NCBI RefSeq assembly: GCF_003473485.1
Contig: NC_053042.1
Coordinates: 34,128,762-34,192,761, forward strand
Direction of reading: 5' to 3'
Length of the DNA stretch: 64,000 nt
Origin: Medicago truncatula
Lineage: Eukaryota; Streptophyta; Magnoliopsida; Fabales; Fabaceae
A program made the translations under genes and the position numbers. Position 1 is the stretch's first letter, and each line of letters opens with the position of its first letter. Positions 1-64,000 of the stretch are shown here, piece by piece. The notes under the pieces are model-generated. The model made no database searches. It worked only from the letters and a program-made list of their open reading frames with translations, and was not told the origin of the DNA.

Positions 1-1487
1 AAGTACACTTTTGGTTAACTACTCTTCTCATGCCTCACTTTAACATTGTCATCACAGTCAAAAAATTAATGACAGAGAACACCTTTTCAATCAAAAGTTC
101 ACACTTCCCTACTCCAAATTTTTGGCTCTAAAATTTGAAATTCAAATTCAAACTCATTTTCTTCTCAACACACTTTTATATAAAATTCAATAATCTCACA
201 ACTTTCTTCTTCTTTCTCTCACCCTTTCTTATCTATACTTCATCATCTTCTCCATTTTTCTATTCTTCATTTTTTTTATGTCCTTCATATCATCGTATTA
301 AACTGAGTTTACTTTTTTCTTAGCTGCATAACATGACAAATACCAAAAATCATTCACATCCAAACTATAATAAATAGATTATTTCAGATCTATAATAAAG
401 TTTTACACTATACTCAATCTTCTTCTAATACTAATGTTCTTGCACAATTTTTCCTTTGTTTTTTTGGACAAAATAATAGACAAGAAATAAAGATGACGAA
501 TATCACCATGGAAGAGTAAGAATGAAAAAAGCACGAGAAAATAAAGATGAGTACAAAGATCAAAAGAAGTAGCAATCTTGTCTGTTATGATTTTATGGAA
601 GAATCATTGAAGATAAAAGGGGATAACAATAAAGAAGATGAAGAAGAACCAACTTATATGTATGTGTGATAGCTGAGAGTAACAGTACAGTTATGAACTT
701 ATAAGATCTATATGGGCATTTGATGTCTAAAATTTACTCTTTTCATTATCTAACATGTACCTCTCCTCCTTTTTCTAATCTTCATTATTTGTATTTATCT
801 TCAACTAAAAAATTTTGATCTACAAATGTTATTCTAGGAAAGGTGAATGGAGTTCTTGTCTCGTCAGCAAACTACAAACAATGAAGGGAGACATCAGTAA
901 GTAAATGATGAGAATACTAATTAGTTTAGTACATAAATCCTCAACAAAATAAATGACCCATTTAAGTGTTAATTTCTTGCTGGAAATGATGAATTAGTGT
1001 CTTGTATATGTTGCTAATAAAATTGAAAATATAATATATTGCAGGAAAGTCAATTGATGTTCTTTTCACTTCAACAAACTACAAAGAAAGACATCCTTAA
1101 ATGAATGATGAAGAAACAAATGGAAGAGTTTGATTAGTATATGTTTTTTTATGATTATATACTGTTATGAAGAAATAAAGAAAAAAACTACATAAGAAAG
1201 GAGTTAATTGTTTAAAAAAAAAAAAAAGGAGTTTAATGGTGGTGTGTATAAAGATACAAGTGTGATTATCTACTAATTGTATTTAGCTTACAAAAAACAC
1301 AGTATTTTTTTTAGAACACTTCCTGAACAAAATCATTGTATGAAACACCATATTTAGTTAGCTTATATATTAATATCTGGTTCATATGTTTTTTCTACCA
1401 AATTTTATTACAAGAATTCATTTTCCTCTTAACAAAGCTATCAAAGTTACCACTAAACTAATTTTTGTTGTCTTTGTTTTATTGTTG
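1..1487. other. AT-rich spacer, no gene seen
   Basis: No convincing coding region. Open frames are short and low-complexity. A weak direct repeat is visible (about 838-910 and 1043-1113, both containing 'aaactacaaa' followed by 'gacatc'), too diverged to assign to a family. Confidence 0.6.
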
Positions 1488-1492
1488 AGTTT

Positions 1493-4400
1493 TGTTATCA
1501 TGGTTTTTGGGTGCCAAGCCATTAATTGGACTTGAACCTTTCGACCGTTGATATCTCTCTTTTTTCTTGGGAAGGGTAAAAGGAGAAAAACCCTTAAAAA
1601 GTTTCTAGATTCGGGGGTCGTTTTCGCTACGGGAAGGTGTTAGGCACCCGGAGCGATTATGGTATTCCATAAGAACCGCTTTCCTAAGTTTATTTCTACG
1701 CTTTAGTTTTATTGCTTATTTGTAAAAAAGGAAGGTGTGATTAGTTAAGAATGGGGGGTGAGAAGAAGTAGAATTTGATTTTATTTCGGCTTGGATGAGT
1801 TTTGACTCATTGCCTACGTACCCTTTTAAGGGATCAAAACCGTTCGTAGTTCATTCTCAAAAAAAGGTTTTTGTTTTTGTTGGTTGATTTTAAGTTTGAA
1901 AAGAGATTTTGAAGAATAGAGATGAGAGGCCTCAAGGGCATAAGATTTGGAAAATGTGAGGTGGAATTAGTCTTTCTCAAAATGAAGTCTATGTATATTT
2001 AAGATTCATTGGAAATTTTACTTAAGAAAAATAAAGAGAAATAAGGAGTTTTGACTCCCATTTTATTTTTTGCAAAAAAGTTTTCAAATGAGGTTATTTG
2101 CATATTTTGGGAAAAAGTTGGATTTTTTCTAAGTGTTAAAACCTAAACATTCGTCTAACCATGCAATCCTAGCCGTATATCTACACATACAATCCTAGGC
2201 ATACATCTAGGGTGAGTGTGTGCGTGTCGGTGCGTCATAGTGTCCGTAGTCCATATTACAAAAATTGCCTAAATACATTCTATGGCCCCTTTGCCAAGCT
2301 ACAAACCAATGATAACAAATTACATCACTAAATGGATTAAAACTTGCAAAAAATGAATACTAAACTAAAGGAAGTGAAGGAGATAGTGGTGACATGGAGA
2401 AATGCTCATGAAATGAATGGAACAAAAGAAGTGAGATGAAAATAAAGCATAGAATAAAAGAAGTGCACAAAAAAGTATTAAGAGGAAAGACATAAAAGAG
2501 ACTAATAAAGTGACAAAATGTGCATGAAAGTGGTTATAGAATTCTAGTACATGCATGACCCCTAATTCCTTCATTATGACAAATTTTAGAGGTCTTGTTT
2601 GGTGTCGAAATGAGGGAAAATAGGACACATTTTATGCTAGAATTTATAGCACACTTTCACAATATTTTGGCACTTCATTAACTAGTAAAGGTGCATGTTA
2701 ATTGCAAAGCAAAGAGGGAAGTAAAAACACTATACACAAGCAGCAATTTGCACCCATAACCAGTGATAAATTCATCACAAAAATTGCATCTTAAGAACTC
2801 ATATCACATGCCAACGTTTTCATGAGGAATATACTACTAAAATGCACAAAATTATGCCTAAGCACTCTAATTAACCAAGAAATATCACATACTCTCTTTT
2901 ATCATTTTAAAACCATTGAGAAGTATCAAAAAGGCATGAAAATTCATCAAGAAATATGTGATAATTTTTGGAGATTTTTTAGAGCAAATTTAAGCATGCA
3001 GAGGTTCAAACAGCAAAGAAACATGGTGCAAATAGCAAAAAAAAAGCAAAAATCGAAAATAATAGGCCCAAACCAAAATCAGAAAGCCTGGAAGCACAGG
3101 AAGCGTTGGATTAATCTAGCGATCAAGAGAGAAAGGAAAGAACCGAAAATAAACCGGTCCGGTTTAAAGCTCTATATATAGAGTTGGATCCCGGTTTATT
3201 TCATTTGTTTCTTTCTTTTCTCTTTCTTCCTTCCTCTAGAGAGAGAAGCTCTCCCCTCTCTCTAGAAAGATGAAGCCGTGCCGCCTTCCTCCTCCTTCTT
3301 CTCCGGCGAAACAACAAGTTCCGGCGCGGTGGCCGGTGGTGGCACCGCCGCGCCGGAGCGATCAACCTTCTCCTTTTTCAAAACAAAACACGTTTCTAGG
3401 CTTCCTCTTAGGCACTGAGTTCGATTATGAGCTTATTTTTTCGAAAACAGTTGTGGATTCTTCCAGATCTACATTTTAAAACTCGGATTCAAACTTTTTC
3501 AAACACTTTCAAAACAACCTTCACATCACACACAGCTAGGAGATACGGAAAACGGAAGGAGAAGGACGGAATCGTTACCTTTTCGCTTCGGATTTGGTGC
3601 TATTGTTCTGTGATTCGAATTTTGTGTTGATTTGGACCGGATTTGCTTGCTGTTTTCTTTCGGTTTCTTTCTTCTTCTCTCCCGATTCGTCTCCTGTGCG
3701 TTTGTTTTGTTGCTGTGCGCTGCCTCGTGCTTGCTTCGTGCTTGCTTCGTGCTTCACGCTTGTGCTTGCTGCGCTCTTGCTTCGGCTTCGTCTTCGTTGT
3801 TGCTTCAGCTTCGTTGTTGTTGCTGCGTTTTCGATTCTGTTTGCTTCAGCTTCGTTGTTGTTGCTGCGTTTTCGATTCTGTTTGCTTTCCCTCTTCTTCT
3901 CCAATTCGTCTCTGTGATCGTGCCTGGATTTGCCACTTTCGGTGGTGAATCTGCACTTGGATTGCAGAGCAAAGATTTGATGATGATGATTCAATGAATC
4001 TTCTGAGAATTGATGAGAAATTTCGGTTTTGGTTCTTTTTTGTTCTTGTGGATTTTCTGATTTGATCCTAACAGAAAGGAGAGAGAAAGATGAAATCTGT
4101 TTCTGGTGATGTGTATTGCAATCAATGGATCTGTTATAAAAATCTGACACTTATTCCCTTTTATATGCTACCATGTGTGCCTGCAAAGCCAATAAAAAAG
4201 TGACATCTGGACTGGACTAAAATTTGTGCGAAAATTTGGACCAAAATGCCCTTTGGGGCGTTTCTGCAAAAAAAATGATAATAAAAGGACTGAAATGCAA
4301 TTTTTAGAAACTTTTGGACTTAAATGTAATTTTAAAAATAAAATTGGACTAAAAAACAAATTTGATAAAACGTAAAGTGAAACAAAAATTAAAATCAATC

Positions 4401-4895
4401 AAAGGACTAAAACGAACCAATTACTGACATGAGGTATTTTAAAATACCTCCCTGTCGGATTTTTGGTAGGAAAAGACCAAAACGCCCCTGGGGACTAAAC
4501 TGACTCGAACTGACTTAGACGCGAATTTTTTGAAATTATTCTCTTAATAAAGACTCGATAACGACTCGCAAACAATATTAAAAGCAACTCAGAGACAAAC
4601 ACGGGGACTAAAATGGGTTCCACTGCAGGAAATGACCAAAATACCCTTTTTGTATGATTTTTGAAATAAACTGTAGAAAAAAGCAATGTAATGATTCAGA
4701 GACACTTTTGAATGACTTACAAGACAAGTAAGGACATTTTGAAAAGTTTTGTGCAAGAAAAAACATAAGTGAAATTGTGATTGAAAATACTGCGAGGCAG
4801 AGACAATTTGAACTGTGCAGTTGGAATTTAATAATTGACAAAGTTTGAAATGAAATTGGGCCCAGTATTTTTAGGTCCAAAAACAGGGTATAACA
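1493..4895. mobile_element. Solo LTR of a large LTR retrotransposon (Ty3/gypsy, possibly Ogre/Tat type)
   Basis: The segment begins TGTTAT and ends ATAACA, and both sides are flanked by the same 5-bp sequence AGTTT (1488-1492 and 4896-4900), which is the signature of an LTR with its target-site duplication. No internal region lies between two LTRs, so this is a solo LTR left by recombination. A TATA-like box sits at about 3171-3181 just before a long pyrimidine-rich stretch. The length of 3.4 kb is unusual and suits the giant Ogre/Tat lineage common in legumes; the family is inferred from length and style only. The matching 5-bp repeats suggest a moderately young insertion. Open frames inside (for example 3270-4150) are low-complexity and not treated as genes. 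Confidence 0.75.
3800..3881. repeat. Two tandem copies of a 41-bp unit inside the solo LTR
   Basis: The unit beginning TTGCTTCAGCTTCGTTG occurs at 3800-3840 and again, essentially unchanged, at 3841-3881. Shorter GCTTCGTGCTT-like repeats lie just upstream (about 3720-3790). Confidence 0.85.
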
Positions 4896-5540
4896 AGTTT
4901 CATATCATATGTTAACAAACTACACTTTTATGTTCAGATTCAGCAACAGAACATAAGAGGCAAAATAAGAAAGTGGAAAGATGATGAAGATGAGTAGTTA
5001 GAGAGAAAATACATATCCAAACACAGTCCTAACATAATTTTACAATTATCTCTACAACAACAAAAATCTGCAAAATAATAGATCTACAAAAGCAAATCTA
5101 CATCAGAAAAAATAGGTAACAAACATCTTCATTAGAAAATATATCATTTATGTCTTCTCTGTCTGTCATGCTAACTTGTGTGTAGATCTAATGCTTTTTC
5201 TTTGGCTGACAGGAAAGGGAGGTGTGAGATGAGATATCAATGGAGAGAGGAAGTAATAAATCGGAAATTGTAGAATTTTCTTTGCTGCGGTTTTATGAAA
5301 CAGCCATTGATATCAAAGCTACATGACAAAAAAACGATGAAAAAGAGAGGGATGCTATTGGTATTCTGATTTACTAGAGAGTATTAACACTAGGGTTTAA
5401 TATCAGTTTGGGCAATTTTTTAACCATGACAATTTGGGATTGAAAAAAAAATAAAAATCTATGTTCTGAGTTGAAATTGTTGTTAAATCATAAAAAATAA
5501 TAACAGAAAGTGAATGTTGAAAGAATGGAATAATGGAAAT

Positions 5541-5711
5541 GCTAACCGATGCTCCGGGCACTGGCTAAGGATATGAAAAAAAGGGAATTAGAGAGTAGTT
5601 AATGCATTTAAATTATTTAATTAATTTATAATAAAGTCAAAAATAGTTTTCTTTTATGGTAATAATTTCTTTTTATGGTATGCTTAACAGTGCCCCGAGG
5701 CACCTGTTAGC
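5541..5711. mobile_element. Small MITE with 23-24 bp terminal inverted repeats
   Basis: The left end (GCTAACCGATGCTCCGGGCA...) and the reverse complement of the right end (GCTAACAGGTGCCTCGGGGC...) match at most positions over about 23 bp, enclosing an AT-rich core of about 125 bp with no coding capacity. I could not identify a clear target-site duplication, so the superfamily is left open. Confidence 0.7.
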
Positions 5712-8176
5712 AGGACCCATAAAAAAATTGTTTTCCAAAGAAAATTATTATTCAACTCAGATTTTTTTATCAATAGTATCAGATCTAAAAAACACAAAAA
5801 CATGACCTCATGGAGACAATAACACCGGCGGTTGCAAATTCAAGCATGGAGGAGAGTATTTTTATGGTGATGATTTTTCAAACGGTGGTCTATGTTGACC
5901 GAGATCTATCAGAGAAGGTGGTGGTTGAGATGTTTATAAATCCATCTGATCTGAAAATAAATTAAATAGAATGATAGAAGAAAAGGAATAGGTTAAGACT
6001 GTGAACCTAGCTGGAGCAGTCGGAGGTTGATTATGGAGGCCGTGAATAGTGATTTGGCGGCTAGGGTTGAAGAGAGAGAATAAAATGAACAAATAAGTGT
6101 TTGTGTAAAAATAATTATAATTATAATTATTATAAAAGAGAGTGAGAGAGATAAATTAAAAAACTTACAAGTGGAGGATCGAAAAGACAAAGAAAAATGA
6201 AAAATGGCAGCTGTACTGTACAATAGTAACAATTAGGTTTATTCAAAAAAAATATATAGTAACAATTAGGTTAAATTATTAAAAGAACAATTATGTTAAA
6301 TAAAATAAATTTCTAATGTAGTGAAAGTGTGAAAAGAAAAAATTGATATGGATATTTACAATTAAGAGTAAATTAAATATTATGTGTACTTTTAATCAAT
6401 AATTGTGATCACTTAGTCAAAATTAAAAAGTGAGTCGTATTTCAAAAATTAATTGTATATTTTTAACAAATCCAACACTGAAAAATGTGGATTTGTCAAT
6501 TTATTAAAAATTTATTTGCAGTGAGTGTTACTATTTGAGATTTATACAATTAAAATAATTTTTTATTAAATTTTTACAATAAAAATATGCTCCTTCCGAC
6601 CTATTATTAGCAAAAAAAAAATCATTTTGTTGTCTCAAATTATAAGAAAAAAGATTATACAGAGACTTTGATACACTAACCTTGATTCGCAGGACAAGTT
6701 GTTATTTATAAAAAATTGTTACTGCTGAAGAGTTTTTACTATTTCGAATATCACCTTACTTTAATTCTAGAATTATTTTGTCATTGATTAAATTAAACTA
6801 TCATGGACAAGTTTTTACTAATAAAAATCAAAATTAACTCAAGTGCACATGATAAATTGTCGTTGATAAACTAAATTTGATGCATGGGGAAAATTGTCAT
6901 TTATAAAAAATTGTTCATGTTAAAATGTTTATACTATTTAGAATATCACTTCACTTCATTTCTACAATTATATTGAACTCTTATTAACTAAAATGCACGG
7001 GATATGTGAGCATCGACAAAAGTTTCGTATATAGGTGAAATGCATGGGAGAAGTGGGCAATGACTAAAATTTTAGAAATAACTCATATGCACATGTTAAG
7101 TGAGCATTGACAAAAAAATTGTAAATAACTTTGAAATGCATGGGAGAAGCAGACATTGGCTAAAATTTTGGAAATAACCGAAATTCACGAGATAAGTTGC
7201 CGCTAACGAAATTAACTTTGATACACCGATTATAAAAAATTAACTCAAACGTACTTGATAAATTGTCATCGATTAAACTAACTTTAATACATGAAACAAG
7301 TTGTCGTTTATATTGTTCCTGATAAAACTTTTATATTATTTAGAATATCACTTCACTTCAATTCTACAATGATATTGAACTTAATCAAATAAAATGCAGA
7401 GGATAAATGAGCAATATCTAAAATATCGTAATTAACTAAAATTTCATAAATAATTAAAATGCATGGAAAAATTGGACATTAACTTAAATAGTTATCAATC
7501 ATAAACAGTTAAAAACAACACTTATATATAGAACATTTTGTCACTGATAAATTTGAAAACGATTATCATGCACATGATAAGTTAGCAAACATATTATAAA
7601 ATTATATAATTCGATAATTATTATACACTTGAAAAATTGTCGTTGCTAGAAATTTATACAATATAAAAAAGTCTACACAATGTAAGAAAGGGATAAGGTG
7701 GGTATATACTAAAATTTCATAAATTATTAAAATGCATGAGAGAAGTTGGCATCAATTAAATAAAACTATCATGCATGAGACAAACTGTCGTTAATAAAAT
7801 GCACTAAAACGTTGACTGATTAAACTAAATTATCATGCACTTGAAAAGTTTTCAGTGATCCTATTTCATAATTAACCTAAATGCACGATTTAAGTTGCCT
7901 CTGACTAAACTAATACTGATACATGTGACATGTTATCATTGATACAAAGTTTATAATAATTATAATACTCGAGCTATTTTGTTATTGATATAAATTTTAG
8001 AATAATTTAAGGGTAAAATCAATTGTAGAAGCAAAGAACTACAAATTATAGCTTCAAGTAGAATCAATTATACAAGCAAAATCAATTCTACTTTAAATCA
8101 TCCAAACATCATATAATCAATTATACAACCTCTAGAATCACTTTTGACTCTCTAAAATTGAAATCAAACACATGCT
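5712..8176. other. AT-rich stretch with degenerate dispersed repeats
   Basis: No gene is seen. From about 6850 to 7950 short phrases such as 'atgcatgggagaagt', 'taaaattttagaaataact' and 'gataaattgtc' recur every 60-120 bp in varied forms. This suggests decay of an old tandem or modular repeat, possibly the body of the Helitron whose 3' end lies at 8754. At about 8004-8180 an 'atcaatt'-rich segment resembles one in intron 2 of the RPL23 gene (about 22383-22680). Confidence 0.4.
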
Positions 8177-8466
8177 TATAAATATAAAAAATACACGAGG
8201 TCAAGATTTTTGAATGCTAAATATAAAAAACATAGGACAAAGATTTGTGAATGATAAATATAAAAAATACAAAACCAAGATTTATGAATGATAAATATAA
8301 AATATACAAACCAAAATTTGTGAATGATAAATATAAAAAAACGGAACCAAAATTTCTGAATGATATATTTACAAAAAACATGAGACCAAAATTTGTGACT
8401 TATAAATTAAAAAAAAAAACACGGGACCAAGATTTGTGAATGATAAATATAAAAAACATGAGACCA
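8177..8466. repeat. Minisatellite, about 7 copies of a ~40-bp unit
   Basis: The phrase 'tgaatgataaatataaaaa' followed by 'ca..ggaccaagattt' repeats about every 40 bp with point differences. Because the unit length is not constant, the chance open frame through it (8251-8439) is not treated as a gene. It lies a few hundred bases before a Helitron-type 3' end, and such elements often carry minisatellites near that end. Confidence 0.8.
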
Positions 8467-8722
8467 TGTTATTTTAAAACAATTCAATTTATATAAAATA
8501 GTTTGAAAAAGAATTACATTTAATTGAATATCATATATAAAATTAATTAAATATAATTCAATTAAATATTTTAAAATTAAAGACAATATTTATATACAAA
8601 TATCATATATTTTGCTTTTAAATAAATAAATAATCAATATCTAAACTATCATTATCAAAATTATTTATAAAAAATATCATATATTCAAGTTTTAACTGTA
8701 AAAATGGTCCACCCCAACAGGT

Positions 8723-8754
8723 ACCCGTGCGTTAGCACGGGTATTTTTACTAGT
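8723..8754 (+). mobile_element. Helitron 3' terminus (hairpin plus CTAGT)
   Basis: An 8-bp perfect stem ACCCGTGC / GCACGGGT with a GTTA loop (8723-8742) is followed by an AT-rich spacer and CTAGT. This is the canonical Helitron 3' end: a GC-rich hairpin a few bases before CTRR, with the next T belonging to the target. The element would extend to the left. I could not find its 5' TC end, nor any Rep/helicase coding sequence, so it is a non-autonomous copy of unknown length. Confidence 0.7.
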
Positions 8755-9731
8755 TCACATTGGAAAATGGAAGGGTGAAACAACACAGGCACAACGTGCA
8801 AGGTTGCATTGTAAGACACACTACCTGAGGCTCATGTTGTACACATATTTATAATGCAGTTTACCTCTCCAAGCTCACAAAACTTCCGATGTGGGGCTTG
8901 TTTTGTGGTAACTCTCTATGTTTGACAAAGCATATAAATATCAATTTGTTTTTTTTACTATTAGTAAATAACATTGCTTCAAAAATCTAGAAGGAAAGGA
9001 ATGCTGGAATATTTTGAGGTAAGCAAAGCTCTCCTACGCAGCTTCTGGAGAATGTTAGACTCCTTTTTTTTTGGTGGTTTAAAGCTAACGCTGTATTTTT
9101 TCATTATAGTTTTTACAATTAGTGCCAAACCCTATTCTTATGTGCGGGAATTGATTAGTTTCACTATTTGTTACTAAATGTTTGTTGTAACTTGTAGGGA
9201 TCTTCTTTGGTACACCTTGTACCTGAAAGATGGCCCTTTATTTTTATATATCATTTTGATTTCTTCAAAAAAAATATTAATAAAAGGTATAAAAAAAGAA
9301 TAATAAATACATGTAAATTTGTATTTTTTTGGTTACACATATAAATTTGTCTTTAACCAAAAACAAAGTCATGTAAATCTGTCTTTTGTGTATAAATAAA
9401 GTTAATAAAGTAGCAATAAATTTGTCAAAATAACAAAATTCTCAAACAAAATTTTATCCTATTTAATCTTATTTTTTTTAAATCATCTTTTTCAAGAAAA
9501 ACTGTTGCTTATTCTTATAAAATTAAATGCAATTTAATTTCAATTTTCTCCATAACCAATATCCAATAAAAAATGTTTTTACATCTTCCCATAAAACTTA
9601 TTTTAAAGAAAACACAAAAAATTATATTCCAAGTTCTTATGTTTTAATTTTCTTAATTAGTGTGAATTGAGTTTCTTTTGCTTACAATTTGGGACGGAGA
9701 AAATATTTTATGAGAATTATCAATTTAGAAA
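8755..9731. other. AT-rich spacer
   Basis: No gene is supported. It holds one USE/TATA-like promoter pair on the minus strand (entered separately). The open frame at 8974-9177 is short, T-rich and without recognisable domains. Confidence 0.5.
8847..8897 (-). promoter_or_regulatory. snRNA-type promoter pair: USE-like element and TATA box
   Basis: Read on the minus strand, GCCCCACATCG (8887-8897) is one base off the plant snRNA upstream sequence element RTCCCACATCG. It is followed 33 bp later by TATAAAT (8847-8853). That spacing is the one known for RNA polymerase II snRNA genes in plants. The sequence downstream (towards 8780) does not match an snRNA I recognise. Confidence 0.35.
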
Positions 9732-10219
9732 GGGTTAAATATGTTTTTGGTCCCTATAAATATATCAAATTTTTGTTTTAGTTCCTCTAAAAAATTTCTT
9801 CGACTTTTAGTCACTATAAAATTTTTAAAAACCACTTTTGGTGCCTATTTTTAAGCCAACTAATGCATTTTTTAATGAAATTGTGTTGAAATGTGTAGTA
9901 TATTGTAAAAATCTCTCCCAAAAAATTGAATTTTTTTAACAACACATGAATTAAATATAAATTTTTAACCACCAAATATATAAAAATTCATATTTAATTC
10001 ATGTTTTGTTAATTTTTTTTTGTGAGAGGTTCTTATAATATTATAAACTTTTTTGCAAAATTTAATTAAAAAATATGAATTCTACATATGTTTACTTGAA
10101 AGGAGTGACCAAAAGTGAAAATGAAATTTTTTTAGAGGACTAAAAGTGGAAGAAATTTTTTAGAGGGATTAAAATAAAAAGTTGATATATTTGCAAAGAA
10201 CTAAAAACATATTTAATCC
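9732..10219. mobile_element. MITE with long imperfect inverted repeats
   Basis: The left end GGGTTAAATATGTTTTTGG... is mirrored at the right end by ...AAAAACATATTTAATCC, and the inner arms ('tagttcctctaaaaaattt', 'aaattttttagaggga') also pair, so most of the 488 bp can fold on itself. There is no coding capacity. Its class is not determined from a target-site duplication. Confidence 0.75.
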
Positions 10220-10466
10220 ATTAAAAAATTATTCACTAACAAATTAAACACTTGAATTTTCAATGCATTAAATACGCAATTTCCAAAATTTCAAGATCAT
10301 AACTTACTCCAATTTAGACACTTAAAACAGGGATTTATGACATTTGTTATTTGTTTAGGGACAAATATTTTTTTGGGTCTTGCTAAAGTAGCATATTTGC
10401 ATTGGTTTCAACAATATTTTAACTTTTTAAAAAATTAAATTTATCACTTTCCATCATTTTCTAATA

Positions 10467-10762
10467 CTACCTCCGGTCCTTTTTATTAGAAACAAAAATG
10501 AGAATTTTTTTGATCATTTTTATAAGAAGATTGATCAAGTTTCAAATATGTTTGATGCTAAAATTCATTTGTGTTCTTATTGATTATGAAAGAGAATATT
10601 AAAAGTAAGTAAGTTGATGGATTAAAGAGTAATTAATTTAAGGATATTCATATACTTTTTTTAAATGTAGAAGTATATTAAATGAAGATGACTATTTTCA
10701 ATGTATTTTCTTGGTGTTGATATTTTATGTCTTTTGTTTTTTATATAAAGAACCGGAGGGAG
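10467..10762. mobile_element. Stowaway-like MITE (Tc1/mariner type)
   Basis: The left terminus CTACCTCCGGTCCTTTTT and the right terminus AAAGAACCGGAGGGAG are inverted repeats of the usual CTCCCTCCG-type ends, flanked by TA on both sides (10465-10466 and 10763-10764), as expected for Stowaway insertion. It lies immediately upstream of the SUVR gene's presumed promoter. Confidence 0.8.
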
Positions 10763-10957
10763 TACTATATTTATATTTTTATCCCCTTATCCAATGCTTT
10801 AAGGGCAACGGTAAGCATTCTCGGTATTATTTTTTTTAAATGTTCTTGCTATTACCCAAATAGGAGTAAAACAAAGGCAAAGTGTGGAGCCCTATTTATT
10901 TTTCTCAAAGCTCCTCGTTCCTCTCACTCTCAGTCTCGCACTCCCAGAAACAACAAA

Positions 10958-10984
10958 ATGGCACTAAGCACTTCAGTCAGATGA
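10958..10984 (+). promoter_or_regulatory. Short upstream ORF in the presumed 5' leader of the SUVR gene
   Basis: An ATG followed by seven sense codons and TGA (product MALSTSVR) lies just before a good splice donor (AG|GTAGGT at 10992/10993). The main ATG is reached only after a leader intron whose acceptor is at 11737, with a possible further small leader exon near 11120-11191. If the leader is transcribed as modelled, this uORF would be met before the main start and could lower its translation. Confidence 0.4.
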
Positions 10985-11763
10985 AAACCCAGGTAGGTAA
11001 ACCTTTCATCTTCGACACTCTTTTTTCACTTTCATTTCTTAGCGTTTTCGTTTCACATTAACCTAACCACAACATCTCTCACTTCAGTAGCTTCATTTCG
11101 CTTTCTTCTTTCTTCACCAGATCATGCTACGAAACCTCGCTTGCAACATTGCTTCATCTCTCTGAAACGCTCTTCCTCCGATTCTACCCTAGGTCCATTT
11201 CTTTTCACTCTTTCTTTTCTTATACCGTGAAATTTTGTGCATTTTTTTTTTTTTTTTTTGTGGTTTTGGGTTTTTGTTTGGTAAGATCAATGTCTTTTAT
11301 GTACGATTCTTCCATTGCATGTTCTCTGTATGACATTTATCACATGTACAAACAGAAATGACTGAAAAAAAAAAGTGATTTTTCAAATAATCCCTTTTTT
11401 AAAGCTTAACCCATTTATGTACTGTTGTGTATATTCTCATGGAAATTCAAGAATAGAAAGATTAGGGTAATACAGAAGTTTATAACACCTTTGACTCACT
11501 CATGACTTTGGATGCTTTTTTCTTTTTATTTAAAAAAAGTGATTTTAGAAATAATCACTTTTTTAAAGCTTTAAATACATCAAATCAAAATGTAAACTTT
11601 TTTGTTGTTTAATTTATTTTCTTAACTGGTGTCTTGGTTTTTGTTTTTGTTTGTTAGAAGAAGAATGTTTATGGTGCATTTGTTTATATCTTGGAAATCT
11701 TTTGAATTAAGGGCGTTTTACATTTGGGTGTCTGTAGCAAAAGTAACAGTTCACTGATTATAA

Positions 11764-14700
11764 ATGGCGCCAAGGCCCAATCCAAAAATAGCAGCGGCCC
11801 TCCAGGCAATGACAGCGTTTGGGATTCCTGAAGCAAAAGTGAAACGGGTGCTTAAGAAACTCCTAAAGTTGTTTGATAAAAACTGGCAACTTATCGAGGA
11901 AGAGAACTATAGAGCTTTATTGGATGCTATATTTGAAGAAGGCGATGATTTTGAGGTGGTTTTCTCGCTTTATTTTTACCCCTCTCCCCTGTGGCTGCGC
12001 GCACACACTCTATCACTGATTTTTCTGCAAACTTACTTCTATTGTTGGATTTTATTTGACAGGAGCCAGAACCACAAAAGAAAAACAAGAGAGTAAATGT
12101 ACGTAACATTCATCATTTTCTGTTGGCAACTTATCTGCATTACTAAACGATTTTATGTCTATAGCTACTGAATATGTATTCTGCATTTTCATACAACCAG
12201 GAAGAAGAGACGGAGGCTGAGGAAGCTCCATTAAATGTTGAATCTGCTCGACCTTTGAAAAGATTGAGATTAAGAGGACAAGAGAACAGTTCCCCTAGCT
12301 CAGCTTCTTCCCCATTGAAGAAGTCTAACATAGAAAAGGCCACAGCACTTGAGGGCGGCTCTTCACAGCAGCCTCGAAACAACGTAGTGTCATCCGATGG
12401 AAATGGAAGGGTTGCAGCACGTCCCATGCGCGATGCTAGTTTTGACAGGGGAAAGCAACCTGCATCACCACATGCTTCTTATGAATTTACCGTACCTAAA
12501 TCTGAGCCCGTTGACGAGGAAGATTATGAGCGGCGTCCCCTTGCAATGGTTCCCCCTGGTATTCGATGAACTATCCCTTGATATTATTTTTATTGTTTTT
12601 GACATCTTAGTTGTAATTGGCATGTTTGGATTATAATTTGCAAACTTTGATTTAATTTATCAGAAAAGTAACTTTGTTTTATTCTTCTTCTTCAAAAACT
12701 TAGTTTTATTCTTCTTTTCAAACCATGGATTGTGATTCAAACTCAAGTTCACACACACACACCCAACTATGGTTTTGCTAAATGTATTATTTGTGGATGG
12801 AACTAAGTGATGTATCTGATTGCTAGTGATAAGATAGACGTATACATCTTCTTACAAAATACAGATACAGAACTTTATTGTCAGAGTACTTGAAAAGAAT
12901 AAAGTCAATGCACGAATTATTAGTTTAACTGATTTTGACACTACCATTGCATAATTGCATCATGTTGTCAGCTGAAACTGATAGAGGCGAGGCACATTTA
13001 TCATATGCACTATTTTCCATAAACAAAAATGCAAGCAAGCCTTTACTGATTTATGAGTTTCTAGAAAGTTTGCATAAGATACTCTATGGTAGGCACTGCT
13101 TGTATTTTAGAAGGCAGAGTTTGACCTCTGAATCTGACCAATTATTTTTCTTTTTCAACATTGTTTTGCCACTTTTCATCTCGTTCTTTCGTTGCATGTT
13201 AACATTCATCTTGTAAAGATATATATTTTTTTAAATGCAGAACCATCAAGCTTAAGGCGCTATTCAAGGAAGAATGGTGTTACTGAAAAGCAAGGTGCCC
13301 ATGTCTCCATGACACCATCACACCATAACACACATAAAGAAGTGGTTTCTGATGTTGTGATAGCCTCTTCAGCTCAGGGAGAAGTAAAACTTTCTCTTAG
13401 CTGCAGCTCAGCTCTTCAGGGACCAGATTTCCGCATGCCTACTCAAGAACAACTTCTAAAGATGATAGAGGATAAATGTCTGCGATCATATAAAATCATC
13501 GACCCAAATTTTTCTGTCGCAAAAATGTTGAGAGATGTATGTGATTGCATGTTGGAATTCAGTACTGATTCAAACGATAACTCACAAGAAGGTTCAATGC
13601 CAAAATCAAGCATAGATGTGTCAAAGGAATCGGAGGTTGATGGCACACCCGCCATTGGGGGCAGTAAGGATTTGGACACAGGTTCTCACTCATCAAATGG
13701 ATCAATCCAAGTTAATTCTTTTTCTGCCTTGGTTTCACCTCGAGGCCCCTTTTCACCAGCCCATCAGAGCAGTTTGGATGATGCTGTACTGGTTTCCGAG
13801 ATGAACAGGACAAATGATATTCCACAAAGTGATGTTAGAATGCAGCCGGAGGATCCCGTGTCTCCAAATTCACTCAGTTTAGTAGTTGTTCCACATCACC
13901 AATCTACAGAAGATCGTATAAGGTCTTATCATGATGTTAGTGACCTTACAAAAGGAGAAGAGAATAATCAAATTTCATGGGTGAATGAGTCATCTACTAA
14001 CGACTTTCCACCACCTTTCAACTACATACCCCAAAACCTTGTGTTCCGAGATGCTTATGTTAACATTTCTCTATCTCGTATTGGGGCTGAAGACAGTTGT
14101 TCCTGTATAGGAAGTTGTGTCTTGTTGTCAGACACACATTGTGCCTGTACATGTAAAACTGGGGGTGAATTTGCATATACAGCTCAAGGCCTAATTAAGG
14201 AAGAATTTTTGGAACAGTGTATTGCTATCAGTCACAACCCTCAACAGCATTGCTTTTATTGCAAAGATTGTCCACTTGAAAGGTCAAAGAGTGATGGTTG
14301 TTTGGAACCATGTAAAGGACACTTGAAGAGAAAGTTTATTAAAGAATGTTGGAGCAAATGTGGCTGTGGGAAACAATGTGGAAATCGCGTTATTCAGCGA
14401 GGAATAACATACAACTTGCAGGTGAGTGTTTAAGTAATCTCTGCCACTAGTAAACAAATACATTTTCTCCAATATTGATTCATAATTTTTATTAAAAAGT
14501 TCTTACGCGTTGAATTTATTGTTTATGTCAAGTTATGTATCTACAGGCCCAAGTTCCTATGTATTATAATGTTATTCCCCAGTACATTTTTAAAATGTTT
14601 TCTCTAATTAATATTTTAAATTTAGGTATTTTTCACATCCGAAGGAAAAGGATGGGGACTTCGTACCTTGGAGGAACTGCCAAAAGGAGCATTTGTGTGT

Positions 14701-16964
14701 GAGTTTGCTGGAGAAATTTTAACCATTAAAGAGTTGCATGAGAGGAACATTAAATGTGCTGAAAATGGGAAATCTACTTACCCAGTTCTACTGGATGCGG
14801 ATTGGGATTCAACATTTGTGAAGGATGAAGAAGCTCTGTGCTTAGATGCAGCGTCCTTTGGCAACATTGCTAGATTTATCAATCACAGGTATTGAATTTC
14901 TCACCCATTGTTTCAAGGTTGGCACCCTAAAATTCAAGCTAGGGAAAACAGAGAAATTGGAGGACATAACAATTGATATCTGGAAAAATGGGAGAAGACA
15001 AAGTAGGAGGACATAACCATTGATATCCGGAAAAAAATGAAGGACATAGTTGGGACGACCCTATTACTTGGTTGCACTTTTCATTGATAAGACAAAGTAT
15101 TCATTTTCATAGTTTATACTATATTTTTTTTTACTATGAGATTACCAACATAGGAAGACATAACCAGGGAGGAAAATTTAATCATACAGACTACGCATCT
15201 AGAAAGAAAAAAAAGATATTTGGCTGGGATGTTTCATCAAAGTTGGTATGTATTTATAATATTGTATGAATAACAAAAATAACCCGAATTTAATGTGGTT
15301 GTAGTTCATATTGTTTTAAACACGTGCACTTCTAATTCTAAACATCCGAAGAGAAAATAATTTTTTCTATGTGATTGTCATGATTGAGAAATAGTTAGTT
15401 CATTATAAATTAAAATACGTATGACAATGTTGAAAATGAGTCGGAGCCTTTTTCCACCAGGTGAGTCTGCAACATGGATCCTCAAACTATGCTCATACGT
15501 AATGATAGACCATTTAATACCAATTATTTTAATCGTTTGATCTACACTTTTCCTTGATCTCTCCCTACCCCAAACTGCTTAAATATCCTTGATCTGATTT
15601 ACCTTCCTTAACTTGCCTCGCATAACTGTTTATCTATCGCAATATTCCCATCTTTATAAAACTGGGCTTACTTTCTTGTATGCTATTTTTATACATTCAA
15701 CTCAAATATTATTACTTATCTCATAGCTGAGCAGTGAAAGGATCAATTATTACTTATCTCATAGCTGAGCAGTGAAAGGATCAATCTTTGTTTCATTTGC
15801 ATGCTTCTAATGGTTGATTGCGTATTCTGATGATTCAATACTTATGTTATGACTGTGTTATTGTTAACTCTTGACTTCTGCCAAATAGCCTCGGCAAATG
15901 TTTGAATGTTTTTTGGTTATTTAGGAGATTTTGTAATAACTATTTAATTTTTCAGATGTTCTGATGCAAACTTGGTTGAAATCCCAATTCAAATTGAGTG
16001 TCCAGATCGTTACTACTATCATGTGAGAAGCTACCTAATCCTTGAAGTCTGAAAAGCTGTTTTACTTGCCTTTTGTTGTTACACTAATCTGTGTAGCAGT
16101 TTTGCTTACCAATGCTTTTGATGTTTTACAATTTGCAGTTCGCCCTTTTTACCACCAGAAACATAGCATCACATGAAGAGCTCACTTGGGTAAGTTTTGT
16201 TATGTAATATAGTTTTTCATGAAATTTTCTAGCTCACTTGGGTCCTCCTATATTGTATAAAATTTTCACTTCTTTACGGTGCTTACTAATTACTCTCTTT
16301 TTAAGTAGTGAACAACTTAGCAATGATTAACACAGTTGGGATAATTTATTTATGGCTAAACTTATTTTCTAGTTTTTCATGGCTACTTAATTGAGAAATG
16401 CTTGTGTACTTTGAGTGGATAGCAGACCATTTAGTTAGGTTATACTAAGGAGTGCCTGTTCATTTTTGTAGTTTACTTTCTTCAAATCATTTCATTAATC
16501 TATAATCAATTTTTTCTAAACAGAAGCTTATTTTTATGGTGTATCTGCAGGATTATGGCATTGACTTTGACGACCATGATCAACCTGTCAAACTGTTCCA
16601 GTGCAAATGTGGCAGTAAGTTCTGCAGGAATATGAAGCGATCAAACAGTAGGTTCAATTTCTCAAACAGCCTGTTCTACTTAATCTTTTGCTGGATTGAT
16701 AGTTGTTGAAAAGGCCATGAAACATGTCAAATTGGATTTTTTAATTTTTAAATTTAATTTACTTTGTTGTAGAACTTGGGAGGCAACTTATTTGCCTTTT
16801 GGATTGTTTAATAATGCGCTTATAGCTTATGCTCTGATTGGTTTCAATTCACACACCATGTATGCAGACACCACCACTTTCGCCATTATTGATGTGTGAT
16901 TTCCGTATTTAACTTTTATTCTTTTGATGCAGGATCCACTAGGTCTGCGTTAATTGCTGGATGA
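11764..16964 (+). CDS. SUVR-type SET-domain histone methyltransferase-like protein (SUVR1/SUVR2/SUVR4 group)
   Basis: I model nine coding exons: 11764-11955, 12063-12098, 12201-12558, 13241-14421, 14626-14888, 15956-16022, 16139-16189, 16551-16647 and 16933-16964. All have GT..AG junctions with matching phases, giving 758 residues. Residues 1-70 form a WIYLD-type domain as in plant SUVR proteins. A long serine-rich linker follows. A cysteine-rich pre-SET region spans about 480-589 (CSCIGSC ... CKDCP ... CGCGKQCGN), the SET domain about 590-733 (GWGLRT; FINHRC at 673-678; ELTWDYG), and a post-SET motif CKCGSKFC 734-741. The family acts in the nucleus on H3K9 methylation and RNA-directed DNA methylation. 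Members differ in catalytic competence (Arabidopsis SUVR2 is thought inactive, SUVR4 active), and I cannot decide which applies here. NHRC instead of NHSC is usual for this plant subgroup as I recall it. The length resembles SUVR1/SUVR2 more than the shorter SUVR4. Confidence 0.9.
15708..15783. repeat. Tandem duplication of 38 bp in a SUVR intron
   Basis: The unit beginning ATTATTACTTATCTCATAGC occurs twice back to back (15708-15745 and 15746-15783) with no visible difference, so it is a recent local duplication in the intron between the fifth and sixth coding exons. Confidence 0.9.
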
Positions 16965-17650
16965 TAGACATGCTGCATTGAACCATTTTGTGGTCTCATC
17001 CAGGTCCTTGCTGAGTCATAACAAGACCCAGCTTACTCCAGGGATGCATGTTTTGGTTTTTTTTGGGAGCTTATTACCGTTGGTGGTTGAGCTATAGTTA
17101 CTTTGTATAGCTTTATGGGAAGTATTAGGCAGTCTTATCCAAAAAAGACAAATGAATTAACTTATTTTGGTCCTTCGTTAATATATGTAGTTTAATCTTC
17201 AGTTTGGAGCACCGTTAAGTATATGTAACTAACTGCTGTGTCGCACATGAAGATATATCATGTTGCGAAATTTTATTGGCATATGTTTCTTAGTTTTGGA
17301 GCCTTTTTTTTTTTTTTACATTTTATTTTAGATAACTTTAAAAGCCGAAAATATCGTATTTATCTGAGAGTATACATAACATTTTGCAATCTGGTACATT
17401 AGAAACGATCTTAGGAAGAATCATTTGATTTGAGCTGGCTGGGACTGTGAGAGCCAGAGATGAAATTGAAAGTGTGGTTTGAGTCACAAAAAAAGTGAAA
17501 ATTTTGGCGCTAATCACCAGCCAGTACATGATAACATTTAGTAAAGTATGATATAGCTATACACTTGCATTGCCTATAAACGTTGAATTGCAGATTATTA
17601 TTATTCTTACATACAGAACAGAACCAACGGATGAAAGATTTGTTCATTGC

Positions 17651-19124
17651 CTATTTAACAAATACTGGTTCAGTTGATGATGATAGGGATTCCCTGCCAT
17701 GAGGTCTGCAAAGAATTTCATGCTCTGAAGTTGAAGGCATAATTGGTCTAATGCTCCCTGGATTGAGAGGAAAAAGGGTTATGTAGTAACCATCCATAAT
17801 TTCTTGAAAATTACAAGTATCTGCAACTTTGGGAATCTGTCCAAGGCACGAAACACATACTATGTTAGTAGATGAACAACACAGATGATAGAAAATCTTA
17901 ACATTTTTTGAGCAAAACAAGCACCTGATAAATGTCACGCATGTAGGCATGTAGATTGGTATACTCATACAACTTCTTCTTGGTGCATTTAAACAGAACA
18001 TTATAAGCAATATCAAACCGAATCAAAGTAGTAAACAGACATATATCAACAAGTGTGAGCGTGTCTCCACACAAATAGCGAGAATTCGACAAGTGATCCT
18101 CCAACTTGTCTAATGTACAAAACAACTCATTCACTGCTCTATCATATGCTTCTTGACTCTGCGCAAACCCACACCTGCAATGCAAATTGCAACAATAATA
18201 CCAATTCAATAATCAACTGCTGCTGAAAATATTGGAGCATGTTTGGAATCACGATGAGTTAAACAAAATCACAATGACTTGAGCTACAAACCAAAAGTGT
18301 CACTCAGTTGTTTGCATTTCTTACCTATACACACCATTGTTGACATTCGGATATATTACTTGATACCATTCCTCAATCTTACCCTTCAACTCAGGTGGTG
18401 AAAGATCCAAGTCCGGGTTTCCGGCCAACCCATTTAAACCGGAATTAAACAATTGAATTATATCATAACTCTCATTACATACAACATCTTTGGAGTCTTT
18501 GTTCCACAACATTGGCACAGTGGATCTTCCATCATACCCACCACTTCTCAGCCTATAAACTTCTTTCAAAGTCTTGCAACCATTTGCCTTATCCAAACTC
18601 GGACTAATTACCTGACCCGTATTACCAACCCGTTTGAATTCCCACGACCCGTCCATTCCCGGCGATGCCACTGACAGCGGAACCGCGTCTTCCAAGCCTT
18701 TTAGTGCGCGGACTATGAGAGTACGATGTGCCCACGGGCATGGCAGGCCAACGTAGAGGTGGAGACCATTCGGTGGAGGACCGGAGAATCGGAATTTTGA
18801 AGCTGGTCTGGAATATCCGCCGGTGGGGTCGGAGGGAGCGAGCTGAGACATCATGAGCTGCCACGTGGAGTTCCAGGCGGTGCGGACGGTGGTGACGAGA
18901 AGACCCGGTGGGAGGGACCGGCCCCAGAGAAGTTTTGTGACAGAACTCAGTAGGGAAGAGAAATTGTTGTTGTTGTTGTTGTTGTCGAGGGACATAGTCA
19001 GGCGAGAACGGATGAGGGAACTTCCGGTGAGTCTCCGGTTGCGGAAAGTGGTTGTCGGAGGAATGACGACGAGGTGGTGTGAGGAAGAGGGAGAAGCGCT
19101 CAACATCGACATTTCTTGTGACAT
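17651..19124 (-). CDS. Glutathionyl-hydroquinone reductase (Xi-class glutathione transferase), probably organellar
   Basis: There are three exons on the minus strand: 18325-19124, 17925-18174 and 17651-17836. All have GT..AG junctions in phase and together encode 411 residues. The catalytic CPWA motif of Xi-class enzymes is present (GLPCPWAHRT, Cys129 the active cysteine). It is followed by the thioredoxin-like fold with STVPMLW and NESYDII, and by the helical C-terminal domain (RYLCGDTLTLVDICLFTTLIRFD). The family reduces glutathionyl-hydroquinones, releasing hydroquinone and glutathione disulfide. The first ~65 residues are serine/arginine-rich with few acidic residues and include a run of asparagines encoded by a trinucleotide repeat, which fits a transit peptide; plastid versus mitochondrial targeting cannot be told. 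ATG codons at residues 1, 5 and 7 are alternative starts; I take the first. The C-terminal ~30 residues (SEHEILCRPHG...) are a family-like tail. Confidence 0.92.
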
Positions 19125-19324
19125 GTGAATGAAGATATCGAATATGGCGTTTTTTGAGGGTTAAATAAGTTTGGCATAATTACATTTTTTATCTTATTTT
19201 AAAATTACTCCGCAGATTTTATTTAAAAATGGTGGTATATTGATGTTTAAATTTAAGTTTTTCTTTGGCAATTTAATTTACGTCATCTCGACATGTGAAA
19301 ATATGAAAATGGAGATCAATTTTA

Positions 19325-20556
19325 GGGTTAATAGCTTTTACCCCCTGTTATCCACTGTTAAAAAAAAAAAATTTGTATATTCTCCTTTTTAAAATGTAGA
19401 TTATTTGGTTTACCCCCATAAGATCATCTGACTGAATAAATTAGCTTAGGTGGGGCGCTGACTGTCCATTTACCAACGACATGGCGTGCTGAGTTGGATT
19501 TTTATATTTTTTTCAACCAACATTTTTATATTAATTAACAATTGCTTAAAAAAATTGAAAAATTAAAAACATCATATCTTCATCTTCTTCCTCATTATCT
19601 CCTTCTTCTATCAACCTTTTTTCAAAAAAAATTCATACGCTTTTACTCCACCAGTCCACCTCCCTTCAATCTCTTTACTCCTTTGAGACCCAAATCAAAA
19701 AGAAAATAACAATTATTATCCTACCTGCCTTTTTCTTAATAAATTAGCAATTATTTAAAAAAAAAACGTTCCAATCAATTAAAAAAAAGGAAAAAAAATC
19801 AATTCTCCATTCATTTCTTCTTCTCCAGATCTCTTCATATTTCTCTAATGAACCAACAAACCCAGTCCTTCTCTTCCATCCTCATTAACCCTCTCCCTTC
19901 TCCAAATTAGAGATGCACAGAACAAAAAATCAATTCCATGCATGAAGAATCAAAAACAGCCGATCGAAAATCAAACCCAGATGATTAAAAATAAATTCCA
20001 TGTATGAAGAATAAAAAATTCGAAAATTCTCTCTTTCTTTCAAAATTCAAAAATTCTATCTTTCAATTTCTTGATTGTGTTGCTGTTTCTTGATTGAAGG
20101 GGTGGAGGGTATGATTCTGCATAAAATAAATAGAGAGAAGAGAAGGAAGAACAAAAAGAGAGAAGGGGGGAGAGAATAGAAGAGAATGATGAAGATAATA
20201 GAAGGAAGAAGAAAAAAATTAAGATAAACATAGAAGGTGGGAGAGAAGAGAAGGAAGAAGGGAGAAGGGGATTCACGCTGGAGAAGAAAAGAGAAAAAGA
20301 AATGGATTTTTTTTTAATTTATCATTAAGGGTATTTTAGGTATTTCACTTTTTAACATGAGTTTAAAAATAAAAAATTATGATGTGTCAATGCCATTTCA
20401 TCCATCACTGTGCAGTTAACATGCCACATCAGCTCATTAATCCAGTCAAATGACATCAAGGGTGTAAACCAAAGAATCTTCATTTTATAAGGGAAAATCT
20501 CTAAGTTGGTATATCAAAAGACCCTCAAATAGCAGGGGGTAAAAGCCTATTAACCT
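19325..20556. mobile_element. Non-autonomous Mutator-like transposon, 1.2 kb
   Basis: The termini GGGTTAATAGCTTTTACCCC and (reverse complement of the right end) AGGTTAATAGGCTTTTACCC are inverted repeats. The element is flanked by a perfect 9-bp duplication TCAATTTTA (19316-19324 and 20557-20565), the Mutator length. Inverted similarity continues inward ('ggtttaccccc', 'catctgactg', 'gcttaggtgg' against the right arm). The interior is purine/pyrimidine-rich, and the minus-strand frame at 20040-20276 is low-complexity; no transposase is recognisable. Confidence 0.85.
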
Positions 20557-20823
20557 TCAATTTTATGAGTAGGCAAGTATAATTTTTTGTCCTTAAAAAT
20601 ATCTTAAATAAGTTTCAGGAAGTTTTGGGCATTCAAATATTTTCTTTCACGTCTTTTGGTCTAATCAATTTGTGTATATCCTTTATGTTTTTGAATGAAT
20701 TTTTACGTAGATGTTTAAAATATTATAATAAATATCTCCCATAAAAATTTCTAATTTTTTAATAAAATACGAATTAAATATAATTTTTTATGAGTTAAAA
20801 AAGTTAAAGCCTTCTTCACTTTC

Positions 20824-20855
20824 ATACTCATACAACTTCTTCTTGGTACATTTAA
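20824..20855. repeat. 32-bp fragment duplicated from the glutathionyl-hydroquinone reductase exon 2
   Basis: This stretch matches 17961-17992 inside the second exon of the upstream gene at 31 of 32 positions, in the same orientation. The flanks do not match, so it is a captured filler-like fragment rather than a gene copy. Confidence 0.8.
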
Positions 20856-20939
20856 TTCATGTTTTCAAACATTTTGAATGGTGGTCAAGTTGAAAAACGT
20901 GTTTCCACACGTTTTTTGACCGGCATTGATGACTTTTCC

Positions 20940-21430
20940 ACGTTTTTTCCCCCTCCCCTATAAATATGGTTCATTTCCTCAAACATTTGCACACCTTCTT
21001 CTTTCTCCTCTACAACGATGTGTTTCCATCGTTGGCATTTCATAAAAGAGGCCTCTTTGGAAATCCATCAGGGATCATATGATCGGTTAATAGGGAAGGG
21101 GTCAGTCTGGGTGTGAGGTTGGTTTGCCTGGGTGTCATGTTGACCATCATGGTCTCTTGTTCCATAGAGGCCCTTGTGTCCCCTATGTCTCCCCACTAAC
21201 ACCAAAGCTACTGGTATGTCCTATTAGGCAGCATTGGTTTCTTCTTCCCCGCCATCTTCTTTCCTCCCCCCCTCTTTCCTCTCCACCGGTGGCTGGAGCC
21301 ACCGGTATTGCTTATGTAATAAGTTAAGAGTAGAAATAGATTTAGGATCTTATGTAATAAGATTAAAAAACTTGAAAATTATTGTAATGTATTAATAAAA
21401 TGAGTTGTTTTTATGTTTATGTCTTTTTAT
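20940..21430 (+). other. Unassigned stretch with TATA box and poly(A)-like end
   Basis: A clear TATAAATA (20959-20966) is followed by a CT-rich leader-like segment, GC-richer sequence and, at about 21400, an AATAAA-containing AT-rich end. The longest plus-strand frame (21124-21327) has no recognisable domain and no strong start context. It could be a short non-coding transcription unit or part of a retroelement; I do not recognise it. Confidence 0.25.
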
Positions 21431-21708
21431 TTTTGTTTTTTATTTTATTTGCATTTTAATTGACAAATTTTGAAGATTAAAATTGCAAAACTTCTGATAA
21501 AACATTATTCTGAATTTTCAAATCTGAATACATCTGCAAAATTCTAACAATGTAATCTGGAAAAAGAAATCCAAACTAGGGGTAAAAATGAAAAAAAAAT
21601 AGGGGACGCGAGGAAAGATATAGTGAGAAAAGTAATAGTCAAAATCAATTGTCAATAAAACGATGCAAAGCCCAAGAAAATAAGCTAAAGAAAGCCCAAC
21701 CCAAATAA

Positions 21709-21733
21709 ACCCTAAAACTGAAAAAACCCTAAT
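21709..21733 (+). promoter_or_regulatory. Telo-box motifs in the RPL23 promoter
   Basis: Two AAACCCTAA-like motifs ('aaaccctaaaac' and 'aaaccctaatc') lie 65-90 bp upstream of the start codon. Telo-boxes are established promoter elements of plant ribosomal protein and other growth-related genes. Confidence 0.6.
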
Positions 21734-21796
21734 CTTCATTTTGCATATATAAGCAAACGCAAGAGCACAAGAGCAGTGTTAACGAAGAACGAAACC

Positions 21797-23263
<1,467 letters not shown>

Positions 23264-26200
23264 CAATTTTAATACAAGAGATACTTATCTTTATGTTTTT
23301 AGGTTTTGCAAGAGATTTTGTTTATGCCTAAACTTTGTCACCATTTTGTCTTTCCTTGATTTATGTTTAAGTATCTTTTGGATATATGATATTTGGTTGG
23401 ATTTAGAATATGATTAACTTGGATAACTACGTGTTTCTCTCACTGTTCTAGCTATTACTATCATATTAGTCTATGCAAATTACTGTTCTTGCTAAGTTCA
23501 AATCCATGTTTTGTCTCAAGAGTTTGGATGTTTTAATGAATTTTGATACCTCAAATTTACGGATGACGATTCATCAATTTGTTGAAATTTGAAGTATTAT
23601 GTCGGGTGTCAACTGAGTTTTTGTTTTCAGTATTGTTACTGAATTAGGACATTCCAATTTGAAAAATAATACTATTTTTCCTCTTTTAAATTAAAAATGG
23701 TTGAAGTATTTTTGGGATTTTAAAGGTTCAAGGCTACATCCTACATCCATCTTATACCATTGGTGTTGTAATATGCCTGGCTTGTCAAGTCGTTGGTGAA
23801 ATGATTTCGTTTAGTGGAATCTGTCTCGTTTTTGTTAGATGAGAGTAATGTGACATGGTATAAAGAATATAATTCAACGTGAGTAATCTCTGGTACGGTT
23901 TATTAAATTTGTATGTGATCTTGCATTTCACTTGTCAAACCTGACTGTATTAGCTCGGAGTAAAAATCCTAGCTCAACTTTCTTGGGTAATCATCAACAA
24001 TTGAGATACTAATGTCATTATTTGGTCTAGCCTAACATTTACGAGTCATTACATAACTAGCAAGCATCGTATTCTAACATTGAAGCCTATACAAAGCTAT
24101 CTAATACGAAGATAATCTTTGCCTTTGCTAGACTCCAGTAATGTCTGGTTCTAACTTTGACAAACTCATTTTTTTGAATTCCTGATATACATGCATGCCA
24201 AGGCTTGTTTATGCTGCGGTAGCTAAAAAAACCAGCATCCATGTCACATTTTAAGACTTCCAGAGTTGTATTTGTTAGAGTGCACTTGCAGTTATGTACT
24301 CGTGTGAGTGATTGTTGAGGATTGTTCTATAGGCATTTAGCAATTGAACGACAATTTAATTGGTAGTGAATTAATTTGGGGTGTTGCGAGCAATTGCTAT
24401 GTGTTTCTCTTTATTAAGTAGTACACGTTGCTCTATTAAGTATGAACATACCTACTCCGTATGATCTCTACAAAAAAAAAAAGTTGTGCTCCATATGAAG
24501 AAAGTAACATGGAATTTTTGCTATTTTTATCGTTATGAATGAATCACTTCGCTTTTTTTTTTTTTTTGTTTTTTTTTTGTTTTGAAGAATGAATCACTTC
24601 CTTTCAATCTACTATATCAAAGGACTTCCAAAGTATCCTAATGCTCTATTCATACTAGCGCACCCGGTTTGGAGAAAGGGGTGAAAGTGAAGTTTAGTGT
24701 TCTACTAAACCTTTGTAAACCTTTGCACCATTCTCACCTTACAATTGTTGACATAGATGGATTTAAAGAGAGAGTGGTGATATGTTGACCACCATAGGTG
24801 GCACACACCTCTTCCACCGCACACAAATGTGACATGTAGCTCTCACCATGCCATCTAACACTCTCTTTTATATGGGATGAAATTACTAAAATGTCATTTC
24901 ACATGAGGTGTATAATGGAGGTATGAGAATAAAGAGTGTCAACATAACATTGTTGTTAAAGATATGTTTTTTTTTCTTTTCGAAGAGAATTTGTTAAAGA
25001 TATGTTATTTACGTTTTGATTACTTTATGTAGTAACTCAATGGAATTAACTATTAGCAAGGTTTTTCTCTATTACTAGGATGTAATGTACTGATTTTTCT
25101 GCATTTCCATTTAACATACACTGACTCTAAGTAACTTTTACCTTTACAAGAAGCAAAGCTAAGAGATTGCCTAAGAATTGCTCTAGTTTTGTAGCCCTGT
25201 CAATCAATGTCCAATGGTAAGCTGTCGATTGATGGAATTTCTCAACCAATTCTTCTAACGGAGTTAATTTATTTTGCACTCATCAAAATCATGACTACCA
25301 TAACTACTTTTGACTTTTGATTCTAAATGTTCATCACTGATATACTGATTTGTATTAACTTTGGTACAATAACATGATGTAACTTTTACAAATAAATTAT
25401 CTGTTTTTTTTTTTTTTTATAACATAATGTTATTTTTTTCATATATATTTATGGATTGACTTATATGAGTTTATTTACAAACAGAGTCATTTGTGACACT
25501 ATATGAAAGACCTTATTAAAAACACTTGTAATACATACATATATAAGTTCTTTTCAATTTATCTCCATAAGTTTTTTAAGATAACTTATGAAAATAATTT
25601 ATAACATATAAATTAATTTGGTTTTAGAAATAACTTATACATAAAACACTTATATAATAAGTGCTTATGCTATAGACACTTAATTAAGTTGTTTATCCAA
25701 ACACGAGCTTGTAATTATATGCTTTTGTTTGCACTGGATTTGGCAAAATACATATTGTATGGTAAACTATTTGCAATTTTTCTTTTTAACCTTCTAATAA
25801 TTGTTACTTGTTAGCATGTCGGCATGATATGATCTGTCCCTTATATTGTATGTTACTTGAAATTCATTTTGGAATTTATTTTGTATAAAGCGTGTTCATA
25901 AATTTTTGGCCTTAGAAAAAGCTCGTGAATTTTGATCTGTTTACGTAGAAATAGTGTGTACATGTCGACCAAAATTTAGTACTCGTTCGTAGAAGCATAA
26001 TAGGAATCTTGGCAAATGTTTGAGTAAAGCACAAGTAAATTAATCACAATGATAAAATCATAGAAGATTGTCTTCAAAAGGTGATTGAAATTAAACACAT
26101 CACATTGATGTTACATTACTAGAGGACACTCTTCAATCCTTTCACCAAGCTGGGACCATCATTATTGAGCAGAAGGTAGCAAAAGTAAACTATGATAAAC

Positions 26201-26337
26201 TATTCATGATAATATTGTTTTTATTTTTATCAACCATAAATCAGAAAGTGGCATTAAGTACTAGGTGCTTCATTGTGTTGGTGACACTTGAAAAAACTCA
26301 CCTTTCATGATGTTTTTTCATTTGTTTGAGTAATACA
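23264..26337. other. Spacer without recognised genes
   Basis: Both strands show only short AT-rich frames. It contains a legume-type dispersed repeat at 25452-25715 (entered separately) and T-rich runs near 24550 and 25400. Nothing else can be supported. Confidence 0.5.
25452..25715. repeat. Dispersed repeat, copy 1 of a family also found in CESA-like introns
   Basis: Phrases such as 'gacttatatgagtttattta', 'ataagtgcttatgctata' and 'ttaagttgtttatccaaaca' are shared in the same order with 47170-47455 and, in part, with 45430-45605. It looks like a MITE-class family with no coding capacity. Confidence 0.65.
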
Positions 26338-26637
26338 ATGAAACTCTCAAGGATGTATAGCTTTCAAAGAAATCAATTGATGAAGTTTCAAAGGAAAACA
26401 AGAGTTACCTCTTCAGTGACACTTGGTAATAATAATGTTCAAAGAAGCGTTACACTTGAGTGTTGCTCTTTGTCATTTATTGTAAAAAAACTATTTTGTA
26501 AGTTGAAGAATTGTTGGAAACAATCTCTTGGGTGGAAAAGGAGCAGTCCACAGTATAGCTATGATCTTCAAAGCTATTGTCTCAACTTTGATGATGGCAC
26601 TTCAAATGATTGTATGATTCCGTCTCGTGTTTGTTGA
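26338..26637 (+). CDS. Small uncharacterised plant protein, 99 residues
   Basis: A single intronless frame from ATG 26338 to TGA 26635-26637 encodes 99 residues. I place the start here because upstream in-frame codons lack another ATG before a stop-free TTG region. The protein is basic, with an N-terminal lysine/arginine-rich part. Its C-terminal block KLKNCWKQSLGW ... QYSYDLQSYCLNFDDG resembles, from memory, short uncharacterised dicot proteins sharing a W-K-x-A/S-L-x-W ... YSYD-x-x-SYxLNFDDG signature. No transmembrane segment or signal peptide is apparent; the role is unknown. It could also be a chance frame, but the aromatic/acidic tail is not low-complexity. Confidence 0.6.
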   Translation: MKLSRMYSFQRNQLMKFQRKTRVTSSVTLGNNNVQRSVTLECCSLSFIVKKLFCKLKNCWKQSLGWKRSSPQYSYDLQSYCLNFDDGTSNDCMIPSRVC

Positions 26638-27172
26638 TGATCTTTTCGTTTAATCTATTCGCTATTTTTCTGAATTGTGATTAAGTTGATCTAGTGTTTG
26701 TTGTTGTTCTGTAATCATATGATAAAATACTACACAAAGTTGCATAATTGTAAATTGATTTCAGATCTTTGTTATCCAACAAGTTTTGCTTAGTGAAGAG
26801 TTTGGTTGAAACTTAGAACTAATGTGTTATGTTACATACGATTTCAACCTTAAATCTGGACATGTGTCTCAACGAGTCTAACCCTTTTCTTGATCCATTC
26901 CTCATTGGTAGCTGAAATGTTGATTTAAATTATCACATTTATGTATAAATAATTACTTCCGTTGTTGAATAAGGGTGATAAACCATTAAGCTCGGGACTA
27001 GACGACCAAGTTATCAGTCTTGTGGAAATCATTAATTTAATGAAAGCTTATCTCTCTTGGGAGAGGTTTTTTTTTTTAATTTCAATTTTCTTCTTATGAT
27101 ATATGAGAAGAGTATGATCCATGGGAACATGGAACCTTAAGCCTGGTTTCTTGCGTTTATTTATACGGTCCA

Positions 27173-27703
27173 ATGATTTTAATCCCTGTACTCAATGATA
27201 AACGCATGCTCGGGTGTCGATCAAAATTATGGAACTTCCTGAGGAATATTGGAGAGAAAGAACTCCTTTTGAGATTGCTAGTGCCGTGGGAACGCCCTTA
27301 TCCATTGATGAGGGAGGGTCATGCCTTCAATGTCGAGGTAATATATGAAAAGTGTCCAGATTTTTGTCATAACTGCAAGGTTATTGGTCACCATTTATCC
27401 AGATGCAAAGATGACAAGGGCAAGAAGAAAGTCCTAGTCAAGAAGGATATCAAAAAATTCATTGAAAAACCAGCTCTTGAGAAAGCAAATCCTCCCATGG
27501 ACGATACTCATAAGGGAAGCAAAGCATCTACTTCTTTTCATTTCGCTTGTGAGAATGTGAGTGGTAACATAGCACATGTTACACTTGGAATCCATCATGA
27601 ACCTGTGTTGCAACTGGTAATGCCCACTGCACCAGTGGTTCATAACATGTTATACATAATAAAGGCAGCTGCTAATATGGAAAACTCTGTTGGTCATAAT
27701 TGA
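27173..27703 (+). mobile_element. LINE ORF1-type fragment with zinc knuckle (DUF4283 / zf-CCHC_4 style)
   Basis: The 176-residue frame contains VEVIYEKCPDFCHNCKVIGH followed by HLSRC, i.e. Cys-x2-Cys-x4-His-x4-Cys, preceded by a segment typical of the N-terminal protein of plant L1-type LINEs. A lysine-rich tail follows. Related-looking coding sequence (KLWGDMVEED at about 28940-28970) appears further on after an unrelated stretch, so the LINE is interrupted or rearranged. No reverse transcriptase is seen in this part. It is a decayed fragment, not a host gene. Confidence 0.65.
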
Positions 27704-29323
27704 TACTAACACTAGTGCAGAAGCCATTGTTATTGATACTAACATTGATATTCAATAGAAGAAGATATTCATGTCATAATTGATAGCACAAATAACACTA
27801 ATGCAACTGTTAATGTTTGTAACACAAATGAAGGTGTCCCAATTGGTGATCCATTTGCAAATGTTGAGACCATAGTCACATATGTGAAGAATTCGGTACG
27901 TATGGGGTATAGAGCTTCAGTACGCGTCTGTTCGCAGTACTAATGCTAAAAAGAAACAAGTCCAACACTATATGATGAAATAAGCCACTTCATGCAAAAA
28001 AGAATAATAAGCCCCATCAAAGTTGACAGGAAGCTAGTAGCATAAGTGCACAATGATGTTGTTTAAGTCCCATATCGGAAGATTTGAGAGAACAAGAGAA
28101 GAAAGCTATCTATAAAATCAACCAAATGTATTGCAAATTATTTGGATTTGAGGATACACAGCAGTGTAGTAATAAATGGCGGTGTCTTCATTTGACCATT
28201 GATATTTAGTTATTTTTATTTTAGGGTAATACTCATTATGCTATTGAATGAATGTATAAGAAGGAATAACATAGTTATTTTTTTAGTCTTTGACTATGTG
28301 CTATGACTATTTCTTATATATTGATCACCAATATGACTATGTCTCATTTTTTTAAAGTTCAAGCTTTTATCAACCAATTGTGTTATCCTTTGTTTGGTAA
28401 TGTCAGTTTGTGTGAATTCCACGTTAATTCATGCGTAGGGCTCCTCCTAATCAACATTCCGGTGAGCATGACACTCCTATTTTGGAAGATAATGCTCATA
28501 TGGAAATATAAAAATAGAAATTTTATTCCAAGTTTATACTTATTCTTAAATTCCTTGAAATATAAAAATGGAAATTTTATTCCAAATATTTAAAAAAATA
28601 TGTTTGGTTAACTTTATAATATTCCTAAGAACCATAAAAGTAGGGATTATAATAGGTAATTACATATAAATTTATTCTCATCTTCATGAGAACTTTATTC
28701 TCACTCTTTTCTTTGGGAATTTTTTTCTATTCCCAATAACTTTTTATTCCGGGAATAAAATTTAATAAACTTGTAACAAACATAGGCATATATATTTCTA
28801 TCATTTTATTACCAAAAATCAACAAATATAACTTGAAACAAACGTCGTACCGAATACTCAGTTGGATGCTAACCTACTCAAAACAAGATTCATGCCAATT
28901 CTAATCCTATTGTGGAAAAGAATGTTCAAATTATTAAAAAGCTTTGGGGTGATATGGTGGAGGAAGATAAGCCTAAAGACTCTCTCTATTGAGGAAAATG
29001 CTAGGTGAACAACCAGTGGTTATAACGCCCGCTTTGGGAGGGGGGTGGTTCAAATTTTCGTTTAACTTAATTTTTATTTGAGTTTTGGAATAGTTAGTTT
29101 CTCTAATCTTTTTTATTTATTATTTTTTTCTTTTATTTTAATAAATTTATGGAGCCACATTTGATGTTTTTTTTACTCAACATTTGATGCTTGAGAGTTG
29201 AGAGCTCCTAACTTATCTAAAAAATATATTTTAATGATGGAGAAAAAGAAGTAAAGTGGTAAAGTAAATTAACAAAATTTGTCAAGAGCTAAATATACAA
29301 TTTGTTTTGTAAAAAATAAAACT
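27704..29323. other. LINE-derived and AT-rich spacer
   Basis: Contains scattered continuation of LINE-like coding sequence (around 27890 and 28860-29000) and an AT-rich insert carrying a USE/TATA pair (entered separately). The frame at 28303-28593 is low-complexity and unsupported. Confidence 0.4.
28066..28118 (+). promoter_or_regulatory. snRNA-type promoter pair: USE-like element and TATA box
   Basis: AGTCCCATATCGG (28066-28078) is one base off the plant snRNA upstream sequence element RTCCCACATCG, and TATAAAAT (28111-28118) follows after about 32 bp, the RNA polymerase II snRNA spacing. The downstream sequence is not an snRNA I recognise. Confidence 0.35.
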
Positions 29324-29578
29324 AAGGCATGTTTGCTTCCCATGTTTTCATTTTCTCTTCATATAACATAAACATAAGAGAATGTGGTATAATATTTTGC
29401 TCACCATTTTCTGTTACAATTTCTAAAAACAGATTTAGCATTTTAATTTGTTTTTTGAAAATGCCAAATTTACTGTTTTTCATTGTCTCTGAATTCAATC
29501 TTCTCTCTATCACAATTGCTTACTACATAGGTTTCATATTATTTTTTTTATTCCTTTTAAACTGCCAAACATAACCTT
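29324..29578. mobile_element. Probable MITE, 255 bp
   Basis: The left end AAGGCATGTTTG and the reverse complement of the right end AAGGTTATGTTTG are imperfect inverted repeats around an AT-rich core. No clear target-site duplication was found. Confidence 0.5.
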
Positions 29579-30124
29579 GAGGAAAATGGTGATGGTAGGG
29601 ATGGCAGGCCAGCCTGACCCGTTTAGGCCCAAGCCGCTATTAGCCTGCCAAAAATAGGGTGGGGAGGGGTGGATCAACTTAAGTATGTGGATTCAAACAC
29701 ACACTCCGCTCCGCCAAGAGGCGAACTGGAAGGGTTGGCAGGATGACCTATCTAACATCTTTTTCTCAAAATCCTTTTTGACAATTGTTATTAAAAAAAT
29801 ATGTTACCGAATTTTTTTTGAAAAAAGGAAATGGGAATGTATTAAGAAAAAATGGTGTAAATAACAACTTACATTAAGGAGAATAAGTGACCGGCCAAAA
29901 GCTTAGATTGAAAAGGCATTGCACAACAACAAAATCATTCCCTTCATGTTTACAACAAAAATATAATGTTTTCCATCCAATCTGAAACAATCAACAAGTT
30001 ATTTTTAATGGGAAATTGTCAAACAAAGATTATCATGGTATGTTTAGTGGACATAATAATACGATAAAGATGAATATCATGAGAGTTGGATAAGGTCTCT
30101 AACATCATAATATTATATCTTTTT

Positions 30125-30841
30125 GAGTAAATTACAACCCCGCTCTTAAAAGAATTTTGAATTACACTCTTCTCCCATTTTATGTTAAAATATACGCCCC
30201 TTCTATTGAAAAATAAAATTTATACTCCATTCCTCTATTAAATGCTTGAATTACAACTTCCTTCCATAATAGTTGAATATGCATTACACTTTAAATTACT
30301 TTAATATAAATAAATGTTTTCATGATATCTACTAACTTTGAACTACCATTGAAGAAAAATCAACTTATTTCTTTAGAATTTAAATATCAATGATAATTAA
30401 ATTCAAATATTTTGTTATTAATTTTATCATTTAAAATATAAAATCCACTTTTAAATAACCATATTTTATTTATTTTAGTAACTTTTTACATATTTCAATT
30501 TTATTTTGTGTTATTTGATATTTTATAATGGAGTTGTTAACAAAATTATGAATCAAAAATAGAGAAAAATTAAAATGAACCGACAATACTATTTTTGTTC
30601 AAAGTGCGTTATAGATTTTTTTGCCCGATTATTAGAAATAAAGAAATTATTAACGGAGGAAAATGTAGATTTTAACATAAGAGGTAAGGAGAATGTAATT
30701 CAAGCTTCTCTAACGGGTGAGAAGTGAAATGTTTTCTAATATGTTTTGTACAAAATGGAAGGAGAATATATATATTTTAACATAAAAGAGAAAAGAAGTG
30801 TAATTAAAATATATTTTATGGGAGGGGAGTGTAATTTACTC
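30125..30841. mobile_element. Mutator-type MITE, 717 bp, with 9-bp target-site duplication
   Basis: The ends GAGTAAATTACAACCCCGCT and (reverse complement) GAGTAAATTACACTCCCCTC are inverted repeats. The flanks carry a perfect 9-bp duplication TATCTTTTT (30116-30124 and 30842-30850). Subterminal arms ('tatgttaaaatata', 'atattttaacata') also pair. There is no coding capacity. Confidence 0.85.
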
Positions 30842-31131
30842 TATCTTTTTATATAAAGAGAATATCCAATTTTTGCGTAAATTTTTTTATTTGTTTAAAA
30901 TTTATCCCTCATTTGAATTACTTAATTTTCAATATTCACAAAAAAAAAATTAGATTCACAATTTTTTTACTTAATTTTCAATTTTATTATTCCTTACTCT
31001 TTTAAATAATGTATGTCTATGTATATCAAACTTGTTGCAACACGGGTTTAAGTCACCAAGTTCACCACTTTCATTCATTAATTTTTATCTTTTTTTTTTT
31101 TCCTTTTATTCTTGTTTGTTTCTTCTTTTAT

Positions 31132-31449
31132 TTATTCACAAGTGGCGTGGGTGTTGAAAAATTTAGCAAATGCACCAAATCGCATAAGTAATAAAGTGAT
31201 AAGTGCATTGTCTCTTATGAACAAGGCAACACTTCTTTTCGGTCTACAAACGTCGCACCACTTAACCCAACATATTTTCTTCTTCCCCAACAAACCTCCC
31301 CACAAAAATTTCCTTTGAAGCATAACAACTTTAATCAACACACTTTTCGACATTTTTAGTAAAGACATGTAAAAGTTTGGAATGACCCCGAAAACCAAAT
31401 TTAATAGAACCACCCGCCCACCGATGTAATGGCCAATCATTAGTGCCAC
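31132..31449 (-). mobile_element. LINE reverse transcriptase C-terminal fragment
   Basis: The minus-strand frame includes GGRVVLLNLVFGVIPNFYMS, LQRKFLWGG and KKICWVKWCDVCRPK, the hallmark end of the reverse transcriptase and the following region of plant L1-type LINEs. Only this about 105-residue part is recognisable; it is a truncated, inactive remnant. Confidence 0.8.
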
Positions 31450-32592
31450 GCATACAATGGACTACTACCATGATTTTACACACAATCATGATAGTTTAGA
31501 GGAGAGTAACGGCCCTAAAATCATAATCTTAATTTGCCATGATCATGGTTGAAGATGCTTACCATCCTTAAATTTCATTGTAGATACATTCAATCAATAA
31601 AAGAATTTATTTTAATCGCATTTTACCAATGTTTTTTCTACCTTTAGCTTTTTCCTCACAAACATCTATTGTCACACTTAACACTCTTTTGGACAAATTA
31701 ATAAACTCATAACCGAAGGATACACTTTTTTTTTCTTGGTGTAATTGTTTAAACAAAAATGAAGCAACTGTTAAAAGCTATTAATCTAATTTTCGACCAA
31801 CTTTTATGTTGGACAATAAGTTCAAAATTGGTTGCTTATAAGTTATACTTTCTTAAATGCAAGATTGGTTTGAAACTTCCAAAACTTTGGCAATCTTCTC
31901 CAAAATCAGTATCAAACTTTTTTGCAACAAACGACATTATCTACCAATTAAGGTTTGTATTATCATTATAATAATCTAGCTATATATGGTCCAGTCAAGC
32001 ATGAAATGGGTGGGAGGGAACTGATGACCAACCTTAAATTGTAGAGAAAGACGTCTCCACCACCGCATCTAATCTAATTAATAATATCGATAGGCACGCA
32101 GTCAATTGCAATATAGGTGGAAGAGGGATCACAAATTTGTCTCGAACGTGCATTTTCAATTTCTCTATCATGCTTACATTTCTCTTTACTCCGTGTATCG
32201 TGCAAAAGCAAACATTTTAATTAGTCAATACCTTAATCTGGACGTGTTCCGGATAATTTCTTTCCCTTTAAATAACACTGCTCGAAACAATTGCTGAATT
32301 GTAAATTGTATTTTTTTTTAGAGAAAATTGTAATTGTATCTTATTGTAATTTAGAGTATGTTCATATGTGTGATATACGATGAAAGGGAATATAATTTAT
32401 TATATACAGTTTTTATTTATTTATAAAATTGATTTTATCTTGTTTCTTTCTACTTCACTCAATTTATTTCGCCATATACTCTTATACTTAGTGGATTGCA
32501 CACTGTCATATGACACTGGCCAATTCAAATGTGATACGTGGCAAAATAATTTCTTTAAACATAAAAAGATGAGAGAGAGAGAGAGAGTAGTT
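31450..32592. other. AT-rich spacer
   Basis: No gene or bounded repeat is recognised. Open frames (31759-31971, 32106-32297, 32380-32622) show no domain or start context. A short GA-dinucleotide run lies at about 32571-32586. Confidence 0.45.
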
Positions 32593-33645
32593 GAATTGAC
32601 TTATGTGTCACAATTAGATTGATCAATGTCAATGACATTTCCTCTGCAGTGGTACACAAGTGGTGTTAGTTTCACCGTGATATCAACACACTTTTTTTTT
32701 TTTTTTTTTGTATCTTCAGCCCAATTGAACATTTACTTCTATCCTACCGCAAGAACAAACACACCATTAATCTTGTAAAAAGTAAATTCGCTGCCATTTT
32801 AATAACCTTCACCCCTTCATCCTTCTTCAGACCCTTCAATCCCTTTCTCGACTCCCAAAGCTATCATTGCCTTCTTTTCTATATCCCACCCTCCTGCCGA
32901 CACTATCTCACCAACCCTCACACTTACCACCCATTCCTCCCCTCCTCCGATAACGAACTCCCTCCCCACTTCCCTCTTTCATAAATTTTTCTCCATCCTC
33001 TCTAACCCCTTCTAACCTTGCCTCCATCACCTGCAACTTTTCCTCAACTAACACCTCCATCGGATCACGAAACCTATCAATCTAATTGACTTATATGTCA
33101 CAATTAGATTGATCAATGTCAATGACATTTTCTCCGCAGTGGTACACAAGTGGAGTCCGTATTTAGTTTGATTCTGCATTGAATGTGTTAATCTCACGTC
33201 CATGTTAGTTTCACCGTGATATCAACACACTTTATTTTTTTTTTTTTTTTTGTATCTTCAGCCCAATTGAACATTCACTTATATCCTACCGCAAGAACAA
33301 ACGCACGATTAATCTTGTAAAAAGTAAATTCACTGCCATTTTAATAACCTTCACCCCCTTCATCCTTCTTCAGACCCTTCAATCCCTTTCTCGACTCCTC
33401 AATTATTTTCTACTACCCCAAAGCTATCATTGCCTTCTTTTCTATAGCCCACCCTCCTGCCGACACTATCTCACCAACCCTCACACTTACCACCCATTCC
33501 TCCCCTCCTTCGATAACGAACTCCCTCCCCACTTCCCTCTTTCATAATTTTTTCTCCATCCTCTCTAACCCCTTCTAACCTTGCCTCCATCACCTGCAAC
33601 TTTTCCTCAACTAACACCTCCATTGGATCACGAAACCTATCATAC
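32593..33645. repeat. Tandem duplication of a ~0.5-kb CT-rich segment
   Basis: The sequence from 32593 ('aattgacttatgtgtcacaa') to about 33084 recurs from about 33085 to 33645 in the same orientation with point changes. The second copy is longer by an ~50-bp block after 'gtacacaagtgg' and a shorter block near 33398. Both copies contain a poly(T) run and a C-rich stretch. A minus-strand frame (33471-33722, MEVLVEEKLQVMEARLEGVR) is reminiscent of the coiled start of plant retroelement gag proteins, so the segment may be a decayed retroelement piece; that is uncertain. Confidence 0.75.
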
Positions 33646-33728
33646 CGTGCAATGTCAGCCCACACCATATACTGTCCAAACCGCAAATTATTTAGCAGCT
33701 CTTTAGTTTGAAATTTATTCAAGTTATT

Positions 33729-33864
33729 TTTTTTTTTTATCTAGTAGTCTAGTGGCTAGAGCTCATACAATTAAATGTGGAGAAGTGGGGTATTCGGGGT
33801 TCGAATCCCGACCCCTGCATCAATTATGCAATGTCCCTACCAAATGAGCTAAGCTCACGGGGAC
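33729..33864 (-). mobile_element. tRNA-derived SINE with poly(A) tail and 19-bp target-site duplication
   Basis: Read on the minus strand it starts GTCCCCGTGAGCTTAGCTCA (A-box region TTAGCTCATTTGGTAGGG), has a B-box-like GGGATTCGAACCCC and ends with a poly(A) tail (33729-33738). It is flanked by a perfect duplication GAAATTTATTCAAGTTATT at 33710-33728 and 33865-33883. It is not a functional tRNA gene. Confidence 0.9.
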
Positions 33865-34632
33865 GAAATTTATTCAAGTTATTAATTCCACTTTTGTTTT
33901 TCTAAACTAGTCTATTTGGTAGTTTTTTTATTGGTTATATTTTTTTTTTACTAAGACCGTTAAGGATTCATCTTTAAACCTTTTTGATTAGTCCACAATA
34001 TTAAAGAGTGTTAATGTTATTTATAAACTAGATTACGTGAGATTTTTGGTGCATTATAACATTGACACCTCACCTCTAAAATAGAGAACATTAATATTAC
34101 CAAAAAGAATAAAAAACATTAACCTCTTTAATTAGACATATATAATCAGACATATAGCTAGGTTTCAATTTTAGTAGCCAAACTAACTGCTCAAGTCTCA
34201 TCATGTCGAGAACCATATATTCAAGAGATTGTGATAATTATTCGTAAAATGGTTAATTAATTTCATGTACCGTGAAATAAAAGAGGACTTTGAGGCAAAG
34301 CAAGCAATATAGAAAAGAAAAAGAATTATATTAAAAAACACTTGACAATGACATTTAACTCTCAACTTATCATGATAAAAAAAGAAAAAGAAAAAACTCC
34401 CAATTCTTCACCAATAGATGAGTGACATGTTAGATTCAAATCAAACGACTTGACTTCCCAACTCACTATTTGATAGATACTCTTGTCCTAATAATTGAAT
34501 TCAACCACACACTTATAGCTAATTCTCTTAATTAATTTCCCTAACATATATAACTATTAACTACCAATACCAATACCAAGTACACAAAATAATTTTGTTG
34601 GCCTCATTCATTCACCATTGTTGTTTGTTGGT

Positions 34633-34976
34633 AGCATAATCACTGGATATCACTCCCGAAATGAATCCCATATCTCGCATGCAATACTAGCTCTGATGAC
34701 TTATACTATATATTGAGGTATTGATATATATTATATTGTGATTCTTATTGTTATAATTGGTCCTCTCTATTCTAATTGACTACATACATTAATGTTATAA
34801 TTTGTCATGCATGTAATTCTTATGCTTGGATTGATTTCAACTTCTATGAATAATTGGAAATAAATGCTTGTAGATGGATTCCCTGCCATGAATCTTCAAA
34901 CTAATGGTGTTGAGATGATCTTGGAGCTAGTTAATTAATGGGGTACATTTCGGGAGTGAGAACCAGTGATTAAGCC
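34633..34976 (+). ncRNA. Candidate microRNA precursor (foldback) complementary to the CESA4-like gene
   Basis: The 5' arm (34633-34672) and 3' arm (34938-34976) pair over about 36 bp with few mismatches; the core CACTCCCGAAATG (34651-34663) faces CATTTCGGGAGTG (34946-34958). A further short pairing (CCCAT; ACTAGCTC with GAGCTAGT) extends the stem after an asymmetric bulge, leaving an AT-rich loop region. A TATA-like sequence (CATATATAAC, about 34545-34554) lies about 85 bp upstream. The 21-nt segment 34946-34966 is complementary to 43889-43909 in the first coding exon of the CESA4-like gene with a single mismatch at its position 16. Both arms also resemble that exon beyond the core, as in microRNA genes born by inverted duplication of their target. 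I do not recognise it as a named microRNA family. The loop is long for a precursor, and small-RNA expression is unknown. Confidence 0.55.
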
Positions 34977-35810
34977 AGTACTACACTGCATAATGCTGCT
35001 GATGAAACTTCTTGAATATTTATGGGTTAGCTATTTTAATTCAACTCATTCATCATAATCAACTTCATTGGTGCATGGTTTTTCTGCAAATTACTAGCCT
35101 TTTAATTTGTAAATAATTCGAGATGATTGATGACTCAGACGAACAATGTTGCTATATATATTTTTTGCTATTCATGGTCAATTACTTATCATTTTTTTGA
35201 ACAAATTACAAACATAATATATACTAATAGATAAAAAGAATCAAGACACAAAGTACAAAGAGTAACAGAAGTACTCAATAAGAAACTAACATAAATACTC
35301 ATTTGAGAATTGGATCAATTAAAAGCTACTTTTATGTTTTTTAGTGTTAATATATATATGAGATTTTTCTGTGTTCCATTGTAGTGAGACATGAAATACC
35401 TACGAATATGTACATTAATAATATTTTTTTTTTTTTGAAGAGAAGTACATTAATAGTTATAATGCATTGGTGGCAATAATATAGTTCCCGGTAGCATCCA
35501 ATGACATGAAAAAACAACCAAGGTTTAACAATTTTCATCCTGATGATTCTGTTTGATATATTTTCTGTAGTCAAACCCATGCAACCAAAATACAAAATAA
35601 GAATAAAAGTTATTTTTTGAATGGTAAAAAGTATATTAATAATGGATAAAGTACAAGTAGTACTACACCCAGCATATAGGAATTAGTATACAACCGGGAC
35701 TACACATTAAAAAATGAGATAACAACATTATACCACCGGTCCACCACCGAGCATACATTTTAGCGGACTTTGAAACCATTACTATCTATGTCTTAGACAA
35801 ACAATACATA

Positions 35811-35904
35811 ACCTATGATCTTGATCTTAACTCAGTTGGCAGGGATAATGCATAATATATGTAAGATTTGATATTTGAATCTCAGACATCACAAAAAAAA
35901 AAAA
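35811..35904 (+). mobile_element. Short SINE with poly(A) tail and target-site duplication
   Basis: A-box-like TTAACTCAGTTGGCAGGG and B-box-like TTTGAATCTC are followed by a poly(A) tail ending at 35904. The flanks repeat AGACAAACAAT(A/C)CATA at 35795-35810 and 35905-35920, differing at one base. Confidence 0.8.
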
Positions 35905-35928
35905 AGACAAACAATCCATAAGATTTAG

Positions 35929-37303
35929 GTCCCCATGTACAAAAACTACAATTTTACCCTCTAAGATTTAACTCCTTTGCATCTTTGATCATTTTGGCCA
36001 ATTTTGACTTGACCAACGCTGATTTGGCACATCATTAAAGGACATGGCATGCCACATGTTTATATTCCTTTTTTTTTTCAAAAACAAAAAGCCACGCGTG
36101 TAAATAATTAAATAAAAAAATAAAAAAAAGGAAATAGGAAAGGGTTGGCACGTGAGAGAACAAGAATCTTCATCTTCTTCCACAACAATATCTTTAACAA
36201 CAAGAACGACAATCTTAAAAAGTTGTTCAAAAAAAAAACAATCTTAAAAAAAAAAAAACAGAAAATTATCTTCAACAACAATCCAAACAAAATTCATATC
36301 AACATCAACAAACTTCAATCTAAAAGCCAAATCCTCCTTTATTGAATCTCAAACATAATTCTCTCCCCAATCTCTTCTCTCCAATGCCAAATCGTTAAAA
36401 ATATTCTGGGTTTTTCTTTACTATCCCCAGCAACACAAATCAAATATTATGGGTTTTTTTTTTCTTGCTATTTAATCGGTTAATTTGAAGGAATTAGAAG
36501 AGAAAAAAGAAAGAAGAAAAGGGAAAAGAATATGTTGGAAGCTTCAGTTTCACCAATGCTCCAAAAACGAGTGAATTATAATGTTGAAAATAACATGATC
36601 AGCACAACACGTTGCTCCATAGAAAGAAAGCAAGTGTGCTATTGCTGTTGTTATTCGTGCTTTTCTTATTCTTCTTTAGTGTTGTTGAATTGAAACCACC
36701 ACCAACTAAATCATCTTCCAACAAACAACACTAACTGTTGAATTTAATGTTGAACCCACATCCTATTCAACAACGTGCCGCTGCATAGAATAAATCATCT
36801 TTCAAACCCACCACCCACACCCTTCTTGTTCTTCTTTACAACAACAACACTAAATATTCGATGCACTAAGCCTGCTAAGTTAGTCAATTATCCCTACGTG
36901 AAGCTAATTCAAATAGGAAAGGGATAATTATAATTTCAACACCCTTTGAAGCTGCTAATTGAAATAGGAAAGGGATAATTATTTTTAACACCATTATGTT
37001 TTTATTTTACGGTGAAATTTGAATTGAAATTGATTGCTTTGAATATGGGTGTTTCAAATCTGGGTTTTCGGAAGAACACATGTGCCAACCCTTTCCTATT
37101 TCCTTTTATATTTTTTTTTTAAATTTAAATATTTTCACGCGTGGCTTTTTGTTTTTTTTTTAAAAAAAGAATATACACATGTGGCATGCCATGTCCTTTA
37201 ATGATGTGCCAAATCAGCGTTGACTAAGTCAAAATTGATCAAAAAGATCAAAGATACAAATGAGCTAAATCTTAAGGGGTCAAAATTGTAGTTTTTGTAC
37301 ATA
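35929..37303. mobile_element. Non-autonomous DNA transposon with ~150-bp inverted arms, about 1.4 kb
   Basis: The left arm (TGTACAAAAACTACAATTTT ... GACCAACGCTGATTTGGCAC ... GGACATGGCATGCCACATGT ... CACGCGTG) is mirrored on the right (37090-37303) with high similarity. The interior is AT-rich, with a CTTCATCTTCTTCC-type stretch and no transposase. Exact termini are uncertain because a SINE sits directly next to the left end and no target-site duplication could be read. Confidence 0.75.
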
Positions 37304-37862
37304 AAAGATCAAAATTACAACTTTTTGAAAGTTACGGAGGGAAGAGTGCACTTTAATCTAAGATTTATTGAGTATTCATTTAAAATAGATATTGTCCCTT
37401 TATATTCTCATTCAAGAACCATTTTTTATAAATATATTATGATTTTGCCATAAAGAGAGTTCCATCATTATTAATTATCTATATAAAAAAAATAAAAATT
37501 GAATCCCTCTCCAAAATGAGTTTTAAAATGAAAAGGACCCTACCCCAATAATAGCCACCATTAGGAAATATAGCTCTATTTTTAATTGTTATGTAGTCCA
37601 AAATACTAAGTGCTAAATTAATGATAAAATTTTCCGACCTTTACCCATAAATTTTTGGAGAAAATGTAAATATATTTCGTGAACTTCCAAACCAAGCGCA
37701 CAACGAGTCTTGTATATGTAATGACCCTTCTTTAATAAAAGTTATAGTAGGGATCTTCTCAAAACTAGCTGCTAAGACAAAACTACTACCTTAGAAGGAT
37801 TCATACTCCTGCATTGTTGACTATAACTTTCATTTCTTTCAGTTCACCCATCAAGTCAAAAC

Positions 37863-37900
37863 AAGGCTCTGATACCACTGTTAGCTAATTGAGCGGGACA
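37863..37900 (-). mobile_element. LTR-retrotransposon remnant (primer-binding-site-like, possibly Ty1/copia)
   Basis: On the minus strand GTGGTATCAGAGCCTT matches the start of the initiator-methionine tRNA primer-binding site used by many plant LTR elements. It immediately follows a sequence ending CTAACA, as at the end of an LTR. The LTR would extend to the right, but its outer end was not found. It is a fragment only. Confidence 0.35.
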
Positions 37901-40125
37901 TTAGAGGTTAGAGACTAGATATGATATCTCATTATTTACGAAACATCAAGATTTATGAAGAGCACGCGAAGGTATAATTGAAATAGGAGGTGTTTGTGGT
38001 AGATCAAGGAAAAACAGTGGTGAACTAACTAATGAAACTTAATCCTAATACACCTTGTCTATTATTTGTTTCACTCCTCATGACCGGTAAATAAATACCT
38101 ACAATCAACTAAACTTATCATCCATGAAATATATATACATTTTAATAATCAAATAAACTGAGTGGTTCATTAACCAAATCCTTGTTGATATATTTTGATA
38201 CCGCTTTGTTACATCATTTAGGTATATACCTCTGCCAATTCATTAAGAATTGATTCAACCCAAAACTCGAGTTGAAACGAAACTTTTTTTCAACTAATAT
38301 TCAGCTTGTTTAAAATTAACAAGCAATTCAGCTCAGCTCGTTAGGTTTAATTGAATAACCCAACTCAACCATGTAACCTCAAATTTTTCACGATCCAAAA
38401 AATCAAAATTTTACTAAAGGGCCTAATAGTTTTTATTTTGTTTGGCCAAGACCCTAAACTAATCCCGCTCCAAAAAAACCAAAAAATAAACTTCAACCAA
38501 TTCAATAAAAACAAATTGGAATTGGTACAACACATTAATCGGAAGTTTATTTTTTAATTTTTTCCAACAGGATTGGTTTACGGGCATTGTTTTGCTCACA
38601 ATCCAACAGTTGTGAATAGGTCCCGAACTGTTCCCATGTTGTTCCAACTGTTACAATGATCAATGGCATACATGACTCTTTCATTTATAGGCAAAGCATT
38701 CCCTCTATTGCTTACCCACTTCCGATGTGGGACTTGTAAAAACAATGAAGTGCTACTAACAACGTGGTTTTGCTATTGGATGTGAGACTATTCTTTAATT
38801 TTTTTTTCTTCTTCTCACAAGCCAAATAACAAAAGCCTCCACTATATCTCTAGATTCAGAATGTTAATGGCACTTTGCAATAGTTGAGAAGCTTTATATG
38901 AGTGGGAATACTATCAACGAACTCTCTTTTGCAATAGCCTCACAACATCCATGAGTCGGAGTACCCACCCACTCTCATTTCTCAAATGTCAAAGACTCCA
39001 TCAAATTTTCATTTGATTTCTTTCACTCTTATTATATAATATAATTTTTTTTTCAAATATATTATTATTATTGTTAGTTATATGCCTTCGATTTTCTTTT
39101 TTACAAAAAATGAATAATTGGCTTTAGTTTCTTTTTTATTGATGATAATCGAGTCAACACATGAATAAAAAGAGCCGAATTATATAAGGTTCAAGTTCAG
39201 GAAATTTAGTTAACGAACTTAATTTTTAGCTCAAGTTCAATTCATTTAGTTCATGAACCAAACTCAACGAGTTAATTATCGAATCAAGTTTTGAACTATG
39301 TTTCGAATTGGTTTGGTTCATTGTCAACCCTACATGCAATGAAAAAGCAATCCATCCGATCACCATCCAAATTCTCTAATTACCTATCCGACAAGAGTTT
39401 GAATACCTAAATATATTCCATTGTTTACCATTTCTTTTGCATATGAATGTCCATATTTGAATGTTTATTTTCTATAATATGCATTGTTTCTCTTTAGTCT
39501 ATTGATCGTATTTATATAAACACGAGACATATTGTTTGGTACTCTGAGAATTTTCAAGCCACCCTTCTCTATTGGTCATATCTATAATATGCATTGCTTC
39601 TCTATTGGCTTTTACCACTAATGATGTAGGGGCAGTGGTTATTGCAAGTTCTGTTACTTTCAAGATAACCCACAGAGAAAATCAAAAGAGAGGACCATGG
39701 GTCCATTATGAAAATATTCTTATTATCCCCTATTATTATTATTATTACTAGCGAAAAGATGAGCACTCATATGTCCGTATTTTCGCACTTTTTATTGTGC
39801 TAATATTTAAAAATTATGAACGGTTTTTTTTTATTTTTATTTATGAAATTTTAATTTTGATTAAAACTAAAAATATAATTATTTGTTGCTTTAAAATTAT
39901 AACAAACCAAACTAATCATGGTGGAATGAGGGATCAAAAATGGAAGAATATGAAATTACGGGGACAAAATCTAAATCTTTATTTTTACAGGGACTAAAAC
40001 CAGAATTCGCTAATATTATAGGGACAAGGAAAGAGGTATTTACCCTATATTTAAATACTTGTGTAACATTCTCCAGACGAGGAGTGTTCCCAATATGAAG
40101 AAGTTGAAGCTAACTTTTCTCCCTT
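37901..40125. other. AT-rich spacer with hAT/MITE-like fragments
   Basis: No gene is supported. Inverted phrases around 38270-38345 ('cgagttgaaacgaa', 'cagctcagctcgtt') and 39190-39310 ('aggttcaagttcagg', 'caactcaacgagtta') may mark an old DNA element, but the ends could not be paired. The segment 39930-40050 ('gggacaaaat', 'gggactaaaac', 'agggacaagg') resembles one arm of a legume MITE. Confidence 0.35.
38683..38734 (-). promoter_or_regulatory. snRNA-type promoter pair: perfect USE and TATA box
   Basis: On the minus strand AGTCCCACATCG (38723-38734) matches the plant snRNA upstream sequence element RTCCCACATCG exactly. CTATAAAT (38683-38690) lies 32 bp further on, the spacing of RNA polymerase II snRNA genes. 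The predicted transcript start would fall near 38655, and the following sequence is not a known snRNA to my recollection. Confidence 0.45.
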
Positions 40126-40400
40126 GTGAAGGAAAAAGGAGGGTATGCGGCAGTATCGAGAAAAGGGTTGTGGGACTCTGTGATAGTTGATCTGGGTTTG
40201 GACCTTAATGTTTTGGCTTCAGTGAAATTAGTTTATGAAAAATATCTGAGTGATTTCGAAGGTTGGCTCAGCAAAACTTCCGAAGAAAAGAGTTTCAAAA
40301 ATTGGAATGGTACAACTTGCTGATATGTTGGCCCAAATAAATGAGATTGAAAAGAAGGTTGAAGGTACGATGAGAAAAGGGTTGTGGGACTCTGTGATAG
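40126..40400 (+). pseudogene. ARID/BRIGHT-domain gene fragment
   Basis: The frame from 40126 reads VKEKGGYAAVSRKGLWDSVI ... LGLDLNVLASVKLVYEKYLS, matching the second half of an ARID DNA-binding domain (KGGY ... W ... LGL ... S..L...YEKYL). It has no ATG, no upstream exon and ends soon after; coding similarity continues in a shifted frame (LADMLAQINEIEKKVEG). A 30-bp piece (GAGAAAAGGGTTGTGGGACT...) is repeated at about 40370-40400. It is a non-functional fragment, probably from transposition or ectopic repair. Confidence 0.65.
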
Positions 40401-41500
40401 TATGATTTTTTTAAGCAAAAGAATCGAGTAAAAGGAAGGCTGATATGTATGTCTGGACACACACTAGCTCATATGATTTTTTTTTTAAGCAAAATAATAG
40501 AGTACAAAGACGTCATTTTTTGCAATTTTTTATATAAATTTTTCTGAATTTTTTTATATAAATCCCTATAAATTAGACAACTTCTTTAGATTTTTTGATT
40601 ATTTGCTTGCAATTTCTTATGTAAACCCCTATAAATATGTTGGAATTTGTTTTCCCCACTTTATAATAATCTTGGCTCCGCCACTTAAAGCCACTACTGA
40701 TTATGATTCTCCTTTTCTATGCTAAACCTCACTTGGTGGTGATCATCACTATCCACATTAAAACCATTATTTTCGTTGACAACAAAATTATAAAGTTAGA
40801 CTATTATGAAACCCGTGCATTGATAATATTTCAATTTTTCTAGTTACACTGAAGTATTTTATTTATTACATCCCAAAATGACAAAAACACCTCTAATTCT
40901 TCTCTGTTGTCATTGCGATTCACAATCTCAAAATTGCAATAAGGGGATCATGTATAACTTTTTTAATTTGTTGTTCTTGTTAGATGAATACAATAAGATC
41001 ACGTATGTGAATTATGGGTGTTAATTCCCGTAGCTTTAAAAAATTGACCTATATATGAACTCAATTTCACTTTAATGTACGAGATCTTACTTCAAGACAG
41101 CCATGTAAATTCTGGATTTTTTTAGTTGTTAGGTAAATTAAGATTGTGTAGGCTTAATTGAATTCAATTAAAAAAAATGAAATTGCAGAAAATCACTTAT
41201 ATGCGTATTGGAGTATTAATAGAAGACTATACACTTCAACATTTACTCTTTCATCAATCTAGATCACATATTTATAGATGTTTGTGAGAGAGGGTGAAGA
41301 TTAAATTAAGAGATAAAAAAGGGTTTTTGGAAAAGGATAATTTCGCCATTTTTAAATTGATTTGGGTGTAACCAAATATTTTTTGAGTGTTAGTAGAAAA
41401 AGTCTAATATTTCTAATGATTTAATAGCACTTGGTATCATTTCATTGATAATTGTCCCTCTACGAATTTTGAAGGAATAAATCGTCAATTTAATCATAAA

Positions 41501-41520
41501 TTATATATATATATATATAT
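41501..41520. repeat. Short (AT)n microsatellite
   Basis: About nine uninterrupted AT dinucleotides. Confidence 0.9.
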
Positions 41521-42170
41521 AAAGTTGAGTTCTTACTTCTAAAGAAAAGATAGTCCTTAAAGTATTTAAAATTTATCAATTTAGTTTGTAAAGTATATGA
41601 AAATCTATCATTTTAATCCAAATTATCTTGCTAACCGAGATTGAATTGATATATTTGAAATACTTCAAAGACTATTTATTATATTTATGTAGTTTAAAGA
41701 TTAAATTGAAGAGTGATAATTCAGAGACTCAAATGCTAATTTATTCATTTTTAAAGAGATAGATTTAAAGCACCATTTAAAATTAGAATAAACAAGGTAC
41801 TTTTGCATTCGACAAATATTTTATAATAATATAGCTCCAAAAAAAATTACAATATAAAAATATTTAAAAGGTTTTTTTTTTTTTTTTTTACAAAGGAAAC
41901 TTTTATTTATTGGCACTAACAAAGAATACACGAGCTTTTGTCAATAAATAAATAAACAAACTCTTTAAGCTACACAATGCCCCCCCCAAAAAAAATAAAA
42001 AATAAAATAAAGTTACACCAACATTTTTTTCAAAAATAAAATAAAACACATCAATGGTAGATGTTTGTATCTCTTGATCAAGGGATTTTTGGTTGGTGTG
42101 TGCATGGAAAAACATATATTAAAAGATATTAATCTCCGTCGTAGAGCGTGAGATACTTAGTCTAAAAAAG

Positions 42171-42729
42171 ACTCCTTTAATTATTAGGAAAATTCTATGG
42201 TGAAGTTATAAGAATGACTTTTTTGTTGAAGTTAACAATATAACATCAAAAATGTAATGAGTAATACACACTGTTTGTACAATGACATCAAAAGTTCAGT
42301 CCTCAAAGTATCATCAATTCATCAGATTAACAAGACTAGACTTAATCTAATTTTATCCTACCTTGTTATAAGCATAACACCCTATAAAGTGTAACACTTA
42401 AGACTGTCACATAATAACATCAACTCTGTTTGCATGTTAAAGATTCCAACGATAAAATAATACATGTAAGTCCAAGATGTTGCAAGCATTACTAGATGAA
42501 TTACTATTGATTATTAATCAATAATCAACAATTTAAAAATGAATCAAACATTAAAATCAAAATTAACTTTTTTAAAAAAGTCAGTTTCCTGACTGCACCG
42601 TAGAAACTCCTTTATTATTAGGAAAATTCTATGGTGAAGTCATAATAATGACTTTTTTGATGAAGTTAACACTATAACATCAAAAATGTAATGGATAACA
42701 CCCACTGTTTGTACAATGATATCGAAACT
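42171..42729. repeat. Pair of ~125-bp direct repeats
   Basis: The block at 42171-42296 ('ctcctttaattattaggaaa' onward) recurs at 42604-42729 at roughly 90% identity in the same orientation, separated by about 300 bp. No coding capacity; the family is unknown. Confidence 0.8.
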
Positions 42730-43866
42730 CCCTAATTATTAATGCAAGTTGAAAGAAAAATTACTGCATGAATGGATTTTCAGGTGCTAAAAAGAAAATG
42801 AAAAAGATTTGCTCACTTTCCTTTTGTTATCTTAACAACCCATAGAAAAGGAAGTTAACAATAAAAGATGGCAGAATTATGATGTGCCAACTTAAAATTG
42901 ACATTAATATCCAACAATCACCCAAGAGGTGCAAGTGCATAGGATTGTTAACAAAATCATGATTATCTTTTATATCACATATCTTTTGCATAAGACAAAT
43001 GAGAGTGATTTTAATTTCCATCAAGATTTAACCCAATACAACATTAGCAAATAATGTATAGACATATATATACATCAGCTTTCTCCTTCACAGAGAATCC
43101 AATCGATGTAAAATGACATTTTTGTTGTATAGTAAAATGTCTACACTCAGTGGCCCTAACCAGTAACCATGTTTCAAAACATAGGGGTAGTGTGTAGTAA
43201 TAATCCTATAACCTCATGCAGTCAGTCACTTTTGAACTGTTTGATCAAGATTAAACGGTTTAACTTTTAAGCTCGCTATTTTAAATTTAAAAGAAATCAA
43301 AATCAGAATTGAAATACGGACCGTCTGATTTTGATCGGACAATCTAGACGCACACAATCTAAATCTTATTACAACGGGGTGCAAAATTTCATCTTCAATG
43401 TATTTTTAATTCGTTTTCGATCTTATGTAGCTATAAGTGATTTACATTTGAAAATATTATTTTTCCTACCTAGTGCATTAGCTCAATTATATATGTGGTT
43501 TTCATCTACTTTAATTAGTTTTTAATCTTATAGCTAATTAGATAGTATACATTTAAGAGTAAAGAACAATGAAACATATTTAACTCCTAATCATCAAAAC
43601 AGAAACTATGTTTAGGATAGAGTTTAGGTTAGCTATGTCTATAATATACAAGCATGCATGAATATGCATAAACAAAAGCAAAGCAATCATGCAATACATT
43701 TCAACTCAAATCCATGACCTCTCAACTCTCACAGTGTGCCAAAATATTTTGATGGTAACTCTGATATTACTGCATTCATGCATTAGATTCTCTCCTTCTT
43801 ATAATAAATACCCTCCTTCACTTCTTCTCTATGCAATCCTCAACTCCGCAACCTTCTCTTTCCTCT

Positions 43867-46800
43867 ATGGCCTCAAAAGCCTTAACCACTGGTACTCACT
43901 CCCGAAATGGACGCCGTTTCTCAGTCTTTGATGACTCGGATGAGGTATTCAGCATGCTTCTTCTCTTTACTTTGCCGGTTCGACTTTAATTGTTTCTGTT
44001 AGATAAAACTTTTATAACTATAACATTAATAACATTAGATTGAATGTAAGTGTATTGGACTATGTAAGTAATCAGAAGGATTATGAGATTAAGGCTTTGT
44101 TGTTGTACTGTGTTTTACAGGAAAATGGAGACTGCAATATTCAACAGCAACGGAAACATGACGATTATGCTTTCTCTTTAGCTGGAAGTGGTGAGCATCT
44201 TTTTGTGTTAAATTAACTTTGGAATGAATGAAAAAAAAACTGTAATAATTTTATGCACACTTTTCTGAGTTGTTCTGTAGTAGCTAGTAAGGATTTTGAA
44301 GAGCAGAAAGCATTCAACTATGATGAAGAGAAAGGGAAAGGAAAGCAAGAAAAGAGAAGTCTTATGAGCAATGACATAGAAGAAGATGACTACCTGTAAC
44401 TTTTCTTCTCTCAAATACTCTATCAACGCTATGAAACTATGTACATTAGAATGCATTTTCTTCTTCTCAACTCTTACTTAAGATGTTTCTTTCTTCTGTT
44501 ATTATGATCTTGCAGGCTGGCTGAGTCAAGGCAGCCATTATGGCGCAAAGTACCAATAGCTTCGAGCCTAATCAATCCATATCGCATAGTCATTGTCATG
44601 CGTCTTGTTGTCCTAGTTTTCTTCTTCCACTTTCGCATCACAACTCCGGTGCACGACGCATTTGCCTTATGGATAATCTCTGTGGTCTGCGAAATATGGC
44701 TCTCTTTGTCTTGGATAGTAGACCAGTTCCCCAAGTGGTTCCCCATGACACGCGAAACTTACTTGGAGCGCTTGTCCATGAGGTTTGAGCGCGAAGGAGA
44801 ACCGAATCTTTTAGCCGCAGTCGATGTCTTTGTTACCACTGCAGACCCTTTGAAGGAACCACCTATTATAACAGCAAACACAGTTCTATCAATCTTATCT
44901 GTTGATTATCCTGTTGACAAAGTAAGCTGCTATGTATCAGATGACAGTGCATCTATGCTTCTCTTTGATACCTTGTCACAAACTTCTCAGTTTGCAAGAA
45001 TATGGATTCCATTTTGTAAAAAGTATAGCATTGAGCCAAGGGCACCTGAGTCCTATTTTTCTCAGAAAGTTGATTACTTGAAAGACAAGGTACATCCAAC
45101 ATTTGTAAAGGATCGCAGGGCTATGAAGGTAAATACTACATAAAATTAAGCAATCAAATATGACATTTCTTATTTATTTTCTTCTTTTCTAATATTGATT
45201 TTGTTCTATTTTTCTATGTGAGGCTTACAACATTTTTCTTTGCAATTCTGCAGAGGGAGTATGAAGAATTCAAGGTGAGAATTAATGTACTGGTTGCAAA
45301 GTCTCAGAAAAAACCAGAAGAGGGGTGGGTTCTGCAAGATGGTACTCCATGGCCTGGGAACAACAGCGAAGATCATCCAGGAATGATTCAGGTTTGCCAA
45401 TTTCATTTACAAAAAAGATAAAATAAAGTCAAACTGTTTCCATATAAGCTTTAAGTTGTTTTCATAAACTATCCTGGAGGGCTTATAGAAATAAGCTGAA
45501 AACAGCTTATGAACATGTCATAAAAGATTTTTATAAGCTCTCCTAAATAGTCTCACAAAATGTTTATGTCAGTAGATAAACTCAAATAAGTAAATCCAAA
45601 TTTGTTATTTGTGTTCTCTTGTTGATTGTTAGGAAACTAGAGGAAAAATCAAGCCTATATTTGTTCGAAATTTGGTTAATGACAATAGATGAAGAACTAT
45701 AACATATAAGGACTTGCCTTTGTAGGTGTGTCTGGGAAGTGCCGGTGCTCTGGACAATGAAGGTAATAATCTTCCACGGCTTGTGTATGTTTCACGCGAG
45801 AAATGTTCCGGCTATCAACACCATAACAAAGCTGGAGCCATGAATTCTCTGGTAACTAGTTCATACTTTATACTTGTGTTAAAGTTTTATTTCATGATGT
45901 TATAAAAACATGATATTATAAAAACCATTTAATAACTCTTGAAATGCTTCATTTCCTCAAAAGCTTCGAGTTTCTGCGGTGCTTAGCAATGCACCTTTTG
46001 TGTTGAATCTGGATTGTGATCAATACATCAATAATAGCAAGGCTCTTAGGGAGTCTATGTGCTTCCTAATGGACCCTCTACTTGGAAAGAAGACCGCTTA
46101 TGTCCAATTTCCACGAAGGTTTGATGGCATTGACGATAATGATAGATATGCCAACCACAACACTGTATTCTTTGATGTAAGAGATATTGTTTTGAACTAA
46201 AGTAAAAGTTGCAATTTCATTAACAAATCTTTAACTCCTGCCTTGAACTTTTCCTTGTTTGTAGATCAACATGAAATGCCTTGATGGAATTCAAGGTCCA
46301 GTGTATGTTGGTACTGGATGTGTGTTCAACAGGCAGGCATTATATGGCTATAAGCCACCATCTGACAAAAGACGAAAGACAAACTTCTCATGGTGTTGCT
46401 GTTGTTCTGGTGACTCTCGGTCAGCATTTGACATTGAAGAGATTGATGATGGACTTGAAGACTATGACGAGAAAGAGGAATCACCGATCATGTCTGTCAA
46501 AGTTTTTGAGAAAAAGTTCGGAGAGTCACCAGTTTTCATTGCTTCTGCATTGATGGAAGATGGTGGACTTCCGAAAGGAACTAATACTCGAATACTAATG
46601 AAGGAAGCCATTCATGTTATAAGTGTTGGCTATGAAGAGAAAACTGAATGGGGCAAAGAGGTAATTAATCCAGTCAATACAAGAATGTATACATTTCATG
46701 ACTGTCGACCAAAGTGTCATTTATTGACTTTTCTTTCTATGCAGATAGGGTGGCTTTATGGCTCTGTCACAGAAGACATCTTGACAGGGTTTAACATGCA

Positions 46801-48190
46801 TTGTAGAGGATGGAAATCAGTGTACTGTATGCCAAAAAGAGCGGCTTTTAAAGGATCTGCACCTATAAACCTATCAGACAGATTACACCAAGTTCTGAAA
46901 TGGGCTTTGGGTGCTACTCAGATTTTCTTTAGTGGTTATTGTCCATTGTGGTATGGCTACAGTGGAAAACTCAAATGGCTTCAAAGACTGGCTTACATGA
47001 ATGCTATCGTTTATCCGTTCTCTTCTATCCCTCTTTTAGTGTACTGCACAATTCCAGCTATCTGTCTTCTGACTGGAAAGTTCATCCTCCCCACTGTAAG
47101 TACATAATAAATTTATTACATTTGATTAATAGGTGCATCTTAATCCAAATAGACCCTTAGGAGTTAGGACAAGTTTGGATTGACTTATTTGAGTTTACCT
47201 ACCGGCATAAACACATTTAAGGCTGTTTGAAAGAGCTTATAGAAACAACTTACGACATGTCAATAAATTGTTTTCAACTTATTTCCATAAGCTCTCCATG
47301 ATAGCTTTATGCAAACAGCTTATAGCTTATATCAAAGCAGTTTGACTTTATTTTATATTTTGTTATAGAAATAGCTTGTGCATAAGCACTTCTATGATAA
47401 GTGTGTATGTTATAAGTGCTTTATTAAGTTGTTTATCCAATCATGGTCTTAACGTGAATACAACATGACTTTGGCCACCCTCATTCACAACATGATCCTA
47501 ATTACTTTTAAAAGAAGAAAAAACAGCTATACTGATATTAGATTTATGACAGGAGAACAGCTATGGGTATATCAAATTCATGTCTTATAACAAAAGTTCT
47601 CTTTTGTGCAGCTGACAAGCCTTGCAAGCATTTGGTTAATGACTCTATTTATCTCCATCATTTTAACTTGTGTGCTCGAGCTTCGTTGGAGTAAGGTTAA
47701 CATTCAAGACTGGTGGCGCAACGAGCAATTCTGGGTCATTGGAGGTGTTTCTGCACACCTTTTTGCAGTGTTTCAAGGCCTCCTTAAAGTTGCAGGACGC
47801 GACACTAGCTTCGCCGTGAGAACAAAATCAGCAGATGACACTGCATTCGGACAGCTCCATCTCTTCAAGTGGACCACTCTTCTCATTCCACCAACAAGTA
47901 TTGTAATCTTGAACATGATTGGAATTGTGGCAGGAGTCTCTGAAGCCATTAACAGTGGCTATAACTCATGGGGACTTTTATTTGGGAAGGTTTTTTTCTC
48001 TTTGTGGGTCATTGTGCACTTGTACCCTTTCCTCAAAGGTCTACTGGGAAGGCAAAACAGAACTCCTATCATAGTAGTTCTCTGGGCAACACTTCTGGCT
48101 TTGATTTTCTCGATGATATGGGTGCGAATTGATATTTTCTTACCCAAGAAAACAGGCCCTGTACTCGCACAATGTGGGGTAGAATGCTGA
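43867..48190 (+). CDS. Divergent CESA4-type cellulose synthase lacking the RING zinc finger
   Basis: Ten exons (43867-43944, 44121-44190, 44281-44395, 44516-45128, 45254-45391, 45726-45851, 45964-46176, 46265-46660, 46745-47095, 47612-48190) encode 892 residues in consistent phase. The best recalled match is CESA4/IRX5 of secondary walls: [27 protein letters not shown], the C-terminus [16 protein letters not shown]. Two N-terminal and about six C-terminal membrane helices flank a cytosolic GT2 domain with D230D231, DCD (397-399) and TED (592-594). Oddities: the RING finger present in nearly all CESAs is absent, the class-specific region is about 50 residues short (484-513), QxxRW is QVLKW (632-636), and conserved REKRPGY..HKKAGAMNA reads [17 protein letters not shown] prefer ATG 43867 because a TATA-like box lies at 43799-43810; an in-frame ATG at 43831 would add 12 residues. 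Splicing looks intact, so it may be expressed, but function as a cellulose synthase is doubtful. Confidence 0.88.
43889..43909 (+). promoter_or_regulatory. Predicted microRNA-type target site in CESA4-like exon 1
   Basis: This 21-nt segment is complementary to 34946-34966 of the foldback candidate at all but one position (opposite small-RNA position 16), with full pairing across positions 2-13. Cleavage would be expected opposite positions 10-11, at about 43899/43900. Similarity to the foldback arms continues beyond the site, including TGATGACT at 43929-43936. Confidence 0.5.
45430..45605. repeat. Dispersed repeat in a CESA4-like intron (same family as 25452-25715)
   Basis: Phrases 'ataagctgaaaacagcttat' and 'gtagataaactcaaataagt' are shared with 47170-47455 in altered order or orientation. 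It sits wholly inside the intron between coding exons 5 and 6. Confidence 0.55.
47170..47455. repeat. Dispersed repeat in the last CESA4-like intron
   Basis: Shares 'gacttatttgagttta', 'ataagcact..tatgataagt' and 'ttaagttgtttatccaa' with 25452-25715. It occupies most of the 516-bp last intron. Confidence 0.65.
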
Positions 48191-49061
48191 GATCGTAGAG
48201 AAGTGAGGGTGGCGATCTTCCCATTTCATCTGATGATCTTTGTTGTTTCACTGGAGTGTTTACCCTTATGAGACAGTAACAGTCAAGATTTATGATGCAA
48301 GTTTAGTTAGTTAACTGAAAAGTAAATATTGTTTTGTAACCATCAGATACGATTTCTTTACATCCTAGAAGCATGAATATCATTATCATTTATGGTGCAA
48401 GGTTGCTTTGTAACATATGATATGATTTACTGTTATCATTGAAGCATGATATGAATTATGGTGCAAGATTCACCGGTTAATTAAAAATTTAAAACTAAAG
48501 ATTGCTTTGTAACATGTATATGATATGATATATGATTGCTTGTTAATTGTTATTAGTGCAGCATGAAATATGTACACCTCCAGATTCATGTAGATAATTT
48601 CTTATCTCAATGACTGAAGCATATCCTCCTTTGATTGATACAAGGTATCAATCTATCTTTCTATGATATCAAAGCCTACACTAGCTATCTTGCAATGCAA
48701 CTTGATAACAAAGGAAGTGTTAAGCTACAAGAAACTTTCAGAGTAACTTCTAGGTGGAGGAATTAGCTGTGAGCAGGATGCTGCCATAATAACCATTGTG
48801 AAAACAGGAGGCAAAACTTGAATTTTTTAAAACTTACAGAGCCTTAGAATATATAAAGATGAATGAAAATCGGCAACAAAAAGTAAACATATTGTGGCAT
48901 ACGATGGACTTGGGAGAAAAAAAGTTATTCAAGGGACACATCATAGATTAAACTTTAAAGCCAAGTATAATTACAAGAGAAAATTACACATTACATCATA
49001 TCATTCATAAAAAACAAATCAAAATATGCATTCTCAACACAACTTCCCACAAATAAACACA
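48191..49061. other. Spacer between convergent genes, with the CESA4-like 3' UTR
   Basis: The first ~200 bp probably hold the 3' UTR of the CESA4-like gene. A motif 'aagattgctttgtaacat' and relatives recur at about 48320, 48400 and 48500, suggesting small local duplications. No gene is seen. Confidence 0.45.
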
Positions 49062-49164
49062 CCATTGCAAACTTTTCCGAAATACAGGAGAATAAGTAGA
49101 AGCAACTTCTGTAGCAGCACCTCTATTCAATGTTTTCTATAGCCTTTTCTCAAATAGAGTAGTG
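49062..49164 (-). pseudogene. Degenerate copy of the last exon of the JASON-like gene
   Basis: This segment matches 49276-49380, which carries the terminal exon of the neighbouring gene, at roughly 85% identity in the same orientation. It no longer encodes the conserved TPFETRLEKAL motif. It lies downstream of the real last exon, so it is a local duplication that would fall in the 3' flank. Confidence 0.75.
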
Positions 49165-49262
49165 TCCTAAGCAAGTAGCTCGGTTGGTGAGCAGGGACAT
49201 AAAATGAGGTCAAGGCTTCAAACCTTAAAAATTAACATAACTTTGGCTATAAACAAAAAAAA
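49165..49262 (+). mobile_element. Probable SINE between the two exon copies
   Basis: A-box-like GTAGCTCGGTTGGTGAGCAG and B-box-like AGGCTTCAAACC are followed by an A-rich tail ending at about 49262. A target-site duplication is not clear. It separates the true last exon of the JASON-like gene from its degenerate copy. Confidence 0.55.
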
Positions 49263-49290
49263 CCTATCCTGCACAGTATTGCAAACTTTT

Positions 49291-51046
49291 CTAAAATGCA
49301 TGAGGAACACAAGTAGAACCAGCTTCTGCAGCATCTCTATTCAATGCTTTCTCTAGCCTTGTCTCAAATGGCGTAGCATGCCAATTCACCTTCTTATCCT
49401 GCACAGCCAGTTAAATATCTAAATAAGAATTCACCATCAAACTAATGAGTGAAAATTTAACCTACAAAAATTCACTTCGTCTTTACCTCTCTGTACTTGC
49501 TAGTTGTGTTTGGAATTCCTTTAAAGGATGAAGGTGAGCCAGAACCCTCATTAGCATTCCAATAGGACCCAACTGTTCCTATAATCGGCATCTCATCTGG
49601 ACTCTTACAAGGTGACTTCCTTGGGGACGACGTAGCGGAAAATTGCTTAATCTCTTCCATTGTTAAAGCACCTAAAATAGGCCTATCTTCAAGGCTTATC
49701 ACTGAATTTGAACCTTGTTGTGAGATGCTCCTATCAGGAGTACCAATACCACCACCAGCATACAAACAAGCCTTGTTAACAGGTGTAGTCGTCCCGGATG
49801 AACCCAACCAATTCGATAGGCTAGCATCAACTGGGATTTCCTGGTTCAACTTCTTTGGTGTGCCGGCCTCCAAAATTTCCTTGACACCAAATGAAACCTC
49901 TGATTCATGGTTGGAACTAACAAAATTCTCTTTCTGAGGCCTTGATCGTGGTGTTCTTTTAGCTTTAACAACTTTCCACTGAGCCATATTTTCAACCGGA
50001 TTCAGCACAGAATGAACATAAACACTTCTGTCTCTAGCATTGAAATTGACTCCAATTGACTCCACATCCCTTTCATAAGTAGGAATAGGGCTATCCACTT
50101 CCTCAGTAAACACATGATCAATAATATCATCTCTTACCCTCAACTTGGAGTATCCCATTCCATCTTCTTCAAACTCCACACCCAATTCATCACCTTCTTC
50201 TCTAACTCCATCATCCTCCTCCTCATCATCACTAAGATCACTAGCCCAATCATCAAGTACTTCTTCTTCTTCATCATCACTATCCCTACAATTCTGATAC
50301 CTATGATGAGGAGGGTAAGACCCAGTTGAAGTGGAAGTCACAGAACTACTATCTTCACAAGAAGACGACTTTGAATGATTTGGTTCAGCCAAAGCCTCCT
50401 CTTTTCCACCTTCTTCAGGCAAAACAGACTCATAGGTTTTCACATTGGAGTCAAAAGTTACTTTCTTTCTAACTGTAACACTTACTTCCTCCTCAATATT
50501 ATCCCTACAGCAACCACGTTCCTCCTCGGTTTTTTTATTGAACAAGAGTACCTCCTCAGTTTTAACCCTGCACAACAACAAAAAACAAAGTGAATTTTTT
50601 TATAACAAATTCATGTAAATTAGAAGCTTCCAAAAATAGAAAGTGGTGAGTGAAGAGTTGAAAATTATTGCTTACTGGGGTTGTGGTGATTCTAGTGAAG
50701 GACTAAGTAGGGTTTTGGAGTGATCCTGAACCAAAGGGACATTGTATTGGTGTGGTTTGCTACTATTAGCATCTCTCTGCAACAGAAATTGAGAAGGAGG
50801 GTTAAAACTTAAAATCTAAAAAACCTAGCTCTATTTTGCTACTGAGAAAACATTGAAAGTAAACAAAGAAAAGGGTCATGGAAAAAATACAAATTTAGAT
50901 CAGAGATAAGAAATTAAAGCAAGAAAATAGAAATTTTAGCATCTTGGGGTGAAGAAAGTAAAAAGGGGGGGTTTGAAGAGTCTTACTTGAAGCACTTGGT
51001 GGCGGTTGTGTTTGGAGGAACCAAAGCAACCAAGAAAACAACCCAT
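49291..51046 (-). CDS. JASON-like acidic protein (meiosis/spindle-associated family by similarity)
   Basis: There are four exons on the minus strand: 50987-51046, 50676-50776, 49487-50567 and 49291-49398. All are in phase and together encode 449 residues. The N-terminus MGCFLGCFGSSK and the C-terminal block NWHATPFETRLEKAL are the conserved ends of the plant family that includes Arabidopsis JASON (needed for spindle orientation in male meiosis II) and several uncharacterised paralogues. The middle is very acidic (about residues 150-190, DDEEEEVLDDW ... DDEEEDD) and mostly disordered. Conserved islands include VRKKVTFDSNVKTYE, NPVENMAQWKVVKAK, LSNWLGSS and DRPILGALTMEEIKQFS. MGC at the start could be acylated (Gly2 myristoylation, Cys3 palmitoylation), which would tether it to membranes; that is inference. 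Whether this copy has JASON's meiotic role or belongs to a vegetative paralogue group cannot be told. Confidence 0.75.
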
Positions 51047-51049
51047 GAA

Positions 51050-52540
51050 TTGAAGGAGTGAAGGAGCGCGCGTCTCAGATGAAGAATGAGTTGGTGAGTG
51101 ACATTGAAAGGGTTTCAATGGGAAGAAGAAGACGAAAAAAAGCGTATCTTTCCGCAATAATAATATTGTTAATTAATTATTTGAAAAATGTGGAAACGAC
51201 CGTTATAAACATGATGAGTGCTTTACACTCTGGAAATTGCTATTTTATTGATGGTGTCTTATCTATGACGATTATTACAAGGCAAACGGGTTTGAACGGA
51301 ACTGATGAAAGCTGTCTTGTCTTCCGCGGGTGTTTATAACTCACCCGTTGTAACTTCTACAGTTCACTTGTAACATGAAATGTTTCGATACTCTTGCATC
51401 TTAATTTTATAAATTAATGATCATTTTTTATGTAGTAAATAACTATTTGTTAATATTTATATTTTATAGAACAATATTTCATAAGAAAAAACATTATTTT
51501 ACTATTTATAAGAATTATAGTAACTTTTTTTACATATTATCGTAAAAAATAATAAATGTTCTCAATTATAAGTGATAAAAATTTAAAAAAAAAAATTTAT
51601 TTTGTTGACACTTTTGATGAATAAGATTTAATTATTATAATTATAAATTATAAAAAAATAATATTTTTCTTCAAAAAACAACTCATTTAACTATTAATTT
51701 AAAGAATTGGTGTATGGGTACACTCAAATATATTGGGTGTACCATAGAATTTGTCTTTTAAAAAAAGATTTCTAAATCCGATATTATTAGTATAACCTAT
51801 TTTAAAGGGTTTTACTAACGAGTGTCTAAGACAATGGTTAAGAAATTTATTAGTAGAAATTTTGTTTTGAAAATGTAAGTTTTTACTTTTGTCTTATCAA
51901 TAATTTAATTACACAATTTTTTGTTGTAAAGTTACTTATTTTAATAATTTAACAAATATCTCAATGACACTCATTAGCATTTTCATATTTTAAATATGAT
52001 ATAAAAATATGGTTATCACTTTTTTGTTGGATAACACATGTTATTACTTTATCCATCTTATAAGTTTCTCGTGAATCCTATTTTGATTCAATAATTTAAC
52101 ATATTTAACTAGGATTTTATAAGGTATCTATGTTGTTTGGATTTTAAAATTCTAAATGCACAGGGCATACGGAAAAATTTATAGAATGAAAAAGAAGGTG
52201 TCTAAGAATAGTTTTTGAATCAAAAATAAGACATCTTATTATTTTTAAGGTTGGACCTCTCAATTGGATGACCGCAAAAATTGAATCTAATATTTTTATG
52301 AGGGAGAATTATGGTACCAACTTTCTCATCATTAATTTCTTTAAACATCTTTTTCAAAATTATGTTTGCTCTCAATTCCTCTTTTATAAAGATTTAATAC
52401 GCATATAAGGAAAAACATTATCATGTAGTAGATGAACGGATAAATCTTAAATTAGTGTGTTCAAATAGTGATAGAGGAATTGAGAGCAACATAAATAAGC
52501 GAATTGTTAGCTCTTTGAGTGATGTAATCATAGAAAAATA
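51050..52540. other. AT-rich spacer upstream of the JASON-like gene
   Basis: The first part should contain the promoter of the minus-strand gene starting at 51046. The plus-strand frame 51058-51339 overlaps that region and shows no domain. Nothing else is supported. Confidence 0.5.
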
Positions 52541-52687
52541 CTCCCTCCGATCCTATTTACGAGAGAAAGTTGATTTGTTGGATACATTGAATAATATATG
52601 TATCTAGTCAAGAACCTAAACCAAATATATAAATTATTTAATATATCTAAAAAGTAACATGTTTATTGTAAATAGGACCGGAGGAAG
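52541..52687. mobile_element. Stowaway-like MITE, 147 bp
   Basis: CTCCCTCCGATCCTATTTAC at the left and GTAAATAGGACCGGAGGAAG at the right are inverted repeats flanked by TA on both sides (52539-52540, 52688-52689). It is AT-rich inside and has no coding capacity. Confidence 0.85.
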
Positions 52688-53678
52688 TATATATTCAAGA
52701 ATATAGAAATTACATCCTTGTGTAATTTTTTTTTTTTTTTTTTTGAGAGAATTTTATTTTTATTTTTCTTGTCTTTTTAATCTACTCGGCTAGATTAATA
52801 GCCCTCCGGACTTTTGTTTTTGTTTCTTTTTTTCTTGTCTTTTTTTTTTTATTTAAAAAAAGTGAGTAACTACTCATTGGAACACTGGCAGAGGCAATGC
52901 AAATCGAGAAACTGAAAGTTCTTTTGTAGGAGTCTAACAATTAGTAAACAGAAATGATACTCAGACACAAAACCATAGACAAATATACGACACCATATTT
53001 ACAAGGATGGGTAATTTCGAAATTTCAACATTAAACCAAGGACAGTTTTGGAAAATCCAATTTATCTTCTTCTTTCCCTGCTCATTGCCGTGCGTTCCCT
53101 CTCCCTACGAACCTCTTCTCTCTTCTCTCACATCACCTCCAATCGGCAAGTTCTCCTCTGATATTTCACCATTGATTGAAGCAAATTGATATAGGTAAAT
53201 CTCAAATCTCCATCTCCTTCATCATGTATGACAATCTCATATCCGGTTCCTTTTACATTCAATTTCAATTTGATCTGAAATTATGGTGTTCAATGTGTTC
53301 TTCAGTTTTTATTTTGATGGCTATGGGTATTAAAAAGAAAAAGGTAAACTATTTAATTTCCCTTTGAAACTATATTTCGTTTGTCATTAAACATGTTTGA
53401 AAGTTTATTTGGGTTTTTTTTCTTCATAGCTAAAGTTTTATGTGTGAAGCTATGAACATTGTGTTGATTTGTTTCATGACTGTGTTTGCCTTTTGCAGTG
53501 AAAAAAATGTCTAGAAACTCTTCCAATTTCAATTTGACACAATTGAAAAGAAAGGGTGGTTAGTTGTTTTGGTTGTGATATTGTTGTTAGTGTTGTGTGG
53601 TGTTGTTTAGATAGAATTGTTTTCAGCTTTTGAGAGTTTTATGAGCTGCATTTGCTGTGCTTTTGCAGTGGACATTTT

Positions 53679-54047
53679 ATGCTCAGTTTTCTGCCTAGCA
53701 TTGTGCGAGTTGGCTGCTGCAATGTTGGGCTGTTGCGGCTTTGCTTTCCTACTGTGTGCACGCCCGTTTCACATGGATTGTTGACCACTGTTGTCTTCTT
53801 TACATGGATTGGATTATCCGAAACAACACCAATTCAACAAGCTTGTAAATGTTCCGACATAATGAAGGAAATGAGCAATAAGAAATTTGAAAAGTTAAAT
53901 GTCAATTTGTATGTTGAGAAGAAAGGAATTGGAGTATCATTCTTTTGTTGCTGCTATGGTGATTTTTTGTTACTTATGTACTTAGGTTTTAGGGGAAAAT
54001 TGAAGGGTTTATTTGTTACACTTGTTGACTATTTTGTGATTGTTTAA
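53679..54047 (+). other. Unrecognised 122-residue frame in the left half of the element
   Basis: A frame from ATG 53679 to a stop at 54047 has a cysteine-rich hydrophobic first half, a lysine-rich middle (SDIMKEMSNKKFEKLNVNLY) and a hydrophobic end with CCC. Just upstream, after a good acceptor, lies MSRNSSNFNLTQLKRKGG followed by a stop. The order (Ser/Asn-rich start, then coiled stretch, then membrane-like end) faintly recalls plant GRF-zinc-finger proteins, but the GRF motif itself is not seen. The same sequence is repeated at 57598-57966 and 61516-61884. It may be a decayed second gene of the element. Confidence 0.25.
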
Positions 54048-54347
54048 AACAATTATGTAAGATTGAAATCATAGTATTTGTATCATAATAGAAATGTATT
54101 GTATTATGATAATGGTAATGATTGCTTTTGAAATTTATTAAGTGCCAACTATTTATGACAGGTTCAATTTTAGTCTTGTAGTATCTTGATGATAAACTGT
54201 AATTTAACAAGGCAGCTAGTACTGTTAACAAGGTGGTTGCGGAAACTTGCAAATTAACCAAATCTTTGAAGTGAATACATGATATTTAACAAAAAGATTA
54301 ACCACATCTTTTTTCTATTCTCAAATATTAAGTTGTGACTATTTTTT

Positions 54348-54710
54348 TTTAAAACGGCAAATTTATTAGGCTAAGATGTCGCAAGAAGCAAACAAACTCC
54401 CACAAGAAAGGGCTACAAAAGGTTCCGCATATAGATGAAAACCAAACAAACAAAACAAAACACTCAAACACCTCCCCCCATATACAAACCGAAACAGCAA
54501 AGTACAAGGCCACCTGCTAATAGCAGAAAACTGGCGTGCATACGAGCACCCAAACAAATTGCCCACCCGAAACACAAACAAATAAAACAGATAAAACAAG
54601 CTGCACCTAAACCTGCAACATTACCAACAGGAAGCTAGGCAAGAAAAATAGAAGACAATTCCTTCCTATCTAACAAGACAAGTCCTTCCTATCTAACAAG
54701 AAAAACATAA
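54348..54710 (-). mobile_element. LINE 3'-end insertion inside the element (copy 1)
   Basis: On the minus strand it ends CTAATAAATTTGCCGTTTT followed by an A tract, with GT-rich untranslated sequence before it, as in L1-type 3' ends. It is flanked by GACTATTTTTT at 54337-54347 and 54711-54721. The same insertion is in all three copies, so it predates the triplication. Confidence 0.6.
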
Positions 54711-55141
54711 GACTATTTTTTCACCTTACAATGATACAAGACACATAAGAAGCGCACACCCATAATATTTCATTGATAAGTTGTATGGAATTTAAGAGTT
54801 TTGACATGAACTTGCAAAATAACATTGCTGCATTATATTCACTAATTTGTCCATTACTGCAACACCATTTCTATGGTTGATTAAGTACATCACAAAATAA
54901 AACTTAAATTACATAAGTTAACTAACATTGTACCTAATGTTGACTTTACAGACATGTTTTCCCAAAAAAAAAAAAAAATGAAATTCATGACTATGTATAG
55001 ACCTTTGTCCCCATGATCTGGCCACCAAAAAACACAATATCATTGTTATATAAGTCTTGTTATATACACACAAAAGGCCACTTCATCTTCTTAGCAGTGA
55101 GTGCATTAGCTTTTGTCCAAAAAATATTAGAGTTGTCCATA

Positions 55142-55971
55142 CTAGTTAACTACCATTGTACTTGCATCTAGCAAATTTCCACCACTTACAACATCAACAT
55201 ATGGTTCAATGTAGATGTTGCTGTCAAACTGATTTGTCACTCTTTGAGAATTGTTGTCCTGCAAATTTGGACAAACAGGAAATTAAGATGGAATATCCAT
55301 ATATACAAGGTGATTACAAAACTTGTAAATAAAATAAAACATACATTAGTTCCTCTGCCATCACCTTCTTTTCCAATTGCACGTCGTTCCTTGTTAACAT
55401 AATTCCTCACATCTCTTTCATTAAATGGTACATTTTCATGCCCGCCTGCATCTTTAACAAGAGATTGAAAAGTCTTGTTGATCCTCACACCTGCATCATC
55501 ATTGATTTGAATTGTCCTCTTTACATGCAAGTCCATATTCTTGTTAGCCTTGAACAACCTTGCCTTTGTAGGGCTAGTATGATGAGAATGATTAGGCTCA
55601 AATTTGTTAATGTACCACAATCCATCTGCTTTCAACTTGATACAAATCTTAGCAGGACAACTTTTTCCCATTGTCGGACGTGTCTTCAATGTACATACAC
55701 TTTTCGTCACTTCAGCCCGATCTCTTGTGCATGCAAGAATTAAGTAGCATACCTCCCCATCCTTTCCTTTTCTCGATGTTCTAATCTTCCAATCAAAACC
55801 CTTTCTCAAAGCATATTCTCTATAAAATGATTTAACATCATCTATGCTAGAAAAACACATATCTGTTTTAGGCTCCCACCATGCATCTTCATTTTCAACA
55901 TTAAAGTTGTCAACTTCTATGCCTTCATCATGAATACTACCACTATCCACAAAAGCATTTGGATTATCCAT
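55142..55971 (-). CDS. FAR1-domain-only protein (FAR1-related sequence type), copy 1
   Basis: Two exons (55345-55971 and 55258 down to 55142) encode 247 residues. Residues about 42-131 form a FAR1 DNA-binding domain: SIDDVKSFYREYALRKGFDW, then C81, C105 (KSCPAKI) and H128-x-H130 (NHSHH), the zinc-binding C..C..HxH set of WRKY/GCM1-type fingers. An acidic N-terminus precedes it and a basic ERDVRNYVNKERR stretch follows, which in full-length FAR1/FHY3 proteins leads into the MULE transposase domain. Here the protein stops after a short second exon, so the transposase and SWIM domains are absent. A 5' leader intron is likely (acceptor just before the ATG, donor near 56527). It could bind DNA, for instance the element's own ends, without cutting. 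The role is inferred from the domain only. Confidence 0.75.
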
Positions 55972-58266
55972 GAATGTTCAATTGTGGGGGCAATTGACAC
56001 CCCAAATCTGCACAAAATAACTCAAAATGTAAGCATGGACTTCGTCGAGATAAGCACGCATAATGTACCTCACATACTTTGTCATTAGAAAGAAACATTT
56101 CAACACAACAGAAAAACATAACAGAAATATAAGAGAAAAATTGTAATCAAAGGAGGGTATCAGATTTAAGTATTAGCAATGTCTAAGTCTGTAATCATGA
56201 AATTAAGTTGAGAAAATTAATATTGAGCATATTCATTATATAAAACCTGAATCAATTTCATTATTTAGTGAATTCAAAAATTTAGGGTTTGTGATTTAAA
56301 ATTGGGGGAAAACGAAAATGATGAAGGAACCATCTCACCCCATGATAAAAATGGAAGAATGAAGTAATGAAATGAGATAATAAGTGGGAATAAAACAAAA
56401 ATGATTTGGGTTTAAGATTTTTTTTTCTATCTATTTATGAATCAAACCAACGTTTTCCTCAACCAAGGTAAAACAATAACTACAAGCTACTAAAATTCTA
56501 AAAACAAGAGTAGAGAAAGGAAAGAACCTGAGCATGAAAACGAGGAGGAACAGTGGAGGAATACGGCGTTACGGCGGCAGCTGGAGTGACCGAAATAGCA
56601 TGAGAGGCTGGCACTGCACAAAGATGAAGGAGTGACGAGAAATTATTAGTGAATGAAAGATGATTTGTTCTTGATCATGGGAAATGACTGAATCAGAAAG
56701 AGGGAACTCAAAAGAAACAAGAGGGAAAAAGAAACGAGGGAAAGAAGGAAAGAAGAAAAGAAGAAAAGAAGGAGAAAATAAATGTAAAAAAATATATGTA
56801 TTAGGTAACAGTGAATGGTGTTGTATATTTGTCTCCACTTTTGTGTATGATTATCATTTCTGATTAGCAGAAATGATACTCAGACACAAAACCATAGACA
56901 AATATACGACACCATATTTACAAGGATGGGTAATTTCGAAATTTCAACATTAAACCAAGGACAGTTTTGGAAAATCCAATTTATCTTCTTCTTTCCCTGC
57001 TCATTGCCGTGCGTTCCCTCTCCCTACGAACCTCTTCTCTCTTCTCTCACATCACCTCCAATCGGCAAGTTCTCCTCTGATATTTCACCATTGATTGAAG
57101 CAAATTGATATAGGTAAATCTCAAATCTCCATCTCCTTCATCATGTATGACAATCTCATATCCGGTTCCTTTTACATTCAATTTCAATTTGATCTGAAAT
57201 TATGGTGTTCAATGTGTTCTTCAGTTTTTATTTTGATGGCTATGGGTATTAAAAAGAAAAAGGTAAACTATTTAATTTCCCTTTGAAACTATATTTCGTT
57301 TGTCATTAAACATGTTTGAAAGTTTATTTGGGTTTTTTTTCTTCATAGCTAAAGTTTTATGTGTGAAGCTATGAACATTGTGTTGATTTGTTTCATGACT
57401 GTGTTTGCCTTTTGCAGTGAAAAAAATGTCTAGAAACTCTTCCAATTTCAATTTGACACAATTGAAAAGAAAGGGTGGTTAGTTGTTTTGGTTGTGATAT
57501 TGTTGTTAGTGTTGTGTGGTGTTGTTTAGATAGAATTGTTTTCAGCTTTTGAGAGTTTTATGAGCTGCATTTGCTGTGCTTTTGCAGTGGACATTTTATG
57601 CTCAGTTTTCTGCCTAGCATTGTGCGAGTTGGCTGCTGCAATGTTGGGCTGTTGCGGCTTTGCTTTCCTACTGTGTGCACGCCCGTTTCACATGGATTGT
57701 TGACCACTGTTGTCTTCTTTACATGGATTGGATTATCCGAAACAACACCAATTCAACAAGCTTGTAAATGTTCCGACATAATGAAGGAAATGAGCAATAA
57801 GAAATTTGAAAAGTTAAATGTCAATTTGTATGTTGAGAAGAAAGGAATTGGAGTATCATTCTTTTGTTGCTGCTATGGTGATTTTTTGTTACTTATGTAC
57901 TTAGGTTTTAGGGGAAAATTGAAGGGTTTATTTGTTACACTTGTTGACTATTTTGTGATTGTTTAAAACAATTATGTAAGATTGAAATCATAGTATTTGT
58001 ATCATAATAGAAATGTATTGTATTATGATAATGGTAATGATTGCTTTTGAAATTTATTAAGTGCCAACTATTTATGACAGGTTCAATTTTAGTCTTGTAG
58101 TATCTTGATGATAAACTGTAATTTAACAAGGCAGCTAGTACTGTTAACAAGGTGGTTGCGGAAACTTGCAAATTAACCAAATCTTTGAAGTGAATACATG
58201 ATATTTAACAAAAAGATTAACCACATCTTTTTTCTATTCTCAAATATTAAGTTGTGACTATTTTTT

Positions 58267-58629
58267 TTTAAAACGGCAAATTTATTAGGCTAAGATGTCG
58301 CAAGAAGCAAACAAACTCCCACAAGAAAGGGCTACAAAAGGTTCCGCATATAGATGAAAACCAAACAAACAAAACAAAACACTCAAACACCTCCCCCCAT
58401 ATACAAACCGAAACAGCAAAGTACAAGGCCACCTGCTAATAGCAGAAAACTGGCGTGCATACGAGCACCCAAACAAATTGCCCACCCGAAACACAAACAA
58501 ATAAAACAGATAAAACAAGCTGCACCTAAACCTGCAACATTACCAACAGGAAGCTAGGCAAGAAAAATAGAAGACAATTCCTTCCTATCTAACAAGACAA
58601 GTCCTTCCTATCTAACAAGAAAAACATAA
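58267..58629 (-). mobile_element. LINE 3'-end insertion inside the element (copy 2)
   Basis: Same insertion and flanking GACTATTTTTT repeats as in copy 1. Confidence 0.6.
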
Positions 58630-59059
58630 GACTATTTTTTCACCTTACAATGATACAAGACACATAAGAAGCGCACACCCATAATATTTCATTGATAAGT
58701 TGTATGGAATTTAAGAGTTTTGACATGAACTTGCAAAATAACATTGCTGCATTATATTCACTAATTTGTCCATTACTGCAACACCATTTCTATGGTTGAT
58801 TAAGTACATCACAAAATAAAACTTAAATTACATAAGTTAACTAACATTGTACCTAATGTTGACTTTACAGACATGTTTTCCCAAAAAAAAAAAAAATGAA
58901 ATTCATGACTATGTATAGACCTTTGTCCCCATGATCTGGCCACCAAAAAACACAATATCATTGTTATATAAGTCTTGTTATATACACACAAAAGGCCACT
59001 TCATCTTCTTAGCAGTGAGTGCATTAGCTTTTGTCCAAAAAATATTAGAGTTGTCCATA

Positions 59060-59889
59060 CTAGTTAACTACCATTGTACTTGCATCTAGCAAATTTCCAC
59101 CACTTACAACATCAACATATGGTTCAATGTAGATGTTGCTGTCAAACTGATTTGTCACTCTTTGAGAATTGTTGTCCTGCAAATTTGGACAAACAGGAAA
59201 TTAAGATGGAATATCCATATATACAAGGTGATTACAAAACTTGTAAATAAAATAAAACATACATTAGTTCCTCTGCCATCACCTTCTTTTCCAATTGCAC
59301 GTCGTTCCTTGTTAACATAATTCCTCACATCTCTTTCATTAAATGGTACATTTTCATGCCCGCCTGCATCTTTAACAAGAGATTGAAAAGTCTTGTTGAT
59401 CCTCACACCTGCATCATCATTGATTTGAATTGTCCTCTTTACATGCAAGTCCATATTCTTGTTAGCCTTGAACAACCTTGCCTTTGTAGGGCTAGTATGA
59501 TGAGAATGATTAGGCTCAAATTTGTTAATGTACCACAATCCATCTGCTTTCAACTTGATACAAATCTTAGCAGGACAACTTTTTCCCATTGTCGGACGTG
59601 TCTTCAATGTACATACACTTTTCGTCACTTCAGCCCGATCTCTTGTGCATGCAAGAATTAAGTAGCATACCTCCCCATCCTTTCCTTTTCTCGATGTTCT
59701 AATCTTCCAATCAAAACCCTTTCTCAAAGCATATTCTCTATAAAATGATTTAACATCATCTATGCTAGAAAAACACATATCTGTTTTAGGCTCCCACCAT
59801 GCATCTTCATTTTCAACATTAAAGTTGTCAACTTCTATGCCTTCATCATGAATACTACCACTATCCACAAAAGCATTTGGATTATCCAT
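59060..59889 (-). CDS. FAR1-domain-only protein, copy 2
   Basis: Exons 59263-59889 and 59060-59176 encode the same 247 residues as copy 1, with an identical translation of exon 1. Both splice sites and the leader acceptor are preserved, so nothing distinguishes its coding potential from copy 1. Confidence 0.75.
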
Positions 59890-62184
59890 GAATGTTCAAT
59901 TGTGGGGGCAATTGACACCCCAAATCTGCACAAAATAACTCAAAATGTAAGCATGGACTTCGTCGAGATAAGCACGCATAATGTACCTCACATACTTTGT
60001 CATTAGAAAGAAACATTTCAACACAACAGAAAAACATAACAGAAATATAAGAGAAAAATTGTAATCAAAGGAGGGTATCAGATTTAAGTATTAGCAATGT
60101 CTAAGTCTGTAATCATGAAATTAAGTTGAGAAAATTAATATTGAGCATATTCATTATATAAAACCTGAATCAATTTCATTATTTAGTGAATTCAAAAATT
60201 TAGGGTTTGTGATTTAAAATTGGGGGAAAACGAAAATGATGAAGGAACCATCTCACCCCATGATAAAAATGGAAGAATGAAGTAATGAAATGAGATAATA
60301 AGTGGGAATAAAACAAAAATGATTTGGGTTTAAGATTTTTTTTTCTATCTATTTATGAATCAAACCAACGTTTTCCTCAACCAAGGTAAAACAATAACTA
60401 CAAGCTACTAAAATTCTAAAAACAAGAGTAGAGAAAGGAAAGAACCTGAGCATGAAAACGAGGAGGAACAGTGGAGGAATACGGCGTTACGGCGGCAGCT
60501 GGAGTGACCGAAATAGCATGAGAGGCTGGCACTGCACAAAGATGAAGGAGTGACGAGAAATTATTAGTGAATGAAAGATGATTTGTTCTTGATCATGGGA
60601 AATGACTGAATCAGAAAGAGGGAACTCAAAAGAAACAAGAGGGAAAAAGAAACGAGGGAAAGAAGGAAAGAAGAAAAGAAGAAAAGAAGGAGAAAATAAA
60701 TGTAAAAAAATATATGTATTAGGTAACAGTGAATGGTGTTGTATATTTGTCTCCACTTTTGTGTATGATTATCATTTCTGATTAGCAGAAATGATACTCA
60801 GACACAAAACCATAGACAAATATACGACACCATATTTACAAGGATGGGTAATTTCGAAATTTCAACATTAAACCAAGGACAGTTTTGGAAAATCCAATTT
60901 ATCTTCTTCTTTCCCTGCTCATTGCCGTGCGTTCCCTCTCCCTACGAACCTCTTCTCTCTTCTCTCACATCACCTCCAATCGGCAAGTTCTCCTCTGATA
61001 TTTCACCATTGATTGAAGCAAATTGATATAGGTAAATCTCAAATCTCCATCTCCTTCATCATGTATGACAATCTCATATCCGGTTCCTTTTACATTCAAT
61101 TTCAATTTGATCTGAAATTATGGTGTTCAATGTGTTCTTCAGTTTTTATTTTGATGGCTATGGGTATTAAAAAGAAAAAGGTAAACTATTTAATTTCCCT
61201 TTGAAACTATATTTCGTTTGTCATTAAACATGTTTGAAAGTTTATTTGGGTTTTTTTTCTTCATAGCTAAAGTTTTATGTGTGAAGCTATGAACATTGTG
61301 TTGATTTGTTTCATGACTGTGTTTGCCTTTTGCAGTGAAAAAAATGTCTAGAAACTCTTCCAATTTCAATTTGACACAATTGAAAAGAAAGGGTGGTTAG
61401 TTGTTTTGGTTGTGATATTGTTGTTAGTGTTGTGTGGTGTTGTTTAGATAGAATTGTTTTCAGCTTTTGAGAGTTTTATGAGCTGCATTTGCTGTGCTTT
61501 TGCAGTGGACATTTTATGCTCAGTTTTCTGCCTAGCATTGTGCGAGTTGGCTGCTGCAATGTTGGGCTGTTGCGGCTTTGCTTTCCTACTGTGTGCACGC
61601 CCGTTTCACATGGATTGTTGACCACTGTTGTCTTCTTTACATGGATTGGATTATCCGAAACAACACCAATTCAACAAGCTTGTAAATGTTCCGACATAAT
61701 GAAGGAAATGAGCAATAAGAAATTTGAAAAGTTAAATGTCAATTTGTATGTTGAGAAGAAAGGAATTGGAGTATCATTCTTTTGTTGCTGCTATGGTGAT
61801 TTTTTGTTACTTATGTACTTAGGTTTTAGGGGAAAATTGAAGGGTTTATTTGTTACACTTGTTGACTATTTTGTGATTGTTTAAAACAATTATGTAAGAT
61901 TGAAATCATAGTATTTGTATCATAATAGAAATGTATTGTATTATGATAATGGTAATGATTGCTTTTGAAATTTATTAAGTGCCAACTATTTATGACAGGT
62001 TCAATTTTAGTCTTGTAGTATCTTGATGATAAACTGTAATTTAACAAGGCAGCTAGTACTGTTAACAAGGTGGTTGCGGAAACTTGCAAATTAACCAAAT
62101 CTTTGAAGTGAATACATGATATTTAACAAAAAGATTAACCACATCTTTTTTCTATTCTCAAATATTAAGTTGTGACTATTTTTT

Positions 62185-62546
62185 TTTAAAACGGCAAATT
62201 TATTAGGCTAAGATGTCGCAAGAAGCAAACAAACTCCCACAAGAAAGGGCTACAAAAGGTTCCGCATATAGATGAAAACCAAACAAACAAAACAAAACAC
62301 CCAAACACCTCCCCCATATACAAACCGAAACAGCAAAGTACAAGGCCACCTGCTAATAGCAGAAAACTGGCGTGCATACGAGCACCCAAACAAATTGCCC
62401 ACCCGAAACACAAACAAATAAAACAGATAAAACAAGCTGCACCTAAACCTGCAACATTACCAACAGGAAGCTAGGCAAGAAAAATAGAAGACAATTCCTT
62501 CCTATCTAACAAGACAAGTCCTTCCTATCTAACAAGAAAAACATAA
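62185..62546 (-). mobile_element. LINE 3'-end insertion inside the element (copy 3)
   Basis: Same insertion as in the other copies, one base shorter in a C run. Confidence 0.6.
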
Positions 62547-62977
62547 GACTATTTTTTCACCTTACAATGATACAAGACACATAAGAAGCGCACACCCATA
62601 ATATTTCATTGATAAGTTGTATGGAATTTAAGAGTTTTGACATGAACTTGCAAAATAACATTGCTGCATTATATTCACTAATTTGTCCATTACTGCAACA
62701 CCATTTCTATGGTTGATTAAGTACATCACAAAATAAAACTTAAATTACATAAGTTAACTAACATTGTACCTAATGTTGACTTTACAGACATGTTTTCCCA
62801 AAAAAAAAAAAAAATGAAATTCATGACTATGTATAGACCTTTGTCCCCATGATCTGGCCACCAAAAAACACAATATCATTGTTATATAAGTCTTGTTATA
62901 TACACACAAAAGGCCACTTCATCTTCTTAGCAGTGAGTGCATTAGCTTTTGTCCAAAAAATATTAGAGTTGTCCATA

Positions 62978-63807
62978 CTAGTTAACTACCATTGTACTTG
63001 CATCTAGCAAATTTCCACCACTTACAACATCAACATATGGTTCAATGTAGATGTTGCTGTCAAACTGATTTGTCACTCTTTGAGAATTGTTGTCCTGCAA
63101 ATTTGGACAAACAGGAAATTAAGATGGAATATCCATATATACAAGGTGATTACAAAACTTGTAAATAAAATAAAACATACATTAGTTCCTCTGCCATCAC
63201 CTTCTTTTCCAATTGCACGTCGTTCCTTGTTAACATAATTCCTCACATCTCTTTCATTAAATGGTACATTTTCATGCCCGCCTGCATCTTTAACAAGAGA
63301 TTGAAAAGTCTTGTTGATCCTCACACCTGCATCATCATTGATTTGAATTGTCCTCTTTACATGCAAGTCCATATTCTTGTTAGCCTTGAACAACCTTGCC
63401 TTTGTAGGGCTAGTATGATGAGAATGATTAGGCTCAAATTTGTTAATGTACCACAATCCATCTGCTTTCAACTTGATACAAATCTTAGCAGGACAACTTT
63501 TTCCCATTGTCGGACGTGTCTTCAATGTACATACACTTTTCGTCACTTCAGCCCGATCTCTTGTGCATGCAAGAATTAAGTAGCATACCTCCCCATCCTT
63601 TCCTTTTCTCGATGTTCTAATCTTCCAATCAAAACCCTTTCTCAAAGCATATTCTCTATAAAATGATTTAACATCATCTATGCTAGAAAAACACATATCT
63701 GTTTTAGGCTCCCACCATGCATCTTCATTTTCAACATTAAAGTTGTCAACTTCTATGCCTTCATCATGAATACTACCACTATCCACAAAAGCATTTGGAT
63801 TATCCAT
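62978..63807 (-). CDS. FAR1-domain-only protein, copy 3
   Basis: Exons 63181-63807 and 62978-63094 encode the same 247 residues as copies 1 and 2. Its 5' leader exon lies beyond the window. Confidence 0.75.
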
Positions 63808-64000
63808 GAATGTTCAATTGTGGGGGCAATTGACACCCCAAATCTGCACAAAATAACTCAAAATGTAAGCATGGACTTCGTCGAGATAAGCACGCATAAT
63901 GTACCTCACATACTTTGTCATTAGAAAGAAACATTTCAACACAACAGAAAAACATAACAGAAATATAAGAGAAAAATTGTAATCAAAGGAGGGTATCAGA

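Follow-up and report, generated by a model that had tools for sequence, protein, structure and literature searches.

The inverted duplication of gene fragments is regarded as the route by which new microRNA genes form in plants. Arabidopsis MIR163 and MIR161 are MIRNA genes of this origin, and MIR163 is linked to its targets. Fahlgren et al. trace 16 MIRNA loci of Arabidopsis to inverted duplication; identity of the parental gene with the target is not required by these authors, and 7 of the 16 loci fit it (PMC1790633). For Arabidopsis MIR826, one report describes a precursor that is very similar to the target AOP2, attributes it to duplication of that target, and places it in close linkage with AOP2 and its homologues, AOP2 being truncated in the Col ecotype (PMC3498362). 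A lineage-specific miRNA of the Salicaceae, MIR1444, acts on polyphenol oxidase enzyme genes, and its origin is the subject of a further study (PMC5223194).

The stretch of Medicago truncatula DNA analysed here (the window; 64,000 nucleotides) contains a foldback that resembles, and is chromosomally linked to, its presumed target gene, as is described for MIR826 and AOP2. The presumed target, a CESA4-like gene, begins about 9 kb downstream of the foldback on the same contig.

Structure and copy number of the foldback

The whole imperfect foldback occupies 34607..35006 of the plus strand, with 34607-35006 as its outermost pair, and consists of a 5′ (sense) arm at 34633..34672 (+), an inter-arm stretch at 34673..34936 (+), and a 3′ (antisense) arm at 34937..34976 (+). 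An earlier reading of this DNA, made from the sequence only, had proposed that two arms pair across about 300 bp. A repeat search of the window bears this out, recovering the arms as an inverted repeat of 38 nt (34634-34671 with 34938-34975) that is 87% complementary and 266 nt apart, within one long imperfect foldback; it is one of 27 inverted repeats in the window of at least 25 nt and with a spacing within 600 nt. In the predicted fold, the main stem runs from a lower stem, which falls outside the exon-like part, through the exon-like arms to a short upper stem in which 34686-34696 pairs with 34921-34931 (innermost pair 34696-34921), the remainder of the inter-arm stretch forming the loop and minor stems. 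By manual count on this predicted fold, the main stem comprises 67 pairs and encloses 224 bases.

The RNA fold of 34600-35010 has an energy of −115.6 kcal/mol (z −5.37), and none of 100 dinucleotide shuffles was equally low; the stable fold on which the sequence-only reading had made its proposal depend is thus present. Among 636 folds of 411 nt each, computed for 318 windows at 200-base steps on both strands and corrected for G+C, the plus-strand window at 34601 took rank 7. The energy of the foldback is strong, yet neither unique nor exceptional within the window. A minus-strand transcript, a conceivable alternative, is predicted to fold less well than a plus-strand one over 34600-35010 (−99.4 versus −115.6) and over 34500-35100, and better over 34300-35300 (−208.1 versus −185.9).

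The foldback appears to be single-copy. A 411-base search of the whole 430-Mb assembly (429,922,655 bases, 42 contigs) found no second copy, and, since the same search missed the exon match too, it is evidence on long, close copies only. The copy number of the arms was assessed across the whole assembly with the 23-mer CACTGGTTCTCACTCCCGAAATG, which at up to three mismatches occurs at three places in all—the 3′ arm (0 mismatches), the CESA4-like exon (1), and the 5′ arm (2)—while the reversed-pattern control under the same conditions gave 0 places. By hand arithmetic under uniform composition, about 0.001 places would be expected by chance in 430 Mb at one mismatch or fewer. A dispersed repeat, a transposon or a MITE-derived MIRNA was rejected as the source of the foldback, for which one place was found in 430 Mb and whose arm 23-mer is confined to the locus and the exon; the multiple genomic copies that the earlier reading had named as fatal to its proposal did not appear. 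No Rfam match reaching the gathering score was found in the foldback stretch.

Several further features lie in the window. Just upstream of the foldback, two adjacent open frames (32670-32984 and 33209-33547) have translations that are very similar by eye and form a local direct duplication. An H/ACA snoRNA match (snoR137; 56.8 bits, gathering 44) is located at 22224-22364. The stretch from 52949 to 64000 is occupied by about 2.8 tandem units of some 3,919 bp, which are 99.9% identical and run past the window end; all share one open frame, and the one copy examined for domains has a FAR1 domain. This array either was duplicated very recently or is an artefact of the assembly; Tandem Repeats Finder reported nothing in it because the longest period it considers is 500.

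Kinship of the arms with exon 1 of a CESA4 paralogue

The CESA4-like gene (43867..48190, plus strand) has 10 exons with 892 codons and a stop, and AG and GT stand at 9 of 9 internal junctions; its exon 1 (43867..43944, plus strand) is homologous to both arms. Pfam identified a cellulose-synthase domain and gave no match to the N-terminal RING/zf-UDP domain in this gene, the genome having 14 other matches to the RING family. At the position of the QxxRW motif the gene reads QVLKW, where the CESA4 of this genome reads QVLRW, as do the two plant chains of solved structure that were listed, and its class-specific region is shortened, as judged by eye. The gene that we take to be true CESA4, from its likeness to plant CESA4 sequences, lies on another contig (C2:15.23 Mb; RING at C2:15230043; exon 1 MATNTMAGLITGSNSHFSHDSDE). 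Exon 4 of the CESA4-like gene is 79% identical to true CESA4, the top other match among 61 in the genome. The earlier identification of the linked gene as CESA4-like therefore stands in that it is a CESA4 paralogue, and falls short in that this paralogue is RING-less and CESA4 itself is elsewhere.

Rough estimates over 806 codons (residues 87-892) gave a dS of about 1.2, a dN of 0.15, and a dN/dS of about 0.12 between the CESA4-like gene and CESA4, dS and dN being possibly inflated by some alignment that runs through introns. The CESA4-like gene looks, from its sequence, like an old, constrained paralogue and not like a plain pseudogene; its activity is probably altered, and its product could be an altered or non-catalytic cellulose synthase under constraint. 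Medtr1g069605, listed among cellulose synthase-like proteins (PMC7933732), may be this gene, and Medtr2g035780, described as MtCesA4 (PMC4118957), may be the true CESA4 at C2. Within its introns, the CESA4-like gene carries two inverted copies (81%) of a MITE-like repeat at 45413-45605 and 47169-47361, which resemble 25452-25703 and parts of the CESA4 locus. An inverted exon copy was rejected as an explanation for this pair, which is repeat sequence recurring at those places and is unrelated to the foldback.

The 21 nt at 34946-34966 are complementary, with one mismatch, to a predicted site at 43889..43909 (+) in exon 1 of this presumed parental gene, and both the coordinates and the mismatch count of the earlier reading proved correct. 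When 34000-35600 was compared with 42000-49000 (1.6 kb against 7 kb), 34937-34974 matched 43881-43918 over 38 bp (86.8%, E 1.2e-7) and the 5′ arm matched exon 1 over 40 bp (77.5%, E 0.003). Apart from these two arm matches, the comparison gave only short ones with E 0.11 or worse, and a promoter duplication was rejected. Exon 1 itself was found at one place in the genome by a search that shows long, close copies only. In the whole genome, the only place beyond the locus within two mismatches of three core-covering 3′-arm patterns is the CESA4-like exon, and other targets were rejected, as the outside places of two shifted registers (3 and 2, against 4 and 4 for the reversed control) are all at 3 mismatches. 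The complementarity is near-perfect and directed to a single gene.

Over 40 ungapped columns, the exon agrees with the reverse complement of the 3′ arm in 34 and with the 5′ arm in 28, and the arms agree with each other in 33. Private changes number 5 in the exon, 6 in the 5′ arm, and 0 in the 3′ arm, with one column differing in all three. Under equal rates, the split of 0 versus 6 between the arms has p = 0.031 and that of 0 out of 11 has p = 0.012, both post hoc and over 40 columns. A 14-nt core is identical in the three copies; with 12 of the 40 columns variable, random placement yields a block of at least 14 with a probability of 0.023, again post hoc. Weakly, and after the fact, this distribution of private changes fits a guide located in the 3′ arm.

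To judge the similarity of the flanks, the 14-base core was removed and anchored scores were compared with those of 1000 dinucleotide shuffles and 1000 window 70-mers; unanchored local scores were compared with those of 3000 shuffles. For the 3′ arm and the exon, the upstream score was reached by 4 shuffles and 2 window 70-mers (unanchored, 100 shuffles), and the downstream comparison was null (94 and 206; unanchored, 530). For the 5′ arm and the exon, the upstream score was reached by 22 and 41 (unanchored, 218). On the downstream side of the 5′ arm, additional sense-arm similarity pointed out by the sequence-only reading (GATGACT ... GAGGTATT) stays suggestive, with 32 shuffles and 45 window 70-mers reaching the anchored score and 327 shuffles the unanchored one. 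Thus, one of the four anchored arm-exon tests is strong, two are marginal, and one is null. Between the arms, the corresponding values are 3 and 2 upstream (unanchored, 97) and 8 and 24 downstream (unanchored, 153). Taken together, the anchored and unanchored scores support common descent outside the core for the two arms and for the upstream flank of the 3′ arm with the exon; they are suggestive for the 5′ arm and give no sign of it on the downstream side of the 3′ arm. Each arm resembles the gene over 38-40 bp, beyond the miRNA region, as the Allen/Fahlgren model of inverted duplication predicts.

These comparisons give good support to a common origin of the two arms and the first exon of the linked gene, and the four-sequence alignment of the arms with both first exons bears on the order of events. 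The core TCACTCCCGAAATG is common to the arms and the CESA4-like exon and not to CESA4, and the arms and CESA4 have ATCACTGG where the CESA4-like exon reads ACCACTGG; upstream of the core, the 3′ arm is similar to exon 1 of true CESA4, which matches the foldback with E 1.2e-4. With one mismatch allowed, a genome search for CTGGCTTNATCACTGGNTCT gave two occurrences, one in the 3′ arm and one in CESA4 exon 1, each of them exact, and its control gave none; this match is suggestive only, because the pattern was picked after the alignment and the shared descent of the two genes explains part of it. Since the arms retain CESA4-shared bases that are altered in the linked gene, they were probably copied from an earlier version of the linked CESA4-like exon. 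The simplest order would be that CESA4 gave rise to the CESA4-like line and that a fragment of the older exon form was then copied twice in opposed orientation. The single-copy foldback and the kinship of its arms with the exon thus partly support the earlier proposal of an inverted-duplication locus linked to its source, with the amendment that the donor was probably not the exon in its present form.

A candidate guide and its rival explanations

The best explanation, to which we give an even chance of being correct, is a MIRNA gene, or a proto-MIRNA gene, that arose by inverted duplication and is aimed at the linked parental CESA4-like gene; the inverted-duplication origin taken by itself is well supported by the sequence comparisons. 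The foldback, 9 kb upstream of the present gene, would consist of exon 1 of an ancestral CESA4-like gene copied twice in opposed orientation, and a plus-strand transcript would fold into a hairpin. From this hairpin, a Dicer-like enzyme would release a guide of 21-22 nt from the 3′ arm, at about 34944-34970, the star strand lying in the 5′ arm; Argonaute loaded with the guide would then cleave the CESA4-like mRNA in exon 1, at about 43899. The complete frame of the target and its dN/dS of about 0.12 against CESA4 over the last 806 codons favour the MIRNA reading.

The 21-nt candidate guide of the earlier reader, 34946..34966 (+), has a similar alternative in 34948-34968 (+), which starts with U. 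The predicted energy of pairing with the exon is 0.93 of that of a perfect match for the former and 0.91 for the latter; of six registers examined, five (starts 34944 to 34950) lie at 0.84-0.93. For plant MIRNA genes, the source used here sets limits of five mismatched bases, a 3-nt asymmetric bulge, and a 300-nt precursor (PMC12594335). Registers that start at 34944-34955 are predicted to leave 3-4 guide bases and 3-4 bases on the opposite side unpaired, all in symmetric loops, and are thus within the five mismatched bases allowed for a duplex of 20-24 nt; for 34946-34966 and its neighbours, the loop is a symmetric 3x3 one, with no asymmetric bulge over three bases. From the guide to its paired stretch, the foldback measures about 324 nt (34643-34966) and exceeds the precursor limit, an excess that miRScore treats in plants as a warning and no failure (same source).

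A variant with two overlapping small RNAs, one at ~34948-34968 acting on the linked CESA4-like gene and one at 34959-34979, shifted by 11 bases, acting on true CESA4, appears improbable; if true, the hairpin of a divergent paralogue would tune secondary-wall cellulose synthesis through a dual output of the MIR161 type. True CESA4 as the main target was rejected: register 34959-34979 differs from it at 3 positions, as it does from five other places (reversed control, 3), and it breaks the duplex rule because 7 guide bases stay unpaired in the predicted fold. Register 34956-34976 on CESA4, at 0.84 of the perfect energy only by way of a 13-base target loop, was rejected too.

A possible though doubtful alternative to the MIRNA gene is a silent relic, in which an exon-1 fragment was copied twice in opposed orientation near its source by local rearrangement and now decays, no small RNA being made. 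The mostly eroded flanks, the guide-star span beyond the 300-nt annotation limit, and the abundance of inverted repeats in the window (the 27 mentioned above) fit such a history, whereas the persistence of 67 pairs in the main stem, including the lower stem outside the exon-like part, the unaltered 14-nt core in three copies, and a 3′ arm free of private changes argue against it. Imperfect stems with internal loops, such as this one, suit DCL1 better, which speaks against a further, unlikely alternative, a hairpin-siRNA locus, at which several Dicer-like enzymes would produce mixed 21-24-nt RNAs silencing or methylating the CESA4-like gene in a stage that precedes a MIRNA gene. The length of both stem and precursor would agree with this stage, as would the view of Fahlgren et al. 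that the products of local inverted duplications range from uniform miRNAs to mixed siRNAs (PMC1790633).

An older, legume-wide conserved MIRNA family with its exon site under selection would overlap with the favoured explanation in mechanism and differ from it in age. The invariant core and the slow 3′ arm could be read in this way, but both arms are similar to the exon past 21 nt, a second copy was not found in the genome, and the foldback is without an Rfam match at the gathering score. Nor was a small RNA from the foldback found in print by searching main texts with 13-19-letter sequence pieces; single-piece matches there look, by title, like bacterial, algal, animal or vector sequences. 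The main text of a Medicago truncatula root miRNA catalogue contains neither 'cellulose synthase' nor 'cesa' (PMC4212123), and topic searches of the literature gave no title on such a locus among the matches listed. We regard an older family as very improbable. A chance likeness of an unrelated hairpin and exon is scarcely credible: although single 21-mers at 3 mismatches do arise randomly, as the reversed controls indicate, the occurrence, within 9 kb, of three 40-base stretches that resemble one another and share a 23-mer with no fourth place at up to three mismatches cannot sensibly be ascribed to chance.

Comparison with described inverted-duplication loci

If a small RNA is made from the foldback, the locus would provide a clean linked pair of parent and offspring in which to watch the formation of a plant MIRNA gene, and an odd, RING-less CESA4 paralogue would have gained a regulator. 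The parental exon, both arms, and the outgroup CESA4 are readable within one genome.

Unlike MIR826, for which a sequenced small RNA and cleavage products are described, and unlike MIR163 and MIR161, which yield functional miRNAs, the foldback is a predicted source of a small RNA. The kind of target differs as well: the candidate target of the foldback is a cellulose-synthase paralogue related to CESA4, whereas that of MIR826 is AOP2 and those of MIR163 and MIR161 are methyltransferase and PPR genes. An enzyme gene as candidate target is shared with MIR1444, which comprises 23 genes over several species in contrast to the single locus described here. Given the loci of Fahlgren et al. and the pair of MIR826 and AOP2, a linked, target-derived foldback is of a known kind, and the Medicago foldback is a candidate new example of it, in a different gene family.
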